DNA from: Thermococcus sp. MAR1
GTDB taxonomy: Archaea; Methanobacteriota_B; Thermococci; Thermococcales; Thermococcaceae
Assembly: GCF_012027305.1 (NCBI RefSeq)
Contig: NZ_SNUF01000002.1
Span: 310,001-374,000 of the forward strand
Length of the DNA: 64,000 bases
Direction of reading: 5' to 3'
The translations under genes and the position numbers were made by a program. Position 1 is the stretch's first letter. The number at the start of each line of letters is the position of its first letter. Below the pieces are notes generated by a model, which had not been told where the DNA came from, ran no database searches, and saw only the letters and a list, made by a program, of their open reading frames with translations. Of this stretch, positions 1 through 64,000 are shown one piece after another.

Positions 1-59
1 GGTGGAAAGTGATAGACAACCTTGGAAAGGAGAGGATACTGGGGTGGGCGTATGGATGA
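1..59 (+). CDS. C-terminal end of a gene upstream of the AbiEii-like protein (partial)
   Basis: An open frame enters from the window edge (codons from base 3) and ends with residues GKERILGWAYG and TGA at 57-59. The stop overlaps the ATG at 52 of the next gene, which is typical of co-transcribed pairs. AbiEii-type toxins are usually encoded directly downstream of an AbiEi-type antitoxin, so this is probably the end of the antitoxin gene. That is inference; too little sequence is visible to assign a family. Confidence 0.5.
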   Translation, partial: WKVIDNLGKERILGWAYG

Positions 60-843
60 GGAAATGCTCCGGTATCTGGCAGCGAAGACCGGGCTGGGTC
101 TGAACTACATCGCCAAGGAGGAGCGTATTTCCTTCCTGATGAGCCAGCTGTGGGAAATCTTCGGCGAGAAGGCGATACTCAAGGGCGGCACTGCCCTCAA
201 CAGGGTTTACCTTGCAAAGATTGGAGCGGCAAGGTTTTCCGAGGACATAGACATTGACTACTTCAACGGCGACGTTGGCACAGCGGCTGAGGAGATAAAA
301 GAGGGCATGAAGCTCGTCGAGGGATTTGACATTAAGGGGCCGAGAGTTTTGCACAGAACTTTCCGCTTCGACTGCTACTATATTAACCCCCTTGGAAACA
401 GAGACCGGGTTAAAGTTGAGTTCTACCTCAGCAGGCCGCCCTACGTTGAGGCCAGAGTTGAGCTGGTCAAGTCTCCCTTTGTCAGTGAGTATCCAACCAT
501 GTTTAGGGTCTATTCCTTTGAGGACCTGCTCGCCAAGAAACTCGCTGCCCTTTACAACCGCACTGAAGGCAAGGACATCTACGACTCTTTCCATGCTTTT
601 AACATGGAGTTTGATGAGAAAAAGCTGAGAGAGTCCCTAGAGCTAACTCTTGAATTCTATCACATCGAGGATGAGTTCTGGAGAGGTTTGATTGAGAAGC
701 TCAATTACGCAAAGAAAAATGCCCGATACATCGGCAACTCCACCAACCACTTTATCCCCAAGAGCTTACGTCCAAACTGGGAAGAGATGGTAGAAAGCCT
801 GAAGCTCAGAATTGAAGAACTTGGCCAGGTGATCCCTCTGTAG
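52..843 (+). CDS. AbiEii/AbiGii-type nucleotidyltransferase (toxin family)
   Basis: A 263-residue protein of the nucleotidyltransferase superfamily found as the toxin of type IV AbiE toxin-antitoxin pairs. Seen directly: KGGTAL at about residues 44-49 followed by RFSEDIDIDY at 61-70, matching the GG-T-x-L and R-x-S-x-D-[IL]-D signature in which the aspartates bind metal. A later FEDLLAKKLAAL segment and a KDIYD motif are typical of this family. An in-frame TTG at 22 exists, but the ATG at 52 overlaps the upstream stop and is the better start. Known members transfer nucleotides to RNA targets. Whether this copy is an active toxin cannot be told. Confidence 0.85.
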   Translation: MDEEMLRYLAAKTGLGLNYIAKEERISFLMSQLWEIFGEKAILKGGTALNRVYLAKIGAARFSEDIDIDYFNGDVGTAAEEIKEGMKLVEGFDIKGPRVLHRTFRFDCYYINPLGNRDRVKVEFYLSRPPYVEARVELVKSPFVSEYPTMFRVYSFEDLLAKKLAALYNRTEGKDIYDSFHAFNMEFDEKKLRESLELTLEFYHIEDEFWRGLIEKLNYAKKNARYIGNSTNHFIPKSLRPNWEEMVESLKLRIEELGQVIPL

Positions 844-932
844 TTCGCGCCTTTTCCCAGAGAAAGGTTTATAAGCCAACTCCCTCAATGCCCACCAGTG
901 ATTAAAAACCACCTTTCTCGGAGGTGTTCGCA

Positions 933-1112
933 GTGGAAGCCAAGTTCGAGATACCCGTATGCACATCATGCGGAAAGGAGATAACCCCAAGGGAGCACGC
1001 CACTCACTTCGTCTGCCCGAACTGTGGCGAGGAGATCATCTGGCGCTGCGAATCCTGCAGGGTCTTGAGCGTCCCCTACAAGTGCCCCAAGTGCGGCTGG
1101 GAGGGGCCGTGA
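933..1112 (+). CDS. Small zinc ribbon protein
   Basis: A 59-residue protein with four CxxC pairs (CTSC, CPNC, CESC, CPKC), enough to build two zinc ribbons. This matches small archaeal zinc-finger proteins usually found beside translation genes. The start is a GTG at 933 six bases after a GGAGGTG ribosome site at 920-926; another GTG at 924 lies inside that site and is rejected. A TATA box (TTTATAAG, 868-875) lies upstream. The gene is followed after 19 bases by the aEF-1beta gene, so the two are probably co-transcribed and the protein may act in translation. Its biochemical role is unknown to me. Confidence 0.85.
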
Positions 1113-1131
1113 AGTTTAGGAGGTGAAAAAG

Positions 1132-1407
1132 ATGGCTGACTTCAACCTTGTTGGCGTTATAAAGGTCATGCCGACCGACCCGGAGGTCAACCTCGACGAG
1201 CTTGAGGAGAAGCTGAAGGCCGTCATCCCCGAGAAGTTCGGCCTCGCCAAGGTCGAGCGCGAGCCTATCGCTTTTGGCCTCGTCGCCCTCAAGTTCTACG
1301 TCCTCGGTAGGGACGAGGAGGGTTACTCCTACGACGAGGTTGCCGAGCTCTTCAGGCAGGTCGAGAACGTCGAGAGCGCGGAAGTTGAGACCGTTTCGAG
1401 GATCTGA
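1132..1407 (+). CDS. ef1b: Translation elongation factor 1-beta (aEF-1beta)
   Basis: A 91-residue protein beginning MADFNLVGVIKVMP, the compact archaeal form of the guanine-nucleotide exchange factor for aEF-1alpha. It corresponds to the C-terminal exchange domain of eukaryotic eEF1B, with the conserved stretch around IAFGLVALKFYVLG. The start at 1132 is preceded by AGGAGGTG at 1118-1125. The length is normal for Thermococcales. It acts in the cytoplasm to recycle the tRNA-delivering elongation factor. Confidence 0.95.
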   Translation: MADFNLVGVIKVMPTDPEVNLDELEEKLKAVIPEKFGLAKVEREPIAFGLVALKFYVLGRDEEGYSYDEVAELFRQVENVESAEVETVSRI

Positions 1408-1520
1408 ATCCTCATTCCTTTTTCTCTATCCGAACCGCATCCTATTTTGGGCGCCTTCAAAAACGCAGAAACCACAATGTTTTTAGTTTTTTAAAAATTT
1501 TTAAAAATGATTAAGTTTTG

Positions 1521-1797
1521 ATGGAGATCGTCCTACCTGAACATGCAAAAGAAAGGCTTAAAGAACGGAAAATTGACCTCAAAGAAGTGGAGGCGGTCAT
1601 TAATTTGCCCATTCTATGATCTGCGCTCGGGCCATTTCATTGCAGTTGGCATGAGGAACATTCCAGGACACTGGCTGATAATAGCCTACGACAAAAGAGA
1701 GGATACTGTTGAAGTTATAACCGTTATAGACACCAGTAAGGGCCTCAATAAAATCATTGAAAGAAGATTATCATCTCGGAGGTGGGTAAAGTTATGA
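1521..1797 (+). pseudogene. DUF4258-type toxin-like protein, interrupted by a frameshift
   Basis: The ATG at 1521 opens a frame starting MEIVLPEHAKERLKERKID, the typical DUF4258 N terminus, but it stops at 1617-1619 after NLPIL. The rest of the family (YDLRSGHFIAVG, then PGHWLIIAYDKRED and VITVID) continues in another frame to a TGA at 1795-1797. Restoring one TA pair in ctatgat, or removing one base, joins the halves into a protein of about 91-92 residues. The gene overlaps the DUF2283 gene by ATGA, and DUF4258/DUF2283 is a recurrent pair thought to be toxin and antitoxin. It is either a recent pseudogene, a sequencing error or recoded. The second half alone has no good ribosome site. Confidence 0.75.
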
Positions 1798-2018
1798 AAG
1801 TGAGATACGATCCAAAGGCTGACATCCTCTACATCCTCATTAGGGAGGGCCCCGTGGCCGATACCGACGAGGTTGATGAAGATGTGTGGTTTGAGTACGA
1901 CGAGAATGGAAACGTCGTCGGAATCGAAATATGGGACGCTGGAGAGAACGTCATCAGGAAAAGTCTTCTTGAGATAGAGCGCTACACAAAGGGATTAGAG
2001 GAAGAAATAAAGGCTTAG
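1794..2018 (+). CDS. DUF2283 protein, partner of the broken DUF4258 gene
   Basis: A 74-residue protein with the DUF2283 pattern: MKVRYDPKADILYI, then a two-strand hairpin ending in VGIEIWDA. This family is commonly paired with DUF4258 proteins and is regarded as the antitoxin. The start ATG at 1794 overlaps the preceding TGA and has GGAGGTG at 1778-1784 nine bases upstream. The stop overlaps the stop of the convergent TPR gene by three bases. If the partner is dead, this copy may be an orphan that protects against related toxins elsewhere in the genome. That is inference. Confidence 0.8.
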   Translation: MKVRYDPKADILYILIREGPVADTDEVDEDVWFEYDENGNVVGIEIWDAGENVIRKSLLEIERYTKGLEEEIKA

Positions 2019-3040
2019 AGCCCTAAGCTCAAGCTCAGCTTTGGCCTCTTCCACTCGTCGAGAATCGAGCGAAGCTCCTCGTTCTCCACCTTGGAGTATA
2101 GTTCCTCAAAGCGCTCCTTTGCCCCATCTTCCCCAGCCTTCCAGCGCGCCAATTCTCCTATGGCCCTGAAGAAGTACGCAGTATCATCCTCAAAGAGCTC
2201 CGCAAAGGACTCCATACTCTCAGCAACAACGCCGTAGGAGCCCTCGTTGAACAGTCCCTCGATGAAGTCAACCAGTGTGTCAAAGACGAGGCCAAAAATA
2301 TCGTCGCTTACATTGATGGCCTTGACGAGGGCATCCCGTAGAGCTCTGAAGGCCTTCTCGTAGTCCCCCCTGCCCGCGAATATCTCCGCCTCCACCAGCC
2401 TGGCGTTTATCTCGATCTCGTCCTCCCTCGGGTTCCTGAGAACCTCCTTTATAAGCCCCTTGGCCGTATCGTAGTCCCCGAGCTCGTAGTGGAAGTGCGC
2501 CAGGTCAAGCAGGCTTATCATGTGGTTCTTTTTATCATCGAGCCTTTCGAAAATCTCTCTCGCGCGCTCCATCAGCTCTATCGCCTTCCCTGTCTCGCCG
2601 AGTTCGTCGTAGTTCACAGCCATGTTCGCCAGCGTAAGTGCTATTTCCCTCTCGTTCTTCAGGACTTCCTCTTCAAGCTTGAGCAGCTCCTCGTAGGTCT
2701 CTATTGCCTTCTCTGGCATGCCGAAGTGCTCGTAGGCGTCGGCCAGGTAGTAGAGAGCAGTCGCGTACTCCTCCGGATCTTTCTTTTTCCTCTCGGCCAC
2801 CCTCCTGTAGAACTCGATTCCGACCTCGGCGTCATCGAGGTGAGCGTAGACGTGGGCTATCTCATGCGCTAAATCGTATGGGTCCTCGCACTCGATGGCG
2901 ACTTCCTCAAGCTTCTTCAGCTCCTCCCTCAGCGTCTCCTCATCTTCGATGGTCTCGATGTAATCGTCAAAGAGCTCCAGCAGTTTCTCACAGTTCTTCT
3001 CGGCCAGGGCATTCTCCCATTCGACTTTAACGTTGGCCAT
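2015..3040 (-). CDS. Tetratricopeptide repeat (TPR) protein
   Basis: A 341-residue, acidic, almost wholly helical protein. TPR-type helix pairs are visible in series, for example the block with ALYYLADAYEHFGMPEKAIE and the next with LTLANMAVNYDELGETGKAI, each with the G/A-Y-A spacing of TPR motifs. There is no signal peptide or membrane segment, so it is likely a cytosolic scaffold or adaptor. A GGTGATGAG ribosome site precedes the ATG at 3040. It is transcribed divergently from the thermosome gene. The binding partner is unknown. Confidence 0.85.
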   Translation of the reverse strand: MANVKVEWENALAEKNCEKLLELFDDYIETIEDEETLREELKKLEEVAIECEDPYDLAHEIAHVYAHLDDAEVGIEFYRRVAERKKKDPEEYATALYYLADAYEHFGMPEKAIETYEELLKLEEEVLKNEREIALTLANMAVNYDELGETGKAIELMERAREIFERLDDKKNHMISLLDLAHFHYELGDYDTAKGLIKEVLRNPREDEIEINARLVEAEIFAGRGDYEKAFRALRDALVKAINVSDDIFGLVFDTLVDFIEGLFNEGSYGVVAESMESFAELFEDDTAYFFRAIGELARWKAGEDGAKERFEELYSKVENEELRSILDEWKRPKLSLSLGL

Positions 3041-3100
3041 TTCTCATCACCGGACTTCGGTCGGCCGAACGGGTTAAAAAGGTATGGTGGCAACTGACCG

Positions 3101-3116
3101 AAAAACTTATAAATAG
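3101..3116 (+). promoter_or_regulatory. Thermosome promoter (BRE and TATA box)
   Basis: The stretch ccgaaaaacttataaatag contains a purine-rich BRE-like sequence and a strong TATA box (CTTATAAAT, 3106-3114), 88 bases before the thermosome ATG. A leader of about 60 bases with a GGAGGTGA ribosome site follows. Thermococcales heat-shock promoters are bound by the repressor Phr near the start site. I looked for its described TTTA/TGGTAA/AAAA pattern here and could not confirm it. Confidence 0.7.
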
Positions 3117-3201
3117 TCCAAAGGAACCATAAACCGGAAACACTAATTGTAACTAAAAGTCCTCCGTCGAAGAAAATAAAAACGGACGGAGGTGAGCGGA
3201 G

Positions 3202-4839
3202 ATGGCCCAGCTCGCAGGACAGCCGGTTGTTATTCTGCCTGAGGGGACCCAGAGGTACGTTGGTAGGGACGCCCAGAGGCTCAACATTCTCGCCGCGAGG
3301 ATCATAGCCGAGACGGTCAGGACGACCCTCGGCCCGAAGGGAATGGATAAAATGCTCGTCGACAGCCTCGGTGACATCGTCATCACCAACGATGGTGCAA
3401 CGATTCTCGACGAGATGGACATCCAGCACCCCGCTGCCAAGATGATGGTTGAGGTTGCGAAGACCCAGGACAAGGAGGCTGGCGATGGAACCACTACCGC
3501 CGTCGTCATTGCTGGCGAGCTTCTCAGGAAGGCTGAGGAGCTCCTCGACCAGAACATCCACCCGAGCATAGTTATCAAGGGTTACGCCCTCGCTGCCGAG
3601 AAGGCCCAGGAAATACTCGACGAGATAGCCAAGGACGTTGACGTTGAGGACGTCGAGATGCTCAAGAAGGCCGCCGTTACCGCCATCACCGGGAAGGCCG
3701 CCGAGGAGGAGCGCGAGTACCTCGCCAACATCGCCGTTGAGGCCGTCAAGCAGGTCGCCGAGAAGGTCGACGGAACCTACAAGGTTGACCTTGACAACAT
3801 CAAGTTCGAGAAGAAGGAGGGCGGTAGCGTCAAGGACACCAGGCTCATCAAGGGTGTCGTCATCGACAAGGAGGTCGTTCACCCGGGAATGCCGAAGAGG
3901 GTTGAGGGAGCTAAGATCGCCCTCATAAACGAGGCCCTTGAGGTCAAGGAGACCGAGACCGACGCCGAGATCAGGATCACCAGCCCGGAGCAGCTCCAGG
4001 CCTTCCTTGAGCAGGAGGAGAAGATGCTCCGCGAGATGGTCGAGAAGATCAAGGAGGTTGGAGCGAACGTCGTCTTCGTCCAGAAGGGAATTGACGACCT
4101 CGCCCAGCACTACCTGGCCAAGTACGGCATTCTCGCCGTTAGGAGGGTCAAGAAGAGCGACATGGAGAAGCTCGCCAAGGCCACCGGCGCCAAGATCGTC
4201 ACCAACGTCCGCGACCTCACCAGCGAGGACCTCGGTGAGGCCGAACTCGTCGAGCAGAGGAAGGTTGCCGGCGAGAACATGATCTTCGTTGAGGGCTGCA
4301 AGAACCCGAAGGCCGTCACCATACTCATCAGGGGTGGTACCGAGCACGTCGTCGATGAGGTTGAGCGCGCCCTTGAGGATGCCGTCAAGGTCGTCAAGGA
4401 CATCGTCGAGGACGGCAAGATACTCGCCGCCGGCGGTGCCCCGGAGATCGAGCTGGCAATAAGGCTCGACGAGTTCGCCAAGGAGGTCGGCGGTAAGGAG
4501 CAGCTCGCCATTGAGGCCTTCGCCGAGGCCCTCAAGGTCATACCGAGGACCCTCGCCGAGAACGCCGGTCTCGACCCGATCGAGACCCTCGTGAAGGTCA
4601 TCGCCGCCCACAAGGAGAAGGGACCGACCATCGGCGTTGACGTCTTCGAGGGCGAGCCGGCCGACATGATGGAGCGCGGCGTCATCGCCCCGGTCAGGGT
4701 CACCAAGCAGGCCATCAAGAGCGCCAGCGAGGCTGCCATAATGATCCTCAGGATCGACGACGTCATCGCCGCCAGCAAGCTCGAGAAGGACAAGGAGGGC
4801 AAGGGCGGCAACGAGGACTTCGGAAGCGACCTCGACTGA
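3202..4839 (+). CDS. thsB: Thermosome subunit (group II chaperonin)
   Basis: A 545-residue subunit of the double-ring, ATP-driven protein-folding chaperonin. The ATP-binding motifs [11 protein letters not shown] (41-51) and GDGTTT (94-99) are intact, and the length is standard. The C terminus ends [11 protein letters not shown] rather than in a GGM-repeat tail. As I recall, that is typical of the heat-inducible type of the two Thermococcus subunits, hence the symbol; the alpha/beta choice is tentative. Codon use is strongly biased (GAG, AAG, ATC, CTC), as expected of a highly expressed gene. It stands alone with its own promoter. Confidence 0.97.
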
Positions 4840-4910
4840 GGGTCTTTAACCTCTTCTTTCCTTTCAACACCTCCGAAAAGCATTTTTAGTCCAATGGGAA
4901 CTTTTCTTGT

Positions 4911-5780
4911 ATGTCGGCGATTGAGGCAAGAGGCCTCTCCAAATGGTACGGCTCAAAAAAGGCCCTCAGCGACGTTTCCTTCACCGTGGAAGATGGTGAA
5001 ATAGTCGGGGTAATCGGCCCCAACGGCGCAGGAAAGACGACGCTTATAAGGATTCTGAGCTGTCTTCTGAAGCCCGACTCCGGTGAAGTCAGGATTTTTG
5101 GGAAGAAGCCCTGCCAGGTAAAAGGCCTTTTCGCGCTCCTCCCCCAGGACGTTAAGGCCCACTTCTACACGCTCACCCCGAGGGACTACGTCTACCACTA
5201 CCTCCGGATGAGGGGGCTCGGGAGGGAGGAAGCCAGAAGGACTGCGGACGACGCCATGAAGCTCTTCGGAATAGACTACGCGGACGAGCCCATGTCCACC
5301 CTCTCCGGAGGCATGGTCAGGAGGGCCCTGCTGGCCATGGTACTCTCAGCCGATGCCGGGCTTTACTTCCTCGACGAACCCACCGTTGGCCTTGATGTCG
5401 AGAACAGGCTGAAGCTGTGGGATGTCATCAGGAAAAAGGCCGAGGAATCAACGATAGTCCTTACCAGCCACTACCTCAACGAGATATCGAGCGTCTGCGA
5501 CCGCGTCCTGCTCCTGAAGGACGGCAGGGTGAGAGCATTTGGGACACCGGAGAGTATAGCTGGGGAGTACCTAAGGGGGCTCCATTCAAAGGTCGTTGCC
5601 TTCGGAGATGTCACGCTTGAGGGGTTTCTGGTTAGAAATGCCGGGAGAAACACATACATCTACACCCGCTCCGGGCGTGAAGAGAAGGAGATAATGGAAG
5701 CCCTTGAAAGCGCGGGAATACCCTTCAGAAGGGAGGGGCTTACGATAGAAGATGTATTTCTGGTTGGTGACCTAAAATGA
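4911..5780 (+). CDS. ABC transporter ATP-binding protein
   Basis: A 289-residue ATPase of the ABC-2 export type. Motifs in order: Walker A GPNGAGKTT (36-44), signature LSGGM (about 129), Walker B LYFLDEP (about 148) and the switch histidine in LTSHYLNE. The C-terminal 70 residues form the extension seen in drug or antibiotic exporters of this class. The ATG overlaps nothing upstream and lacks a ribosome site; an A/T-rich element (catttttag) lies about 30 bases upstream, so translation may be leaderless. It is coupled by ATGA to the permease gene that follows. The substrate is unknown. Confidence 0.92.
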   Translation: MSAIEARGLSKWYGSKKALSDVSFTVEDGEIVGVIGPNGAGKTTLIRILSCLLKPDSGEVRIFGKKPCQVKGLFALLPQDVKAHFYTLTPRDYVYHYLRMRGLGREEARRTADDAMKLFGIDYADEPMSTLSGGMVRRALLAMVLSADAGLYFLDEPTVGLDVENRLKLWDVIRKKAEESTIVLTSHYLNEISSVCDRVLLLKDGRVRAFGTPESIAGEYLRGLHSKVVAFGDVTLEGFLVRNAGRNTYIYTRSGREEKEIMEALESAGIPFRREGLTIEDVFLVGDLK

Positions 5781-6460
5781 TGGCACTGATTGAGTACTAC
5801 GCGAGGGCCCTAACACGGGGAAGGTTCTCCCTAATCAGCTTCGCGGTTCAACCGCTCTCCTTCATCTTCATCGTCTACGTCGTGAGCGGGGGAAGGTTCC
5901 TCAATACTGCCTTGGGGGGCGCGATAGTTAGTTTCATAGTCGGGGTCGAGATAGCGGATTTGGCGATAGAGCTGGTCGGAATGAAGACGCGCTCGCGGTT
6001 CTATGACATCATCATGAGCCTTCCCGGGAGTAACTGGAGGAAGGCCCTTGGCATCTCTGTCGGAATGAGCGTTCCGGCCTTTCCCTATGTGGTTCTTTTG
6101 ACGGCGATACTCCTCTGGAGGCTCGGAGTTGGGGCTTTTCCCAGAATGCTTGGGGCGATAATTTCATTGTGGCTCTGGAGCGTAGGAGTTGGCTTCCTTT
6201 TGGGTGTTAAAGGGAAAGAGCCTGTTCAGGTGATGAGGCTCTCGAACCTTCTGGTTACTGGCCTTACGGTCTTCCCGCCGGTTTACTATCCAGTGAGCGT
6301 CCTTTCGGAGTGGCTCGCAAAGGTTCTCATTTTCTTCCCGACGGTGAGTGCCTCTCAAGTTCTGTCGGGAGCGGGTGGGAGCGCGCCCCTTATAACAACG
6401 CTCCTCTGGGGAATCCTCGGTCTGGTCTTCCTCCTCAGGTTCGCGGGGCTTGAGGGGTGA
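5777..6460 (+). CDS. ABC-2 type transporter permease
   Basis: A 227-residue integral membrane protein with about six hydrophobic segments, for example FSLISFAVQPLSFIFIVYVV and TTLLWGILGLVFLLRFAG, matching the ABC-2 permease fold. Its ATG overlaps the TGA of the ATPase gene (ATGA at 5777-5780), so the two make one exporter. A short loop with MKTRSRFYDIIMSLP resembles the coupling helix region that contacts the ATPase. Substrate unknown; multidrug, lipid or peptide export are all possible. Confidence 0.88.
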   Translation: MMALIEYYARALTRGRFSLISFAVQPLSFIFIVYVVSGGRFLNTALGGAIVSFIVGVEIADLAIELVGMKTRSRFYDIIMSLPGSNWRKALGISVGMSVPAFPYVVLLTAILLWRLGVGAFPRMLGAIISLWLWSVGVGFLLGVKGKEPVQVMRLSNLLVTGLTVFPPVYYPVSVLSEWLAKVLIFFPTVSASQVLSGAGGSAPLITTLLWGILGLVFLLRFAGLEG

Positions 6461-6578
6461 TGCTTGTTGTTCAGTTTTAGCCCCAATGATTTGTCCTCAG
6501 ATTTGTGACACAGTATTCTCATAGTCTTTAGTCCCTCAATTGTTTAATTTCCAGAATCGGACAGGTGAGGGAGTCAAA

Positions 6579-7370
6579 ATGAAATCAGGAAAAAGACTTG
6601 TGCTGGAGGCTGTAATGGCTCCTTTGATAATATGGGTCTTCATGTGGGCGTGGTTTTACATTAGTCCTCCTCACGACATTAGCCGGGAGAATTTCAACAC
6701 CTCCTGGCTGGTGGTTACGGTAGTCTCTTTTTTCATGACTCTGGTTATTGTTGTTCTCTTTGTTGGGAGACTGCTGAGAAAAGCTGGATACAGGTTTGAG
6801 TTCAGGGAGTTACCCCGGGTTTTAGATGAAGCCGACCCAAAAATCATCGGTGACTCAACGAGGGACATCTTTAACATTATGGCACTGTGGGGTGTTTTTC
6901 AGCACCGCTGTTCTTGCATTTGGGCTTAGAAAAAGGGTACTTTTTACCATTGGCGTTCATTTGGTGCTTGCATCCATTGGACTTTTGCTGATGATTTCCA
7001 TGCTGATATCGGTTTTGGGAACGGCTTTGATAATTTACGAGATTCTGACCGAAAAATGGCTTTCTCATTCCTTCAGGGAAGCCTTACTGCTCTCAATGGC
7101 CTCTGGGGCTTTTTTGTCCTTATTCGCTTGATGTCCGTGCATCCTTGGGCCTTTAACATCACAGTAATACGGCCACTTTTGAAAGTTTGTATGGATAATT
7201 ATCTGTGCAGGAACCTCCTGTTGCTCTCTGCTTTAAACTCTCTGTATGGCATTACTGGCATTTTCATTCTACCTCGGAGGAGAAGGCTTGGCCTCTTAAC
7301 CCTCCTGCTGATTGCCCTTGCTCTGATTCCTGTGCTGATAAAGGTTTTTATCCAACTGTACTCATTGTAG
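6579..7370 (+). pseudogene. Broken membrane protein gene, paralog of the next gene
   Basis: Three overlapping frames together give a protein that follows the intact neighbour at 7404-8174 from end to end. Frame one runs from the ATG at 6579 to ALWGVF, then shifts at a run of five T near 6893-6897; with four T it would read GVFSTAVLAFG, against GIFSTSLLGFH in the paralog. The second frame runs to about FREA near 7075-7090, then shifts back to end with LIKVFIQLYSL. Both halves have the same transmembrane segments as the paralog. Two compensating shifts in a tandem duplicate suggest decay of a redundant copy. Sequencing error at the T run cannot be excluded. Confidence 0.75.
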
Positions 7371-7403
7371 TTCCGATGAATCAAAAAGCCCCTGGTGGTC
7401 TTG

Positions 7404-8174
7404 ATGAGGAGGGGGAAAATTATTCTCCAGATATTCGTTTTTCCTGTGGTGATCTTCTCGATGCTGTTTGGCTTCGCCTGGGTGAAACTCGGCGTCATAA
7501 CCCGTGAATGGGTTCTTAGTACGATCCTTCTTTTTGTCCTCATGATAGCTTCAATGGTCTTCTTCCTCGCCCGCATTCTAGAGAAGCACGGGTACAGAAA
7601 GAGGGACATCAAGAGAATTGACGAGATTCTTGAGGAGCACTGGAAGGAACCGTGGGATTCAGGGTACCTAAAGTACGACGTACAGGAATGCATAGCCCAT
7701 CACCTCATTCTCTGGGGAATTTTCAGTACGTCTCTCCTGGGGTTTCACAATGTCTTCTTTGCCATAATGGCGTTCGTGGGTCTGGCTTTTCTTATGGTGG
7801 TGATGTATCCGGTCTTCGCCACGATGGTGGTGTGGATTATAGTCCTTCCGTTGTACTTTCTCAAGAGTAGAAGGGCAGATGATGGATTTGAGTTCGTCGG
7901 TAAAACGTCCCTTGCCTCAACCCTCGCGATTCCCGTTATCTGGGCCGTCTCCTCTTATGTTTCAACCAGAAACTACCCGGAAGATGTTTTGAGAATGTTC
8001 AATGCCGTGGTTAGGAACGCCGAGGGGTTTTTGATTCTCTCAGTTTTGAACACACTGTTCGGCTTTTTGGGGTTGTACCTCTCGCGCAGAGTTGGAAGGA
8101 GAATTCTTGCGATTGTCCTGCTTTCATTTGCGGTGGTCATGCTCTTCGTCGTCTGGTCATTGTTCAAACTTTAG
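7404..8174 (+). CDS. Polytopic membrane protein of unknown function
   Basis: A 256-residue protein with about six hydrophobic segments: two near the N terminus, a soluble stretch of about 50 residues with RKRDIKRIDEILEEHWKEP, then four more. I do not recognise the family. The ATG at 7404 has a GGTGG ribosome site at 7394-7398; a GTG at 7395 overlaps that site and is less likely. It is the intact member of a tandem duplication with the broken gene before it and sits downstream of an ABC-2 exporter, but no functional link is visible. Confidence 0.75.
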   Translation: MRRGKIILQIFVFPVVIFSMLFGFAWVKLGVITREWVLSTILLFVLMIASMVFFLARILEKHGYRKRDIKRIDEILEEHWKEPWDSGYLKYDVQECIAHHLILWGIFSTSLLGFHNVFFAIMAFVGLAFLMVVMYPVFATMVVWIIVLPLYFLKSRRADDGFEFVGKTSLASTLAIPVIWAVSSYVSTRNYPEDVLRMFNAVVRNAEGFLILSVLNTLFGFLGLYLSRRVGRRILAIVLLSFAVVMLFVVWSLFKL

Positions 8175-8186
8175 ATTCCATTCCGT

Positions 8187-8400
8187 ATGATGCTCCGATG
8201 GATGTTTCATTTTTTGCTTTTGATCGGGAACTGCATTGGCGTTCTTTTGTATTCTTTTGTCCACTCTTTTACTCTCTCTTCTTTCGTCTTGTTCTCGTCA
8301 TTTTGGTATGGTTGAAAATTGAATAACCCATTCCATTCTACGTTCTGGGAGCGGCTGGGTGGATATGGCTGGCTGTTGTTATTGCCACAGTAAGCCACAG
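8187..8400 (+). other. T-rich gap, possible remnant of a membrane protein gene
   Basis: The 272-base gap 8175-8446 is T-rich on this strand. It holds a 42-codon hydrophobic frame (ATG 8187, stop 8313-8315) without a clear ribosome site, and a second short hydrophobic frame (TFWERLGGYGWLLLLP) a little later. Two membrane-like fragments after a decaying tandem array suggest an older remnant, but chance is possible in T-rich DNA. No terminator or other gene is clear. Confidence 0.25.
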
Positions 8401-8446
8401 TAATATTCTGTTATTTAGGAATAGCAATGGGTAACTGAACCTTTGA

Positions 8447-9046
8447 TTATGGTCCTGCGTTTAATCTTTCAATCTCTTCCTCCAGCCTCTTCAGCTTTCC
8501 CTTAAACCTTCTCAGCTGGGAATTGGCTAGGACAACGATTCTCTCGATATAGCTCTCGCTCACCCATAACTTACCGTCCTCGCCGAGTGGAACGTCCATC
8601 CTCTCTGTCGAGCGTATCTCAACGAGGAGCTTCTTATGGCTGACGCTCTTTATGTTGGAGTACTTGAAGCCGAGGCCTATCGCGAGGTTGAGGAGCCTTA
8701 CGGCATCATCCATGGTCCTAGCTCCGATGTGGAGTATCGGACTCCTGACCAGGAACCACAGCTGGCCGAAGCGGTGCCTCCTAACCGCCTCCATTACCTC
8801 CTCAAAAGCAACCTCCCTGTGCCACTTGCCGAGCCAGACGGAATTAACTTTGTCCCCAAAGTGAGGCATCTCCATGACCGAAATCCTGCCGGAGCATGAA
8901 GAGGTGGTAAAATAGTTCTCCAGCGAGTTTATCTTCTCCAGGAGCGGGATTATATCTCTGTCCACCTTGCCCTCCTCTAAGGCCTTCCTCAGGCCCTTCA
9001 TCGCTTTAGCCTTCTGCTCGTCGAAGTTCTTCGAGTAGAGGAACAT
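8447..9046 (-). CDS. taw3: tRNA wyosine N4-methyltransferase Taw3 (TYW3 family)
   Basis: A 199-residue homolog of TYW3, which methylates N4 of the tricyclic wyosine base at position 37 of tRNA-Phe using S-adenosylmethionine. Family marks seen: SSCSGRI near residue 50, a WLGKWHREV block, and LWFLVRSPILHIGARTMDDA in the core. The C-terminal 30 residues form a charged helix. Length is normal for archaeal Taw3. Another enzyme of the same pathway, Taw1, is encoded at 50192-51193. Confidence 0.92.
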   Translation of the reverse strand: MFLYSKNFDEQKAKAMKGLRKALEEGKVDRDIIPLLEKINSLENYFTTSSCSGRISVMEMPHFGDKVNSVWLGKWHREVAFEEVMEAVRRHRFGQLWFLVRSPILHIGARTMDDAVRLLNLAIGLGFKYSNIKSVSHKKLLVEIRSTERMDVPLGEDGKLWVSESYIERIVVLANSQLRRFKGKLKRLEEEIERLNAGP

Positions 9047-9109
9047 CCATCACACCTGCCCGTCCATTTTGACAGGGTGTACCCCCAGAACATGTTTCGG
9101 AGGTATCCA

Positions 9110-11242
9110 TTAAAAAGGATTGTAGGGTGTGCCCCCATAGATTGACTGCATTCTGTCCCTGTCCTTTTTCCTGACTTTTTCGGCATCTTTTGGGACGTCT
9201 ATTGACTCTTTCGTCTCCGAAATCCCAAGAATTTCCCTCACGTTGTCTATGGACATACTTGCTGGCGGTTCGGTTAGTTCTTTTGCATCAACCACCGCCT
9301 CCCTATCCCTTACGAACTCAATGAGACGTTTATACGTGGGATGCGAACTCAAAGTCGAGGAGTCGCCTATGAGGATCAGCTTCCTCTTGGCCCTCGTCAG
9401 CGAGACGTTCAAGCGCCTCAAATCCTTCAGGAAGCCGAGTTCTCCTTTTCTGTTGGAACGGACGAAGGAGAGGACTATTACTTCCTTCTCCCTGCCCTGG
9501 TAGCCATCAACGGTTTTTACCTCGACCTCCTCAGGAAGGAGGGAGCTTATAAGGTCGCGCTGGTCGTCGTAGGGGGTTATGGCCCCAACCCACTCAGGCT
9601 TAACGCCGAGTTCTAAAATCCTCTCGACGGCCTCCTTCACGAACCTCGCCTCAAGCGGGTTTTCCCTGCTCTCGCTTCCACGCCTCTGCCTCTCGAAGCG
9701 GTTTTTGAGCTTGGCAGTGTCTATGAAAACCAGCACGTTCTCTGGCTTGAGAACCTCCCCCCAGGGGCCGTTCTCAGGGCTTTTAACACCTAAATCGGCG
9801 AGCGTTATGTTCTTCACACCCTTATCCGCGACGACCTTCCCGCCGTAGAACTCCCCGCTTGGAAACTCCATGAGCCTTTCGTTCATCCTGTACTGGACGG
9901 TGAGCATCTCGCTCTTCACGGGATAACGCTCGATCAGGCCCTCGAAGAGCGTCTTACTCAGCTCCTTGGCCTTCTCGCTGAGTATCGTTGGTGGCAGCTG
10001 CCTGTGGTCTCCAGCCAAGACGAAGCGCCTCGCGCGGTTTATCGGAATGAGCACGCTCGGTATCGTTGCCTGCGTCGCCTCGTCTATTATCGCCACATCA
10101 TAGGAGCCGTAGTCAACGACATCAAGGCCGGCAGAGGCATTCGTTGTGAGAACAACGTCCGCTTTCCTTATTATCTCCCTCGCTATCCTCTCCTCAAGTT
10201 TTCTGGCATCCTCGAACGTTTTTTGAACCTGCTGGTTAATCTTCAACCACTCTGCCATCTCCCTGATGAGCCTCGCCGGAACGCCCCTTACGCCTATCCC
10301 CTTCGAGGCCAGCCTGAGTATTTCGCGGTCGCTCAGCCCGCGCCTGTACTTCGGTGCTGGCTTCGTGAAGGTGTCCCTCTTTTCCTTGAGGTTCTGGCCG
10401 ATTACGCGAAGCTCCCTCAGCTCACCGTAGAGTTCATGTCGGGTTATGAGGTAAGCCAGCGTCGTCTCGTGGAGGCTCCTTGAGACCCTGCTCGGGTGGC
10501 CGATGCGCACAACCTTTAAACCAGAATTGGCCAAGCGCTCGACGAGGTTGTCAACGGCAACGTTGCTCTCAGCCGTTGCCAGAACCTTGTTGCCCCTCTC
10601 CACTTCCTGCCTTATCAGCTCGGCCAGGGTTCTCGTCTTGCCCGTCCCGAACGGCCCGTGGATGAGGAAGAAGTCCGGGCTTCCGAGGGCTCTCGCTATT
10701 GCCATCCTCTGGCTCGCGTTGAGGCTCCTGTCAAATGGGGTGAACCCGACCGGTTCGCTCCCTTCCGGCTCCCTAAAGCCCAGGTAGAGCTCCAGCGCCT
10801 TCCTCCCGCTCTCCCTCAGATTGTTCAGGTTCTCAAGCCAGCGCTTGAAGGTTATGTCGTTGGCGTAGAGGTCCAGCCTAACGCCCTTCAGGGCCCACTC
10901 GGGAACGGTTTCCAAAGCCACGGTTATGAACCGCTTCCCCTTTTCTACGACCGTTCCGACCAGGTCACTCTTCAGCGGGTCTCTTTTACTGATTACGACC
11001 AAATCGCCGACGCTTATCTCCGTCTTTATCTCTCTATCGCGGCCGTATTTCACCAGGAAGTAGCCGAGCTCCTCGCCGATGACTTTACCGTTCAGGCCGA
11101 GAACTGCCCGCCCTACATTCTCCCTCTCCCTTCCGGAGAGCCTTTTTATCTCCAGGCGCATGGCCTCTATCTCGGCCTTCCTTTCCATCTCAACGAGTAT
11201 CTTGAGGTGAGCAATGAACTTTGAGGGCATCCCTTCTTCCAT
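9110..11242 (-). CDS. Upf1/IGHMBP2-family superfamily 1 helicase
   Basis: A 710-residue SF1B helicase. An N-terminal barrel-like region (about 1-165) is followed by Walker A GPFGTGKT, motif [12 protein letters not shown], motif [13 protein letters not shown], then [13 protein letters not shown] (motif V) and [16 protein letters not shown] (motif VI). Such proteins unwind RNA or DNA 5'-3'. About 60 residues follow motif VI and end GGTPYNPF; their role is unknown. The start is the ATG at 11242, five bases after GGAG; a GTG at 11248 lies inside that site. A TATA-like CTTTTAAGG precedes it. Confidence 0.92.
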
Positions 11243-11290
11243 TTTCACTCCCGGTTCGGGAAAGAACGAGCGCCTTAAAAGGGTTGGGGG

Positions 11291-11347
11291 TGGTCAGCCC
11301 ATGCGAGTTTCCTCACCGCTCGGACGAAACTTCCCTCATCATCCCGA
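11291..11347 (-). ncRNA. Box C/D guide sRNA candidate
   Basis: Reading the minus strand: box C ATGATGA (11342-11336), 12-base guide, box D' CCGA (11323-11320), 4-base spacer, box C' TGAGGA (11315-11310), 12-base guide, box D CTGA (11297-11294). The 12/4/12 spacing is the standard compact form of Thermococcales C/D RNAs, which direct 2'-O-methylation of rRNA or tRNA through L7Ae, Nop5 and fibrillarin. It lies in the gap upstream of the helicase gene. The guides are GGGAAGTTTCGT and AACTCGCATGGG; I have not identified their targets. Confidence 0.7.
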
Positions 11348-11374
11348 AAGGAGTAGGGAAGAGGGGTTAAAAAG

Positions 11375-11638
11375 CTAAGCCCTCCCAGAAGAAACCACCG
11401 AGACTATGTCCCTGTGGAAGGATCTTAGGGCCTTCCAGTGGCGTTTTTCAATTTCCCCACTCCACGAGACCCGCTTGTAGAACCTTTCCAGGTCGTCGAG
11501 CAGGTACTCCAGGTATTCCCTGCGCCTGTTGTCAACACCGATGCCGTTGCTCAGGAGCTTGCCCCTCAGAAACGGCATGACCTCCGACGGCCGGCCGAGG
11601 GCCGCCCAGAACAGACCTTCCTTCAGGATTTCACCCAA
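11375..11638 (-). CDS. Small hypothetical protein, doubtful start
   Basis: A frame of 87 residues that is charged, leucine-rich and apparently helical (for example EYLEYLLDDLERFYKRVSW). No ATG or GTG exists in frame: the only starts are TTG at 11638, just after GAGGAG, or CTG codons upstream. It ends at 11375, shortly before the sRNA candidate. I do not recognise it. It may be a small gene with a rare start or the 3' part of a decayed one. Confidence 0.4.
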   Translation of the reverse strand: MGEILKEGLFWAALGRPSEVMPFLRGKLLSNGIGVDNRRREYLEYLLDDLERFYKRVSWSGEIEKRHWKALRSFHRDIVSVVSSGRA

Positions 11639-11639
11639 C

Positions 11640-13584
<1,945 letters not shown>

Positions 13585-13606
13585 TTCCTTCCTCATCTTT
13601 TTGAAA

Positions 13607-13641
13607 ACCTTATAAGGCGTTTCCCCCAGTCCAGCCTGGGG
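13607..13641 (+). promoter_or_regulatory. nadB promoter with palindrome
   Basis: A TATA box ACCTTATAAGG (13607-13617) is followed by a perfect inverted repeat CCCCAG-6-CTGGGG (13624-13641), which ends six bases before the nadB ATG. Placed between TATA and start codon, it could be an operator or a short leader hairpin that masks the ribosome site GGGGAGAG. No regulator is known to me for this site. Confidence 0.5.
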
Positions 13642-13647
13642 AGAGCT

Positions 13648-15048
13648 ATGGCCAGCGTTGGAATCATCGGAAGCGGTGCCGCGGGGTTGACCGCTGCAAT
13701 AGCCCTCGCGAGGCGCGGCTTTGACGTCACTGTCATTGGAAAAGGGTTCAAAAACACTAACTCATACCTCGCCCAGGCGGGGATAGCCTTTCCAATCCTC
13801 GACGGTGATTCCCCTAAAGCCCACGTTCTAGACACTATCAGGGCAGGCAAGTACCTCAACGATGAAGAGGTTGTGTGGAGCGTAATCTCAAAGGCAAGCG
13901 GGGCCTACGACTTTTTGACCTCAATTGGCGTCGAGTTCGAGACCAGCGAGACCGAGGGCGGCCACTCATTTCACCGCGTTTTCACGATAAGGAACGAGAC
14001 CGGAAAGCACGTGATGAAGGTTCTCCACATGGCTGCTAAAGAGGCAGGAGTGCACTTCGTTGAGGGCTTTGCTGAAGAGCTCGCCGTGAGGGAGGGGGAA
14101 GCCTGCGGGGCCTTTCTTGAGGGGGAGCTCATGAAGTTCGACGCGACTGTGATAGCGACGGGAGGCTTTGCTTCACTCTTCAAGTACACCGCCGGCTCGC
14201 CTCTCAACGTCGGCCTGCTAATAGGCGACGCCATATTGAAAGGTGCCCCCTCTCGCGATCTGGAGTTCGTTCAGTTCCACCCGACTGGATACATGGGGAA
14301 GTCGGGGGTTAAACTAATCAGCGAGGCCGTCAGAGGTGCTGGGGCAAAACTGGTGACGGAAGATGGCGAGCGCTTCGTGAACGAGCTCTCCACGAGGGAC
14401 ATCGTTGCGAGGGCGATATACAAGCAGATGAAGGCCGGAAAGCGAGTCTTTCTAGACGCCACCTCAATAGAGGACTTCAGGAAAAGCTTTCCCCAGATAT
14501 ATGCCTTCCTGATGAAGGACGGCATCGATCCATCAAGGGACTTAATCCCCGTCTCGCCGATAGCTCACTACACCATTGGAGGGATAGCGGTAGATCTCTG
14601 GTACAGAACCGCTCTCAAAAACCTCTACGCGGTAGGTGAGGCCATGAGCAACGGCTTCCACGGGGCGAACAGATTGGCGAGCAATTCGCTCCTCGAGTGC
14701 ATCGTTTCCGGCCTTGAGGTGGCAAGAACCATAGCGAGGGATAAGCCGAGGTGCAGGGAAGCCAAGGAGCCGGGCTATCACGGCTACGAGCTTGGAGACG
14801 TTGAGTCTCTAAGGCAACTTCTCTGGGAGAAAGCCGGAATCGTCAGGAGCGCAAAAACTCTGGAGGAAGGCCTCAGGGAGCTTGAGGGAATCGGGGCAGA
14901 CCCCAGGTTAAAGCTCCTCGCGAAGGGCCTTTTAGAGTGCGCCCTCGCAAGAGAGGAAAGCCGTGGTTCCCATTACCGCGAGGACTTTCCGGCTACGAGG
15001 AAAGCCTTCGAGAGGCCGAGCTTCTTCGATGGAAGATGTCATCTCTAA
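13648..15048 (+). CDS. nadB: L-aspartate oxidase
   Basis: A 466-residue flavoprotein that oxidises L-aspartate to iminoaspartate, the first step of de novo NAD synthesis. Seen: the FAD-binding GSGAAGLTAAIALA near the N terminus, SYLAQAGIAF, then EFVQFHPTG, the HYTIGGI block around the active site, and NRLASNSLLECIV, all hallmarks of the NadB/succinate dehydrogenase flavoprotein family. It is somewhat shorter than the bacterial enzyme (about 540), as usual in Thermococcales. It heads nadB-DUF401-nadA-nadC. Confidence 0.95.
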   Translation: MASVGIIGSGAAGLTAAIALARRGFDVTVIGKGFKNTNSYLAQAGIAFPILDGDSPKAHVLDTIRAGKYLNDEEVVWSVISKASGAYDFLTSIGVEFETSETEGGHSFHRVFTIRNETGKHVMKVLHMAAKEAGVHFVEGFAEELAVREGEACGAFLEGELMKFDATVIATGGFASLFKYTAGSPLNVGLLIGDAILKGAPSRDLEFVQFHPTGYMGKSGVKLISEAVRGAGAKLVTEDGERFVNELSTRDIVARAIYKQMKAGKRVFLDATSIEDFRKSFPQIYAFLMKDGIDPSRDLIPVSPIAHYTIGGIAVDLWYRTALKNLYAVGEAMSNGFHGANRLASNSLLECIVSGLEVARTIARDKPRCREAKEPGYHGYELGDVESLRQLLWEKAGIVRSAKTLEEGLRELEGIGADPRLKLLAKGLLECALAREESRGSHYREDFPATRKAFERPSFFDGRCHL

Positions 15049-15087
15049 CCAAAGGTTTAAATTCTCATCGAATCCTTATTATGCCCG

Positions 15088-16284
15088 GTGAAACGGGTGG
15101 AACTGCTCTATCTCATCGCCTCCTTCGCGATAGTAATAGCCCTCATCTGGCTTAAAATCAACATCGGCGTCTCAATATTCGTCGGTTCCATAGTGCTGGC
15201 CTTCCTCTTTGGAATGAGTCCCGCGGATGCCGTTGCGGCCCTTTACCACTCCGCCACCTCGTGGGAGACGATAAGGCTGGTGCTCATAATAGCCTTCATC
15301 ATGGGCATGACCTCAGTCTTCTCCCAGATAGGCTACCTGAAGGACATGGAAACTGCCGCAAGCAACCTCTTTCCCAAGGCCAAGTACTCTCTGGCCATGC
15401 TTCCCGCCCTCATCGGACTTATGCCGATGCCAGCTGGCGCATTGGTCTCGGCTCCCATGATCGAGCCGGTCGCCGGGAAGTTCGAGATGAAAGCTGAAGA
15501 CAAAACCCTTGTCAACTACTGGTTCCGGCACGTATGGGAGCACTCGTGGCCGATGTATCAGGCCATAGTCATCGCCTCGGCCCTCGTTGGGATTTCGATA
15601 CGGGAGATGAGCACCAAGATGTTCCCCCTGACGGTTCTTATGGCGCTCATCGGTTACGTCCTCCTCATCCGCCCGCTTCCAGATGCCGGTTCCGGGGAGG
15701 GAGACGTCAAAACCGGCCTCAGACTTCTCCTGAAGAGCACCTATCCAATACTGGTTATCATACTAGTCTCAATCGTTCTGGGCATCGACATGGTCTACGG
15801 TGCTTTTCTTGGCTTCCTCTCGGCTCTTATTCCCAACCTGAAGAAGATGAGCCTGAAAGAGGTCATTGCTCATGCCCTACAGCCTAAGATTGTCTTCCTC
15901 CTCGTTGCGGTGATGTACTTCAAATACGTGCTCCAGGCCACTGGAGCCGTTGAGACGCTTCCAAATGCCATGATATCAATGAACCTGCCGGTGGTTCTCG
16001 TCCTCATGGTGACGCCCTTCATTGTTGGTCTTATGACGGGCATAAGCTTCGCCTACGTGGGTATGACCTTTCCGCTGTTGCTCCCCTTCTTTACTGGCTT
16101 TGACATGGTTGCTCTTGCTTACCTGAGCGGCTACATGGGAATGCTCTTCAGTCCCGTGCACCTCTGCTTCGTGTTCTCGGCCGAATACTATGGGGCTGAA
16201 CTCAGGAGGGTCTACCTGCGGCTCCTTCCTCCGGCGCTGCTTCTCTTCGCCGGGGGCGTTGCCTACATAGCCCTCGTTCTCTGA
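15088..16284 (+). CDS. DUF401-type membrane permease
   Basis: A 398-residue polytopic membrane protein with 10 or more hydrophobic segments, matching the DUF401 family, which resembles gluconate/anion permeases. The sequence LPALIGLMPMPAGALVSAPM is a re-entrant-loop-like motif typical of such transporters. The start may be GTG 15088 or GTG 15097, the latter with GGTGA six bases upstream. Its place between nadB and nadA suggests it moves a substrate or product of NAD synthesis, such as aspartate or a pyridine. That is inference from context only. Confidence 0.82.
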   Translation: MKRVELLYLIASFAIVIALIWLKINIGVSIFVGSIVLAFLFGMSPADAVAALYHSATSWETIRLVLIIAFIMGMTSVFSQIGYLKDMETAASNLFPKAKYSLAMLPALIGLMPMPAGALVSAPMIEPVAGKFEMKAEDKTLVNYWFRHVWEHSWPMYQAIVIASALVGISIREMSTKMFPLTVLMALIGYVLLIRPLPDAGSGEGDVKTGLRLLLKSTYPILVIILVSIVLGIDMVYGAFLGFLSALIPNLKKMSLKEVIAHALQPKIVFLLVAVMYFKYVLQATGAVETLPNAMISMNLPVVLVLMVTPFIVGLMTGISFAYVGMTFPLLLPFFTGFDMVALAYLSGYMGMLFSPVHLCFVFSAEYYGAELRRVYLRLLPPALLLFAGGVAYIALVL

Positions 16285-16287
16285 AAG

Positions 16288-16315
16288 CTTTTATACCCTG
16301 GAACATAGGGTTCCA
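16288..16315 (+). promoter_or_regulatory. nadA promoter with palindrome
   Basis: A TATA-like CTTTTATAC (16288-16296) is followed directly by a perfect inverted repeat TGGAAC-5-GTTCCA (16299-16315), just where transcription should begin. A GGTGAG ribosome site follows at 16318. This implies nadA has its own promoter inside the nad cluster and that a DNA-binding protein may block it. Confidence 0.5.
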
Positions 16316-16326
16316 CAGGTGAGACC

Positions 16327-17235
16327 ATGAAGATGGAGGAGCTCGTGCGGGAGATTGAACGCCTGAAGGAGGAGCGCAACGCTATAATCATGGCCCACAA
16401 CTACCAGCTGCCTGAAATCCAGGATATAGCTGACTTTCTCGGCGACAGCCTTGAGCTAGCAAGGAAGGCCGTGAAGGTTGACGCGGACGTCATAGTCTTC
16501 GCGGGAGTGGACTTCATGGCGGAAACGGCGAAAATCCTCAACCCCGAAAAGACCGTCCTGCTCCCGAGTAAAAGGGCCACCTGTGCGATGGCCAACATGC
16601 TGAAGGTCGAGCACATTCTCAGGGCCAAGGAGCAGTATCCTGATGCTCCGGTGGTTCTTTACGTGAACACCACCGCCGAGACCAAGGCCTACGCCGATGT
16701 CACAGTCACCTCGGCCAACGCGGTCAAGATAGTCGAAAGGCTCGATTCTGACGTTGTAATCTTTGGGCCGGATAAGAACCTGGCAAACTACGTCGCTAAA
16801 CAGACCGGAAAGAAGGTCATCCCCGTGCCGGAGTACGGCCACTGCTACGTTCACAGGAAGTTCACCATCGAAGACGTGGAACGCGCGAGGAAGCTCTATC
16901 CAAACGCCAGGCTGATGGTTCACCCCGAGTGCGAACCGGAGGTACAGGAAAGGGCTGACATAATAGTCTCCACCGGCGGGATGATAAGGCGCGCAAAGGA
17001 GTGGAACGAGTGGGTCGTCTTCACGGAGAGGGAAATGGTTTACCGCCTTCAGAAGCTCTATCCAGATATCAAGTTCCACCCGGCTAAGGAAGATGCGGTC
17101 TGCATAGGAATGAAGGCAATAACGCTCCAGCACGTCTATGAGTCGCTCAGGGACATGAAGTACGAGGTTGAGGTACCCAAAGAGATAGCCGAGAAAGCTA
17201 AGAGGGCCATAAAGAAAATGCTTGAGATGAGCTGA
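16327..17235 (+). CDS. nadA: Quinolinate synthase
   Basis: A 302-residue iron-sulfur enzyme that condenses iminoaspartate with dihydroxyacetone phosphate to quinolinate. The three cysteines that hold the [4Fe-4S] cluster in archaeal NadA are present at about 86 (RATCAM), 173 (GHCYVH) and 259 (AVCIGMKA). [12 protein letters not shown] near the N terminus is a family signature. Length is typical. It is followed by nadC. Confidence 0.97.
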
Positions 17236-17293
17236 TGTGTTAAGTTGAGAGGGAAAGATTCCGAAATTTTTGTTAAGTATGGAGGGAAACTTT

Positions 17294-18127
17294 ATGATTT
17301 CTCTTTCCTATCTGCTCAGGTTCCTTGAGGAGGATTCGCCCTTCGGCGACGTCACGAGTGAAGCTATAATTCCTGAAGGAACGAAGGCCAAAGCAGTGAT
17401 CATCGCCAAGCAGGATGGCGTTATAGCGGGCGTCGAGGAAGCGAAGGCCCTCTTTGAGCACTTCGGGGTTGGAGTTGAGGTCAGGAAGAGGGACGGCGAG
17501 CTCGTGAAGAGGGGCGATACGATACTTGAGCTTGAAGGGGACGCACGCTCCATACTCCTCGTCGAGAGGACTGCCCTTAATATAATGGGCAGGATGAGCG
17601 GCATCGCCACCGAGGTCAGAAGGCTGGCCGATAGGGTTAGGGCCGTGAACCAGAAGGTTCGCATTGCAGGAACCAGAAAGACTCTCCTCAAGCCAATAGA
17701 CAAGAGGGCCATACTCATAGGCGGCGGCGAGCCGCACCGCTTCTCGCTGAGCGACGCGGTACTCATAAAGGACAACCATCTCGCTCTGGTTCCTCTGGAA
17801 GAGGCCATAAGGCGTGCCAAAGGGTTCAGCGTTTACAAGGTCGTCGAAGTGGAAGTCGAGAGCCTTGAGGACGCCATTAAAGCGGCAAGGGCCGGGGCGG
17901 ACGTGGTTATGCTCGACAACATGACGTCCAGAGAAATAGCCAGGACGATAGAGGCTTTAAAACGCGAAGGGCTCAGGGAGAGGGTTAAAATCGAGGTCTC
18001 CGGCGGAATAACCCCGGAGAACATCGAGGAGTACGCGGAACTCGACATCGACGTCATAAGCCTCGGTTACCTAACGCACTCTGTGAAGAACTTCGACGTG
18101 AGCCTTGAGATAATTGGAAAGGCCTGA
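17294..18127 (+). CDS. nadC: Nicotinate-nucleotide pyrophosphorylase (carboxylating)
   Basis: A 277-residue quinolinate phosphoribosyltransferase that makes nicotinate mononucleotide from quinolinate and PRPP. Diagnostic motifs: EDSPFGDVTS, ERTALNIMGRMSGIAT, AGTRKT, GGGEPHRFSLSD and ADVVMLDNM. The ATG at 17294 follows GGAGGG by seven bases and is preferred to an in-frame TTG at 17270. An 18-base sequence, GTTAAGT then GAGGGAAA, occurs twice in the gap before it (17239 and 17272) with three mismatches. Confidence 0.97.
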   Translation: MISLSYLLRFLEEDSPFGDVTSEAIIPEGTKAKAVIIAKQDGVIAGVEEAKALFEHFGVGVEVRKRDGELVKRGDTILELEGDARSILLVERTALNIMGRMSGIATEVRRLADRVRAVNQKVRIAGTRKTLLKPIDKRAILIGGGEPHRFSLSDAVLIKDNHLALVPLEEAIRRAKGFSVYKVVEVEVESLEDAIKAARAGADVVMLDNMTSREIARTIEALKREGLRERVKIEVSGGITPENIEEYAELDIDVISLGYLTHSVKNFDVSLEIIGKA

Positions 18128-18199
18128 ACGAAGGCTTTTCTGTTCTGCCTTATTTTTCCTGAAGTTCCTTGGGGGCCGGTGCGGCTTTTCCGCGGCAAG

Positions 18200-18225
18200 G
18201 TTTATATTCAAGTTTTTTCTTGAAT
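18200..18225 (+). promoter_or_regulatory. pdxS promoter with overlapping operator-like palindrome
   Basis: The TATA box GTTTATATT (18200-18208) runs into a perfect inverted repeat ATTCAAG-TTTTTT-CTTGAAT (18206-18225). A further half site CTTGAA occurs about 20 bases downstream, before the ribosome site. A protein bound here would block TBP or polymerase, so I read it as a repressor site for PLP synthesis genes. Confidence 0.55.
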
Positions 18226-18260
18226 AATATTGCAAGCCAAAACTTGAAATGGTGGTGGCC

Positions 18261-19268
18261 ATGGGGAAGCTCCACGTTATAGAGGCCAAGGGTACGGACA
18301 GGCTCAAGAAAGGTTTTGCCAAGATGGTGAAGGGCGGCGTAATTATGGACGTCACAAACGCGGAGCAGGCCAGAATAGCCGAGGAAGCCGGTGCAGTTTC
18401 GGTTATGGCGCTCCACATGGTTCCCGCAGACATAAGAAGGGCCGGCGGCGTTGCCAGAATGGCCCCTGTTGAGAAGATCCGGGAGATAATGGATGCGGTG
18501 ACGATTCCAGTCATGGCCAAGGCCAGGATCGGCCACATGGCAGAGGCGAGAATTCTGGAGGCTTTGGGCGTTGACATGATAGATGAGAGCGAGGTTCTGA
18601 CGCCTTCGGATCCCTATTTCCACATAGACAAGAGAGAATTTGCCGTTCCCTTCGTCTGCGGTGCGAGAAACCTCGGCGAGGCTGTCAGGAGGATATGGGA
18701 GGGCTCGGCAATGATTAGGACCAAGGGCGAGGCCGGAACCGGCAACATCGTCGAGGCAGTGAGACACGTCCGCCTAGTGGCAGAGGGCATAAGGCAAATT
18801 CAGGCCATGACGGACGAGCAGGTTTATGCCGTGGCTGAAAAGTTCGCCGAGCCCTACCTCAGGCTGTCCCTCAACGTCAAGGAAATAGCGGGACTTCCGG
18901 CGAGGGTCCTTGAGAACGAGCCGATTTACGGCCACTACACCTACGGCGAGATAGTTGAGGGGCTCTACAGGATTCTCCTGGAGATAAAGAAGCTCGGCCG
19001 CCTTCCGGTCGTCAACTTCGCCGCCGGAGGAGTTGCCACACCTGCTGATGCCGCCCTGATGATGGGGATGGGTATGGACGGTGTCTTCGTTGGGTCGGGA
19101 ATCTTCAAGAGTTCCAACCCGGAGAAGATGGCGAGGGCCATAGTTGAGGCCGTCAACCACTGGGATGAACCCGATGTCCTGGCCGAGATAAGCAGGGAAA
19201 TCGGCGAGCCAATGCGCGGCAGGGACATTGAAGAGCTGGAGGTTCGCCTTGAGGAGAGGGGCGTTTGA
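18261..19268 (+). CDS. pdxS: Pyridoxal 5'-phosphate synthase lyase subunit
   Basis: A 335-residue PdxS subunit, which builds pyridoxal phosphate from ribose 5-phosphate, glyceraldehyde 3-phosphate and ammonia. Near-universal motifs are present: [33 protein letters not shown], the catalytic lysine in [21 protein letters not shown] and [16 protein letters not shown]. The ATG at 18261 after GGTGGTGG fits better than the ATG at 18249. It is longer than most bacterial PdxS (about 294), as is usual in Thermococcales, with extra residues after [11 protein letters not shown]. Confidence 0.97.
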
Positions 19269-19303
19269 TCTCTTTTCCTTGCCTTTTCAATGAGGTGGTG
19301 GAA

Positions 19304-19897
19304 ATGGTTAAGGTAGGCGTTATAGGCCTTCAGGGCGACGTCAGCGAACACATCGAGGCAAGCAAGAGGGCTTTGGAGAACCTCGGGGTTTCCGGCGAGG
19401 TCATCTGGCTCAGGAAGCCGGGGCAGCTGGGAGAGGTCTCCGCGGTCATAATCCCCGGCGGCGAGAGCACGACGATATCGAGGCTCATGGTGAAGAACGG
19501 CCTTCTTGAGCCCGTGAGGAAGCTCGGGGAGGAAGGTCTGCCGATAATGGGGACGTGTGCAGGTTTGATAATGCTCTCGAAGGAGGTAACCGGTGCAACG
19601 CCAGAGCAGAGGTTCCTCAAGTTGCTCGACGTTCGCGTTAATAGAAACGCCTACGGCAGGCAGGTGGACAGCTTCGAGGCTCCAATAAAGCTCGCCTTCA
19701 GCGACGAGCCGTTCCCAGGGGTTTTCATTCGCGCGCCCCGCATAGTCGAACTCCTGAACGATAAAGTCCGGCCGATAGCTTGGCTCGGCGATAGGGTTAT
19801 TGGCCTCGAAGCTGGCAATATCATCGGCCTTGAGTTCCATCCGGAGCTGACCTCCGATACCAGAGTCCATGAATACTTCCTGGAGAAGGCCCTCTGA
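19304..19897 (+). CDS. pdxT: Pyridoxal 5'-phosphate synthase glutaminase subunit
   Basis: A 197-residue class I glutaminase that supplies ammonia to PdxS. The LQGDVSEHIE N terminus, IPGGESTTI, the nucleophile in MGTCAGLI and the catalytic His-Glu in FHPEL are all present. The ATG at 19304 is preceded by GAGGTGGTG at 19292-19300. It lies 35 bases after pdxS and forms a two-gene operon with it. Confidence 0.97.
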   Translation: MVKVGVIGLQGDVSEHIEASKRALENLGVSGEVIWLRKPGQLGEVSAVIIPGGESTTISRLMVKNGLLEPVRKLGEEGLPIMGTCAGLIMLSKEVTGATPEQRFLKLLDVRVNRNAYGRQVDSFEAPIKLAFSDEPFPGVFIRAPRIVELLNDKVRPIAWLGDRVIGLEAGNIIGLEFHPELTSDTRVHEYFLEKAL

Positions 19898-19970
19898 CTT
19901 GAACATTTTTTCATAAATTTCTTCCGGAAATCTTTTTATTCTTGCCGTGTACATGTTTATTGGTGGTAGC

Positions 19971-21968
19971 GTGAGCGAGCCCAAGACGGTCGTGTGTCCC
20001 TACTGCGGCTTTGGCTGCAGGCTTCTCGTTGATCCCACGACGATGAGAGTCAAACCGTACCAAGGTGAACCCAACAGGGGCAAGCTCTGCCCCAAGGGTC
20101 TCCACGCGACGGAGTTCGTTCTTTCCGGGGACAGGCTCAAGCGTCCCCTTAAGCGCGAGGGCTCTAAGATAAGACCGATAAGCTGGGGGCAGGCCATCGA
20201 GGAGATAGCGGGTAAGCTCCTCGAAATCCGCGAGCTGTACGGTCCAGACGCTGTGGCGTTCATAGCCTCATCCAAGGTCAGCAACGAGGAGAACTACCTG
20301 CTTCAGAAGATTGCGAGGCTCTTTGGCACGAACAACATAGACAACTGTGCCCGTCTCTGCCACGAGGCGAGCGTTCACGCTCTCAAGATGACCCTTGGAG
20401 CTGGGGCGCAGACCAACCCGTATGAAGACCTGGAGGGGTTTAATGCCATACTCATCTGGGGCTACAACCCTGCTGAAACCCATCCAGTTGTCATGGACTA
20501 CATCCTGAAGGCCAGGAGGAAAGGTGCTAAAATAATCGTCGTCGACGTCAGGGAAACCAGAACGATGGCCTTCGCGGACTATAAGCTGATCATCCGTCCT
20601 GGAGCAGATATAGCCCTCGCAAACGCGGTTATGAACGTCATAATCCTGGACGAGCTCTACGACGAGGAGTTCATAAAGACCAGAACCGCCGGCTTCTCCG
20701 AGGTAAGGATGGCTGTGAGAAAGTACACTCCGGAGTACGCGGAGAAGGTAACCGGAATTCCAGCCGAAACGATCAGAGAAGTTGCGAGGGCATTTGCATT
20801 GGCGGGAAGCGGTGCGATAATGTGGGGAATGGGTTTGACACAGCACGTTTCTGGCGTTGAGAACGTTTTAGCGATTATAGACCTCGCCCTGCTCCTCGGT
20901 TATATCGGCGAGAAGGGTGGTCTCTATCCGATGCGCGGCCAGAACAACGTTCAGGGGGCGGCATACATGGGAGCGCTGAGCGAGTTCCTTCCCGGCTATG
21001 TCCCCCTGAGTGATGAGAGGTTCAGGAAGCGAGTGGCAAAGATATGGGGCGTGGAAGACCTTCCAACGGAGCGCGGGCTCTACCTCACGGAGCTCTGGGA
21101 GGCCATTGAGAAGGGCGATGTAAAGGCCCTTTACATAGTCGGGGAAAACCCTGCCGTGGGCGAGGCGGACTTCATCCGGGTGAGAAATGCCCTCAGAAAG
21201 CTCGATCTCCTCGTCGTTCAGGACATCTTTATGACGCGCACAGCGAGATACGCCCACTACGTTCTTCCTGCGAGTGCCTTCTGTGAGAAGGAAGGCTCGT
21301 ATATGAACAGCGAGAGGAGAATTCAGTGGAGTCACAAGGTCTGCGAGCCGAGGGGTGATTCGAAGCCCGACTGGGAAATACTGACTATGCTCGGCAGGGC
21401 CCTCGGTCTGCCCGGTTTTGACTATTCAAGCGTTGAAGAGATCACCGCCGAGTACTTCCGCCTCTTCCCCTCGCTGGAGGAAAGGAGCGTTGAGGAACTG
21501 AAGAACTCGGAGGGGATATTCCTTCCGAAGAAGAGGCTCCACACTTGGGAGTTCTCAACTCCAGACGGAAAGGCCCGCTTTATTGCCGTGGAACAGGTTC
21601 AACCGTGGGAGAGGCCGGACTACGAGTACCCCTTCGTACTTACGACAATCAGGCTGATAAGCCACTACAACACAGGTGAAATGACCCTTAGGAGCCCATC
21701 TCTCGTCAGGCTGATGGGAGAGCCCAGGGTGCTGATAAACAGAAGCGACGCGGAGAGGCTTGGAATCCACGACGGCGACTGGGTTGAGATCGAGACTAGG
21801 CGCGGAAAGATTAGGATGAGGGCCAAGCTTGGGGATATCCAGAGGGGTGTAGTTGCGGTTCCCTTCCACTTCAAGGCGAACAAAATAACGAGTCCAGCTC
21901 TCAACAAAGCGGGAACGCCGGAGCTCAAGTTCTCCGCGTGCAGGGTGAGGAAGCTCGAAAGAGGCTAA
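19971..21968 (+). CDS. fdhA: Formate dehydrogenase-like molybdopterin oxidoreductase, alpha subunit
   Basis: A 665-residue enzyme of the formate dehydrogenase H type with a bis-pterin Mo or W cofactor. The N-terminal [4Fe-4S] cysteines are C9, C12, C16 and C40. CARLCHEASV supplies Cys130 as the metal ligand in place of selenocysteine, with the adjacent catalytic His131. SHYNTGEMTLRSP and a C-terminal pterin-binding domain complete the fold. No iron-sulfur or hydrogenase partner genes are adjacent. The start is uncertain: GTG 19971 follows GGTGGT by three bases; ATG 19953 and GTG 19947 are possible. A TATA-like ATCTTTTTATT lies upstream. Confidence 0.88.
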   Translation: MSEPKTVVCPYCGFGCRLLVDPTTMRVKPYQGEPNRGKLCPKGLHATEFVLSGDRLKRPLKREGSKIRPISWGQAIEEIAGKLLEIRELYGPDAVAFIASSKVSNEENYLLQKIARLFGTNNIDNCARLCHEASVHALKMTLGAGAQTNPYEDLEGFNAILIWGYNPAETHPVVMDYILKARRKGAKIIVVDVRETRTMAFADYKLIIRPGADIALANAVMNVIILDELYDEEFIKTRTAGFSEVRMAVRKYTPEYAEKVTGIPAETIREVARAFALAGSGAIMWGMGLTQHVSGVENVLAIIDLALLLGYIGEKGGLYPMRGQNNVQGAAYMGALSEFLPGYVPLSDERFRKRVAKIWGVEDLPTERGLYLTELWEAIEKGDVKALYIVGENPAVGEADFIRVRNALRKLDLLVVQDIFMTRTARYAHYVLPASAFCEKEGSYMNSERRIQWSHKVCEPRGDSKPDWEILTMLGRALGLPGFDYSSVEEITAEYFRLFPSLEERSVEELKNSEGIFLPKKRLHTWEFSTPDGKARFIAVEQVQPWERPDYEYPFVLTTIRLISHYNTGEMTLRSPSLVRLMGEPRVLINRSDAERLGIHDGDWVEIETRRGKIRMRAKLGDIQRGVVAVPFHFKANKITSPALNKAGTPELKFSACRVRKLERG

Positions 21969-21999
21969 CGTTTAAAAGTTTCTTCTCCAATCTTTAACT

Positions 22000-22188
22000 A
22001 TGTCCAAAGTGATAGTTGCCGTATACAGGGGAGACATCATAATTCCCCTCGAAAAGCTTAACATACCTTCCGGAGCAAAGCTCAGGATAAGGATTGAAGC
22101 CATTGAAAAGGGGGATTCTCTCAAGGATCTGGGTTATCTAAAGCTCCTCCAGAAGGGAGAGGATGCAGAGGAACTCTTTGAGATTTGA
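22000..22188 (+). CDS. Small antitoxin-like protein
   Basis: A 62-residue protein with a beta-rich start VIVAVYRGDIIIPLE and a -RIRIE- strand, resembling the antitoxin families (AF2212/DUF104 or MazE-like) that precede PemK/MazF or PIN toxins. A TATA-like element CGTTTAAAAG lies about 30 bases upstream, so the mRNA is probably leaderless. The end overlaps the truncated MazF-like frame at 22163. Confidence 0.65.
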   Translation: MSKVIVAVYRGDIIIPLEKLNIPSGAKLRIRIEAIEKGDSLKDLGYLKLLQKGEDAEELFEI

Positions 22189-22309
22189 GCAGGGCGATAT
22201 AGTTCTTTTGGAGCTTCCTTTCACCGACTATCTTGGAAGCAAACTCCGGCCGGTTTTAGTCGTTAGTTCTGATGAACTGAGCTCAATTGAGCAGTTTGGC
22301 ATTGATTAA
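22163..22309 (+). pseudogene. Truncated MazF/PemK-like toxin
   Basis: The ATG at 22163, inside the end of the antitoxin gene, opens 48 codons reading FEQGDIVLLELPFTDYLGS and then KLRPVLVVSSDEL, the exact N-terminal pattern of PemK/MazF endoribonucleases. It stops at 22307-22309 (TAA), less than half of the usual 110 residues. The catalytic region and second half are missing, and the convergent purF gene begins at once. A GGGAGAGG ribosome site precedes the ATG. I read it as a 3'-deleted, inactive toxin whose antitoxin remains. Confidence 0.7.
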
Positions 22310-23640
22310 AACCTGAAAGCCCACTCCGGATACTCCCCCGTGAGGCACGCCATACAGAGGTCGCTTCTCCCGACGGCCCTTTTCAGCCCATCTACGCTGA
22401 GGTAAGCCAGGCTGTCGGCCCCTATGGATTCCCTCACCTTCTCAATGCTTCCAAATGCTGCTATGAGCTCGTGCCTGGTAGGAATGTCCACCCCCATGTA
22501 GCACGGGTACCTTATCGGAGGGGAGGCTATTCTCACGTGCACCTCTTTAGCCCCAGCGTTTCTCAGAAGGGTGACTATTCTTCTCATCGTCGTTCCTCTA
22601 ACGATTGAATCATCGACAAGAACGACGCTTTTACCTTTTATTACCTCCCTCACCGGCGAGAGCTTGAGCTTAACCTTCAGCTCGCGGTAGAACTGGCCGG
22701 GGGTTATGAACGTCCTCCCGATGTAGCGGTTTTTTATCAAACCTTCTGAGTAGGGAATCCCGCTGACCCTGGAGAAGCCCAAAGCGGAAGCCCTTCCGGA
22801 GTCAGGAACTGCTATGACGACGTCTCCGTTGGCGGGGCTTTCCCTTGCCAGTTCCTCCCCCATCCTGACCCTCGCGGTATAGACGTTTACACCGTCTATC
22901 GTGCTGTCCGGTCGGGCGAAGTATATGTACTCGAAAACGCAGTGATGGTGGCTCTCTTTGGCTAAAACTTTGCTTTCAGCGCTCTCCTCTGAGAGGAGGA
23001 AGACCTCGCCGGGCTGAACGTCCCTTATATCCTCGGTGAATAGTCTCAACGCGGAATCCTCGGAGGCGAAGTAGTGGCCGTCTCCACTTCCGTAGCTTAA
23101 TGGCCTGAAGCCGACCGGATCCCTCGCAACTAAAATTTTCCCGTCGAACAGGAAGGCAACCGAGTAGGCTCCCTTAACTTCATCAAAGACGGCCTTCATG
23201 GCCTCGAACTCGTCGCCGGCCTCGTGGAGGTGCCAGAGGAATGAAATCCCCAGAAGCTCAGAATCCACCGAGTGCCTGAACTTAACTCCCAGCCGTTCGT
23301 AGTGCCGCCTGAGGGGGAGGAAATTCGTGAGGGTTCCGTTGTGGGCTATCGCGATGCTCTTTCCGCAGCAGCTTGCCTCCAGCGGCTGGGTCTCCGTGAG
23401 GGAGCCCGATGTGGAGTAGCGGACGTGGGCTATTACCATCTTGGATTTCAGCTTCGCCATCTTGCCGTTCCTGAAGACCTCCGAAACGAGCCCCCTACCA
23501 GCTATCGTTCTTATCTTATGCTTCCAGACGCTTATCCCCGCGCTCTCCTGTCCCCTGTGCTGCAGGGCTATGAGTGCGTAGTAGGCTTTTTTCGGAGCAT
23601 TCTCGGTAACCGTTGCAAAGACACCGCACTTCTCCCTCAT
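22306..23640 (-). CDS. purF: Amidophosphoribosyltransferase
   Basis: A 444-residue enzyme for the first committed purine step, PRPP plus glutamine to phosphoribosylamine. It begins MREKCGVF: the nucleophilic cysteine of the Ntn glutaminase domain is residue 5, so four residues must be removed. [20 protein letters not shown] and a PRPP loop [13 protein letters not shown] are present. Two C-terminal cysteine sites (LCMACL and RYPCYMGVD) fit the iron-sulfur-type PurF. It is divergent from purC; both promoters carry the palindrome described below. Confidence 0.96.
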
Positions 23641-23661
23641 GGGGGAACCCCGCCAGTTTTT

Positions 23662-23675
23662 GACGTAAACATGTT
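23662..23675 (-). promoter_or_regulatory. Purine operator candidate at purF
   Basis: GACGT-AAAC-ATGTT, a 14-base imperfect palindrome (R-A-C-R-T, 4 bases, A-Y-G-T-Y), between the TATA-like region (about 23678-23688) and the purF ATG at 23640, over the expected start of transcription. Related sites occur at purC, purM/purT, purE/purD and the GMP synthetase promoter. Confidence 0.5.
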
Positions 23676-23739
23676 AATAAATATGGATTATGGCGCAATA
23701 TTTTAGCCTTTTTGTGTTTAAAAGCTTTGCCCACTGGTT

Positions 23740-23753
23740 AACATTTTTATGCT
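23740..23753 (+). promoter_or_regulatory. Purine operator candidate at purC
   Basis: AACAT-TTTT-ATGCT, one mismatch from the proposed palindrome, about 20 bases downstream of a TATA-like GTTTAAAAG (23716-23724). Just after it begins TATGCTTAAA followed by CTTAAATAT, an A/T-rich block found almost unchanged in the purM-purT gap (about 25728-25751). Confidence 0.45.
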
Positions 23754-23802
23754 TAAATAAGCCTTAAATATGGAGAAATTTTACACAAAAATGGTGAAGC
23801 CC

Positions 23803-24504
23803 ATGCAGGTTTACGAAGGTAAGGCCAAGAAGGTTATCCCTCTCGACGAGGGGAAGGCCATTATGGAGTTCAAGGACGATGCCACGGCCTTCGATGGTAA
23901 AAAGAAGGGCCAATTTAAGGGCAAGGGGTGGCTCAATGCCCAGATCAGCGCGGTTCTCTTCAAAGTCCTTGAGGAGAGGGGCGTTAAGACGCACTTCATA
24001 GGTGTTGCCGGCGACAACAGGCTCATCGTTGAGAGGCTCAAGATGTATCCCCTTGAGGTAGTGGTTAGAAACGTTGTAGCGGGGAGCCTGAAGAAGCGCC
24101 TTCCCCTTGAGGAGGGAACCGAATTAAAAGAGCCGATAGTCGAGCTCTACTACAAGGACGACAGCCTCGGCGATCCTATGATAAACCACTACCACGCAAA
24201 GGTTCTCGGGATAAGCGAGGATGAGATAAGGGAGATGGAGCGCATAGCCCTCAAGGTGAACGAGATCCTCAGAGAGTACTTCGCCGAGCGCGGGGTAATC
24301 TTGGTGGACTTCAAGCTGGAGTTCGGAAAGAACGAGAGGGGTGAGATTATACTCGGCGACGAGATAAGCCCCGACACCTGCCGCTTCTGGGACGCTGAGA
24401 CAAAGAGAAGCCTCGACAAGGACGTCTTCAGGTTTGATAAAGGCGATCTCGTTAGAGCTTACGAGGAGCTCTACGAGCGCCTCACAGGCAGTTCGCTCTC
24501 ATAG
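23803..24504 (+). CDS. purC: SAICAR synthetase
   Basis: A 233-residue phosphoribosylaminoimidazole-succinocarboxamide synthase. Motifs: YEGKAKK near the start, FKDDATAFDG, VVRNVVAGS, and the C-terminal LVDFKLEFG with GDEISPDTCRFWD. The ATG at 23803 lies five bases after GGTGA, the same arrangement as in purD; upstream in-frame ATGs at 23770 and 23791 look like part of the leader. Its 3' end overlaps a small minus-strand gene by 34 bases. Confidence 0.96.
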   Translation: MQVYEGKAKKVIPLDEGKAIMEFKDDATAFDGKKKGQFKGKGWLNAQISAVLFKVLEERGVKTHFIGVAGDNRLIVERLKMYPLEVVVRNVVAGSLKKRLPLEEGTELKEPIVELYYKDDSLGDPMINHYHAKVLGISEDEIREMERIALKVNEILREYFAERGVILVDFKLEFGKNERGEIILGDEISPDTCRFWDAETKRSLDKDVFRFDKGDLVRAYEELYERLTGSSLS

Positions 24505-24644
24505 GTTATGAGAACCGTGTAGCAGCCCTTTTCGTCTTCCTCTATCACTATTTTCCTCAGCCGGATTCCGTATTCGCTTACGGCCTTTTCAACCAGCTCC
24601 GGCAGGTTTTCAAGGAAGGTTTTCTCTTTTACTGTGAGTTCCAT
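24471..24644 (-). CDS. 57-residue protein between purC and purM
   Basis: The ATG at 24644 opens 57 codons of a well-mixed, charged protein: MELTVKEKTFLENLPE, a helix, then strands such as KIVIEEDE and YTVLITYE. It ends at 24471, 34 bases inside the convergent purC gene. It lies 29 bases downstream of purM on the same strand, so it may be the last gene of a purM unit. I do not recognise it; its strand-helix-strand layout is not that of random sequence. Confidence 0.55.
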   Translation of the reverse strand: MELTVKEKTFLENLPELVEKAVSEYGIRLRKIVIEEDEKGCYTVLITYESELPVRRS

Positions 24645-24673
24645 AGTACATCAAGAAAAGTTTGGGGAGGGGC

Positions 24674-25678
24674 TTAAAGCTTTACCCCGTAGTTCATCAC
24701 TACTATCCCCGGTCTTTCGGTGACGGTTCCAAGCTCAAAGCTCTCGAAGTGTTTGTTGAGGACTTCCAGAGCAGTTTCCTTCTCTTCCTGCGGGACTATT
24801 GCGATGAATCCGACCCCCATGTTGAACACCCTGAACATCTCCTTCAGGGGGACACCGTTTTCGTGGATGAGCTTAAATATTCCTTCGATGGGTGGCATCT
24901 CAAGGGAAAAGCCGTGGTTCGTGAGGCGCTTTAGGTTGGTCAGCCCGCCGCCGGTTATGTGGGCTAATCCATGAACCTCGACACTCCCAATCAGTCCAAG
25001 AATCGCCTTCACATAAATCCTCGTCGGTTCCAGAAGCCACTCCCAGAGCTTTCTCCCCCCGTACTCGTAGTCGAGGCCGTACTTCGGAATGAGGAGCTTC
25101 CTGGCCAGTGTCAGGCCATTGGAGTGTATCCCCGAGCTGGCAATTCCGATGACCACGTCCCCCGGCCTTATCCTTTTTCCCGTTATGACCTTCCCCTTCT
25201 CGACTATTCCGATGGCAGTTCCGGCTAAATCAAAGCCGTTGATGAGGTCGGGCATAACTGCCGTCTCTCCGCCGACTATCGCTATTCCGGCCTGCCTCGC
25301 CCCTTCGTAGAGCCCCTTGGCTATCTCTTCAAAAACTCTCTCATCAGGCTCCCTGACTGCGAGATAGTCAACGAGAGCTACAGGCTCAGCACCAACGCAG
25401 AGCAGGTCGTTCACGTTCATTGCTATCATATCTATCCCTATCGTGTCGAGCTTGCCGACGGCTTCCGCTACAAGAACCTTTGTGCCGACACCATCGGTCG
25501 TCATGGCGAGGTAGAACTCGTCAAAATCCATCAGTGCCGCGTAATGGCCGAGGTTCTCGGCCGGTTCGCCGAGCTTTCCTTTTCTGAACCTGAACGTCTC
25601 CTTCGCGAGGCCCATGATTCCCCTGAGGGCCTTCGTGGTTTTTTCGTCATCGACTCCGGCCTGAGCATAGGTCAGCAT
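24674..25678 (-). CDS. purM: Phosphoribosylformylglycinamidine cyclo-ligase
   Basis: A 334-residue AIR synthetase that closes the imidazole ring with ATP. Visible: [10 protein letters not shown] at the start, [49 protein letters not shown] and [11 protein letters not shown]. The ATG at 25678 follows GGTGGT; the in-frame ATG at 25702 is further upstream and overlaps the promoter. Divergent from purT across a gap with a purine operator candidate. Confidence 0.96.
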
Positions 25679-25762
25679 GAGCACCACCGGTGAGAGTTCC
25701 ATCGAGGGCTTAAAAGGTTTGCCATATTTATGCTTAAAAAGGCTTAAATATCATGAATTTTT

Positions 25763-25776
25763 AACATTTTAACGTC
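25763..25776 (+). promoter_or_regulatory. Purine operator candidate in the purM-purT gap
   Basis: AACAT-TTTA-ACGTC, a full match to the palindrome R-A-C-R-T, 4 bases, A-Y-G-T-Y. It lies about 20 bases after a TATA-like CTTAAATAT (25743-25751) and 20 bases before the purT ATG. Being in a divergent gap it could control both genes. Confidence 0.5.
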
Positions 25777-25795
25777 AAAATATGAGGTGATGGTA

Positions 25796-27085
25796 ATGAT
25801 CAAGCCCCGAGACGAGCTCGGAACCGCCATGACGGATTCTGCCCAAAAGATACTCCTCCTCGGAAGCGGTGAACTGGGAAAGGAGATAGCCATCGAGGCC
25901 CAGAGGCTTGGCGTTGAAGTCATCGCCGTTGACCGCTACGCCAACGCCCCCGCAATGCAGATCGCCCACCGCTCCTACGTTGGAGACATGCGCAAGGCTG
26001 ACTTCCTCTTCTCGGTCGTCGAGAGAGAAAAGCCCGACGCTATAATCCCAGAGATCGAGGCGATAAACCTCGACGCTCTCTTCGAGCTAGAGAAGGACGG
26101 TTACTTCGTCGTTCCGAACGCGAGGGCAACTTGGATAGCCATGCACCGCGAGAGGACGAGAGAGACCCTCGCGAAGGAAGCAAAGGTTCCAACGTCGAGA
26201 TATGCCTACGCCACCACTCTCGACGAACTCTACGAGGCCTGCGAGAAGATAGGCTATCCCTGCCACACGAAGGCGATAATGAGCTCCTCCGGAAAGGGTT
26301 CCTACTTCGTGAAAGGGCCAGAGGATGTTCCAAAGGCCTGGGAAGTTGCCAAGAAAAAAGCCCGCGGTAGTGCGGACAAGATAATCGTGGAAGAACATAT
26401 TGACTTCGAAGTTGAGATTACGGAGTTAGCTGTCAGACACTACGACGAGAACGGCGAAATCGTCACGACCTTCCCGAAGCCGGTCGGCCACTACCAGATC
26501 GACGGCGACTACCACGCAAGCTGGCAACCGGCGGAGATAAGCGAAAAGGCCGAACACGAGGTTTACAGGATAGCCAAGCGCATCACCGATGTCCTTGGCG
26601 GCCTCGGCCTCTTCGGCGTCGAGATGTTTGTCAAGGGCGATAAAGTCTGGGCCAACGAGGTCTCCCCGAGGCCCCACGATACTGGCATGGTTACGCTTGC
26701 ATCCCATCCCACTGGCTTCTCAGAGTTTGGCCTCCACCTGAAGGCAGTTCTTGGCCTCCCGATACCGGGGGAATGGGTCGATGGATACAGGCTCTTTCCG
26801 ATGCTCACGCCAGCGGCGACCCACGTCATCAAGGCCAACGTTTCCGGTTACTCCCCGCGCTTCCGCGGTCTGGTGAAGGCCCTGAGCGTTCCGAACGCGA
26901 CGGTGAGGCTCTTCGGCAAGCCGGAGGCTTACCCTGGAAGGAGGCTTGGAGTTGCTCTTGCGTGGGATAGAGACATTGGGGAGGCAAAGAGGCGTGCCGA
27001 GATGGTGGCGCACATGGTCGAGCTTAGGACCAAGGGTTCAGAGTGGCACTCCCAGGATTACGAGAGGAGAAAACACATCATTTGA
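25796..27085 (+). CDS. purT: Formate-dependent GAR transformylase
   Basis: A 429-residue ATP-grasp enzyme that formylates glycinamide ribonucleotide using free formate and ATP instead of formyl-folate. Motifs: LLGSGELGKEIAIEAQRLG, AVDRYANAPAMQ, IPEIEAINLDAL, MSSSGKGS, and the metal-binding GVEMFVKG with NEVSPRPHDTGM. The ATG at 25796 follows GAGGTGA by five bases. Use of formate fits the two PurP genes here, since archaea of this group lack the usual folate route. Confidence 0.97.
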   Translation: MIKPRDELGTAMTDSAQKILLLGSGELGKEIAIEAQRLGVEVIAVDRYANAPAMQIAHRSYVGDMRKADFLFSVVEREKPDAIIPEIEAINLDALFELEKDGYFVVPNARATWIAMHRERTRETLAKEAKVPTSRYAYATTLDELYEACEKIGYPCHTKAIMSSSGKGSYFVKGPEDVPKAWEVAKKKARGSADKIIVEEHIDFEVEITELAVRHYDENGEIVTTFPKPVGHYQIDGDYHASWQPAEISEKAEHEVYRIAKRITDVLGGLGLFGVEMFVKGDKVWANEVSPRPHDTGMVTLASHPTGFSEFGLHLKAVLGLPIPGEWVDGYRLFPMLTPAATHVIKANVSGYSPRFRGLVKALSVPNATVRLFGKPEAYPGRRLGVALAWDRDIGEAKRRAEMVAHMVELRTKGSEWHSQDYERRKHII

Positions 27086-27206
27086 TTAACATCTTGTTAT
27101 AGTTCGACGAAAGAAGGAAAGGCTTAAAAAGGCTGAAATGTTCCAAAATGTGTGCTTAAATCAGACGTTTCTAAAATAAAGTGAGGGTCGAATAAGAGAT
27201 CGTCTC

Positions 27207-27228
27207 GATGCGGGCTCATGCCCGCATC
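27207..27228 (+). terminator. Hairpin with T run between convergent purT and purE
   Basis: A perfect 9-bp stem, GATGCGGGC/GCCCGCATC, with a TCAT loop. On the plus strand it is followed directly by TTTTTCC, so it could end purT transcription, although archaea mainly need the T run. It overlaps the last codons and stop of purE on the other strand, so part of the symmetry is coding. Confidence 0.4.
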
Positions 27229-27647
27229 TTTTTCCTGTACTCTTCGAGCTTTCTCTTCAGCTCCTCGTTCTTTACCGCGAGAATCTCAATTGCCAGTAAC
27301 GCCGCGTTCTTCCCGTTGTCTATACCGACTGTTGCCACTGGGACGCCCGGCGGAAGCTGGGCTATGCTAAAGAGGGCATCGAGGCCGTTGAGCTTCGCCG
27401 AAACTGGGACGCCTATAACGGGCTTAACTGTGTGGGCCGCTATTACCCCCGGCAAAGCTGCGCTCAGGCCTGCTATCGCTATGAAAACCTCGTAATTCTT
27501 TTTGGCTAGCTCCTCGACTTTTTTCGGATTCCTGTGGGCTGAAGCAACCTCGACGTCATACCCAACGCCGAACTCGTCAAGGATTGAGGTTACTTTCTCA
27601 GCGATATGGGAGTCGCTCTTGCTTCCCATAACCACTAGCACCTTCAT
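27216..27647 (-). CDS. purE: N5-CAIR mutase / AIR carboxylase PurE
   Basis: A 143-residue PurE. Seen: [15 protein letters not shown] at the start, [29 protein letters not shown] and PVIGVPVS, the nucleotide-binding loops of the family. The arginine in SAHRNP resembles class I enzymes that use N5-CAIR, but no purK lies in this window, so the direct-carboxylation role cannot be excluded. The ATG at 27647 follows GGTGAGG. Divergent from purD. Confidence 0.95.
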
Positions 27648-27689
27648 GGGCCTCACCGGAGGGAGTTCACCTTGCCCCTTATAAATTTT

Positions 27690-27703
27690 GCCATTTTAAT
27701 GTA
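27690..27703 (+). promoter_or_regulatory. Weak purine operator candidate in the purE-purD gap
   Basis: GCCAT-TTTA-ATGTA has the same core and spacing as the site at purT but deviates at the outer bases. It lies just after CTTATAAATTTT (27678-27689), a strong TATA-like block that can serve either direction. A second A/T block, GCTTAAAAAC (27712-27721), sits nearer purD. Confidence 0.35.
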
Positions 27704-27752
27704 AAAACAAAGCTTAAAAACTTAAGTTTTTGACAAATAAATGGTGAAGTTC

Positions 27753-29069
27753 ATGAGGGTTCTGCTCGTTGGTGGTGGCGGAAGGGAGCACGCGATTGGA
27801 AATGCCCTGGTGAGGGGTGGCGCGGAACTTTACGTGGTTTCAAAGCACAGGAACCCTGGATTGGCCAGGCTCGCGAAGGGCTACGGTTTAGCCAGTGAAA
27901 CGGACGTCGAGAAGGTCTTAAACTACGCTGAAAAGTTTGGCGTCGAGCTGGCCTTCATCGGTCCGGAGGCGCCGCTTGAAAAGGGAATCGTTGATGTGCT
28001 CGAAGAGAACGGGATTCCGGCCGTCGGCCCAACCAAAGAGGCCGCCAAACTCGAAACGGACAAGACCTTCGCCCGCTCCCTGATGGAGAGATATGAGATT
28101 CCCGGCAGGAAGCTCTTCAGGGTTTTTAGCGATGTTTCCGAGATGCGCTCCTGGATAGGCGACTTTGGAAGGCCGGTCGTTGTGAAGCCTATCGGTCTCA
28201 CCGGGGGAAAGGGTGTTAAGGTGGTCGGCTATCAGCTGAGGGACAACGAGGAGGCCAAGGCCTACGCTGAGGAGCTGATCAAGAAGGACGGTAAGGTTCT
28301 GATTGAAGAAAGAACCGACGGAGTCGAGTTCACCTTCCAAGTCTTCACGGACGGGAAGAGGGCAATCCCAATGCCCCTCGCACAGGATTACCCCCACGCC
28401 TACGAGGATGATGAGGGGCCGATAACCGGCGGAATGGGCAGTTACTCGTGTTCAAGCCACCTGCTTCCCTTTGTGACTCGCGAGGACTACGAAAAGGCCC
28501 TTGAGACGCTCAAAGCGACGATTAAAGCCATGAGAAAGAACGGAACGCCCTACAAGGGAATCCTCTACGGCCAGTTCATGCTGAGCAAAGACGGCCCGGT
28601 TCTCATAGAATACAACGCCCGCTTCGGAGATCCGGAGGCAATGAACGTTCTCCCCCTCCTCAGGACGGGACTGCTTGGGGTAGCCGAGGGGATCGTGGAC
28701 AGTAGCCTCGGAAAGGCAGAATTCGAGAAAAAGGCAACGGTCGTCAAATATTTGGCTCCAAAGGGCTATCCCCTGAACCCAATTAAGGGAGTTAAAGTTC
28801 AGGTGAACGAAGAAGCCATAGCCGAAGCCGGAGCGAAGCTCTACTACGCCTCCATTGACGAGAACTTCACGCTCCTCGGCTCCCGCGCTATAGCGGTCGT
28901 TGGAATAGCCGAGACCCTGGAGGAAGCTGAAGGAATAGCTCAGAGCGCTATCGGTCACGTGAAGGGCGAGCTCTTCTACCGGAGAGACGTTGGAACGAGG
29001 GAGAGCGTTGAGAAGAGGATTAAGCTGATGAAAGAGCTCGGAAAGGATTTCGAGCCGAATTCATGCTGA
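27753..29069 (+). CDS. purD: Phosphoribosylamine-glycine ligase
   Basis: A 438-residue GAR synthetase of the ATP-grasp superfamily. LLVGGGGREHAI at the start, FIGPEAPLE, VVKPIGLTGGKGV, EERTDGVEFTFQVF and EYNARFGDPEAMNVLP are diagnostic. The ATG at 27753 is five bases after GGTGA; an in-frame ATG at 27741 lies upstream. It begins the run purD-purP-purS-purQ-purL-purP, all closely spaced. Confidence 0.97.
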   Translation: MRVLLVGGGGREHAIGNALVRGGAELYVVSKHRNPGLARLAKGYGLASETDVEKVLNYAEKFGVELAFIGPEAPLEKGIVDVLEENGIPAVGPTKEAAKLETDKTFARSLMERYEIPGRKLFRVFSDVSEMRSWIGDFGRPVVVKPIGLTGGKGVKVVGYQLRDNEEAKAYAEELIKKDGKVLIEERTDGVEFTFQVFTDGKRAIPMPLAQDYPHAYEDDEGPITGGMGSYSCSSHLLPFVTREDYEKALETLKATIKAMRKNGTPYKGILYGQFMLSKDGPVLIEYNARFGDPEAMNVLPLLRTGLLGVAEGIVDSSLGKAEFEKKATVVKYLAPKGYPLNPIKGVKVQVNEEAIAEAGAKLYYASIDENFTLLGSRAIAVVGIAETLEEAEGIAQSAIGHVKGELFYRRDVGTRESVEKRIKLMKELGKDFEPNSC

Positions 29070-29079
29070 GGTGGTCCGG

Positions 29080-30222
29080 ATGATAAGCCGTGAGGAGATT
29101 TTGAGCGTTCTCGAAAGCTATGATGCGGAGAAAATCACCGTTGGAGTAATAGGGAGCCACTCCGCGCTGGACATAGCAGATGGAGCAAAGGAGGAAGGCC
29201 TTCCCGTCCTGGTGGTTGCCCAGAGGGGCAGGCACAGGACCTACGCCGAGTACTTCAAGCTGAGGAAGACGAGGGACAACCTGACCAAGGGCTTCATCGA
29301 CGAGGTTCTTATCCTTGAGAAGTTTGCCCACATAATTGATGTCCAGGATGAGCTTGTGAAGAGAAACGTCATCTTCGTGCCAAACCGCTCCTTCGTGGTC
29401 TACACTGGCATTGACAGGGTTGAGAACGACTTCAGAGTTCCTCTCTTCGGGAGCAGAAATTTACTCAGAAGCGAGGAGAGGAGCGAGGAGAGGAGCTACT
29501 ACTGGATCCTTGAGAGGGCCGGGCTCCCTTACCCTGAACCAGTTAAACCAGAAGAGATTGACGACGTCGGCCTCGTCATCGTCAAGCTTCCCCATGCCAA
29601 GAAGAGGCTTGAGCGCGGCTTTTTCACGGCAGCAAGCTACAAGGAGTTCCGCGAGAAGGCCGAGAAGCTCATCAAGCTCGGTGTAATCACCGAGGAAGAC
29701 CTCGCCAAGGCAAGAATCGAGCGCTACATCATCGGCCCGGTCTTCAACTTCGACTTCTTCTATTCCCCGATTGATGGGGAGATAGAGCTTTTGGGCATAG
29801 ACTGGCGCTTCGAGACGAGTTTGGACGGCCACGTTCGCCTGCCCGCTCACCAGCAGCTCACCCTTCCCGAATGGCAGTTTGAGCCGGAATACACCGTCAC
29901 AGGTCACGCCTCTTCAACCCTTAGGGAGTCCCTCCTTGAGAAGGTCTTCGACATGGCCGAGCGCTATGTGAAGGTTACCCAGGAGTACTACTCCCCGGGA
30001 ATCATCGGGCCCTTCACGCTCCAGACGGCCGTGGATAAGGACCTGAACTTCTACATCTACGACGTGGCTCCAAGAACCGGTGGGGGAACCAACATCCACA
30101 TGGCGGTGGGGCACCCCTACGGCAACTCCCTCTGGAGGAGGCCGATGAGCACAGGGAGGAGGGTTGCCCTCGAGATTAAGCGAGCCCTTGAGCTGGACGA
30201 GCTTGAGAAGGTGGTCACGTGA
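29080..30222 (+). CDS. purP: Formate-AICAR ligase PurP, first copy
   Basis: A 380-residue member of the archaeal PurP family, which formylates AICAR with formate and ATP to give FAICAR. N terminus VGVIGSHSALDIADGA, ATP-grasp core VIVKLPHAKKRLERGFF, and C terminus with YDVAPRTGGGTNIHM and STGRRVALEIKRAL match the family. It is about 50 residues longer than the second copy at 33288. A 12-base tandem duplication gives RSEERSEERS in the linker. Paralogs of PurP can differ in activity, so this copy may not have the classic role. Confidence 0.9.
   Translation: MISREEILSVLESYDAEKITVGVIGSHSALDIADGAKEEGLPVLVVAQRGRHRTYAEYFKLRKTRDNLTKGFIDEVLILEKFAHIIDVQDELVKRNVIFVPNRSFVVYTGIDRVENDFRVPLFGSRNLLRSEERSEERSYYWILERAGLPYPEPVKPEEIDDVGLVIVKLPHAKKRLERGFFTAASYKEFREKAEKLIKLGVITEEDLAKARIERYIIGPVFNFDFFYSPIDGEIELLGIDWRFETSLDGHVRLPAHQQLTLPEWQFEPEYTVTGHASSTLRESLLEKVFDMAERYVKVTQEYYSPGIIGPFTLQTAVDKDLNFYIYDVAPRTGGGTNIHMAVGHPYGNSLWRRPMSTGRRVALEIKRALELDELEKVVT
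29470..29493 (+). repeat. 12-bp tandem duplication inside the first purP
   Basis: AGCGAGGAGAGG occurs twice head to tail, keeping the frame and adding four residues (SEER twice). It lies in the linker before SYYWILERAG, a position that should tolerate length change. Confidence 0.8.
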
Positions 30223-30232
30223 GGTGGTAGGA

Positions 30233-30475
30233 ATGAGATGGAAGGTTACCGTCATCGTTCGCCTCAAGGAAGGCCTCAACGACCCGGAAGGGAGGGTCAT
30301 AGGAAACGCCCTCAGGAACCTTGGCTATGCGGTGGAGAGCCTGCGCGTTCCCAAGCACTTCGAGTTCGAACTGGAGAGCGAAGAGCCAGAGCGGGAAGTG
30401 GAGGAGATGTGCAGAAGGCTCCTCGCTAACCCGCTCATCCACGACTACGAGTACAGCATCGAGCCGGTGAGCTGA
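30233..30475 (+). CDS. purS: FGAM synthase subunit PurS
   Basis: An 80-residue PurS, the small subunit that bridges PurL and Pur[19 protein letters not shown] and a C-terminal [14 protein letters not shown] are typical. The ATG at 30233 follows GAGGTGGTAGG. The TGA ends one base before the purQ ATG. Confidence 0.95.
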
Positions 30476-30476
30476 G

Positions 30477-31148
30477 ATGGTTCGCTTTGCTGTGGTGGTG
30501 TTTCCGGGAACCAACTGCGACTTCGAGACCGAGAGGGCCATAAGAAAGGCCGGCGGAAAAGCGGAGCGCGTCTGGTATAAAGCAAATCTCAAGGACTTCG
30601 ATGGAGTTGTTCTCCCCGGCGGCTTCAGCTACGCCGATTACCTTCGTGCCGGAGCTATAGCTGCTCGACAGGAGATAATGGAGGAAGTGAAGGAGTTTGC
30701 ACGCGAGGGAAGGCCCGTCCTCGGAATCTGCAACGGCTTTCAGATCCTCACTGAGGCTGGCCTTTTGCCCGGTGCTTTGAGACCGAACAAAAATCCAAGG
30801 TTCCTTTGCAAATGGGTTCATCTCCGCGTTGAAGACACCCAAACGCCGTTCACTTCCCTCTACGGGCCGGGAGAGGTCATAAGGATGCCGATAGCCCACG
30901 CGGAGGGGAACTACTATGTTAATGACCCGTCAATGGTCCGGGTAGTTTTCCAGTACAGCGACGAAAAGGGCAACGTAACCGAAAAGGCCAACCCCAACGG
31001 CTCGGTTCTCAACATAGCGGCGATAGCCAGCGAGAGGGGCAACGTCCTCGGGACCATGCCCCATCCGGAAAGAGCAAGCGACCGCTTTCTGGGGAGCGAG
31101 GACGGATTAAAGCTCTTCAGGAGCATGGTGGAGTGGGCGAGGAGGTGA
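30477..31148 (+). CDS. purQ: FGAM synthase glutaminase subunit PurQ
   Basis: A 223-residue class I glutaminase that feeds ammonia to Pur[14 protein letters not shown] at the start, [17 protein letters not shown], the nucleophile Cys85 in [17 protein letters not shown] and the catalytic pair in MPHPERAS are all present. It is translationally close to purS and purL. Confidence 0.97.
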
Positions 31149-31152
31149 TTTT

Positions 31153-34283
<3,131 letters not shown>

Positions 34284-34308
34284 AACTGTCTAATTCCCGC
34301 TCGGATAG

Positions 34309-34333
34309 GTTTATAAATTGACGTCCGAATGTT
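34309..34333 (+). promoter_or_regulatory. GMP synthetase promoter with purine operator candidate
   Basis: A strong TATA box GTTTATAAATT (34309-34319) is followed by GACGT-CCGA-ATGTT (34320-34333), a full match to the palindrome seen at the pur promoters, just before the expected transcription start. GGTGGT (34342-34347) precedes the ATG at 34352. Confidence 0.55.
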
Positions 34334-34351
34334 GGCAAAAAGGTGGTGCTC

Positions 34352-35275
34352 ATGTGGGAGAGGTTCATCGAGGAGAAGGTTGAGGAGATTAGGGAAACAG
34401 TTGGAGATAGCAAGGCGATAATAGCGCTCTCCGGCGGCGTTGACAGCTCGACGGCTGCAATACTCGCTCACAAGGCGATAGGCAATAGACTCCACGCGGT
34501 CTTTGTCAATACCGGCTTCATGAGGAAGAACGAGCCGGAATTCGTTGTCAAAACATTCCGCGACGAGTTCGGTCTCAACCTGCACTACGTCGATGCCAGC
34601 GAGCGCTTTTTCAATGCTCTCAAGGGTGTCACCGACCCCGAGGAGAAGAGGAAGATAATTGGTCGTGTTTTTATCGAGGTGTTTGAAGAAATCGCGAAGG
34701 AAATCAACGCGGACTTCCTCATTCAGGGCACAATCGCTCCGGACTGGATCGAGAGTAAGGGCAAAATCAAGAGCCACCACAACGTTGGCGGTTTGCCGGA
34801 GAGGCTCAACCTCAAGCTCATCGAGCCCCTCAGAGACCTCTACAAGGACGAGGTGAGGGAATTAGCGAGGGAACTCGGCCTGCCGGAGAAGATATACAAC
34901 AGAATGCCCTTCCCTGGGCCGGGATTGGCTGTCAGGGTTCTCGGTGAGGTCACGCCGGAGAAGGTGGCCATCGTAAGGGAGGCGAATGCCATAGTGGAGG
35001 AGGAGATCGAGAAGGCCGGTCTAAAGCCCTGGCAGGCCTTTGCTGTTCTGCTGGGAGTGAAGACCGTCGGCGTTCAGGGCGACATAAGGGCCTACAAGGA
35101 AACTATCGCCGTCCGCGTCGTTGAGAGCCTCGATGGAATGACCGCCAATGCCATGAACGTCCCCTTCGAGGTTCTTCAGAGGATAGCGTTCCGTATTACA
35201 AGCGAGATTCCCGTGGTCGGAAGGGTGCTCTACGACATCACCAACAAACCGCCGGCGACGATAGAGTTTGAGTGA
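34352..35275 (+). CDS. guaAB: GMP synthase subunit B (PP-loop ATPase)
   Basis: A 307-residue ATP pyrophosphatase that adenylates XMP and aminates it to GMP. The PP motif SGGVDSS is at 27-33; [26 protein letters not shown] and a C-terminal [12 protein letters not shown] dimer segment follow. In Thermococcales the glutaminase is a separate subunit; here its gene (35968-36537) is split off by a toxin-antitoxin pair. The ATG at 34352 follows GGTGGT. Confidence 0.97.
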
Positions 35276-35318
35276 AAGCTTATTTACCTTCGTTTCCAAT
35301 TTTTACATGGTGGAGAGT

Positions 35319-35528
35319 ATGGGAGAAATTATCGAAGTGATTTACGAAAACGGCGTGCTGAGACCCCTCAAGCCCCTCAAGCTGAAGGAGGGCCAGAGGC
35401 TCAGGGTGAGGGTTTACAGCGATGACTTCCTCAAACTGGCAAGGGAGATGAGGCGGGAAGTAACACCTGAGAAGTTCAGGGAGGATCCAACAGACTACCT
35501 GCTCCGCCTGCGGGAGGAGGAAACATGA
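35319..35528 (+). CDS. VapB-type antitoxin (AF2212/DUF104-like)
   Basis: A protein of about 69 residues with the family signature [18 protein letters not shown] followed by [10 protein letters not shown], then a charged helix. This family is the usual partner of archaeal PIN toxins. The start may be ATG 35319 (after GGTGGAG) or ATG 35307. The end overlaps the toxin ATG (ATGA at 35525-35528). It begins about 40 bases after the GMP synthase B gene. Confidence 0.85.
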
Positions 35529-35971
35529 GGGTTGTCATTGACACTTCAGTTGTTTTCCACTTGTTCTCGGATTTTTACCCCAAGCGAACTGAAATTGCCG
35601 AAAGGGTTATCGAGAACGCCCAGCTTGGGGTGATTGAACTCTATGCTCCAAGGCTCGGCGAGGTTGAGTTCACGGCCGTTCTGTCCAGGTATTTTGACCG
35701 AAAATCCGTTGAGAGGGCTTTAGGCCACTACTCGGAAATTGTTATCTGGGTCCCCGAGGAGCTGATAATGGAGGATTTAAAGGAGGTAGCCTTTCAGACG
35801 CATCACAAGGCGTCTGACATATACTTCATCGCAACTGCCCGTTACCTTGATGCGGTTTTGATAACCAACGATAGAAAGATGTCTGACCTGGCCAAGTCCC
35901 TTGGTCTGAGGGCCTTCTATCTGGTTGAGGAGGATGGTGAGTTCTTCAAACTCCTGGAGGTGGATGAATGA
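35525..35971 (+). CDS. PIN-domain toxin (VapC family)
   Basis: A 148-residue PIN-domain ribonuclease. The acidic metal-binding set is visible: VVIDTSVV (Asp5), the glutamate in [20 protein letters not shown], and [11 protein letters not shown]. VapC proteins cut tRNA or rRNA and are held by the antitoxin encoded just before. The ATG overlaps the antitoxin stop and its own stop overlaps the next gene (ATGA at 35968-35971), so it is fully built into the GMP synthetase operon. Confidence 0.92.
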
Positions 35972-36537
35972 TAGTTATAATGGACAACGGGGGTCAATAC
36001 GTCCACAGGATTTGGAGGACTCTGAGATACCTCGGCGTCGAGGCGAAGATAATCCCCAACACGACGCTGCTTGAGGAGATAAAGGCAATGAAGCCGAAAG
36101 GCATCATCTTCTCAGGCGGCCCGGACATCGAGAAGACCGGCAACTGCTCCGCTATCTTGGAGCACTACGACGAGTTCAACGTTCCAATCCTTGGCATCTG
36201 CCTCGGTCACCAGCTGATAGCGAAGCACTTTGGCGGAAAGGTCGGAAGGGGTGAAAAGGCCGAGTACAGCCTCGTTGAGGTGGAGATCCTGGAGGAAAAC
36301 GACATCTTCCGCGGGCTTCCCAAGAGGCTCAAAGTGTGGGAGAGCCACATGGACGAGGTAAAGGAGTTGCCACCTAACTTTAAGCTCCTCGCTAGGAGTG
36401 AGACCTGCCCGGTCGAGGCCATGAAGCACGAGAGCCTTCCAATCTACGGTGTCCAGTTTCATCCCGAGGTCTTTCACACGGAGCGAGGGGCGGACATATA
36501 CCGCAACTTCGCGAAACTCTGTGGGGAGCTCAGCTAG
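35968..36537 (+). CDS. guaAA: GMP synthase subunit A (glutaminase)
   Basis: A 189-residue class I glutaminase giving ammonia to the PP-loop subunit. [16 protein letters not shown], the nucleophile Cys78 in [16 protein letters not shown], and [12 protein letters not shown] with the catalytic His-Glu are present. Its start is coupled to the PIN toxin gene by ATGA, so its translation depends on reading through the toxin-antitoxin pair. Confidence 0.97.
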
Positions 36538-36586
36538 TCGGTTCTCTCCTCATCTTTTATCGGCAACGGGTTCAGTCATCATCCCG
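36527..36586 (-). ncRNA. Possible second box C/D sRNA
   Basis: On the minus strand: box C ATGATGA (36582-36576), 12-base guide, box D' CCGA (36563-36560), 4-base spacer, C'-like AGATGA (36555-36550), then box D CTGA (36533-36530) after a 16-base gap. The first half has ideal spacing; the second guide region is longer than usual and the C' box has one mismatch. It overlaps the 3' end of the guaAA gene, a common place for such RNAs. Confidence 0.35.
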
Positions 36587-36690
36587 TTATCTTCTTCCGG
36601 CAGGAGGTGTTAAAGCGTTTTGGTTACTAAGAAACATTGCAAAATCAAAAACTTTTTAAAGTTTTAGTTCTTACTCTAGTGGGTGATACT

Positions 36691-36966
36691 TTGGGGCATA
36701 CCGTATATTACAGCATCAGAATCGAGCAGTGGGAGGAGTTCAAAAGCTTCATTGAACGAATCTGCCGCGGGATTGGCTACGACTTCGTTGATAACGGGGA
36801 CTCCATACTTATAATACCAGAATGTCACAACGTCGAGCCTCTTGAAATAAGAATGGAGGGAGCTGGGTTTGTAAAAACCAACCTGATTGAACCCTGTCAT
36901 TCGGTATACCTGCTCGTGCTTCACTCGGCTTCTTCCTTTGGTTCGGTTGGAGTCTGGGAGGACTGA
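36691..36966 (+). CDS. Small hypothetical protein
   Basis: A 91-residue protein starting at TTG 36691 (MGHTVYYSIRIEQWEEFKSF), five bases after GGTGA; a GTG at 36679 and TTG at 36637 are also in frame. A TATA-like ACTTTTTAAAG lies at about 36650. It has a strand-helix-strand pattern with YDFVDNGDSILIIPEC and ends with a hydrophobic LLVLHSASSF stretch. The end overlaps the convergent DUF2101-like gene by 46 bases. Family unknown to me. Confidence 0.65.
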   Translation: MGHTVYYSIRIEQWEEFKSFIERICRGIGYDFVDNGDSILIIPECHNVEPLEIRMEGAGFVKTNLIEPCHSVYLLVLHSASSFGSVGVWED

Positions 36967-37667
36967 TCCGTGAGGTAGACCTCTATTATCCTTACCGGAA
37001 CCGCTCCCTTGAGCTTTCTGTCTTCCACCACGAGCTTCACTACCCTGCCTACTTCGAGGTCTTCAACGGCATCGACCCAGTAGTGGCCGGGCTTGACGTT
37101 TGCCGCTATGTCGTCGTGGACAAAGACCCTGACGACGTCGCCTTTAATCTCCTCAACAACGCCGTAAGTGTAGTCCCTCCCGTATTTCTCCTTGAAGTAC
37201 CAGCGGAACGCCATCACCGCCGCGAAGACCACTAGGAGATAACTATAGTAGTAGTAAACCGAGGTAGCGACCCTTCTCACGAGGGTGTAGCCAAGGAACG
37301 CGGCCAGGGTTACAGCCGAAATTCCATAGTAGAAAGCCTGATATGGCTTGGGGTCTATGAAGAACTCCCGGTTCCTGACCAGGGTATAGCGGAGATAGAG
37401 GAAGTAAACCACCGCCACTCCCACAAGCCACAGTGGACTGGGCTTGAGGAAAAGCAGGATTAGATTAATAATAAGATAGTTGAGAAAGGCCAGCTGGAGC
37501 CTGAGACTGAGGAGCTCGTGTGGGCTCAGGGGTTTTTTAACGACCTTTTTCAGGCACCTGGATGTTGGGGGGTGCTCGGAGGGGAAGGGCATCAGAAACC
37601 CCCAGATCCTACCTCCAATTGAGTATACCGCGTCCCCCAGCCTGTAAAGGAAGCTTTCAACGGACAT
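36921..37667 (-). CDS. DUF2101-like membrane protein, last gene of the pilin-like cluster
   Basis: A 248-residue protein: soluble N terminus, four hydrophobic segments between about 58 and 160 (for example LAFLNYLIINLILLFL and LLVVFAAVMAFRWYF), then a soluble beta-rich domain of about 70 residues with GVVEEIKGDVVRVFVHDDI, and an acidic tail. The latter looks like a small OB-like barrel. I believe it belongs to DUF2101. The ATG at 37667 lies after GGGGTGA and four bases from the end of the large surface protein gene, so it is in the same transcript. Confidence 0.7.
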   Translation of the reverse strand: MSVESFLYRLGDAVYSIGGRIWGFLMPFPSEHPPTSRCLKKVVKKPLSPHELLSLRLQLAFLNYLIINLILLFLKPSPLWLVGVAVVYFLYLRYTLVRNREFFIDPKPYQAFYYGISAVTLAAFLGYTLVRRVATSVYYYYSYLLVVFAAVMAFRWYFKEKYGRDYTYGVVEEIKGDVVRVFVHDDIAANVKPGHYWVDAVEDLEVGRVVKLVVEDRKLKGAVPVRIIEVYLTDQSSQTPTEPKEEAE

Positions 37668-37671
37668 TATT

Positions 37672-40600
37672 TCACCCCTGGAGTAGGTCGCTTGCTCCCT
37701 GTACGCCAAACACCTTTCTGGCTATCTCGGGTGTTAAATAAAAGTTTTCGTCTAACAGGAGCGATGAGACACCGCCGTTGGTCGAGATTCCGAAGACCTT
37801 CTTGGAGTTTGGATCATTGGATGAATAGTCGCGGTAGTTAAGGTATATGTAGTCGGCAGCGGGTTGTTTCCTAACGAGGAAGTTAAGGTTGGGTGGGAGG
37901 TCCTTTGGCAGGATGAAACTTATCAGCCCAATTGGATACCTCGCGGTTCCGTAGACTGTCCTCTGCATCTTCGCGGCTATCCTTTCGTAGTAGTTCTGGT
38001 TGGTGGTGTCCCCACCTTCCAGTCTCTCAAAGAACGACGGTGCCCCCTCTACTCCGAAGTACTTCTGGGCCTGGATGCAGTCAATGAAGGGCTGGATATC
38101 GTACACCCTCGCGGTTGAGTAACCTCCCACGGACGGAATGCTCTCGCTTGGGGTGGTTCTAATCTGGCTTGTAGTGTACGTTTCATAGGGGTATGAAGCC
38201 GCCACTATCCAGTCAAAGTACGCGTCGTTCCCCTGGTCGTTGTCAATGGTCGCAAAGAGCCTGAATCCGGTAGCCTGCCCGACCTGCACGCTCGCGGTGG
38301 ACTCCCTGGATCCTGCGAGGTTTGGAGTGTGTGTGAACGTTAGGTCGAGGGTTCTGGAGCCTTTCTCTACAATTACCTCGTATCTCTGGGGGGTGTTCAT
38401 ATACCAAGCCCCGTTGTAGTTGTCTAGATTGGTGCTCCACTCCTGGAGGATGGCGAGCTTGTCGCCTCCGTGGTCCCGATGGCCGGGGTTGTCGTCTATG
38501 AACTGAACTCTCTTTTGTAGGCTTACAAAAATACTATTCTGCTCCATCTCTGAAATGTCGAGATATTTCCGGACGTAAATAAAATCGTAGCGTGAAGGCC
38601 CTTTGTAAATCTGCCCGAGACCTATCGGCTCGTCTGCTTCGGAATTGTACCAAGTGTATTCACTCACAGGACTGCCCCACATTCCTTTAAACTGTGATGT
38701 GGTCTGATATGTATAGAAGTCTCCAGAGTCGATATACAGCTCCAGCCTGCTCCATTCGCCCTTTTTGTATTTTCCACCCTTTTCTTGGTAACTGGAGAGA
38801 CTACCGTCTGCTATGTTGAATGTGCGGAGATGTCCAGTCTTGCCAACTACGTGTTCAATCCAGGCATCCCCATAGGAATCAATATACCACATGAAAAACG
38901 GCTGATTCTTTAGGTAAGCTCTCATTCCGATAACATACGAGCTTGGGAATGTTTTCTTGGTCCATATCCAGACGTCGGCATTCTTATCATTGTTCCCTTG
39001 CAATTTGAGGACGCCATTTGATACGGAGTAGCTTCCCCCATTGACTGTCTTATAGTTCCACTCATTTGTGTCTAGGGAGTTCCCGTTGAAGTCATCGAAG
39101 AACTCAAAGACCTTGTTTCCATCCCCTCTGACCGGTTGTTCATTCGATGGACAGATTAGGAAGACGTTGTAGTATGTGTCCGAGAGCCATCCAAACATGA
39201 AGTCCATCCATTCCTGAATAAACGGAGGCATTATGCCGTAGATGAACTTCAGGAACCTCTCCAGTAGGGACGTATCATCCGTCAGGTTTGCCTTGACCCA
39301 TATCAGTGCCCCCTCGGAGTTCCAGTACTCTATCCAGAACGGCACTTGGTTTCCGTAAACGTCCGTTATTGTGATCGCTGCTTTGTTGGTTGTCCAGTGG
39401 GCACCGAGGTCACTTATGTTGGTCGCTGAGAGATATATTGGAATCTGAACGTTCTCGGTATCCATTCTAGAGAACACTGTGGTGCTTATCGATTTCACCA
39501 CGAGAATGCATTTGGAGGAGTTGAATGCAACCTCTACGCCACCGTCGAAGTCTTTGGTGCTTTCTTCCCCCTTAATCGAATACCTGACGAAGAATGAACT
39601 CCATGGTATATTTGATATAATCTCGCTCTTCTCCTCGCCGGCGGTCAGGGTCACGCTCTGGTTATGGACGGGGAAAATCGCTATGTTTCCGCTCCATTCC
39701 ATGTTCTGGTCGCTGGTGGAGTAGTAGACGGTGTACTCCCTCGTGTCAGTGGTGTTGAGCCAGATGAGTATCTTGTCGTCTCCCCAGTACTCTATCCAGT
39801 AGGGAGCTATGTTGCAGGAGGTGTCTGAGCGCTTGTATATCCTTATCGAGGCTGCGGTGCCGTCATGGACGGCGCTTCCGAACGGCACAGAGGTGGGAGT
39901 AAGTTCTAGGAGCACGAGTGAATTCAGGGGAGTTGTACTAGGGAGCGTCATGTTGGCGCGATACTCCAGTTTCTTCTCGCACCAGTGGGTGGAAGTGCCA
40001 CCGTCCTCACTGATTGAATCAAACGTCATGACCCCTATGTCCCCCGGATTGAAGACGCTCACTGGCGAAACCTTTCTTCCACCCAGTGTCGTGTTGAAGA
40101 TATAGGGGGCGTTCGGAGTCTCGGACGGCTGCTGCCGCGTTATGTACCCGAGGACGTTCTCCCCTGCGATGTATTTGTCGCTGTAGAATATCGTTCCTCC
40201 CCGGGGCACGTTGTAGAGCTGGCCTGAGAAGGTCTTTATGTTGGACTGCCCGTACCCGTCGAGGCGGATGTATGGCGGGGTGATTGAGGGGTAGGCGAAC
40301 TTGCACGCGGAGATTATCCTGGAGGCCCTTCCGCTTGTAAGGTATGGGAATAGAGGGTCCTCTATGCCTTCTATTGGGATAACTACGTAAACAGAGCCGT
40401 TTTGGGGGATGGAGGAGTTATAGACGACTAGTCCGGAGGAGTCCTCTATGACGATGGTGGGTATGCTCGCGTTGATTACTATGTGGAAGGAGTCGAGCGG
40501 TGCCACGGTGAGCTTCATGTTCCGAACTATTTCATCTGGGCTTGGCTTCATCGTGTAGCCCTGCCTCTCGAGCTCCCACTTCATGTTCATCAGCCAGTCT

Positions 40601-40965
40601 TTGATGGTGTTGTTCTTCATAAAGAACTCCTCGCGGGACGTCCACTTGGAGCTTGTTCCTCCTATGTAAGGGTAATGACCATAGGTTATTAGCTGCTCTA
40701 AAGCCGCACTGGCGTTGTCCAGTGGCCTCTCACTAGTGACGTAATCAACGCTGAGCGCGATGGCCCTCTTCGTGGAGAGAGCAAGGATGTTCTTGAAGTC
40801 TTCCTCCAGATAAGAGGTTAGCCTGAACGTTCTCTCTATCTGGACGTTCTCGCTCTGGGATGTGATTATCATTGATGAGGCATCCTCGTACGTGGCTATG
40901 AGCAATAACAGCGGGATAAGAAGTAGTAACACGGCTGAGTTCATGAGGAATCCTCGCCTCCTCAT
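37672..40965 (-). CDS. Large secreted surface protein with DUF2341-like repeats and a lectin-like domain
   Basis: A 1097-residue protein with an N-terminal membrane segment (SAVLLLLIPLLLLIA after MRRRGFLMN), the rest extracytoplasmic. Two related blocks, APYWIEYWGDDKILIWLN (about residue 390) and VPFWIEYWNSEGALIWVK (about 560), match DUF2341. A later domain starting FFDDFNGNSLDTNEWNY resembles concanavalin/laminin-G-like sugar-binding folds. Many N-x-S/T sites suggest glycosylation. It is the largest product of the cluster and overlaps the preceding gene by ATGA. I infer a filament-tip or cell-surface adhesin. Confidence 0.8.
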   Translation of the reverse strand: MRRRGFLMNSAVLLLLIPLLLLIATYEDASSMIITSQSENVQIERTFRLTSYLEEDFKNILALSTKRAIALSVDYVTSERPLDNASAALEQLITYGHYPYIGGTSSKWTSREEFFMKNNTIKDWLMNMKWELERQGYTMKPSPDEIVRNMKLTVAPLDSFHIVINASIPTIVIEDSSGLVVYNSSIPQNGSVYVVIPIEGIEDPLFPYLTSGRASRIISACKFAYPSITPPYIRLDGYGQSNIKTFSGQLYNVPRGGTIFYSDKYIAGENVLGYITRQQPSETPNAPYIFNTTLGGRKVSPVSVFNPGDIGVMTFDSISEDGGTSTHWCEKKLEYRANMTLPSTTPLNSLVLLELTPTSVPFGSAVHDGTAASIRIYKRSDTSCNIAPYWIEYWGDDKILIWLNTTDTREYTVYYSTSDQNMEWSGNIAIFPVHNQSVTLTAGEEKSEIISNIPWSSFFVRYSIKGEESTKDFDGGVEVAFNSSKCILVVKSISTTVFSRMDTENVQIPIYLSATNISDLGAHWTTNKAAITITDVYGNQVPFWIEYWNSEGALIWVKANLTDDTSLLERFLKFIYGIMPPFIQEWMDFMFGWLSDTYYNVFLICPSNEQPVRGDGNKVFEFFDDFNGNSLDTNEWNYKTVNGGSYSVSNGVLKLQGNNDKNADVWIWTKKTFPSSYVIGMRAYLKNQPFFMWYIDSYGDAWIEHVVGKTGHLRTFNIADGSLSSYQEKGGKYKKGEWSRLELYIDSGDFYTYQTTSQFKGMWGSPVSEYTWYNSEADEPIGLGQIYKGPSRYDFIYVRKYLDISEMEQNSIFVSLQKRVQFIDDNPGHRDHGGDKLAILQEWSTNLDNYNGAWYMNTPQRYEVIVEKGSRTLDLTFTHTPNLAGSRESTASVQVGQATGFRLFATIDNDQGNDAYFDWIVAASYPYETYTTSQIRTTPSESIPSVGGYSTARVYDIQPFIDCIQAQKYFGVEGAPSFFERLEGGDTTNQNYYERIAAKMQRTVYGTARYPIGLISFILPKDLPPNLNFLVRKQPAADYIYLNYRDYSSNDPNSKKVFGISTNGGVSSLLLDENFYLTPEIARKVFGVQGASDLLQG

Positions 40966-43133
40966 GGGTTCTCCCTCCATACCCTCAGAGTAACCACTAT
41001 GGGAGATGTTGAACTTGGAATCCCACCGAGAGACGCGAAGTCTATCCTGGTGTCTGACAGCTCGACCAGTATTGGGTTGTTCCAGCCGTCCCCTCCAAGC
41101 TTGTGGAACAGCCTAATAACCGCATCGTCTACGGCGTAGTCCTCTGGTTTCAGCTCCGCGGCGGTTAAGTTCATGTAATCCCCATTATAAACTGCGGCCT
41201 TGTCGCCTATTATTACGCTCGACTCTCTCACAGTGCTTCCCACCTTGTACCTGTAGGTGAGGTTGTAGGCCTTGACCTCCGGGTATCCCTGGAGAAGCTG
41301 TGGTTTGATGTCCTCGTACGGGGCGTAGGCGTCGAGGAGGAATAGAACCTCGCCGAGGGCATGGGATGGGTCCACGCCATAGCAGTTTCCAAAGGTGAGG
41401 TCGAACTCGTTGAGACCCGGGTGTATTGCATCCTTGACAACTCTGCCTTGGTAGTCCCGTGTGGTTACGGTGTACCCCCATCTGGCGAAGACATCGATGA
41501 AATCGTTGTAATTGGGAGCGTCGTAGAGGGTTATCCACGTCTCCTCATCCTTGCTGAGTATCCGAACCCTCTGGGTGCATACTGTTCCTGCATCGTGAAG
41601 CCACGGGAGCTGATACCTGACGTAAATGGGGGTTCCTTTTTCCGGAATGTTCCACTGCCAGGTGACCTCGCGGTAGAAGTCTCCGCTTTTGCGGTTTCTG
41701 GCGGTATAATCATCGAGGGGCTTCCTGAAGTCTATTGAGTAGAGGCTGGAGTAAACAAATGGGGTGTAATCAACGTATACATAGGATTTTGTTCCATCGA
41801 GGTGAAGTTCGCTGTGAGAGCTTGCCCTTGTTATGTCAAAAATTATTGTAAAGAAAGATCCGGAGATGTCCTTATACGTGTACCCGGTTGAGTGTATAGC
41901 ACTCGCTATCGTGGCGTTGTCTGCGGTGAACATGTTGCCTGATCTTGAGAGAGTTATCTGGTTTGAGAGGTGGTTAAATACCCTGAATCTGGCCGTCACT
42001 GTTTCTATGTTCTCACCCTCGATGTGAATACGGAGGTCGCTGATGTTACCTGGTGCGAAGACATATTTCTCAATGTACAACGAGTCGTTGGCGTAGATGT
42101 CGGCGAAGTGGAACTTGTGGGGGTACGTGAAGGTGGACGCCTGGGACGTCCTGTATGTGATTATGATGTGCTGTGCTCCGTCCTCACCGGAGTTTCTATC
42201 ATGATCTACCAGCACAGTAAAAGTAGTGTTTGTTCTCTGATCTACCCTGTTCTGTACCTCCTCTACTAGGTTGCATGTGTTGTAGTTGTTGTCATTGGTG
42301 TCCTCAAGCTCCTCGTTTAAGTGGACGTTATTCCATCTCCCGTTATCCCAGTTTCCACAGGTAATGTATTTGTCATTGATCCTGAGGGAATAGTCCGAGT
42401 ATGTCCAGGCCCCTTCCAGGAGCCACTTAACCCCAGTAATCCTCGCATCGGAGGGGAACTGCGACGTGGGAACGATGTACTTGATTTTTATAGGTCCGGT
42501 GTTGTAGTGGGCCGTTGCTATGTAGTCTCCCATGTAGGTGTAAGTCGTTTCCTTTGCCTTCAGCTTGCTCAGGTACGCCCTGGCCATGTACCCCCTGGGA
42601 GTTCTGTTGTACTCGTAACCGCTGAGTATAAGCGTCGCCGGCATGACGTCCGGGGTGAGGTTGTAGTTACTCCCTCTCTTAATGATGTAAGGTTTCTCGT
42701 AGTTGTACACGTTGCTACTGTCGTTTGTGGATATTATGAGCTCATAGTCATAGCCCGTTAGTGCCGTGCTCAGGATGAAGGACAGAATCTCTCCTGCTTT
42801 CTTCCTGAGCTCAAGATCCGGATACTTAGCGTCTAGCGACCAGTAAGTGGCTGTTATCTCGAGGGGGGACATGCGGGGATTGACGAGAGTTGTGTTGAGA
42901 ACTCCCGAGGATATCCACTCGGAGAGCTTTTCCTGAGGGACAATGTCACTGAGGGGGACGGTCTTTAGCATCGTCAGCGTGTCTTCTGCTAAGTATTTGT
43001 CGCTCGAGCGCATGTAAGTGGAGTACACATTCCTCGTCTGGGCTTCTATCCCGATTATGCCCGTTATTATTACCAGTGCCAGAAACACGGAGAGTATCGC
43101 ATCCAGGGTAAAAATGAAGGCCCGCCTCTTCAT
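40962..43133 (-). CDS. Surface protein with pilin-like N terminus (723 residues)
   Basis: It begins MKRRAFIFTLDAILSVFLAL: a short basic leader and a hydrophobic helix containing the FTLDAIL variant of the class III pilin segment. About 690 extracellular residues follow, rich in strands, aromatic residues and N-x-T sites. A run of asparagines (EDTNDNNYNTCN) near residue 285 and a DRNSGEDGAQHIIITYRT block resemble a carbohydrate-recognition layout, but I recognise no family. Both ends overlap neighbouring genes by ATGA. Confidence 0.75.
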   Translation of the reverse strand: MKRRAFIFTLDAILSVFLALVIITGIIGIEAQTRNVYSTYMRSSDKYLAEDTLTMLKTVPLSDIVPQEKLSEWISSGVLNTTLVNPRMSPLEITATYWSLDAKYPDLELRKKAGEILSFILSTALTGYDYELIISTNDSSNVYNYEKPYIIKRGSNYNLTPDVMPATLILSGYEYNRTPRGYMARAYLSKLKAKETTYTYMGDYIATAHYNTGPIKIKYIVPTSQFPSDARITGVKWLLEGAWTYSDYSLRINDKYITCGNWDNGRWNNVHLNEELEDTNDNNYNTCNLVEEVQNRVDQRTNTTFTVLVDHDRNSGEDGAQHIIITYRTSQASTFTYPHKFHFADIYANDSLYIEKYVFAPGNISDLRIHIEGENIETVTARFRVFNHLSNQITLSRSGNMFTADNATIASAIHSTGYTYKDISGSFFTIIFDITRASSHSELHLDGTKSYVYVDYTPFVYSSLYSIDFRKPLDDYTARNRKSGDFYREVTWQWNIPEKGTPIYVRYQLPWLHDAGTVCTQRVRILSKDEETWITLYDAPNYNDFIDVFARWGYTVTTRDYQGRVVKDAIHPGLNEFDLTFGNCYGVDPSHALGEVLFLLDAYAPYEDIKPQLLQGYPEVKAYNLTYRYKVGSTVRESSVIIGDKAAVYNGDYMNLTAAELKPEDYAVDDAVIRLFHKLGGDGWNNPILVELSDTRIDFASLGGIPSSTSPIVVTLRVWRENP

Positions 43134-44524
43134 GAGTCATCCCACACCCACAGCTTTAATATTGTCCTCTCGAACTTGGGCTCCATCATGGTGTCCAGAT
43201 GTCCCATGTCCTTTATCTCTACAGTACCGTCGAACGTGTTGCCATATATCCACACCGTGATGACCTTCGAGCCGACACTCGTGTCAAATGCTTGAAATAT
43301 CGAGCTCCATGGAACATCCACGCTTGTCTTGTTCCCTTGGTAGAACTTAGGCGGAGATGAATCGTCCGAGGTCGCTACTATCGCCTGTATAACAGAGTCA
43401 CTGCTCTGTTTCTCTATGAGAACGCCCCTGTACTCTTCCCCGTCCCTTGCTACCAGGATTATTCTGCCCGTGTACTGGGGTGCAACGGTGACCCTGAAAT
43501 AGGAGTACTCGGGCACGTTCATTGTCAGTCTACCGACTATCCACTCGGTAGTGGAGGAGAAATCGACGTTGATGTTCTCCTCGTACCTAAATTTCTCAAC
43601 GGTGACCTTTCTCTCTATGTACTCAATCCAAGGTGACCTATCGCGGGATCTTTGTATGACGGCGTCATCATCCACCTTGCTCCCGTTTATGACGGCTATC
43701 CTGTATGAAGGTGCTGTTAGCTCCTCGGGCTCTGTCACATCGACATTTACTGTTATCGTACTTTTCTGGTATCCCTCCACTACAATCCTGACCTGCCCCT
43801 GTCCTGTTATGTGGAGCCCACTATCGCTCCACTTCACTTGGAAGTTTGATCCAGTGGATATTACCTGTATCTCTACATAAGCGGGCGCGGAGATTGGATA
43901 GTCTTCGCCATTTTTCCTGTCGTGGACGGTTATGTCCTCAAGGGCGTAGAAGGCCAGAACGTCCCCGGGGGAGAGGCTGTACGGCTGGTTACGTTTGGGA
44001 AGATTATCCCCGTTCAGAGTCACGTTGGCGGCATCGAAGGGGTTGTTGCCTGTACTGCCCTGTCCGATTTGAATGTTCCTGTCTCTACCGTCGCTGAGAT
44101 CGATAAACACCCTTTTGGGAAAATACCCAGTCAGGCTGATGGTGGTGTTGGGGAGGTAAAGGCGGAGCTCGAAGTCCTTGTGGTTGCTCATATTGATCAA
44201 ACTGTTGATTACGGCAGTGCTATCCTCTAGCTTCATCAAGGCTGATATTTTATCATAACTGACAGCATAGGGATACGTATTACTTCTGAGGCCTAGGCTC
44301 TTGAGATTCGAAATATCCTTGTTCCAGTCAGTTGGATTCCCGGGGTTCTTGGTCAAGACGTCGAGCATGTTGCTAGCTATGTTCACCCTCTCGTACCAAT
44401 CGACCATTGCGGATATCTCGTTCTGAAGGACCGTTGAGGTGCTGGTTATCGTGCCGAGCATCACGATTACCATGACTAGGGCCAACATCGCGTCTAAGGA
44501 GAATATCTGTCCCCTGTACCTCAT
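43130..44524 (-). CDS. Surface protein with pilin-like N terminus (464 residues)
   Basis: It begins MRYRGQIFSLDAMLALVMVI, a variant of the class III pilin motif (Q, then S-x-D in place of S-x-E) followed by a hydrophobic helix. The remaining ~430 residues are extracellular and beta-rich, with several N-x-S/T sites. Coupled to both neighbours by ATGA overlaps. Likely a minor pilin-like subunit that sits between the small pilin-like proteins and the very large ones. Confidence 0.75.
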   Translation of the reverse strand: MRYRGQIFSLDAMLALVMVIVMLGTITSTSTVLQNEISAMVDWYERVNIASNMLDVLTKNPGNPTDWNKDISNLKSLGLRSNTYPYAVSYDKISALMKLEDSTAVINSLINMSNHKDFELRLYLPNTTISLTGYFPKRVFIDLSDGRDRNIQIGQGSTGNNPFDAANVTLNGDNLPKRNQPYSLSPGDVLAFYALEDITVHDRKNGEDYPISAPAYVEIQVISTGSNFQVKWSDSGLHITGQGQVRIVVEGYQKSTITVNVDVTEPEELTAPSYRIAVINGSKVDDDAVIQRSRDRSPWIEYIERKVTVEKFRYEENINVDFSSTTEWIVGRLTMNVPEYSYFRVTVAPQYTGRIILVARDGEEYRGVLIEKQSSDSVIQAIVATSDDSSPPKFYQGNKTSVDVPWSSIFQAFDTSVGSKVITVWIYGNTFDGTVEIKDMGHLDTMMEPKFERTILKLWVWDDS

Positions 44525-45003
44525 GTTCTCACCACACTCACGTTTATAGAGATCTTTTTGCCGTCGTAGTAGAGGATCTCCCCATCCATCTTGGCGTCGG
44601 TGTGGTTGAGAAGATCCTTGACTAGAAAGTCTTGTATTGCCTTGGCTATGTTGTCATTATTAAGATCAATTTTTCCCGAGTACTTGACCTGTATGCTGAT
44701 GATTATCGTGTCGCCGCTCTTGCTTGAGCTTATCGAGGAGACTATGAAGTTCCTTGAGGTGTAGTTGGACTTCTCTATCACAGGGTTAAGGATGTTATAC
44801 GGTTGACTACCCACAGTGACTCCTGAGTTGAGGTACAGACATGCGCTCGAAGCAGAGGATCTCACGTAAGCGAGAATTGTGGTGTTTCTGTTCTCCTCGA
44901 GGTAGGGGGGAACAAGTATGAGTATCCCAGTTAGTATTATTGCGGTTATGAAGAGAGCTTCAATGGCAACCTGCCCCTTACGGCGAGTAGCTAAGTTCGA
45001 CAT
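44521..45003 (-). CDS. Class III pilin-like protein (160 residues)
   Basis: Begins MSNLATRRKGQVAIEALFI, giving Q-x-A-x-E after a basic stretch and then a helix ILTGILILVPPYLEE, close to the Q-x-S-x-E motif of class III signal peptides. A beta-rich domain of about 120 residues follows. The ATG at 45003 lies 26 bases inside the previous gene and has GGAGGAAAGG upstream; the end overlaps the next gene by ATGA. Confidence 0.8.
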   Translation of the reverse strand: MSNLATRRKGQVAIEALFITAIILTGILILVPPYLEENRNTTILAYVRSSASSACLYLNSGVTVGSQPYNILNPVIEKSNYTSRNFIVSSISSSKSGDTIIISIQVKYSGKIDLNNDNIAKAIQDFLVKDLLNHTDAKMDGEILYYDGKKISINVSVVRT

Positions 45004-45427
45004 AAACCTTTCCTCCCCCCACTCGGGCCTTTATCCATATCTCACTTTTGTCAGGTGTTATTTGAATCGATTCGTCTTGGTATAAGGGAATTGGGCTCTG
45101 TTGCACAGTAGTGTATTGCCTTCCGCCAATATTCCCGGTTACGATTATTGTGTTGCTTTTCGCGTTTAGCTTTATGGTTATACTGTCCCCATTCCTTAAA
45201 GGGATAGGCGACTCCTTCTTGGCGCTAAACCCGTTGCCAGAGGCATAGACCTTGGCTACTGTGTCCCTTATGTCTACGGAGAATATTTTCAAACGAGTGG
45301 TGATGTCAAAGGCCTCTGCGTGGCTTCGTTGCATGCTGGCGATCTGAACCATATTTAGAACTGTGATTGCAATGAGAGCAATTGCGAAGAGAAAGTCAAG
45401 GCTTATCTGTCCCCGTTTCATCTTCAT
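44978..45427 (-). CDS. Class III pilin-like protein (149 residues)
   Basis: MKMKRGQISLDFLFAIALIA shows the class III signal motif Q-x-S-x-D directly after the basic residues, with the hydrophobic helix that forms pilus cores. A small beta domain follows, ending VYVELSYSP. In Euryarchaeota such proteins are cut before or near the Q by the EppA-type peptidase and assembled into pili. ATGA overlap with the gene before it. Confidence 0.85.
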   Translation of the reverse strand: MKMKRGQISLDFLFAIALIAITVLNMVQIASMQRSHAEAFDITTRLKIFSVDIRDTVAKVYASGNGFSAKKESPIPLRNGDSITIKLNAKSNTIIVTGNIGGRQYTTVQQSPIPLYQDESIQITPDKSEIWIKARVGGGKVYVELSYSP

Positions 45428-46056
45428 CCACCGGGGTTTATGTTTATGTGGAGCTCACCAGCAGTCGAGTCAAATATCCATGAGTTTGGATTGTCGGGGT
45501 TCCACTCAACAACTATCTCCAGTGTTGCTGGGAGGGTCGCGGGGTCGAGATCCAGCCCGTAGACCGTGGATGACCCAAAGGTGACGCTTCCGGATGGGGA
45601 CCATACGGATGAGTTGGTGTATAGAACCGCTTGGTACATCGATCTGCTCCAGAAGACGTTCTTGTTCCCGCCGCTGAGAACGGCGGTAACGTTGGTTCCT
45701 GTAACGGTAACGTACGTGCCGTTGCCTTCGGTACTGTAGTTCCCGTAGGTGATGAAAACCTTGGGGCTGTTCACACCCAGCCCTTTAAGAAGCATATCGG
45801 GGTCTCTCAGGTATGTGATCCTTACGTAGGTGGTTGACTTGGCTCCAGGACCCTGGGCGTAAACCTGTGATATCGTGTTGGAGATGGCGTTGGCGAGGTT
45901 CTTCTCTTCGAGGCTTATCTGGATTCGAAGGGTCTCGGTTGAGGTCGAGCCTTCCCTGAAAGTGATGTTGTTTACGGAGTAAAGCAGGAGTATGAGCATC
46001 ATTCCAAAGATTAACATGAACTCAAGCGAAACCTGACCACGCTTTTTTATCCGCAT
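45424..46056 (-). CDS. Class III pilin-like protein (210 residues)
   Basis: MRIKKRGQVSLEFMLIFGMM contains a perfect Q-x-S-x-E class III motif and a hydrophobic helix; the mature protein has about 160 beta-rich extracellular residues with N-glycosylation-type sites (NYSTEGNGT, TNVTAV). It is the first pilin-like gene of the run and may also have its own promoter (TATA-like element 46092-46099). A candidate major subunit, though abundance cannot be judged from sequence. Confidence 0.88.
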   Translation of the reverse strand: MRIKKRGQVSLEFMLIFGMMLILLLYSVNNITFREGSTSTETLRIQISLEEKNLANAISNTISQVYAQGPGAKSTTYVRITYLRDPDMLLKGLGVNSPKVFITYGNYSTEGNGTYVTVTGTNVTAVLSGGNKNVFWSRSMYQAVLYTNSSVWSPSGSVTFGSSTVYGLDLDPATLPATLEIVVEWNPDNPNSWIFDSTAGELHININPGG

Positions 46057-46091
46057 ATTTTCTCCCCTCAGTAGGGTATATCTCCGAACAT

Positions 46092-46099
46092 CTATTTAA
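46092..46099 (-). promoter_or_regulatory. Possible internal promoter before the pilin-like genes
   Basis: On the minus strand TTAAATAG lies 36 bases upstream of the ATG at 46056, overlapping the stop codon of the preceding gene. A GGGGAG ribosome site follows at about 46063-46068. The spacing fits a TATA box with a short leader and would allow pilin-like genes to be expressed without the upstream tubulin-like gene. Confidence 0.4.
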
Positions 46100-46725
46100 T
46101 CGTTACTCTCCGATTTTCCGGCGTTTACGATGGCGAAAAGGCCAGTTCCGACCCTTTTGGTCTCAACGCCAAAGTAATCTCCGCTGAATATTTTGAACTT
46201 GTACCTCTCTGGCTGAAGGGAGTGCTTCTCTACCAGCTCGGTCAGTTCGTCGATGAAGAACTGTGTCAGTTCGTAGTAGATTAAATCAAGCTTTTCCCGG
46301 GTGGAATCTCTTATCAGGAGAACCGCTGGTAGTATTGCAAGTCCGATGATGAAGTAAGGCTGACCGGTGAAGAAGGACGCGAGTGCAGTCATGCCTATCG
46401 CCCCACCTATGGCGGCATACAGGCCTTTTTCTCGCTTCTTTGCCTCTTTAATCTCCTTAACCTTCTGCTCCCAGATGTCGAGTAAAGCCGGGTTGTAGAA
46501 ATCAAAGGCTGTGTGGCGCTTTCCCTTCGCTATCCTCTCCCGGATGAGGTCGTCCCAGTCGTCCTTGTAGTAGATGACCTCCCCGTGGAGCTTTGCCCTC
46601 TCGGCATCGAGGGAAGAGATTATTCTGATGATGTCCTCGGCGCTCTCGTGGGCTATGTGGGAGTAAACTTCTTTCTCGTCGAGGTCTAGCGCAACCTCAA
46701 CGGAGTCCTTTATTGGCTCAGTCAT
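46096..46725 (-). CDS. Membrane-associated protein of unknown function
   Basis: A 209-residue protein with a charged helical N-terminal half (rich in E and K, for example EQKVKEIKEAKKREKG), two close hydrophobic segments at about 102-137 (LYAAIGGAIGMTALASFF and YFIIGLAILPAVLLI), and a C-terminal cytosolic part. It overlaps the tubulin-like gene by eight bases and is followed by the pilin-like genes. It could anchor the GTPase to the membrane or to the pilin machinery; that is inference. No family recognised. Confidence 0.75.
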   Translation of the reverse strand: MTEPIKDSVEVALDLDEKEVYSHIAHESAEDIIRIISSLDAERAKLHGEVIYYKDDWDDLIRERIAKGKRHTAFDFYNPALLDIWEQKVKEIKEAKKREKGLYAAIGGAIGMTALASFFTGQPYFIIGLAILPAVLLIRDSTREKLDLIYYELTQFFIDELTELVEKHSLQPERYKFKIFSGDYFGVETKRVGTGLFAIVNAGKSESND

Positions 46726-47887
46726 CTCTCTCCCTCCTGAGCCTCTTGCTTATCCCTTCGATGTCTGGATACTCTCCGTCGGGGATTCCCTTAAGCTCGC
46801 TCCCGCCCTTGGAGTATACATCGTCGAAATCGGGCAGGCCGCTTAGGAGCTCTTTCTTTTTGTTCTCCGCTTCCTCCTTTGCTTCCATGAACGACTGGGC
46901 GTATCTCTTTGCGGCGATGATTATGTCCTCGATGCTCTTGCTCTCGTAGATGCCGCTGAGGAGCGTAACGACTTCTACTTCCCTCTCGCGGGGATCCGGA
47001 TAGAAGCCGCGGAATATCTGCTTGCCCCTTATCTTGTTGGTGAGGTAATCCAGAGCCTCAAAGATATCCGAGGCCTTCAGTATCTCCGGCGGTCCATGGA
47101 TCGCGACCAGGCCGTACAGCGCCGATTCGATGTTTGCCTCGAGGTACAGCCCCTCGCTCTCGAACGACTTGATGATGAGCCTTGAGAGGCTCTTTACCTT
47201 GCCGGCATCTGCCTTTGCATAGCCGACCGTTGCAAAGCTGCCGAAGGCCTTGAGAACGAACTTCAAATCGCTGGCATCGAGAGTCTGTTCACCGGGAACG
47301 TCAACCAGGGCCAAGAGCGACGCTATCCTCTCGACTATCGTGTAGTTAATCCTCTCGTAGGCCCTGCTTATGTCGTCGCCACCTTCCTTGAGCTTATTGT
47401 TGTCTATGGCTATTATTGAGTCGGCTATCTTGGAGAGCTTGTCTATGGTTATTGCGGCGTTTATAGTCGGCCTTATTCCCTCCTCCTTGAGGGGGAGTGC
47501 ACCGATGGCCACCACTAGGGAGTCCGGGTATTCCTCTTTGAGGGCTTTAGCCAAAACGGGTGTTCCTCCGGCGCCCGTTCCGCCGCCGAAGCCGAAGGTC
47601 AGGAAGAAGATGTCGATGTCTTCATAGCCGATTATTGAGCCTATCTTGCGCATGACGAGGGGCAAGTCGCGTTTCATAGCCTCTCTGCCGAGTATCGGGT
47701 TTGCATTGACTCCCTTGCCACCGGTCAGGCTCTCGCCTATCAGTATCCTCCGCTCCTGGGGGACGTGTTTGAGGTACTCCAGGTCGCCCCGAGATGTGTT
47801 TACGGCCAGAGTATCAAAATCCACCAGAGCGAAGAGGTCGGCTATCTTCGTTCCGCACTGGCCGACCCCTATGATTAAAGCCCTCAC
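46718..47887 (-). CDS. Tubulin/FtsZ-superfamily GTPase (CetZ-like)
   Basis: A 389-residue protein with the tubulin signature GGGTGAG at 101-107 and an N terminus ALIIGVGQCGTKIAD, whose GQCG is closer to tubulin and CetZ than to classic FtsZ. The GTP-binding domain is followed by the usual middle helix and second domain, then a charged tail of about 50 residues. CetZ proteins in haloarchaea control cell shape and motility rather than division. It follows the secreted toroid gene by seven bases and overlaps the membrane protein gene, so it belongs to the surface cluster. Confidence 0.88.
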   Translation of the reverse strand: MRALIIGVGQCGTKIADLFALVDFDTLAVNTSRGDLEYLKHVPQERRILIGESLTGGKGVNANPILGREAMKRDLPLVMRKIGSIIGYEDIDIFFLTFGFGGGTGAGGTPVLAKALKEEYPDSLVVAIGALPLKEEGIRPTINAAITIDKLSKIADSIIAIDNNKLKEGGDDISRAYERINYTIVERIASLLALVDVPGEQTLDASDLKFVLKAFGSFATVGYAKADAGKVKSLSRLIIKSFESEGLYLEANIESALYGLVAIHGPPEILKASDIFEALDYLTNKIRGKQIFRGFYPDPREREVEVVTLLSGIYESKSIEDIIIAAKRYAQSFMEAKEEAENKKKELLSGLPDFDDVYSKGGSELKGIPDGEYPDIEGISKRLRRERDD

Positions 47888-47894
47888 CTCTTAA

Positions 47895-50117
47895 TCACCC
47901 CACGACTATTACCCTCACCTTGCCGTTTTCGTTAAGGAGAATCATCGCGTTTCCCCTGATGTACCTTATGAAGCCGGTGGTGAAGACTTCCTTGGCAATT
48001 TCGGCGTTCTCCTGCTCGTAGAATACGAACAGGACGACTCCCTTGGGGGTCTTGCCAGGGATAAGAATGACCGCCTTGGCAATGGGCACCGTAACGTTTC
48101 CGACCGTGACGGTTTCGTTTGTGAGATGGAACTTCAGGTAGGGGTTGTATGGTCTCACGAAGTACTCGCCGTAGTGAGCCATGACAATGTAGCTGCCCTC
48201 GCCTATCGTGGTCGTGTTGAGGGCTATGAAGCCGCCGCTGAAGAGGTCGTTGAGCATGTCTATCGTCTCGTTTACCGTGGCGGCGTCCATATGGGGTGCG
48301 ATTATTCCGAACACATCGCTGTCGAGAGCGCTCCTTACGTCATAAAGGCTCACGGGGGGAACGTACTGGAAGCGGGAGAGGTAGTTTATGGTGCTGGCGA
48401 GCTCTATAGTCTTGTTGTCTATCGCCCCGGAGTCCCTGGCGTTCATAACGAATTCAAGTGTCTCGTTGGTGTAGTTGTATCCGTGATCCATCAGAAGGTC
48501 CGTTGCCCTGACGGTGAGTTCAACCGTCGGTGTTCCAGGGAATTCCTTGTTCTTCTCCCAGACGTAGTAGGTCTTCCAGTATGGCCAGCCTCCATTAATC
48601 CTCTGCTCAATGAGCCAGTCCATGTGGGGCTGCAGCTCTTCCTGAGAGGCTATTTCACTCAGGGCCTCAAGGACGGTTATGGTCGTTAGCACGTCTGGCT
48701 TGAGCATGTAGGAGTAGTACTTCGTCGTTACGTGGGTTCCCCATCCGCCGTTGCTTATGCTCAGAAGCCATTCCTTGGCCCTCTGAACCAGTGAGTCGTT
48801 TGCTGGAACTCCCAGTTCTCTGAGGGCTTTTATTGCAAGGGCGGTTTCGTAGGGCTGAGGACCGAGGACGGTGTTGCCCCAGAGGCCGTAGTCGAGCTGA
48901 ACACTGCGTATCAGCTCCTCCGCCTGGGCCTTTTCCTCGGCGGTCAGGTTGTTGTACATGAGGAGCGTCTTCAGTGCGTAGTAGTAGCCGACGGACATCC
49001 TGCGTTCCTGTCTCATCCAGACCGCGTCCCTCTCGAAGGCCCCTCTCGTCCACGCAAGGGCCTTTTCAATGCTCTCCTTCTCTGGATAACAGGCCTGGAT
49101 GCTCATAAGTGCGTAGTAGGTGGCCTTCTCGTCGGAGGGCTCGTTGCGTCCGAGACCCCAGCCCCCATCGGGGTTCTGGAGGTTCTTGAGTTCCTGGCAT
49201 GGCATCTCATAGGGGTTCTTTACCCCTTTCACCGGTGGGAGCTCGAATGACGTTGAGAAAGCCATGAGAGCATAGGAGGTGGTTGCCACGAGCTCCGTGG
49301 ATGAGAAGAGGTCCGGGGTGTTCATCCAGTAAACGAGATTGTTCGTGCTCTTGCTGTACGATTCCAGCTTGATGAGTATCCTCGCCGTGTCAAAGTCTAT
49401 GGGTGTGTGAAGTACGAGGGCGTACGTCAGCATGGCGCGCTCCTTCATTTTGAGGTTCCCGTCATTGAGAAGGATTTCCTTGACGCTTTCAATGGTCTCG
49501 TTGGAGACTGGATAACCTGTGCTGTGGTACGCTATGAGTTTTAGGGCGAGGGCCTCGTACTCGGGTATCTCACAGGTCGTGGTGTTCTCCACGTATTTTA
49601 TCGCTTCCCTGACGACTTTGCTGTTGTAGGTGTATCCGCTCTCTCCAAGGGCCCATATCGTCACGAGGGTTGGATAGCACGAGGTCGGGGTTCCCGGTAC
49701 GTAGCCCCATCCCCCCTCGTTCCCCGAGGAGAGGAGGTATGAAAGGCCACTGTTGATGGCGTTCCTTACACCCTCGACCCGCAGTGCCCCGACGATCGGA
49801 TCCGCCCTTTCCAGGGCGATAACGGCGTAGGCCGTGTCGAGGACGTTGCTGGTCTCACCGGGGTACAGGCCCCAGCCCCCGTCGGGGTTCTGGTACTTGA
49901 GAAGCGTCGTCACGAGGTTGTCCAGCTCTGGAGCAATGTCCCACTCCAGATCGTTGCTCGCCTCTGAGAGTGCCATTATAGCGAGGCTTATTTCCCTCGT
50001 CTGCTGGCTTGACTTGGCCGCCTCCTTGAGAAACCTTGCAGAGCCGTCTATCGTTCCGGCGCTAACGGCTGGAATCAGCATGAGAACAATCATTACTAGA
50101 GCCAGAACCTTCTTCAT
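47895..50117 (-). CDS. Secreted alpha/alpha-toroid protein with terpene-cyclase-type repeats
   Basis: A 740-residue protein with a signal peptide (KKVLALVMIVLMLIPAVSA). Repeats with the QW-type motif are visible: QNPDGGWGL at two places, GNEGGWGYV, SNGGWGTH and NGGWPYW, each after a pair of helices, as in the squalene cyclase / prenyltransferase fold. No DXDD or DXDDTA catalytic motif is evident, so a binding rather than enzymatic role is likelier, as in complement-like domains. N-glycosylation-type sites are frequent. It is the first gene of the cluster. Confidence 0.82.
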   Translation of the reverse strand: MKKVLALVMIVLMLIPAVSAGTIDGSARFLKEAAKSSQQTREISLAIMALSEASNDLEWDIAPELDNLVTTLLKYQNPDGGWGLYPGETSNVLDTAYAVIALERADPIVGALRVEGVRNAINSGLSYLLSSGNEGGWGYVPGTPTSCYPTLVTIWALGESGYTYNSKVVREAIKYVENTTTCEIPEYEALALKLIAYHSTGYPVSNETIESVKEILLNDGNLKMKERAMLTYALVLHTPIDFDTARILIKLESYSKSTNNLVYWMNTPDLFSSTELVATTSYALMAFSTSFELPPVKGVKNPYEMPCQELKNLQNPDGGWGLGRNEPSDEKATYYALMSIQACYPEKESIEKALAWTRGAFERDAVWMRQERRMSVGYYYALKTLLMYNNLTAEEKAQAEELIRSVQLDYGLWGNTVLGPQPYETALAIKALRELGVPANDSLVQRAKEWLLSISNGGWGTHVTTKYYSYMLKPDVLTTITVLEALSEIASQEELQPHMDWLIEQRINGGWPYWKTYYVWEKNKEFPGTPTVELTVRATDLLMDHGYNYTNETLEFVMNARDSGAIDNKTIELASTINYLSRFQYVPPVSLYDVRSALDSDVFGIIAPHMDAATVNETIDMLNDLFSGGFIALNTTTIGEGSYIVMAHYGEYFVRPYNPYLKFHLTNETVTVGNVTVPIAKAVILIPGKTPKGVVLFVFYEQENAEIAKEVFTTGFIRYIRGNAMILLNENGKVRVIVVG

Positions 50118-50191
50118 CACCTTACACCCCTAAGCTCATTCTAAGCGGCCAGAATAAATAAACTTTTTCCATAATAGGAAGAAGAGGGGAC

Positions 50192-51193
50192 TCAATGTTT
50201 TATAAAGCGCCCTTCCCTTCCGCTGCCCCGAGGATCAACGTCGTCGCGCATTATGAGGACGACCCTGCTCGGCTCGTATTCATCTTCGATGTGGTATCCC
50301 GGAAGGTGCTTGACGAGTTCCTCTGCAAAGGCCTTAATCTCCTCGTGCCGCGGCATGTTGTTGATGGTGAGCCTGTTGCGCGAATAGCCGACGAACATGT
50401 AGGCTTTGGCCTCGACGAACATCGGGTTGGCGAGCTTTATCAGCTTCGCGTAGCCCTCGGGGTTGGCCATGTTCTCGCCCCTGACGAGGGTCAGCCTCAC
50501 GACGGTTCTGGCGGGGAGACCGTTCATCATTTCAAGGAAGGTCTTTATCCTATCCCATCCGTCGGGGATCATGGGAACGTTCACGCGGTTGTAGGTCTCG
50601 ATGTCCGGGGCGGTGAGGGATACGTAGAGCTGGGTGGGGAGCTTGTCCTCCCTTATCATCTCCTCCAGCCTTTCGGGAACGGTTCCGTTGGTGACTATGA
50701 ACGTGGTAAAGCCTCTCTTGTGGAACTCCTCCACCAGGTCGCCCATGTAGGGGTAGAGCATCGGCTCTCCGGATAGACTTATGGCTGCGTGCTTTGGATT
50801 CCACGCCTCTTCGAACTTCTTCATGTTTATGCCTGGCATTCCCTTATAGCCGACGAGGAGCTTGCGCTGGGCCTTTATGCTCTCTTCGACGATGAATGCC
50901 GGGTCATCCCAGGGCTGTGGTAGTTCCGTGCCGAGGAAGCCCTCCATCGGGCGCCAGCAGAATATGCAGTTGTGGGTGCACCAGGCAGTAACCGGCGTCA
51001 TCTGCAGGCAGCGGTGGCTTGCTATGCCGTAGAACTTCTGCTTGTAGCAAAAGCGGTCCCTCTTTATGCTCTCCTTGAGCCAGTGGCAGAGCTTCACCGA
51101 GCTGTGCCTTCCTACTAAAGCGTAGTGCTGCTTCCTGAAGAGGCTCGCTATCTCCTCGGGCATGTTTGGGTTGGACTTGAAGGTTATCGCCAT
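50192..51193 (-). CDS. taw1: tRNA 4-demethylwyosine synthase Taw1 (radical SAM)
   Basis: A 333-residue enzyme that builds the tricyclic ring of wyosine on G37 of tRNA-Phe from pyruvate. The radical SAM cluster cysteines are C72, C76 and C79 (CTHNCIFC); C36, C49 and C62 fit the second iron-sulfur cluster of this family. SLSGEPMLYPY and YVSLTAPD are also typical. The ATG at 51193 follows AGGTGAGG. Together with taw3 this shows a wyosine pathway. Confidence 0.95.
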   Translation of the reverse strand: MAITFKSNPNMPEEIASLFRKQHYALVGRHSSVKLCHWLKESIKRDRFCYKQKFYGIASHRCLQMTPVTAWCTHNCIFCWRPMEGFLGTELPQPWDDPAFIVEESIKAQRKLLVGYKGMPGINMKKFEEAWNPKHAAISLSGEPMLYPYMGDLVEEFHKRGFTTFIVTNGTVPERLEEMIREDKLPTQLYVSLTAPDIETYNRVNVPMIPDGWDRIKTFLEMMNGLPARTVVRLTLVRGENMANPEGYAKLIKLANPMFVEAKAYMFVGYSRNRLTINNMPRHEEIKAFAEELVKHLPGYHIEDEYEPSRVVLIMRDDVDPRGSGREGRFIKH

Positions 51194-51345
51194 TAGCCTC
51201 ACCTAATTCATCTCTCTGGGTTGGCTTTGGGAGAGCCTTTTAAAAAGGTGATGGGTCGTGGGTGTGACCTCACCGATATTTTATCGTCGAAAAATACTTC
51301 GGCAATCTGCGAAAGGTTTAAAAGCCCGGCCTCGTTTTTTCATCC

Positions 51346-51483
51346 ATGTTCGGAACGTTAAAACCACGGCTTGCCATCGATGCAAAGGAGATTAAAATTG
51401 ACTTCTCTGAGGACGATGTTGAGCCAGTGGAGAGGCCCAGGGTCAAATTCCTCTTTGAGGTCAAACGCAATCGCTCAGCGTAG
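51346..51483 (+). CDS. 45-residue charged protein, leaderless
   Basis: The ATG at 51346 opens 45 codons with a balanced, charged composition (MFGTLKPRLAIDAKEIK, then DFSEDDVEPVERPR). A TATA box GGTTTAAAAG lies at 51314-51323, about 25-30 bases upstream, the right distance for a leaderless transcript. The end overlaps the convergent methyltransferase gene by 23 bases. Family unknown. Confidence 0.55.
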   Translation: MFGTLKPRLAIDAKEIKIDFSEDDVEPVERPRVKFLFEVKRNRSA

Positions 51484-52048
51484 CGTTTATCAGGACGATA
51501 TCCTCGAAAAATACGTGTCTCTTAGTCACTATCTTTCCGCTCAGTCCGGCTTTTTTCAGCCTTCTCAGAGTTTCTTCCACCCCTGTTATCGAGCTCTGGA
51601 CTATCTGGACGACTCCACAGGGCTTGAGGTATTCTGGGACTTCCCGGATAAACCTGTCGAGGACTTCTCTTCCACTTTTGCCCCCAACCAGTGCCAGGTC
51701 TATCGGCTCTTCCGGCTCGCCGGGGAGGTAGGGGGCGTTGAATGTTATGACATCGAACTTCCCTTCAACGTTCTCAAAGAGGTCGCTCAGGCGGAACTCA
51801 ACGTTTTGGATGCCGTTCAGCCTGGCGTTTTCCCTCGCCACTTCAACCGCGAGAGGGTTAATATCCACCCCCAGAACGAAGCGGGCTTTTCTGGCCATGA
51901 GGAGTGCTATAAGTCCGGTTCCGGTACCGACGTCGAGGGCCAGGTCGCCTTCCCTGACCGCGAGGTTCTCCGCTAAAAGGAACGTGTCCTCAGCCGGCTC
52001 GTAGACCTGGGGATGAAGTTTGAGCCTGATGCCGTAGTAGACTGGCAT
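51461..52048 (-). CDS. HemK2/PrmC-type protein glutamine methyltransferase
   Basis: A 195-residue SAM-dependent methyltransferase with motif I LDVGTGTGLIALL, the acidic VDINPLAVEVA and FNAPYLPGEPEE in the place of the N-P-P-Y substrate-binding motif. In archaea and eukaryotes this family (HemK2/Mtq2) methylates the GGQ glutamine of the release factor. Alanine at the second position of the motif is less common. It lies upstream of ribosomal and transcription genes in opposite order, on the same strand. Confidence 0.85.
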   Translation of the reverse strand: MPVYYGIRLKLHPQVYEPAEDTFLLAENLAVREGDLALDVGTGTGLIALLMARKARFVLGVDINPLAVEVARENARLNGIQNVEFRLSDLFENVEGKFDVITFNAPYLPGEPEEPIDLALVGGKSGREVLDRFIREVPEYLKPCGVVQIVQSSITGVEETLRRLKKAGLSGKIVTKRHVFFEDIVLINATLSDCV

Positions 52049-52118
52049 GGTACCATCTACCGCAACGTCCTTTTGAGGTTAACCCTAAGTGGATGTAGAA
52101 AAGCCAAGGAAGGAAAAA

Positions 52119-52274
52119 TCACTTCCTCTTCCACTCGGTGTAGCCGCAGCGGCCGCAGCTCCAGCGGTCCTTGTGCTCGGCCATAAACACTCCAGGACCG
52201 CAGCGTGGGCAGAACTTGTTCTTCCTCTTGACCTTACCGCCCTGGACCTCGTAGAGCTTCCACTTCTGTCCCAT
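52119..52274 (-). CDS. rps27ae: Ribosomal protein S27ae
   Basis: A 51-residue zinc-ribbon ribosomal protein: [10 protein letters not shown] at the start, [14 protein letters not shown] and WSCGRCGY with the four zinc ligands, and a basic end. In eukaryotes it is the tail of a ubiquitin fusion; in archaea it is free. The ATG at 52274 lies one base after the S24e stop. Confidence 0.95.
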
Positions 52275-52275
52275 T

Positions 52276-52572
52276 TCACTCCTCCTCCTTCGTGATTATT
52301 CCGTCCCTTATGAGGACGTATTCCGGCTCGATGTAGAGCATCCTCTCCTTGCTCTCATAAGCTTTCGCGTAGCCCTTGCTAACGCGGCTACCGAAGTAGC
52401 TCCTTATGTACTGGACGACTACCGTCTCGGGGTCGAGGTCGAGCATCGCCACGAGCTTGCCCTTGACGTCGGCCCTGCTCGGCGTCGGCTCACCCTCGTG
52501 GATGACATCGAAGTATATCTCCTTTCTCCCGAGGAGCTTGTTCTCCCTTATCTCGGTAACCTTAATCTCCAT
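52276..52572 (-). CDS. rps24e: Ribosomal protein S24e
   Basis: A 98-residue small-subunit protein beginning [18 protein letters not shown], with the family's [18 protein letters not shown] block. It overlaps the preceding kinase gene by 11 bases and is followed at once by S27ae, the usual archaeal order. Confidence 0.96.
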
Positions 52573-53095
52573 CGCGAACCACCTCCATCTTAGACATGAG
52601 CTTCCCGCACTTGAGCTTGCATTCGGGTGTTACCCTTATAAGCACTACTCCCTCATCCGGCTGGCCGTAGAGCACGATCGAGCCAAGGGGCGCGTAGAGC
52701 ACGGCCGGAATGGCCGCCAGGTCTTCCTCTCCGCATACCTTTATGTAAACCCTCCGGCCCCTTTCGGCCAGTCCAAAGCCCTTTCTGATTGCGTTTAATA
52801 AAGCTTTCGTTATTGTTCCCGCGGGGTTCTGGACGGTCATAACCACCGCACCGGTCTCGATGTCTGGGTTGTACTCCCGGCGTTTCGTTCTGTGGTCGTA
52901 TATCGCCACGCTCGGCTTTATTCCCAGCCGGAGGACGTTCTCGGTGACAACATCCCCAACGGTAACTAAATACTGGGCTTTTTCAAGCTCTCCCTTAACC
53001 TTCAGGTACGGCTCGGGAATCTCGCCCCGGACGAGTTCTCCCAGGGGCTCCTTCAGCTCCCGTCTGAGTTCGGGCGTTAGTACGAACAGCATCAT
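52562..53095 (-). CDS. GTP-dependent dephospho-CoA kinase (DUF359)
   Basis: A 177-residue member of the archaeal family formerly DUF359, shown in Thermococcus kodakarensis to make coenzyme A from dephospho-CoA with [36 protein letters not shown] and [15 protein letters not shown] are family blocks. The start codon overlaps the Spt4 stop (ATGA); a second ATG follows at 53092. Placed between Spt4 and S24e, as in other Thermococcales. Confidence 0.93.
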
Positions 53096-53280
53096 CTAAC
53101 CCTTATGGCGTACTTTCCTGGAACTTTGACGCCCAGCTTCTGGGCTATCCTCGACTTCTCTGGATCAGTGATTATGACGAGGTCAAACCACTCGTCGCTC
53201 AGATCCCTGCTCCCGCAGACCGGACAGCGGTCTTCGGTAGTTATGTAGTGGCAGTGCCTGCACGCCCTCTCCTTCGTCAT
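53092..53280 (-). CDS. spt4: Transcription elongation factor Spt4
   Basis: A 62-residue zinc protein (CRHC and CPVC pairs) also called RNA polymerase subunit E''. It forms the Spt4-Spt5 clamp that keeps RNA polymerase on DNA. SDEWFDLVIITDPEKSRIA is the Spt5-binding face. It overlaps both neighbours by ATGA. Confidence 0.95.
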   Translation of the reverse strand: MTKERACRHCHYITTEDRCPVCGSRDLSDEWFDLVIITDPEKSRIAQKLGVKVPGKYAIRVR

Positions 53281-53837
53281 GCTTCAGCCTCCTTGCGCTT
53301 CTCCTTTTCTATCCAGTCCCTTTTTCCGAGACCGGGCTGGCGCATGGTGAGGCCTATCTTGTTCTCTCTGATCACCCTGCTCTTGATGCTTATGGCGATG
53401 ACCCTTGCCCTGACTTCGTCCCCGAGCTTGAGGATCCTCTTGGTCTCCTTGCCGAGGAACTGCTTGTTCTTCTCGTCGAAGACTACGTAATCGTCCATGA
53501 GCTGGCTGATGTGGACGAGACCGTCCATCGGGCCGATTCTGATGAAGGCACCGTACGGGGCTACATCTATAACCTCGCCCTCAACGACCTCGTGCATCTC
53601 GGGCTTCCAGACGAGGACGTTAAAGACAACCTCATGGTAGGTTGCACCGTCTCCGGGCACGATGACTCCCTGGCCTATCTCCTCAACGTCCATTACCGCC
53701 AGAATAACGCCCTCGTCTCTATCGTAGATTCCCTCGTAGGTCTCGCGGAGGACAAGTTTGGCGGCTTCCTTTGGGTCCATCGTGAACATCCTGGGCGGGA
53801 TTCTCACAACGTCCTTAATCTTCAGGAGCTTGTACAT
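53277..53837 (-). CDS. rpo7: RNA polymerase subunit Rpo7 (E')
   Basis: A 186-residue subunit of the polymerase stalk. N-terminal tip domain with KIKDVVRIPP, then an S1-type OB fold (EGEVIDVAPYGAFIRIGPMDGLVHISQL). It partners Rpo4 and helps open the promoter. First gene of the Rpo7-Spt4-kinase-S24e-S27ae run, with tight overlaps. Confidence 0.96.
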   Translation of the reverse strand: MYKLLKIKDVVRIPPRMFTMDPKEAAKLVLRETYEGIYDRDEGVILAVMDVEEIGQGVIVPGDGATYHEVVFNVLVWKPEMHEVVEGEVIDVAPYGAFIRIGPMDGLVHISQLMDDYVVFDEKNKQFLGKETKRILKLGDEVRARVIAISIKSRVIRENKIGLTMRQPGLGKRDWIEKEKRKEAEA

Positions 53838-53876
53838 GCCTTTACCTCCCCTTGGGATAGGAATAGAAAGGGAAAA

Positions 53877-54413
53877 TCACTCCTTCTTGCCGAACTTCTC
53901 CTTGTACATCTCGATGGCCCTGAGTATCTCCCTCTTGGCCTCCTCGGCGCCGCCCCACCCCTCAACGGTGGTGACCTTGCCCTGCAGCTCCTTGTAGCGC
54001 TGGAAGAAGTGGGCTATCTCGTCAAGGAAGGCCTTCGGGACGTCGTCGATGTCCTTCCAGTCGTTGAAGTACGGGTCCTCGACCGGAACGGCGAGAACCT
54101 TCCAGTCCTTATCTCCGGAGTCCTCCATCTTCATGATGCCTACCGGTCTCGCTTCGATGATGGTGAGCGGGTAGACAGGTTCGCGCATGATGACCATTAT
54201 GTCAAAGGGGTCGCCGTCGTCGTACCAGGTCTGCGGGATTATTCCGTAGTCGACAGGGTAGAAGAACGGGCTGTAGAGCACTCTATCGAGCTTTATAAGG
54301 CCGGTCTTTTTGTCGAGCTCATACTTGTTCCTGCTTCCCTTTGGAATCTCTATGAGAGCGTAAACGACCTCTGGAACCTCCGGTCCGGGCTCAAGCTCGT
54401 GGAACGGGTTCAT
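53877..54413 (-). CDS. ppa: Inorganic pyrophosphatase
   Basis: A 178-residue family I soluble pyrophosphatase. [19 protein letters not shown], the metal-binding [19 protein letters not shown] and the [17 protein letters not shown] segment are diagnostic. It removes the pyrophosphate produced by polymerases and by purine and NAD synthesis. A TATA-like CTTTTAAAG lies upstream (about 54468-54476). Confidence 0.97.
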
Positions 54414-54523
54414 ATCTAACCACCTCTTACCTCTTGTAGAACTTCTAGGTTAGCCTTTTGGATAGGGCTTTTAAAGTTGTTGGTTCTGAAAACCAGAAAA
54501 GCAGTAGGAGAAGGGGAGGGCCC

Positions 54524-55525
54524 TCAGTTGGCCCCGTCCCTTTCCTTTGAGGGCTTGATATACTCATAGGTAACGTCCCCCTCCACTATAGTGTAAACAT
54601 CGTTCTTGTGGTGGCGATAATGGAGTATCGGCTTGTCTAAGAGGTCAAAGGTTTTTTCAAGGTCTCTAGCCGAGGCGAGAGTAACAATATTGGTTTCGTC
54701 GGTGTCCTTGGGAACGCCCTCGACTATGAACTTTCTCAACCCTTTGAGTTCGTCTGGCGGAGTTTTCCTTCTATGCGTGTACATGAACCCGACGGGGGGC
54801 ATAACAAAACCTAACGCCATGATGGGAAAAACGGTTCTTCCAGTTGAGACCTTTACGTCTTTGCCCAGAAAGTTGATGGTGTTTATTGTAGTGTTAGTGT
54901 GTCTCTCCACCTTTTTGTACTCTTTTTCGGTATCCTGAAGCTTGAGCATCCCGGATTTATCGTTTGAGAGCGAGATTTTCTGGCTGAAGTCCTGCCTACC
55001 TTCGGTGGCTATCTCCACCTGCAAGTAAACCTCCGCTTCTGCCCGATAGAGGCCGGTTCCGTCGCGTATCCGTTTTAGGGTCTCGTCCATCTCGGTGAGG
55101 TTGAACGTTACCGGGACGGAAAAGGTTCCGGAGAATTTTCCCTCCCCAATTGGTTGGCTGAGGTTGACAATGTACACAACGTCTTTGCCGGACGTTATGT
55201 AGTATTTCTCGTTCAGGGTGAGCCTGTAGTGACCGCTCACTTCTGGTCTTGTCGAATACAGGTAGTTCCCCTTTATGTATCTCGTTATCTTCTTCGGGTA
55301 ATATTCGAGGCCCGTTCCGTTTTTGTAAACTGTTTCGTTTCCAAAGAATCCCACATGGGTAAGCTTCCCGGTCTCGACGTATTTGGTTTCGTAAGATACC
55401 CGTGTTGTAGTCTGTTCCCTTGTGTATGCCAATCCCGAATAAACAGTAAACGTCACGGCCAGCATAAGTGAGACCGCAAGCGTAACCCTGAGGATGTTTC
55501 TCTTATCGTCTTTACCAATCTTCAA
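54524..55525 (-). CDS. DUF5305-like membrane protein, last gene of the TasA-like cluster
   Basis: A 333-residue protein: an N-terminal transmembrane helix (TLAVSLMLAVTFTVYSGLAY), an extracellular beta-rich domain of about 200 residues with IGEGKFSGTFSVPVTFN, a second hydrophobic segment (VFPIMALGFVMPPVGFMY) and a cytosolic part of about 80 residues. This fits DUF5305, often found beside Ser/His signal peptidases. The start is probably TTG 55525, seven bases after GGAGGG, rather than TTG 55540, which overlaps that site. Confidence 0.75.
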   Translation of the reverse strand: MKIGKDDKRNILRVTLAVSLMLAVTFTVYSGLAYTREQTTTRVSYETKYVETGKLTHVGFFGNETVYKNGTGLEYYPKKITRYIKGNYLYSTRPEVSGHYRLTLNEKYYITSGKDVVYIVNLSQPIGEGKFSGTFSVPVTFNLTEMDETLKRIRDGTGLYRAEAEVYLQVEIATEGRQDFSQKISLSNDKSGMLKLQDTEKEYKKVERHTNTTINTINFLGKDVKVSTGRTVFPIMALGFVMPPVGFMYTHRRKTPPDELKGLRKFIVEGVPKDTDETNIVTLASARDLEKTFDLLDKPILHYRHHKNDVYTIVEGDVTYEYIKPSKERDGAN

Positions 55526-55543
55526 ATCAATTCCCTCCAAAAA

Positions 55544-56887
55544 TCATCTCCCTTCGCAGGTAGAAGGGCTTTTTCCGTCATCTAACGATTCGTCCAGGAA
55601 CTCGTTGTCATTCTCGGCTTGACATCCACACTTGTAAACGTGAACGTAGGTGGAACATCCGGAGCAGCCGCATCCCGCTATGCAGGGTCTGCTAACCAGG
55701 AGAACATTTTTCGAGTGTCCGCTTATGCTTATCCCGTCGGTGTGTTCGTAGAGGTCCAGCGTTGCAGTCCCACCGTGCTCCAGGTGGAGTGTCCACTTTA
55801 CTTCGGTTTTTCCGTTCGGCACGTTCGTCAGTAAGATGGCTCCTTTATTGGTGGAATAACTCTCAACCGTGAAATGTTTCCCGACGTACTGGGTTACGGT
55901 TAGGTCTTTTTCTGCCCCCATATTCTTCACGAATATCCTAGTGTGGTAGTCCGCGGGAGTGCCATCCCTGAGGTGCCTTGGTCCGCTTATCCGGATGCTT
56001 TTCACACAAAGGTAGCAGTCGTTGCCGCCGTCGCATATGGCGGTGACGTTTATCCCATCGCTTCTGATTTCGTACCCTTCTATTTCTGCCCCTTCATTCA
56101 AGGGATATTCGCCGCAGGACGTGAACTCCTGCTTTCCAGCCGGGTTAAGCTTTGTGTGTATGGTCACGTCCAGATGGGCGCTTCCATCCGCGGGCACTTC
56201 CACATTCCACGTGATGTGATGTGCCGCTCCCGTTTGAACTACGGAGTAGGTTCCTGCGCTAGGTACTATTGAGTCTATGTCGAACTCTCCGGGTACTACA
56301 TCCTTTATCGTTAGGTTTCTCGCAAGCTCTGGACTGGTGACGCTGATCCTGAATGTCCACTGCTGATAAGTGTGGGCAGGCACTTCAAGCTCTCCTGTAA
56401 GTAGATCCTTTCGGATAGTTGGTCCTCCGTTGAAAGTTACCCATATTGAACATGCATCTATTCTTGCATTCCCTCCGTCCCAGTCAGCGTATATTGTGAT
56501 TGGCACCTCGTAGGGGCCCTCGCTGATGGAGGAGGTGCTTTCTATCTCGCCCTCGAACTGGATTGCCTCCCCAGGGTTGATTGTTTTTATAGTGCCCTCA
56601 ACGCTTCCCGTTGCATCAGGTGGTAGGTTGGAGAAATCACCGGCTATATGAACCGATAGTGGAACATCCATCCTGTTCTCCACGGTGATCGCCACAAATT
56701 CTACTCCCTCATCAACTTCGACAACCAGGGGATTTTCTATACACCTGTATGCTATGGATGAGTTTTCTCCGCTCACAACGCTTACCCATGCCGTCCTGTT
56801 TGAGGTATAACCCCTAAAGTTTCCGCTTGAGCCGGCTATGAGTATCATTCCGATGATAAAGGCGGCCACCAAAAAGAGGGTTCTCAT
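55544..56887 (-). CDS. Secreted surface protein with TasA-like mature start and cysteine-rich tail
   Basis: A 447-residue protein. After the hydrophobic signal comes SSGNFRGYTSNRTAWVSVV, the same mature-start pattern as in the two small DUF1102-type proteins. Two or three immunoglobulin-like repeats follow (for example AHTYQQWTFRISV and GGTATLDLYEH, resembling DUF11). The C-terminal 50 residues hold seven cysteines (CIAGCGCSGC and KCGC). ATGA overlap with the signal peptidase gene before it. Confidence 0.75.
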   Translation of the reverse strand: MRTLFLVAAFIIGMILIAGSSGNFRGYTSNRTAWVSVVSGENSSIAYRCIENPLVVEVDEGVEFVAITVENRMDVPLSVHIAGDFSNLPPDATGSVEGTIKTINPGEAIQFEGEIESTSSISEGPYEVPITIYADWDGGNARIDACSIWVTFNGGPTIRKDLLTGELEVPAHTYQQWTFRISVTSPELARNLTIKDVVPGEFDIDSIVPSAGTYSVVQTGAAHHITWNVEVPADGSAHLDVTIHTKLNPAGKQEFTSCGEYPLNEGAEIEGYEIRSDGINVTAICDGGNDCYLCVKSIRISGPRHLRDGTPADYHTRIFVKNMGAEKDLTVTQYVGKHFTVESYSTNKGAILLTNVPNGKTEVKWTLHLEHGGTATLDLYEHTDGISISGHSKNVLLVSRPCIAGCGCSGCSTYVHVYKCGCQAENDNEFLDESLDDGKSPSTCEGR

Positions 56888-57963
56888 TGTTTACCATCCC
56901 CAAATATTTTTCCTAGAACGCTTCTTCTCCTGATTTTAATTCTCAACAACTCGTCCTTTCCTATTCCAGCCAGTATGTAAAAAGTCATCATAATCGCGAC
57001 CAGCTCAGATGAGTAAAGGATTAGTGGAATGTAAGGGCTTGCACTATATGCCTTTTCAACCGCTCCAAACGGCAGGATCGCTGGGTATGACCTGACTTCA
57101 ACCTCTTCGCGGTACACTCGAGTGTCCTGTGGAACGGAAATCTTGAGGAGTACCTCGTGACTCATACCCCCTGTTACTCTAAAGGTATCATCCCCCAGCA
57201 AGGTTACCCTTTCTCTCCTTGGTTCAATGAAATAATAGAATGGGTAAACGGCGTGGTTTTCTATCGTGATGTTCCTCTCAAAGCTTGTCCCTGGAAGGTA
57301 CCAACCCTCCCTCTGTCCACCGGCCAGGGTTGAGGAGTAGGTGAAAGCTATAGTGCCCCAGGAGGAGATAGTGACGAAAACGAATCCTGCTATTATGGCT
57401 ACTGAAATCACGGCATAGACGGTTTTCAGGGATAGCTTAACGAACCTCCTTGAGCTCTTCTTTCGATGCCTCTCTTTTCTGTTCGAGCCTGAAAACGTTA
57501 GAACGGCACCCATCACTACCAAGATGCCAACGACGTACAAGTTTGTCGCCTTTGAGCGTATGTTCTCTATCAGCTCTCCCCCCTTCCGAACGACTAAGGG
57601 TCTGCCAAAGAGGACGATTACCTTCCCGGCCATATCCGACTTTTTAACTGTAGGGTACAATCCCTCCTGCTGATCCGTTGCAACGTTATTGTCCCCCTTT
57701 GTGATGTATCCATCGCTGGTAATTGCGTATACCCTGTGGACTGTCCACCCGTCTCGTCTCTGAAAGACAATGATGTCCCCTACTTCCGCCCTTCTTGAGA
57801 GGGGGTTGATGAAAAACAGGTCACCCACGTTTATTGTGGGGGTCATGCTTTCGGAGGAAGCGTAAGAAACTAAAACAGGCCTGTCAAGGATAAACCCGAC
57901 TATCGATGTTATCATAAATATCAATACAATAACTATGGCCAGGTTCTCCATCACTTTTCTCAT
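56884..57963 (-). CDS. Signal peptidase I (Ser/His, SipW-like) with extra outer domain
   Basis: A 359-residue protein. The first 130 residues are a signal peptidase: nucleophile Ser39 in ESMTPT, His76 in TVHRVYA instead of the bacterial lysine, and KGDNN, as in archaeal, ER and SipW enzymes. About 230 further residues add a membrane segment, a second one (VISVAIIAGFVFVTI), a beta-rich outer domain and a final helix (YSSELVAIMMTFYILAGIG). This extension is unusual. The gene sits among its likely substrates, so it may be dedicated to them. Confidence 0.88.
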   Translation of the reverse strand: MRKVMENLAIVIVLIFMITSIVGFILDRPVLVSYASSESMTPTINVGDLFFINPLSRRAEVGDIIVFQRRDGWTVHRVYAITSDGYITKGDNNVATDQQEGLYPTVKKSDMAGKVIVLFGRPLVVRKGGELIENIRSKATNLYVVGILVVMGAVLTFSGSNRKERHRKKSSRRFVKLSLKTVYAVISVAIIAGFVFVTISSWGTIAFTYSSTLAGGQREGWYLPGTSFERNITIENHAVYPFYYFIEPRRERVTLLGDDTFRVTGGMSHEVLLKISVPQDTRVYREEVEVRSYPAILPFGAVEKAYSASPYIPLILYSSELVAIMMTFYILAGIGKDELLRIKIRRRSVLGKIFGDGKQ

Positions 57964-58008
57964 TGGCTTTCCCTCTCAAAGATTGGGGGCAAAGGCCCCG
58001 AAAGAAAA

Positions 58009-58542
58009 TCACGGGCAGGCTCCGGCGTAGGCCTCGATGCTCATCTGGAACTGGTAGCTTCCCAGGGTTGAGTTTGTGTTGTCGAATATCATGCCTATCG
58101 GAACAGGGTCTCCGTGCTCGACGGTGAACTCTATGTTGTTGTCCGGTCCGGCTATGGGGTTGGTGTAGTTGCCCGCGAAGATCAGTACATCGTCATGCTG
58201 GGTCTTTATGGTGACGCATATCGGGTAGTTAGTCTCGTTGTTTTCCCAGAGCTCGTTGCTTACTTGGAACATCTCCTCAAAGACGTAGGTCGTGTTCGGG
58301 CTCATTCCCATACCAGCACCTTGTGGATAGTTCGGGTTGTAGCTGCTTATATCCACGTAGAGCTTTCCGGCATCGTAGGTCACGTAGGGCTGAAGGGCGG
58401 TTAGGTCGATGAGCTCGTTGTCATCGGAAACTACATCGAAGGAGGCCGTCCTATCGGCGGCATAATATCTGAAGTTAGCTCCAGCGCCCACCGCTAGGAG
58501 CATTCCTATCATCAGCAAAGTTAGTCCAAACAGTTTGTTCAT
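58009..58542 (-). CDS. DUF1102-type secreted protein, TasA/camelysin-like (177 residues)
   Basis: A signal helix (LFGLTLLMIGMLLAVGAG) then GANFRYYAADRTASFDVVSD, followed by a beta-rich domain of about 145 residues ending EAYAGACP. The sequence DDNELIDLTALQPYV is shared with the next gene. The pattern matches TasA/camelysin-type fibre proteins, whose signal is cut by SipW-like peptidases. It lies 14 bases from the stop of its paralog and upstream of the signal peptidase gene. Confidence 0.82.
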   Translation of the reverse strand: MNKLFGLTLLMIGMLLAVGAGANFRYYAADRTASFDVVSDDNELIDLTALQPYVTYDAGKLYVDISSYNPNYPQGAGMGMSPNTTYVFEEMFQVSNELWENNETNYPICVTIKTQHDDVLIFAGNYTNPIAGPDNNIEFTVEHGDPVPIGMIFDNTNSTLGSYQFQMSIEAYAGACP

Positions 58543-58556
58543 TCTTTACGCCCCCT

Positions 58557-59153
58557 TCACTGTCCGCATTTGCCAACTAAGTCAGCTGGCTCGGTTCCAA
58601 GCCTGTATGCTTCGATGTGCATTGTGGTGCTCTGGGTTGTACCTGGGGCTTCGTTACCAACGTCGAAGTCCATTCCCACCTTAACAGCGTCGCCGTTATC
58701 TACAACGAAGCACACGTCGTCCTTCGCCATGTCGCTGGCGTAAACCACTGCTCCGGTCAGACTGTCATGAACGTCAAAGTCTGCGCCGTAGAACTGGATT
58801 GCGCTGTTGCCGTCGTTTGTTATCCTTACAACTATGCTCATGTTGTCCTCCCAGAGGTCGTTGCTTACCTCAAACACTTCATCGAAGTTGTACTCCGAGT
58901 TCGGGCTTAGGCCGTTTCCGTAGCCGGGGTAGTTCGGGTTGTCTGGGCTGATGTCAACCACCAAAACACCGCCGTCGTTTATGTACGCGTAGGGCTGTAT
59001 TGGGGTTAGGTCGATGAGCTCGTTGTCATCGGTCACTATGTCCCAATGCACACTCCTGTCAGCGTTGTAGTCCCTGAAGTTTGCTCCAGCCCCCAAAACG
59101 AGGCCAAAGGCCACCAACAGGCCAAAAATTCCTAGGGCAATATTTTTTCTCAA
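58557..59153 (-). CDS. DUF1102-type secreted protein, TasA/camelysin-like (198 residues)
   Basis: A paralog of the next gene: signal helix, GAGANFRDYNADRSVHWDIV, then DDNELIDLTPIQPYAYI, a YxxSPxNPNYP-type stretch (PDNPNYPGYGNGLSPN), and ending DLVGKCGQ. The start codon is TTG at 59153, seven bases after AGGAGGC. First gene of the secreted cluster; its 225-base upstream gap carries palindromes. Likely an abundant extracellular filament subunit (inference). Confidence 0.83.
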   Translation of the reverse strand: MRKNIALGIFGLLVAFGLVLGAGANFRDYNADRSVHWDIVTDDNELIDLTPIQPYAYINDGGVLVVDISPDNPNYPGYGNGLSPNSEYNFDEVFEVSNDLWEDNMSIVVRITNDGNSAIQFYGADFDVHDSLTGAVVYASDMAKDDVCFVVDNGDAVKVGMDFDVGNEAPGTTQSTTMHIEAYRLGTEPADLVGKCGQ

Positions 59154-59227
59154 TTTTTTCGCCTCCTAATTTGGAGGCACTGTGGTAAGAAGTCAGGATA
59201 AGAGAACCAGAGTTCAGATATCCCTCG

Positions 59228-59341
59228 CGTTGTTACGTCAACGCAGCGCCCCGTAAGGCAACCTTTTGGCTGCCAGTTATCATGTCAACCTACCGAGTAT
59301 ATAGACAATTCCAGCTTACTCATCGGTAACGCAAGGTTACC
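59228..59341 (-). promoter_or_regulatory. Promoter region of the TasA-like cluster with palindromes
   Basis: The gap holds GGTAAC-5-GTTACC (59325-59341), CGTTG-6-CAACG (59228-59243) and an interrupted GGCA...TGCC repeat near 59257-59274. A TATA-like CTATATACT on the minus strand lies at about 59296-59304, between the first two. The winged-helix proteins encoded just upstream are natural candidates to bind these sites. The leader to the TTG at 59153 would exceed 100 bases. Confidence 0.45.
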
Positions 59342-59379
59342 TGCCAAAACTGATGGGTGTTTGGTTTAAGATTCCTTAC

Positions 59380-59814
59380 TCAAAACAGTCTTTTTACCCG
59401 TTTGTGGTGTACCAGACTTATGGCCAGATACACCAGGGCGGCCAGCAACAGAGGCATACTGCCTAGGTACCAGCCAGCGATGATGAAGATTATTGAGGTC
59501 CCCATGTAGAAGGCGCTCCAGCTTATGTCGTGCCTGCTGACGACCTCCATGTAGACGGTCACATCGTCCGGAATCTTCAGGAGCGTGACGACGCCGTGGC
59601 TGAAAGTTATCACTCCCTCCCTCTCCAGCTTGGGGATGTGCGTCTGGACTAGGCTGACGTAGACGCTCTTCCTGTGTTTTCTGTCAGTTGAGCCTTCCTT
59701 TTCTGCTATGTATTCAACCAGTTCTCTAAGCTCGGCGTGGCCCTCCCTCTGCTGGAGAAACTCTATCATGAGCATTCTCCTGTCGTTGCCGAGTATTGCC
59801 GTCGTTGCCCCCAT
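59380..59814 (-). CDS. Winged-helix regulator with C-terminal membrane helices
   Basis: A 144-residue protein. A winged-helix DNA-binding domain (ILGNDRRMLMIEFL, then VYVSLVQTHIPKLEREGVI as the recognition region) is followed by two hydrophobic segments (WSAFYMGTSIIFIIAGWYL and LLLAALVYLAISLVHH). Membrane-tied regulators of this build occur near surface genes in archaea. The start is ATG 59814 or 59817, just after GGTGAT. It follows the smaller regulator by four bases. Confidence 0.8.
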   Translation of the reverse strand: MGATTAILGNDRRMLMIEFLQQREGHAELRELVEYIAEKEGSTDRKHRKSVYVSLVQTHIPKLEREGVITFSHGVVTLLKIPDDVTVYMEVVSRHDISWSAFYMGTSIIFIIAGWYLGSMPLLLAALVYLAISLVHHKRVKRLF

Positions 59815-59818
59815 CATA

Positions 59819-60034
59819 TCACCGCAACCTGTAATGTTTTCTCTTATTCCCGTTGGTGTAGAACGCCTCCACCCTTTTCTGCTCCACGAGTTTTCTGAGG
59901 GTTCTCTCAACTTTCTGCCTCGTGCAGAAAACACCCCTCTCATTAAGGAACCGCGTCAGAAAAGCGACACTGAGTGATCCGTGTATCTTGAGGAGGTTCA
60001 TAATCTCAACCTCCAGGTTAACTACGTTGCTCAC
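59819..60034 (-). CDS. Small winged-helix regulator
   Basis: A 71-residue protein, IMNLLKIHGSLSVAFLTRFL then RQKVERTLRKLVEQKRVEAF, ending with a basic GNKRKHYRLR wing: a single winged helix-turn-helix. It starts at GTG 60034 after GGAGGGGGTGAGG. A TATA-like CTTAAATAGT lies at 60095-60104. It is the first gene of the two-regulator pair upstream of the TasA-like cluster. Confidence 0.82.
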   Translation of the reverse strand: MSNVVNLEVEIMNLLKIHGSLSVAFLTRFLNERGVFCTRQKVERTLRKLVEQKRVEAFYTNGNKRKHYRLR

Positions 60035-60105
60035 ATCCTCACCCCCTCCATGTTAAGCAATGCGTATGTAACACCACTCTAAACTCATCCCCATACTATT
60101 TAAGG

Positions 60106-60440
60106 GTTCCTGAAAAGTCCGATTTTAGGATTTTCGCGGTTTTTACAGGTATTCTTTGCTGAATCTCCTGATTTAAGAATGAATGGGTAGATTAACTCCA
60201 TTATGTCCCTGCTTGTTGTGGCAACCTCTCCCCGATTTTTGTATATTTTTCAAGATATTGTAGAAATCATGACAAAGGTTGGGCAAGTTCTAAGAAAGGT
60301 TCAGGACATACCTAAAACGGAACAGATAATCCAATAACATCCTCCGGGAGTCAAAGTACGTTAGAATGTATAACATGAGGTTTAAAATACGAACCTAGAA
60401 TTTGGAGAAGGTGGGGTTCGAGGTCTGGAGCCCAGGTGAA
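60106..60440. other. A/T-rich gap upstream of the regulators, no gene seen
   Basis: Beyond the regulator promoter (60095-60104) there are about 330 bases without a convincing frame. The plus strand has a TATA-like GGTTTAAAATAC at about 60379-60390 facing the 3' end of the tRNA-Gln gene. T runs on the minus strand after the tRNA could end its transcript. I see no repeat or guide-RNA pattern here. Confidence 0.5.
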
Positions 60441-60516
60441 TGGTAGCCCCGCGGGGATTCGAACCCCGGTCGCGGGATCCAGAGTCCCGCATGCTTGGCC
60501 GCTACACCACGGGGCT
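60441..60516 (-). tRNA. tRNA-Gln (anticodon CTG)
   Basis: A 76-base cloverleaf including encoded CCA. Acceptor AGCCCCG/CGGGGCT with discriminator A; anticodon stem CGGGA/TCCCG with loop CTCTGGA, giving anticodon CTG; T arm with GGTTCGAAT. No intron. TATA box at 60543-60551, about 30 bases upstream. Confidence 0.95.
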
Positions 60517-60542
60517 GTGCCCGTTGATAGCTTAAGGAAGGG

Positions 60543-60551
60543 ATTTATAAA
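60543..60551 (-). promoter_or_regulatory. TATA box of tRNA-Gln
   Basis: TTTATAAAT on the minus strand, centred about 31 bases before the tRNA 5' end, inside an A/T-rich block. Confidence 0.7.
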
Positions 60552-60633
60552 TTTTATCCCCCGAGGAATCACCCCCCGCCTTCCGTGCACAAAGCTTATA
60601 TCTTTTCTATGTTAGTGGTAACCGGTGAAGACG

Positions 60634-60897
60634 ATGGACTTCGCCCTCTTCATGGAGCGATACGGCTACAGGCTGCTGGTACTGATTTTTGGTGCGGCTA
60701 TACTGGGGATAATACTCGCTCCCTTTGTCATGACCTTCTGGGCCTTCAGCAGTAGCGGCATCGCGGCGGCCATCATAGCGGTGCTGGTGCTGGCTGTGGG
60801 CATTGCATTGATGATCGTTCCGAAGTTCTGGGATTTTGCCGACAAGATGAGGCGGACCCACGTTATCGAGGACTGGAGCGAGGAGAAGCAACGCTGA
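60634..60897 (+). CDS. Small two-span membrane protein
   Basis: An 87-residue protein with two strong hydrophobic segments (LLVLIFGAAILGIILAPFV and GIAAAIIAVLVLAVGIALMI) and a charged C-terminal tail. The ATG at 60634 is five bases after GGTGA; a GTG at 60625 is inside that site. The TATA-like CTTATATC (60595-60602) is well placed. Family unknown. Confidence 0.75.
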   Translation: MDFALFMERYGYRLLVLIFGAAILGIILAPFVMTFWAFSSSGIAAAIIAVLVLAVGIALMIVPKFWDFADKMRRTHVIEDWSEEKQR

Positions 60898-61330
60898 GGC
60901 TCAATAAATCTTAACGTATAAGTCACAGGATTAGAAGCAACCTGTCCAGCAAAGTTGCTTCTCAAATCAGAACGAGCAATTCAAAAGTGAAAACATATGT
61001 GGGAGAGCATTTTAAAAGGAGATACAAACTTTGATCAAACTTTCGCTCGGCGAACAAGCTTTTGGAAAAAGCTTGACCAAGAGAGTCCCCTTGTCGTTTA
61101 AAAATGAATAAAATCATGCATGCACTCTTAAAAATTACACTTAAAACGTAGGTTTGACGTCAAAAATCAGCCCTTTAAAAGGTTTCACTTTTATTCTGGC
61201 GTTCTTCGAACGCCTTGTGGTGAGTGAAATCCCGTAAGCTTGCAGTTGAAAGATAAACCACCTGAAAAACAAATATTTTCAAAATCGCATGCAGTCTTTC
61301 CGCCAGCGCTTTCGTCAGAAAGGGCTGTTA
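60898..61330. repeat. Gene-free stretch with several strong inverted repeats
   Basis: No gene fits in these 430 bases. Inverted repeats seen: AGAAGCAAC-12-GTTGCTTCT (60933-60962); TTTGATCAAA within a CAAACTTT direct repeat (around 61030); AAGCTTTT-3-AAAAGCTT (about 61059-61077); and a two-storey structure, TTTCACT outside and GGCGTTC-3-GAACGCC inside (61198-61214), closed by AGTGAAA at 61222-61228. It may encode structured RNA, a dispersed repeat or the remains of an element next to tRNA genes. Confidence 0.5.
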
Positions 61331-61408
61331 TGGTGGGGCCGCCGAGATTCGAACTCGGGTCCCCGGCTCCCGAAGCCGGAAGGATAGGCCAAGCTACCCC
61401 ACGGCCCC
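61331..61408 (-). tRNA. tRNA-Pro (anticodon CGG)
   Basis: A 78-base cloverleaf with encoded CCA. Acceptor GGGGCCG/CGGCCCC, discriminator A; anticodon stem CCGGC/GCCGG with loop TTCGGGA, giving anticodon CGG; T arm GAGTTCGAATCTC. No intron. The TATA box CTTTATAAGT (61436-61445) is about 32 bases upstream and, being near-symmetric, may also serve the divergent mannosyltransferase gene. Confidence 0.95.
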
Positions 61409-61475
61409 ATGCCCGCTGTTAAGGGCAGTCGCAGGACTTATAAAGTTTACGGAACAGTTTGATGAAGGTGGAGGG

Positions 61476-62540
61476 ATGAGGGTGAAAATCAGCGTTATAG
61501 TTCCCACCTACAACGAGAGGGAAAACCTTGAGGAGCTCTTCGATAGAATCAGCGGAGCGCTTGAGGGTTACGATTATGAAATCATCATAGTTGACGACGA
61601 TTCTCCCGATAAAACTTGGGAGTTTGCTCAGCAACTGGGTAAAAGATATCCCGTCAAGGTGATACGCCGCACCGATGAGAAGGGCCTCTCCTCTGCCGTG
61701 ATAAGGGGATTCAGAGAGGCCTCTGGCGATGTCTTCGTCGTCATGGACGCCGACCTTCAGCACCCGCCCGAGGTTATTCCCGAGCTTCTGAGGGCCATTG
61801 AAAACGGTGCTGACATAGCGATAGCCAGCAGGTACGTTCCCGGAGGCGGAGTGAGGAACTGGTACTGGTACAGGAAGCTGATCTCCAAGGGCGCTATAAT
61901 GATAGGCCGCCTCGCGCTACCTAAGATAAGGAACGTCAAAGACCCTGTGAGCGGTTTCTTTGCCCTCAGAAGAGAGGTCGTTGAAGGGGTAGAGCTCAAT
62001 CCAGTTGGTTTTAAGATTCTCATGGAGATTCTGATCAAGGGCAAATACGAGAGGGTAACTGAGGTTCCCTTCACCTTCGGTCTCAGGAAAGCCGGGGAGA
62101 GCAAACTGGGTACAAAAACGATGCTTAACTACCTCCGGCACGTTTACAGGCTCATGCGCTGGGAGGGCGAGCTGGACCGGCTCATCAAATTTACCCTCGT
62201 CGGTCTTTCTGGTGTTCTCGTAAACGAAGGCTTTCTCTGGCTTTTCGTGTCTGGTTTTGGCTGGGACAAGATACTCGCCAACGTCCCGGCGACCGAGCTG
62301 GCGATACTCAACAACTTCACCTGGAACGATCTCTGGACGTTCAAGGACCTCAAGAGAAAGCCCCTCTGGAGGAGACTCTTCACGTTTCACATAGCGGCTT
62401 TAACCGGGGCCGTTGTTCAGTGGCTCATCTATGCTGTCCTCGTTTACATGGGGCTGTACTACCTCGTTGCCAACCTGATCGGGATAGTCGTTTCATTCGT
62501 CGTGCGCTTCCTCGTCAACAGGCACGTGACGTGGGGCTAG
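61476..62540 (+). CDS. Dolichol-phosphate mannose synthase with GtrA-like membrane domain
   Basis: A 354-residue family 2 glycosyltransferase: VIVPTYNERENLEEL, the metal-binding DAD at 91-93 in VVMDADLQHPPEV, and KDPVSGFFALRREV in the cytosolic domain (1-230). Four hydrophobic segments follow in a GtrA-like domain (FTLVGLSGVLVNEGFLWLF to the end). The layout and length match the structurally known Pyrococcus furiosus enzyme. It makes the lipid-linked mannose used for surface glycans. GGTGGAGGG precedes the ATG. Confidence 0.93.
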   Translation: MRVKISVIVPTYNERENLEELFDRISGALEGYDYEIIIVDDDSPDKTWEFAQQLGKRYPVKVIRRTDEKGLSSAVIRGFREASGDVFVVMDADLQHPPEVIPELLRAIENGADIAIASRYVPGGGVRNWYWYRKLISKGAIMIGRLALPKIRNVKDPVSGFFALRREVVEGVELNPVGFKILMEILIKGKYERVTEVPFTFGLRKAGESKLGTKTMLNYLRHVYRLMRWEGELDRLIKFTLVGLSGVLVNEGFLWLFVSGFGWDKILANVPATELAILNNFTWNDLWTFKDLKRKPLWRRLFTFHIAALTGAVVQWLIYAVLVYMGLYYLVANLIGIVVSFVVRFLVNRHVTWG

Positions 62541-62957
62541 CGCCCCTGCGGCGACTCCTGCCACCGTCATGAAGTACACGAAGAACATGGCCAGGGTAAA
62601 CTCCTCCCCGATCCCAGTGGGGAGTCTCTTCGAGATCGCCGTCGCAATAAGGAGGAAAAAGGTCAGTGTTCCGGGAAAGCCGAAAGCTACCGTAAGGACA
62701 AATAGTGGAAGCCCGTCCGTGTCTTTCCATCTCCTAAAGAGCCATGTGGTTAGGGCCACGGCGGCTATGGGGAGCACGAGGAAGAGCAACTCAAAGAAGT
62801 CGTGGCACCGCAGGCTCCACTTGAGGTTTGCAATCCCGAGGCAGATGCGTTTCCTGAAGAACCACGAGGGATTAAAGTAGTCTTCCAGCAGGAGGAGACC
62901 ACCAGCAAACCATGGTATGAGAAACCCAAAGATTCCCTCCGAGGCCATGGTTCTCAT
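62493..62957 (-). CDS. Membrane protein of unknown function
   Basis: About 154 residues with four hydrophobic segments (for example IFGFLIPWFAGGLLLL, LLFLVLPIAAVALTTWLF and FALTVAFGF-type stretches) and a short acidic tail DEEAHDE. A TATA-like GGTTTATATCT lies about 30 bases before the ATG at 62957, suggesting a leaderless transcript; ATG 62948 and 62972 are alternatives. It overlaps the 3' end of the mannosyltransferase gene by 48 bases. No family recognised. Confidence 0.65.
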   Translation of the reverse strand: MRTMASEGIFGFLIPWFAGGLLLLEDYFNPSWFFRKRICLGIANLKWSLRCHDFFELLFLVLPIAAVALTTWLFRRWKDTDGLPLFVLTVAFGFPGTLTFFLLIATAISKRLPTGIGEEFTLAMFFVYFMTVAGVAAGALAPRHVPVDEEAHDE

Positions 62958-63246
62958 AGTTGATAGTAACATAGGCCGAGATATAAACCTTTGGGACACT
63001 GTCCTTTCGTTTGCTTCATTATGTCATGGTATTCGCTTTTTACTGGTTTCCCGCTCTTCGAAGATGACGCTGGATATTTAGTGTCTGACCTCCCCCGCCC
63101 TAAAGGACGAGGCTCGAAAAAAGAAAATGTCAATGGGTTACGTCACGCTTCAAATCGCTTTTCACATTGTAGGCTCATGTGGACATCAATGAACACTTCA
63201 ACCTTAAATACCCTGGGGACGTTTATGTAATACGGAGGGAGTGATC

Positions 63247-63960
63247 ATGTACGTGGGAGAACTCCTCAAGAGTCTTGATAGAGTTTCAACCGGCGTTCCG
63301 GGACTTGACGATTTAATCGGTGGGGGCTTTATCCCGGGCAGGGTTTATCTTATAATTGGTCCCCCTGGAAGCGGAAAAACGACCTTTGGAGTTCAGTTTC
63401 TGGTTGAGGGCGCCAAAAACGATGAGAAGGGACTGTTCATATCCCTTCTGGAGCATCCCAAGATTATAACCCAAGACATGCTCAGGTACAACTTCGGACT
63501 CCTAACCCACCTCAAGTCGAAGAGGATACTCTTCTATGACATGGGTGAGAGCATCTTCGGCGCTGGGAGGAGGTTCACCTGGAGCGAGATATTTGAGAAC
63601 ATCCTCCGCATCATCGAGGCGGAGGGTGTCAAGAGGGTGGTCATAGACTCATTCACGTCCCTGGAGTACTCGGTTCTCGACCCCGAGCACAAGAGGATGG
63701 CGCTGGGCAGGTTCATAAGGAAGCTCCACGAGCGCGGGATTACGTGTCTCATAATGGCAGAGATGATGAGCTCCGAGAACTACACGGAGGACTACTACCT
63801 CTCCGACGGCGTTATAGTACTTCACCACTTCATGAGGAACTATCAGATGGTAAGGGCCCTTCAGGTTCTGAAGATGCACGGCGTTGCCCACGACAGCAAC
63901 CTCAAGAAGCTCCGCTTTACCGAAGAGGGGCTCAGGGTCTATCCGGAGGCGCCGTTCTGA
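63247..63960 (+). CDS. KaiC/RadA-family ATPase
   Basis: A 237-residue single-domain RecA-type ATPase of the archaeal KaiC-like group. GVPGLDDLIGGGFIPGRVYL, Walker A GPPGSGKTT (38-46), and Walker B VKRVVIDSFTSLEY are present, as is the C-terminal LKMHGVAHDSNLKKLRFTE block. Some of these proteins act in signalling or archaellum control. GGAGGGAGTGA precedes the ATG at 63247, with a TATA-like CCTTAAATAC at about 63202-63211. A further gene begins at 63970. Confidence 0.9.
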   Translation: MYVGELLKSLDRVSTGVPGLDDLIGGGFIPGRVYLIIGPPGSGKTTFGVQFLVEGAKNDEKGLFISLLEHPKIITQDMLRYNFGLLTHLKSKRILFYDMGESIFGAGRRFTWSEIFENILRIIEAEGVKRVVIDSFTSLEYSVLDPEHKRMALGRFIRKLHERGITCLIMAEMMSSENYTEDYYLSDGVIVLHHFMRNYQMVRALQVLKMHGVAHDSNLKKLRFTEEGLRVYPEAPF

Positions 63961-63969
63961 GGTGGAAGC

Positions 63970-64000
63970 ATGGAGGAAGCAAGGAAGCTTGTACAGGAGG
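63970..64000 (+). CDS. Start of a gene cut by the window edge
   Basis: ATG at 63970, after GAGGTGGAAGC, opens a frame MEEARKLVQE that runs off the window. It follows the KaiC-like gene by nine bases and is probably in the same operon. Too short to identify. Confidence 0.6.
   Translation, partial: MEEARKLVQE

Follow-up and report, generated by a model that had tools for sequence, protein, structure and literature searches.

The presence of a tubulin-like GTPase gene beside pilin-like genes in Thermococcus sp. MAR1 raises the question of whether the GTPase serves a surface filament and, if so, in what capacity. The window, namely the whole stretch of DNA analysed (64,000 nt; assembly GCF_012027305.1, contig NZ_SNUF01000002.1, positions 310,001-374,000 of the forward strand), includes ten minus-strand ORFs with tiny gaps or overlaps between neighbours, which were confirmed in the window sequence where, and in the order in which, they had been predicted. 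The stretch corresponds to a type IV pilus locus with CetZ that is known from earlier work on Thermococcales. With a probability of just over one half, it is read here as the minor-pilin and tip part of a clade 1 pilus together with a CetZ unit that has its own promoter and whose membrane-linked polymer would place or stabilise the pilus base. Comparisons across Thermococcales used 94 genomes for the presence of genes, 72 regions for gene order and 74 good genomes for loss of the archaellum. Genes and promoters below are given in window coordinates and lie on the minus strand.

Predicted transcription units

The original prediction took the ten genes as a single run. This was not upheld, as conserved BRE/TATA-like elements split it, one before the toroid gene (AAAAAGTTTATTTA, 50155..50168, conserved in 61 of 69 genomes) and one upstream of p210 (AACGATTAAATA, 46093..46104, at this place in 70 of 71 genomes); upstream of each other gene the motif occurs in only 0-3 genomes. 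The sequence shows signs of two units with predicted conserved promoters, unit 1 comprising toroid, cetZ and m209, and unit 2 the pilin-like genes and the DUF2101 gene. Such a division leaves CetZ outside the pilin unit, and the separate promoters for the two gene groups appear to be new relative to published descriptions. No obvious oligo-T stop was found in the 39-bp gap between m209 and p210, which has no T5 run in 62 of 69 genomes, and read-through from unit 1 to unit 2 is hence possible.

The CetZ GTPase, m209 and the toroid protein

The GTPase (389 aa, 46718..47887) matched the Tubulin and CetZ_C domains in Pfam (CetZ_C, PF21011, E=1.2e-15). Its nearest solved structures are 4b46 (138 bits), 4b45 (118 bits) and 3zid (116 bits), the last of which we take to be a CetZ structure, whereas the best FtsZ scored 94 bits. 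As judged by these scores and the CetZ_C match, the GTPase is nearer CetZ than FtsZ in sequence. In the account of Brown and Duggin, 4b46 and 4b45 are Haloferax CetZ1 and CetZ2, and the Thermococcales proteins are the deepest, mixed members of the family (PMC9856176). The protein carries the GGGTGAGG loop and, within QTLDASDLKF, the T7-loop acidic pair D204/D207. GGGTG, D204 and D207 are invariant in 27 orthologues, i.e. the GTP-binding and T7 catalytic motifs are kept, and the C-terminal peptide LLxGLPDFDDxY is near-invariant. Thermococcales carry one CetZ gene only, always at the same position, and the identity of the protein across the order (81-97%) corresponds to conservation as strong as that of housekeeping genes.

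The gene for the 209-aa membrane protein m209 (46096..46725) always adjoins cetZ. The protein begins with ~93 near-invariant residues, which probably face the cytoplasm; a helical hairpin of variable sequence follows, which includes a hydrophobic stretch, and then a C-terminal tail. No relatives were found in Pfam or the PDB, and a fold search with the m209 model (pLDDT 77) gave no match at E<=0.001. Two marginal matches outside Thermococcales, in the same class (E about 6e-4), were treated as chance because they have unrelated neighbours, with neither a tubulin nor a pilin gene close by. In the 21 genomes from other orders of this class, scores did not rise above the FtsZ level.

The first gene of unit 1 encodes a secreted alpha/alpha-toroid protein (741 aa, 47895..50120). 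It had been predicted as such, except that its start is a GTG at 50120 and not the next ATG. The protein combines a Sec-type N-terminal hydrophobic stretch with squalene-cyclase/prenyltransferase/TED-like repeats. It lacks the DxDD catalytic motif, and its NCBIfam cyclase scores are 27-40 bits against cut-offs of 320-850, so that it does not qualify as a squalene/hopene cyclase; by its sequence it is a fold relative of these proteins and not an enzyme. The toroid is dispensable, being absent in two genomes (G020 and G072), in both of which the unit 1 promoter element stays upstream of cetZ. As promoter, cetZ and m209 remain intact there, the pair cetZ-m209 forms the core to which unit 1 can be reduced.

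Pilin-like genes and candidate tip proteins

Unit 2 begins with three small genes, p210 (45424..46056, RG|QVSLEF, with a Class_IIIsignal Pfam match), p149 (44978..45427, RG|QISLDF) and p160 (44521..45003, KG|QVAIEA, Class_IIIsignal below cut-off). The Q+1 and the acidic residue are present in 100% of the orthologues of all three, and the predicted class III pilin-like genes beside the GTPase gene are thereby borne out. Next lie the minor pilin p464 (43130..44524), with a conserved N-terminal helix (Q in 97% and D in 97% of orthologues) and a hypervariable beta-rich ectodomain, and the hypervariable minor pilin-like p723 (40962..43133), in which F replaces Q+1 and the acidic residue is kept in 100%. 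The DUF2341 protein p1102 (37672..40980; PF10102, E=2.8e-11) has a pilin-like N-terminal helix, but almost none of its orthologues has the acidic residue. The six helices thus form a graded series from full class III (p210, p149, p160 and p464) to p723 and then p1102. Absence of the acidic residue is as expected for a tip-capping subunit, and p1102 is a candidate tip adhesin; a tip placement of the DUF2341 protein is given by Makarova, Koonin and Albers (PMC4858521). A search with the p464 model (pLDDT 87) gave only weak beta-sandwich matches (laminin G, neurexin, lectins, viral shells; TM <0.2), from which homology is not claimed. The last gene encodes a DUF2101 polytopic membrane protein (36921..37709), the start of which is, judging from the sequence, probably an ATG 42 bases downstream rather than the TTG with a 38-bp overlap.

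Pilus machinery elsewhere in the genome

No pilus ATPase or platform gene lies in the window, and the assembly genes, expected elsewhere, were located in the same genome. About 220 kb from the CetZ locus, at a locus designated L136, genes for a T2SSE ATPase (621 aa) and two T2SSF platform proteins (357 and 303 aa) occur in a row with a DUF515 gene. The ATPase is assigned from the literature to the clade 1 type, the clade reported for Thermococci, after two other ATPases, that of the archaellum and one with a PIN domain, had been excluded. An EppA-like peptidase is encoded on another contig (409-aa frame, G000:C1:1388206-1389138; Arc_PepC, PF06819, E=2.2e-29; Peptidase_A24 sub-threshold), beside a 55-aa pilin, and a search of the genome for EppA with PF06847 gave no match. 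Small class III genes also stand alone at other places in this genome, with frames of 55, 68 and 92 aa. The genome thus holds several class III minor pilins in one locus, a DUF2341 protein, an ATPase with two TadC-like platforms, an EppA-type peptidase and stand-alone small pilins, all features of clade 1 pili. Given the T2SSE ATPase and its two platform proteins, the suggestion that the GTPase powers the surface structure found no support, and the pilus motor is likely the ATPase and not CetZ.

Apparent allele exchange at the tip genes

A 7.6-kb stretch of the window (37600..45200) was defined by alignment with two relatives. Against the nearest, G031, it is unalignable over most of its length, while the core on either side is 90% identical; positions 39570-45447 are 85% identical in DNA to G027, though the CetZ of G027 is more distant. 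This cassette therefore looks, on sequence grounds, to have been exchanged. In about half of the genome pairs with CetZ proteins at least 95% identical, p723 is <50% identical; it falls into few allele classes exchanged across genera, and the p1102 ectodomain is swapped between close relatives. These are signs that the pilin-tip genes are hypervariable mosaics, in which pilin helices are conserved and ectodomains swapped while CetZ hardly changes. No earlier account of such mosaic tip genes was found in the literature searched.

Conservation of the neighbourhood

All 94 Thermococcales genomes encode the pilus ATPase and 89 of them CetZ; those that lack CetZ are five incomplete MAGs. A scan of genome contigs returned Thermococcales MAG loci and one bacterial FtsZ-like match only. 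The predicted neighbourhood of CetZ and pilin-like genes is intact, with the ten-gene order kept, in nearly all of the 72 regions; together with the conserved positions of the class III motif, this indicates that the arrangement is not due to chance. Co-occurrence was rejected as proof of function, since CetZ and pilus are both universal in the order and no coupled losses are seen. Synteny as evidence for a CetZ-pilus link is weakened by the flanking housekeeping genes, which are nearly as syntenic (TYW1-like 60/68 and GuaA-like 59/68, against 66-68/68 for the block).

Proposed function and alternatives

The prediction as a whole held for a CetZ-family GTPase beside class III genes, a motor encoded elsewhere and a conserved neighbourhood, and failed for an undescribed system, one run of genes and a powering role. 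In the mechanism proposed, a prepilin peptidase would cut the pilins, a KlbA-type ATPase with a TadC-like platform would build the filament, and a p149-p1102 complex would prime or cap it. The p464, p723 and p1102 proteins may touch surfaces, partner cells or viruses, and such contact would drive their diversification. CetZ, perhaps by means of its own LLxGLPDFDDxY tail, would be anchored to the membrane via the invariant and probably cytoplasmic region of m209 and would form a polymer there, which would place the base of the pilus or stabilise it without powering the pilus. In favour of this reading are the Pfam matches and motifs, the motor, peptidase and small stand-alone pilin genes located, the conservation of CetZ with m209 and the block across the order, the retained active-site and T7 residues of CetZ, the invariant N-terminal region of m209, the survival of promoter, cetZ and m209 where the toroid is lost, and the ectodomains swapped on conserved helices. 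The persistence of CetZ and the pilus ATPase in genomes that have no archaellum ATPase, the Methanococcus maripaludis screens and the pilus genes beside cetZ in some Halobacteria, all described below, point the same way. As judged from their neighbourhood, CetZ and m209 most likely make up a scaffold that is linked to the membrane and positions the pilus base. A stronger version, in which they are a cytoskeletal module dedicated to placing a pilus with a hypervariable recognition or adhesion tip (p464, p723 and p1102), exchanged as blocks and ectodomain swaps around a near-invariant scaffold, is rather unlikely; it would tie a tubulin-family scaffold to a polymorphic surface filament.

The two promoters parting cetZ from the pilins count against the pilus-base reading, as do clade 1 pili in methanogens without a described CetZ (PMC4858521), CetZ genes that in Archaeoglobales, Methanomicrobiales and Methanosarcinales stand apart from those for pili (PMC9856176), and the lack of a fold match for m209. 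CetZ-m209, with or without the toroid, could instead be a module for cell shape or the envelope that works by itself and does nothing particular for pili, its genes simply lying next to the pilin operon within a conserved block. In line with this are the separate promoters, the similar synteny of the flanks, the housekeeping rate of CetZ, which has no rank correlation with p464/p723 divergence, and the reported action of Haloferax CetZ1 on cell shape. However, cetZ, m209 and p210 hold together in the 8/68 genomes in which the TYW1-like flank is missing from the region, read-through across the 39-bp gap is possible, and the GTPase family recurs independently in Halobacteria, next to pilus genes of a clade unrelated to this one. 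Independence of the two units is the most serious competitor, although the less probable explanation.

In type II secretion, the minor pseudopilin tip GspH-I-J-K has small pilins and then a larger subunit in which no acidic residue follows the cleavage site. The graded class III loss and tip-like subunit seen here recall this, by analogy in order and motif. In addition, screens for natural transformation in Methanococcus maripaludis hit homologous clade 1 pilus genes, a DUF2341 gene among them, and such genes are needed for the process there (PMC10133366). That the cassette forms a short pseudopilus, which would serve secretion or the uptake of DNA, instead of an adhesive filament is nevertheless improbable in view of the stand-alone pilins of 55-92 aa, one of them beside the EppA-like peptidase, the visible pili ascribed to clade 1 systems in M. 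maripaludis (PMC4858521), and a candidate DUF2341 tip adhesin and hypervariable ectodomains suited to external contact; the ectodomains, lectin- or DUF2341-like, are also much larger than those of GspH-I-J-K. Although effects of CetZ1 on motility and on where the archaellum sits have been described in Haloferax, an archaellum role for CetZ is very improbable and was rejected, as among the 12 of 74 good genomes without archaellum ATPase, all 12 keep the pilus ATPase and 11, six of them single-contig, keep CetZ and m209, the twelfth (G056) being a fragmented MAG without the whole region.

The published idea of CetZ as a pilus scaffold is directly testable in Thermococcales, which have one CetZ gene at a constant position, a candidate membrane partner in m209 and genetically tractable members. 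Two promoters would allow the CetZ unit to be perturbed independently of the pilin unit, and in species without an archaellum the chief confounding factor does not arise.

Comparison with known systems

Earlier gene lists of Thermococci pilus loci are reportedly those of Szabo et al. (2007). The view that no system of this make-up had been described was mistaken, as it appears in accounts of 2016 (PMC4858521) and 2023 (PMC9856176). Makarova, Koonin and Albers (2016) placed the GTPase (arCOG02202) and a squalene-cyclase-like toroid in the clade 1 pilus loci of most Thermococci (PMC4858521). Like the locus studied here, their loci include several minor pilins of class III, DUF2341 proteins of large size, the FtsZ-family GTPase and the squalene-cyclase-like arCOG03396, along with stand-alone small pilins elsewhere and one ATPase with two TadC proteins (PMC4858521). 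By comparison, the ATPase and peptidase here sit at separate loci, and two promoter units, an invariant m209 partner and a mosaic tip cassette are not part of the main description in that paper. Brown and Duggin (2023) named the GTPase CetZ, noted its pilus association in all Thermococcales that they examined and suggested that it is a type IV pilus scaffold (PMC9856176). The GTPase and the conserved neighbouring pilin arCOGs are the same in both studies, whereas here 72 regions were compared rather than 15, controls for flanking genes and archaellum loss were added, and a common m209 gene directly downstream of cetZ goes beyond their account as given (PMC9856176).

In some Halobacteria, cetZ likewise adjoins pilus genes (PMC9856176). 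The CetZ2 gene of Haloferacales and Halobacteriales lies beside a type IV pilus regulon (pilB2/C2) which belongs to a different pilus clade and includes its own ATPase and platform genes, and the likeness is one of gene neighbourhood. Another parallel is the VARTIG module, in which secreted Thermococcales proteins are diversified by interspecies recombination (Makarova et al. 2021, PMC8416519). None of the ten proteins has an Ig-family Pfam match, i.e. the VARTIG hallmark protein is absent, and no mention of CetZ or FtsZ was found in the VARTIG text searched. VARTIG loci combine the Ig-domain arCOG07710 with unique downstream genes and vary in gene content, whereas here the gene order is fixed and the alleles vary. 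The mosaic tip genes suggest strong diversifying pressure on the pilus, from viruses, partner recognition or surfaces, and would represent a second hypervariable surface system in Thermococcales beside VARTIG.

Gene content and identity of the tubulin homologue

The minus-strand block at 36921-50117 carries genes for a toroid protein, a tubulin-like GTPase, a 209-aa membrane protein (m209), the pilin-like proteins p210, p149, p160, p464, p723 and p1102 (named by length in aa; p1102 is a DUF2341 protein) and a DUF2101 protein. ORF and family searches found all ten ORFs as predicted, each in the expected family. The host is a Thermococcales draft genome (G000, contigs C1 and C2) of 2.02 Mb, 98.7% complete, in which the window occupies G000:C2:310001-374000. 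It includes three tubulin-superfamily genes, two FtsZ-like and the one in the window. In comparison with solved structures, the product of the latter scored highest against Haloferax CetZ1 and CetZ2 and 3zid, above every FtsZ, and given these scores and the presence of a CetZ_C domain, CetZ is the right name for it. Among orthologues, CetZ keeps the GTPase and T7 residues, and its fold is followed by a near-invariant LLxGLPDFDDxY segment, reminiscent by analogy of the partner-binding tail of FtsZ, and then by a variable tail. In m209 orthologues the first 93 residues are near-invariant and the hydrophobic hairpin is variable; the predicted structure is helical (pLDDT 77), and a fold search of this model against the PDB gave no match.

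Distribution and gene order

CetZ orthologues (81-100% identical) were found in all of 94 Thermococcales genomes except G052, G056, G061, G063 and G088, which are all fragmented MAGs, 73-91% complete. The m209 gene is missing from the same five and lies directly 3' of cetZ in the rest. The order toroid-cetZ-m209-p210-p149-p160-p464-p723-DUF2341-DUF2101, as originally predicted, was kept nearly throughout 72 fetched regions, where some gene absences are contig ends. The toroid gene is truly missing in G020 and G072 (regions L105 and L110), where cetZ directly follows the TYW1-like gene and is now led by the retained BRE/TATA-like element; this clean loss marks the toroid as dispensable.

The main rival explanation is that the CetZ module is independent and adjacent to the pilin genes merely by chance. 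As a flank control, the TYW1-like gene was present in 60/68 regions and the GuaA-like gene, which lies close to the limit of the fetched sequence, in 59/68, as against 66-68/68 for the cluster genes. Adjacency within the cluster is therefore genuine, although it exceeds that of neighbouring genes by a modest margin only. An antitoxin-like and PIN-domain gene pair adjoining the block (35268-35971, plus strand) occurs in only 26/68 regions, and a 109-aa ORF of unassigned family (36637-36966, plus strand), which converges on the DUF2101 gene and overlaps its end, lies beside it in 67/68.

Predicted transcription units

A single ten-gene run had been proposed, which was not borne out, as separate BRE/TATA-like elements (matching the consensus at 9 or more of 10 positions) precede toroid and p210. 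They lie 40-55 bases 5' of the toroid start in 61/69 genomes and of the p210 start in 70/71, and were seen at each of the other eight genes in 0-3 genomes only; dinucleotide shuffles of the same stretches gave about 12 of 70, and the genomes are related, so that these and the gap counts are not independent samples. The block is thus predicted to form two units, toroid-cetZ-m209 and p210 through DUF2101. Genes within each unit overlap or lie a few bases apart, and the median m209-p210 gap is 41. A T5 run, a possible transcription stop, is present in this gap in only 7/69 genomes, and hence read-through from the first unit to the second is possible.

Pilin motifs and sequence variation

N-terminal motif positions were compared across about 70 orthologues per protein. 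In p210, p149 and p160, Q+1 and the acidic residue are conserved at 100%; in p464 each is conserved at 97%, and an additional residue separates them. In p723, F replaces Q and the aspartate is kept at 100%, while the acidic residue is lacking in p1102, which has a conserved N. By analogy with the tip pseudopilins of type II secretion, this grading suggests that p1102 may be the filament tip subunit. In the predicted structure of p464 (pLDDT 87), a pilin helix carries a beta-rich ectodomain, and a fold search against the PDB gave no confident match.

Median identities to the window across 68 regions were highest for GuaA-like (89%), TYW1-like (88%) and CetZ (87%), followed by m209 (63%), DUF2101 (53%), p210 (50%), p149 (41%), toroid (40%), p1102 (37%), p723 (36%), p160 (35%) and p464 (34%). 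Where CetZ of two genomes is at least 95% identical, p723 was below 50% identity in 53% of pairs, p464 in 39%, p1102 in 34% and toroid in 29%; m209 and DUF2101 never were. On a reference tree of CetZ+m209+TYW1+GuaA, the 14 classes of p723 (60% linkage) required 32 changes versus a minimum of 13 and those of p464 38 versus 29, with other genes near their minimum. Classes of p723 cross genera, with identities of up to 76% between genera and neighbouring genes at background, including in the single-contig genomes G029 and G012. In two pairs of close, complete genomes identity falls abruptly within proteins: p1102 of G014 and G034 is >90% identical at both ends and 18-61% mid-protein, and p464 of G019 and G033 is 93% identical across the pilin helix, then 15-38%. 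For the most part, the cassette in the window, at about 37.6-45.2 kb, could not be aligned with the nearest relative, G031, whose core DNA is 90% identical, and 39.6-45.4 kb is 85% identical to G027, though CetZ of G027 is only 89% identical. The simplest reading of this mosaicism is exchange by recombination.

Pilus machinery elsewhere in the genome

Assembly genes had been expected outside the window, and an ATPase with two T2SSF proteins was located some 220 kb away, at about G000:C2:124-130 kb, and a peptidase on C1. A T2SSE search of G000 returned three ATPases, namely the archaellum ATPase (region L134), a PIN-domain ATPase (L135) and a 621-aa pilus ATPase (L133/L136; G000:C2:126268-128130, L136:8269-10134), with the two T2SSF genes downstream and genes for DUF515 and a 333-aa protein upstream. 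MoxR-type AAA ATPase and DUF58 genes lie a few kb past these motor genes (L136:14503-16761).

The pilus ATPase was found in 94/94 Thermococcales genomes. The archaellum ATPase is missing from 12/74 good genomes, six of them single-contig, and all of these keep CetZ, m209 and the pilus ATPase except G056, a MAG without the cetZ region. In many relatives the pilus ATPase frame is 1040-1230 aa, with a long intein-like insertion just before Cys458 (NTGHDG/CMGTIHS), the KlbA intein being located at such a site; the insertion is missing in G000. A 1097-aa frame in another genome (G093:C29:1647-4646) has two pilus-ATPase-like domains, which share 59% and 57% identity with the query, and is a tandem or fused double ATPase.

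The peptidase is a 409-aa EppA-like protein (G000:C1:1388206-1389138; PF06819, E=2.2e-29), encoded some 270 bp downstream of a gene for a 55-aa class III pilin. The pair (G000:C1:1387858-1389138) is probably a third pilus locus of G000.

Relation to described systems

The original prediction stands in placing CetZ beside class III pilin-like genes with the motor elsewhere, and fails in its suggestion that the system is new. The CetZ and pilus locus is already known, as two earlier papers describe its make-up, and the proposed search for co-occurrence of the CetZ-like and pilin-like genes has in effect been done by this published work. Makarova, Koonin & Albers 2016 (PMC4858521) assign this GTPase, as arCOG02202, and the squalene-cyclase-like toroid to the clade 1 type IV pilus loci that most Thermococci carry; their clade 1 model comprises minor pilins, DUF2341 tip proteins, a single ATPase and a pair of TadC proteins. 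Brown & Duggin 2023 (PMC9856176) named the Thermococcales proteins CetZ, found that every Thermococcales cetZ region analysed was associated with pili and conserved in order, and suggested that CetZ acts as a scaffold. Among open-licence full texts, arCOG02202 matched only these two papers, and no report of tip-gene exchange at the CetZ/pilin locus was found. What the present analysis adds, and what merits further work, is the promoter split and the mosaicism of the tip genes.

In the proposed mechanism, a KlbA-type ATPase with two platform proteins would assemble the filament, p1102, p723 and p464 would be contact proteins at its tip or base, and CetZ-m209 would act as a membrane-linked scaffold for its placement. 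VARTIG (PMC8416519) is also hypervariable in Thermococcales but is another locus than the CetZ/pilin block. In Methanococcus maripaludis, genetics tied the homologous clade 1 pilus, including a DUF2341 gene, to natural transformation (PMC10133366).

Follow-up and report, generated by a model that had tools for sequence, protein, structure and literature searches.

A probable donor-strand fimbria locus in Thermococcus with its own Ser/His signal peptidase

A seven-gene cassette of Thermococcus very probably encodes a donor-strand-assembled surface fimbria, which would represent a Thermococcales/Archaeoglobi branch of the AbpA/Tafi fimbriae. This assignment is based on homology and genomics. The cassette lies on the minus strand, at positions 60034 to 54524 of the 64,000-nucleotide stretch of Thermococcus sp. 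MAR1 DNA that we analysed, hereafter the window. A first-pass annotation of the same DNA had proposed a complete, regulated TasA/SipW-like fibre unit. To that proposal we add a predicted Phe residue at P2' of the subunits, a beta-sandwich in the peptidase, two fibre types with a mosaic cassette in the window, a putative dyad operator and a candidate leader RNA. We tentatively extend the interpretation to propose that Thermococcus swaps its fibre type as a co-adapted cassette while keeping the resident regulators and outer domains, and that an undescribed archaeal leader RNA with competing helices controls the major subunit.

In the proposed mechanism, the subunits A1 and A2 would be exported with a signal helix and cut before xF at a conserved start by the dedicated Ser/His peptidase. 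The freed N-terminal segment, NFRxYxxDRxxxxxIV, flexible in the monomer, would build the fibre by inserting into the beta-sandwich of the next subunit. The larger protein BIG would enter the same fibre via its homologous N-terminal domain and display exchangeable DUF11 domains, whether as a tip, an adhesin or an initiator. The peptidase and the DUF5305 protein may use their membrane beta-domains to hold subunits or pass them on during assembly. The winged-helix pair would act at a GGTAAY-N5-RTTACC operator beside a TATA-like box, and a structured leader could hide the Shine-Dalgarno (SD) sequence of A1. Adhesion or aggregation are the presumed uses. The cassette provides a concrete fimbria locus for hyperthermophile model organisms, in a genetically tractable genus in which donor-strand assembly is testable, and likely roles can be assigned to DUF1102, DUF5305, DUF7344 and an unusual, extended signal peptidase.

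Gene content, mature starts and signal peptidase

The genes are ordered as follows: a small winged-helix protein (wHTH), a DUF7344 winged-helix protein, a gap of 226 bp, A1, A2, the peptidase, BIG and DUF5305. On one side they are flanked by the genes of inorganic pyrophosphatase (PPase) and RpoE, as in many Thermococcus genomes, and on the other by a glycosyltransferase gene. Elsewhere in the window (47895-50120, minus strand) is encoded a 741-residue secreted protein, the repeats of which look by eye like an alpha-toroid of the prenyltransferase/cyclase type. Chance can be excluded for the cassette, because its order is conserved in 20 sampled Thermococcaceae loci and DUF1102 is found in 87 of the 94 genomes of the family (72 of the 74 of good quality). 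The few exceptions to the order are two loci with no detected first wHTH (L036 and L037), the latter also with no detected BIG.

The first gene (59819-60034) is an ORF for a 71-residue putative regulator and is kept upstream in most sampled loci. The second (59380-59817), which probably starts at 59817 rather than 59943, codes for a protein of ~145 residues with C-terminal hydrophobic segments that matches DUF7344 (PF24035, E 2e-18). These two genes correspond to the winged-helix genes, one membrane-tied, already placed directly upstream by the first-pass annotation. A1 (58557-59153, TTG start) and A2 (58009-58542), putative fibre subunits, are indeed small secreted paralogues, with 49% identity (E 5e-36), and both are DUF1102 proteins (Pfam E-values of 6e-56 and 3e-56, respectively). 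BIG (55544-56887) is composed of an N-terminal pilin-like domain followed by DUF11-type domains and is a putative minor or tip subunit; HHalign aligns its first domain to the profile of A1 with a probability of 92 (E 7.7e-7). The last gene (54524-55540) codes for a membrane-anchored protein, correctly taken earlier for a DUF5305-type protein (Pfam, 31.2 bits for a cut-off of 29), that is co-inherited with the peptidase and the subunits.

Directly after the signal helix, the predicted mature proteins start with NFRDYNADR in A1, NFRYYAADR in A2 and NFRGYTSNR in BIG. This shared start, previously noticed in all three proteins including the larger one, is real: across 20 genomes, all 40 A1/A2 proteins and 17 of 19 BIG proteins have the Phe and Arg residues of the.F..[YF]...R pattern. 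Within the window, A1, A2 and BIG are the sole ORFs that match a regular expression of the motif with its small-residue context. In each of them A-x-A or S-x-G precedes xF; the predicted cut falls between the two and would therefore place Phe at P2'. TasA is cut by SipW, a Ser-His enzyme of the ER type, and its Phe residue at P2' is one reason why LepB cleaves it poorly (PMC10269814). About half of the relatives have a third DUF1102 paralogue, devoid of the mature-start motif and of the donor segment, which could take up a strand without donating one and might form a base. As it is missing in this genome, the description of the unit as complete is doubtful.

The peptidase (56884-57963) is an archaeal signal peptidase (TIGR02228, 65.3 bits for a cut-off of 51.85). 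Ser39, His76, Asp91 and Asp97 are invariant in 28 relatives, with a Ser-His pair in place of Ser-Lys as in SipW and ER-type enzymes. Its best relatives in the PDB are SEC11 proteins, and the signal-peptidase part of its model matches SEC11 and SipA. Its earlier assignment to the SipW class is thus borne out by the catalytic pair but not by the SipW equivalog NF046067, for which it scores 30.9 bits against 190. Since the genome encodes two further archaeal signal peptidases, the cassette enzyme counts as an extra one. Its model comprises the catalytic domain, two membrane helices, a confidently predicted beta-sandwich (residues 203-294) and a third membrane helix. This C-terminal extension is kept across Thermococci, Archaeoglobi and haloarchaea. 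With Z values of up to 7.9, the sandwich is similar to MSP/PapD-like domains, a common arrangement, and that it holds subunits is a guess.

Predicted operator and candidate leader RNA

The regulation of the locus that was proposed earlier agrees with the position of the putative regulator genes next to those of the subunits and with a conserved, predicted operator-promoter beside them. On the minus strand, the dyad GGTAAC-CTTGC-GTTACC (59325-59341) is followed ~20 nt downstream by the TATA-like box CTATATA (59298-59304). In 36 of 39 loci, a strict or relaxed version of GGTAAY-N5-RTTACC is found just upstream of such a box, and the exact dyad of the window is found once in the 2.02 Mb genome. 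It is likely the operator of the winged-helix pair. We also considered the dyad as the signal of a regulon. Genome-wide, matches with one mismatch are about as numerous as those of a reversed-pattern control, and therefore no regulon is claimed.

A candidate structured leader RNA (59154-59278, minus strand) precedes A1. It is predicted to contain a 5' hairpin (59275-59258), a long-range helix that pairs 59252-59244 with 59182-59174, and an SD hairpin (59178-59161) that overlaps the latter. We compared the 112-166 nt before A1 in 21 loci of type I, one of the two fibre types described below. The 5' hairpin and the long-range helix show two-sided changes in five pairs, with 97% of the cells paired, and their covariation is above that of all 500 shuffles and far above that of slid versions. 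The SD hairpin, GCCUCC/GGAGGC, is nearly invariant and has no covariation support of its own; by predicted pairing, it hides the SD sequence in all 21 loci. As the SD hairpin and the long-range helix use the same GCCUC, they are mutually exclusive. The leader of the window folds better than its shuffled versions (z -3.28) and matches no Rfam family. A model of the leader has one strong place in the genome and also finds a locus that was not used to build it (L066, E 9e-16). A role as an RNA thermometer was considered as well and is a guess: the predicted SD pairing drops with temperature in most, not all, sequences, and the energies at 85 C are extrapolated.

Fibre types, transfer and loss

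Twenty-eight Thermococcus loci found at one chromosomal site fall into two types based on A1 identity (~84% within and 49% between types). A2, the peptidase, DUF5305 and the first domain of BIG follow the type together with A1 (label-shuffle p 0.0005, a value that ignores genealogy and for which the flanking genes, with no difference between types, serve as the control). RpoE, PPase and the second domain of BIG do not follow it. The identities of DUF5305 and of the peptidase are correlated (0.96).

Compared with L046, L048, L132 and L134, the cassette of the window (54524-60034) is a mosaic, with a type I fibre core in type II-like surroundings. Its A1 is of type I, with 84-89% identity to those of L034, L035 and L053 and 49-50% to those of the type II loci L046 and L048. 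Its regulators are type II-like, with a wHTH 92-93% identical to those of L046 and L048 and an identity of 86-88% for DUF7344, and so is its glycosyltransferase flank (92-94%). The promoter resembles those of type II, as the regulators do, while the leader resembles those of type I. In BIG, domain 2 is 81% identical to that of L046, and domain 1 is 67% identical to that of the type I locus L132 and 37% to that of L046. The simplest reading of these identities is that the fibre core was swapped by recombination and that one of the boundaries lies within BIG. Such a boundary would be in line with a BIG protein whose docking domain is matched to the fibre and whose outer part can be exchanged.

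The unit had first been placed in Thermococcales but is not exclusive to them, as Archaeoglobus and Geoglobus loci keep the same cassette order. Neither Thermococci nor Archaeoglobi are recovered as a single group in the tree of the peptidase; given the starred branches, each requires two or more changes of label, and transfer between these lineages is therefore likely. The cassette recurs partly rearranged in haloarchaea, where the locus L093 harbours DUF7344, a BIG-like protein, DUF1102-type subunits, the extended peptidase and DUF5305. This locus and two other haloarchaeal ones (L112 and L113) encode several DUF1102-like subunits in a row, with signal peptides of the twin-arginine type, as well as a larger paralogue whose hydrophobic C-terminus resembles an anchor of the PGF type.

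Losses were found within the family. The whole cassette has decayed by stops and deletions in one genome (G029, locus L126), next to intact PPase and RpoE genes. In two others, G026 and G040, searches for DUF1102 and the extended peptidase found neither, and general peptidases only. In G080, the DUF1102 subunits are missing between regulator and peptidase (L125, between 8000 and 8113). That genome keeps the regulators, peptidase, BIG and DUF5305 as open frames, with one weak DUF1102 match elsewhere, and these genes may do something without A1 and A2. The cassette is therefore dispensable, being decayed, absent or subunit-free in these genomes.

These patterns bear on the use of the fimbria. 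Rather than as a biofilm matrix, it might serve mainly for adhesion, contact between cells or some other task at the surface, and pressure from viruses or grazers would maintain the two exchangeable types. This would be a variant of our main reading, different in use only, and we consider it a serious contender of slightly less than even probability. Swapping of two types at one site with the same flanks, separate exchange of the outer domain of BIG and dispensability of the cassette all agree with it; exposed adhesins or receptors commonly show such patterns. The ties of AbpA and TasA to bundles and biofilm argue in the other direction. Together with the candidate RNA switch, the swapping of fibre types suggests that the fibres are under strong selection and tightly controlled.

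Subunit fold and comparison with known systems

The AlphaFold model of mature A1 has a pLDDT of 85.8, with residues 1-14 under 50. Its best Foldseek match is 7ueg, the AbpA pili (E 8e-5, prob 1.00), which is also the sole PDB match under E 0.001. 7ueg gives the highest Z as well (8.7 over 120 residues), and the predicted fold of A1 is thus that of the AbpA subunit. The donor-strand pilins FimA and FimG are weaker matches, behind 7ueg. The Tafi pilus 9p0a has a Z of 7.5, no higher than those of MSP domains, a common arrangement, and the relation to Tafi is therefore argued from sequence.

No pilin was found when the PDB was searched by sequence, either with A1 by itself or with a profile of the mature part only. 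A subunit of the haloarchaeal locus L093 matches DUF1102 (E 1e-9), TafE (1e-25) and TafA (7e-9), and its sister subunit matches the Tafi pilin 9p0a (E 4e-14), which starts with the same GA|F..V.ADR pattern. With a length of 188 and a last aligned residue at 215, the chain in the Tafi structure appears to start at residue 28, which is the F of GA|FSSVEADR. A precursor profile reaches 9p0a at E 4e-11 with the haloarchaeal L093 rows but only at 0.71 without haloarchaea, and we thus regard the sequence link as indirect. Another haloarchaeal locus (L111), above the cut-offs for both TafA and TafE, also harbours a DUF7344 regulator and an extended peptidase. The window proteins score below those NCBIfam cut-offs (27 bits versus 190 for TafA, 20.9 versus 155 for TafE), and the TafA model has no match in 61 Thermococcaceae genomes. 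A literature search on DUF1102 and Tafi/TafA found no papers.

The subunits might instead remain single surface or S-layer-associated proteins, with the peptidase merely a specialized secretion enzyme and no fibre. The fold of A1 is also like common MSP/PapD-like sandwiches (Z 7.7), and there is a weak match to an S-layer model (NF033506, E 0.012). Nevertheless, the best fold match is a solved pilus, the relatives are solved or named fimbrial proteins, and the N-terminal segment, the most regular shared feature, is disordered in the monomer model, all of which makes this alternative improbable. A tube or sheath nearer to archaeal cannulae than to thin fimbriae is more improbable still, as 7ueg scores much better than the third Foldseek match, the Hyper2 tube 9bab (E 4.9e-3, Z 5.7), and the gene content, including the regulator and the extended peptidase, fits Taf fimbrial loci.

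Thus, of the TasA/SipW-like locus first proposed, secreted subunits with the AbpA fold and a dedicated Ser/His peptidase stand, but membership of the TasA family proper does not. TasA is absent among the Foldseek matches listed for A1, and the TasA/camelysin family and SipW-cognate signal-peptide models of Pfam and NCBIfam gave no match at E<=1 for A1, A2 or BIG. The Bacillus subtilis TasA/SipW/TapA system likewise has a dedicated Ser/His peptidase, a substrate with Phe at P2', and a fibre protein with a minor partner of similar N-terminus, as proposed here for A1/A2 and BIG (PMC10269814, PMC9674648). In contrast, the Thermococcus peptidase has a large extra membrane domain, and DUF5305, DUF7344 and the leader RNA belong to an archaeal setting.

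Among archaeal systems, the threads of Sulfolobus acidocaldarius are a donor-strand fibre (PMC9715654), but with a different subunit and locus, and they are absent among the fold matches listed. The AbpA bundling pili of Pyrobaculum calidifontis (7ueg) provide the best fold match to A1, at 11-12% sequence identity, and judging from the aligned range they leave the first residues of the chain free, like the A1 model. The Tafi pilus of Natrinema sp. J7-2 (9p0a; NCBIfam TafA/TafE/TafC/TafF) has subunits homologous to A1 and A2 via L093, with the same GA|[N]F....A[DE]R start. Taf loci also harbour a DUF7344 regulator, an extended Ser/His peptidase and, in some cases, DUF5305. The Thermococcus subunits differ in being DUF1102 proteins far below the Taf cut-offs, with signal peptides devoid of twin arginines, and the gene order and number of subunits differ as well. 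With subunits, extended peptidase, DUF5305 and DUF7344 regulator in common, the haloarchaeal Tafi/Taf locus is nevertheless a better comparison than TasA/SipW.
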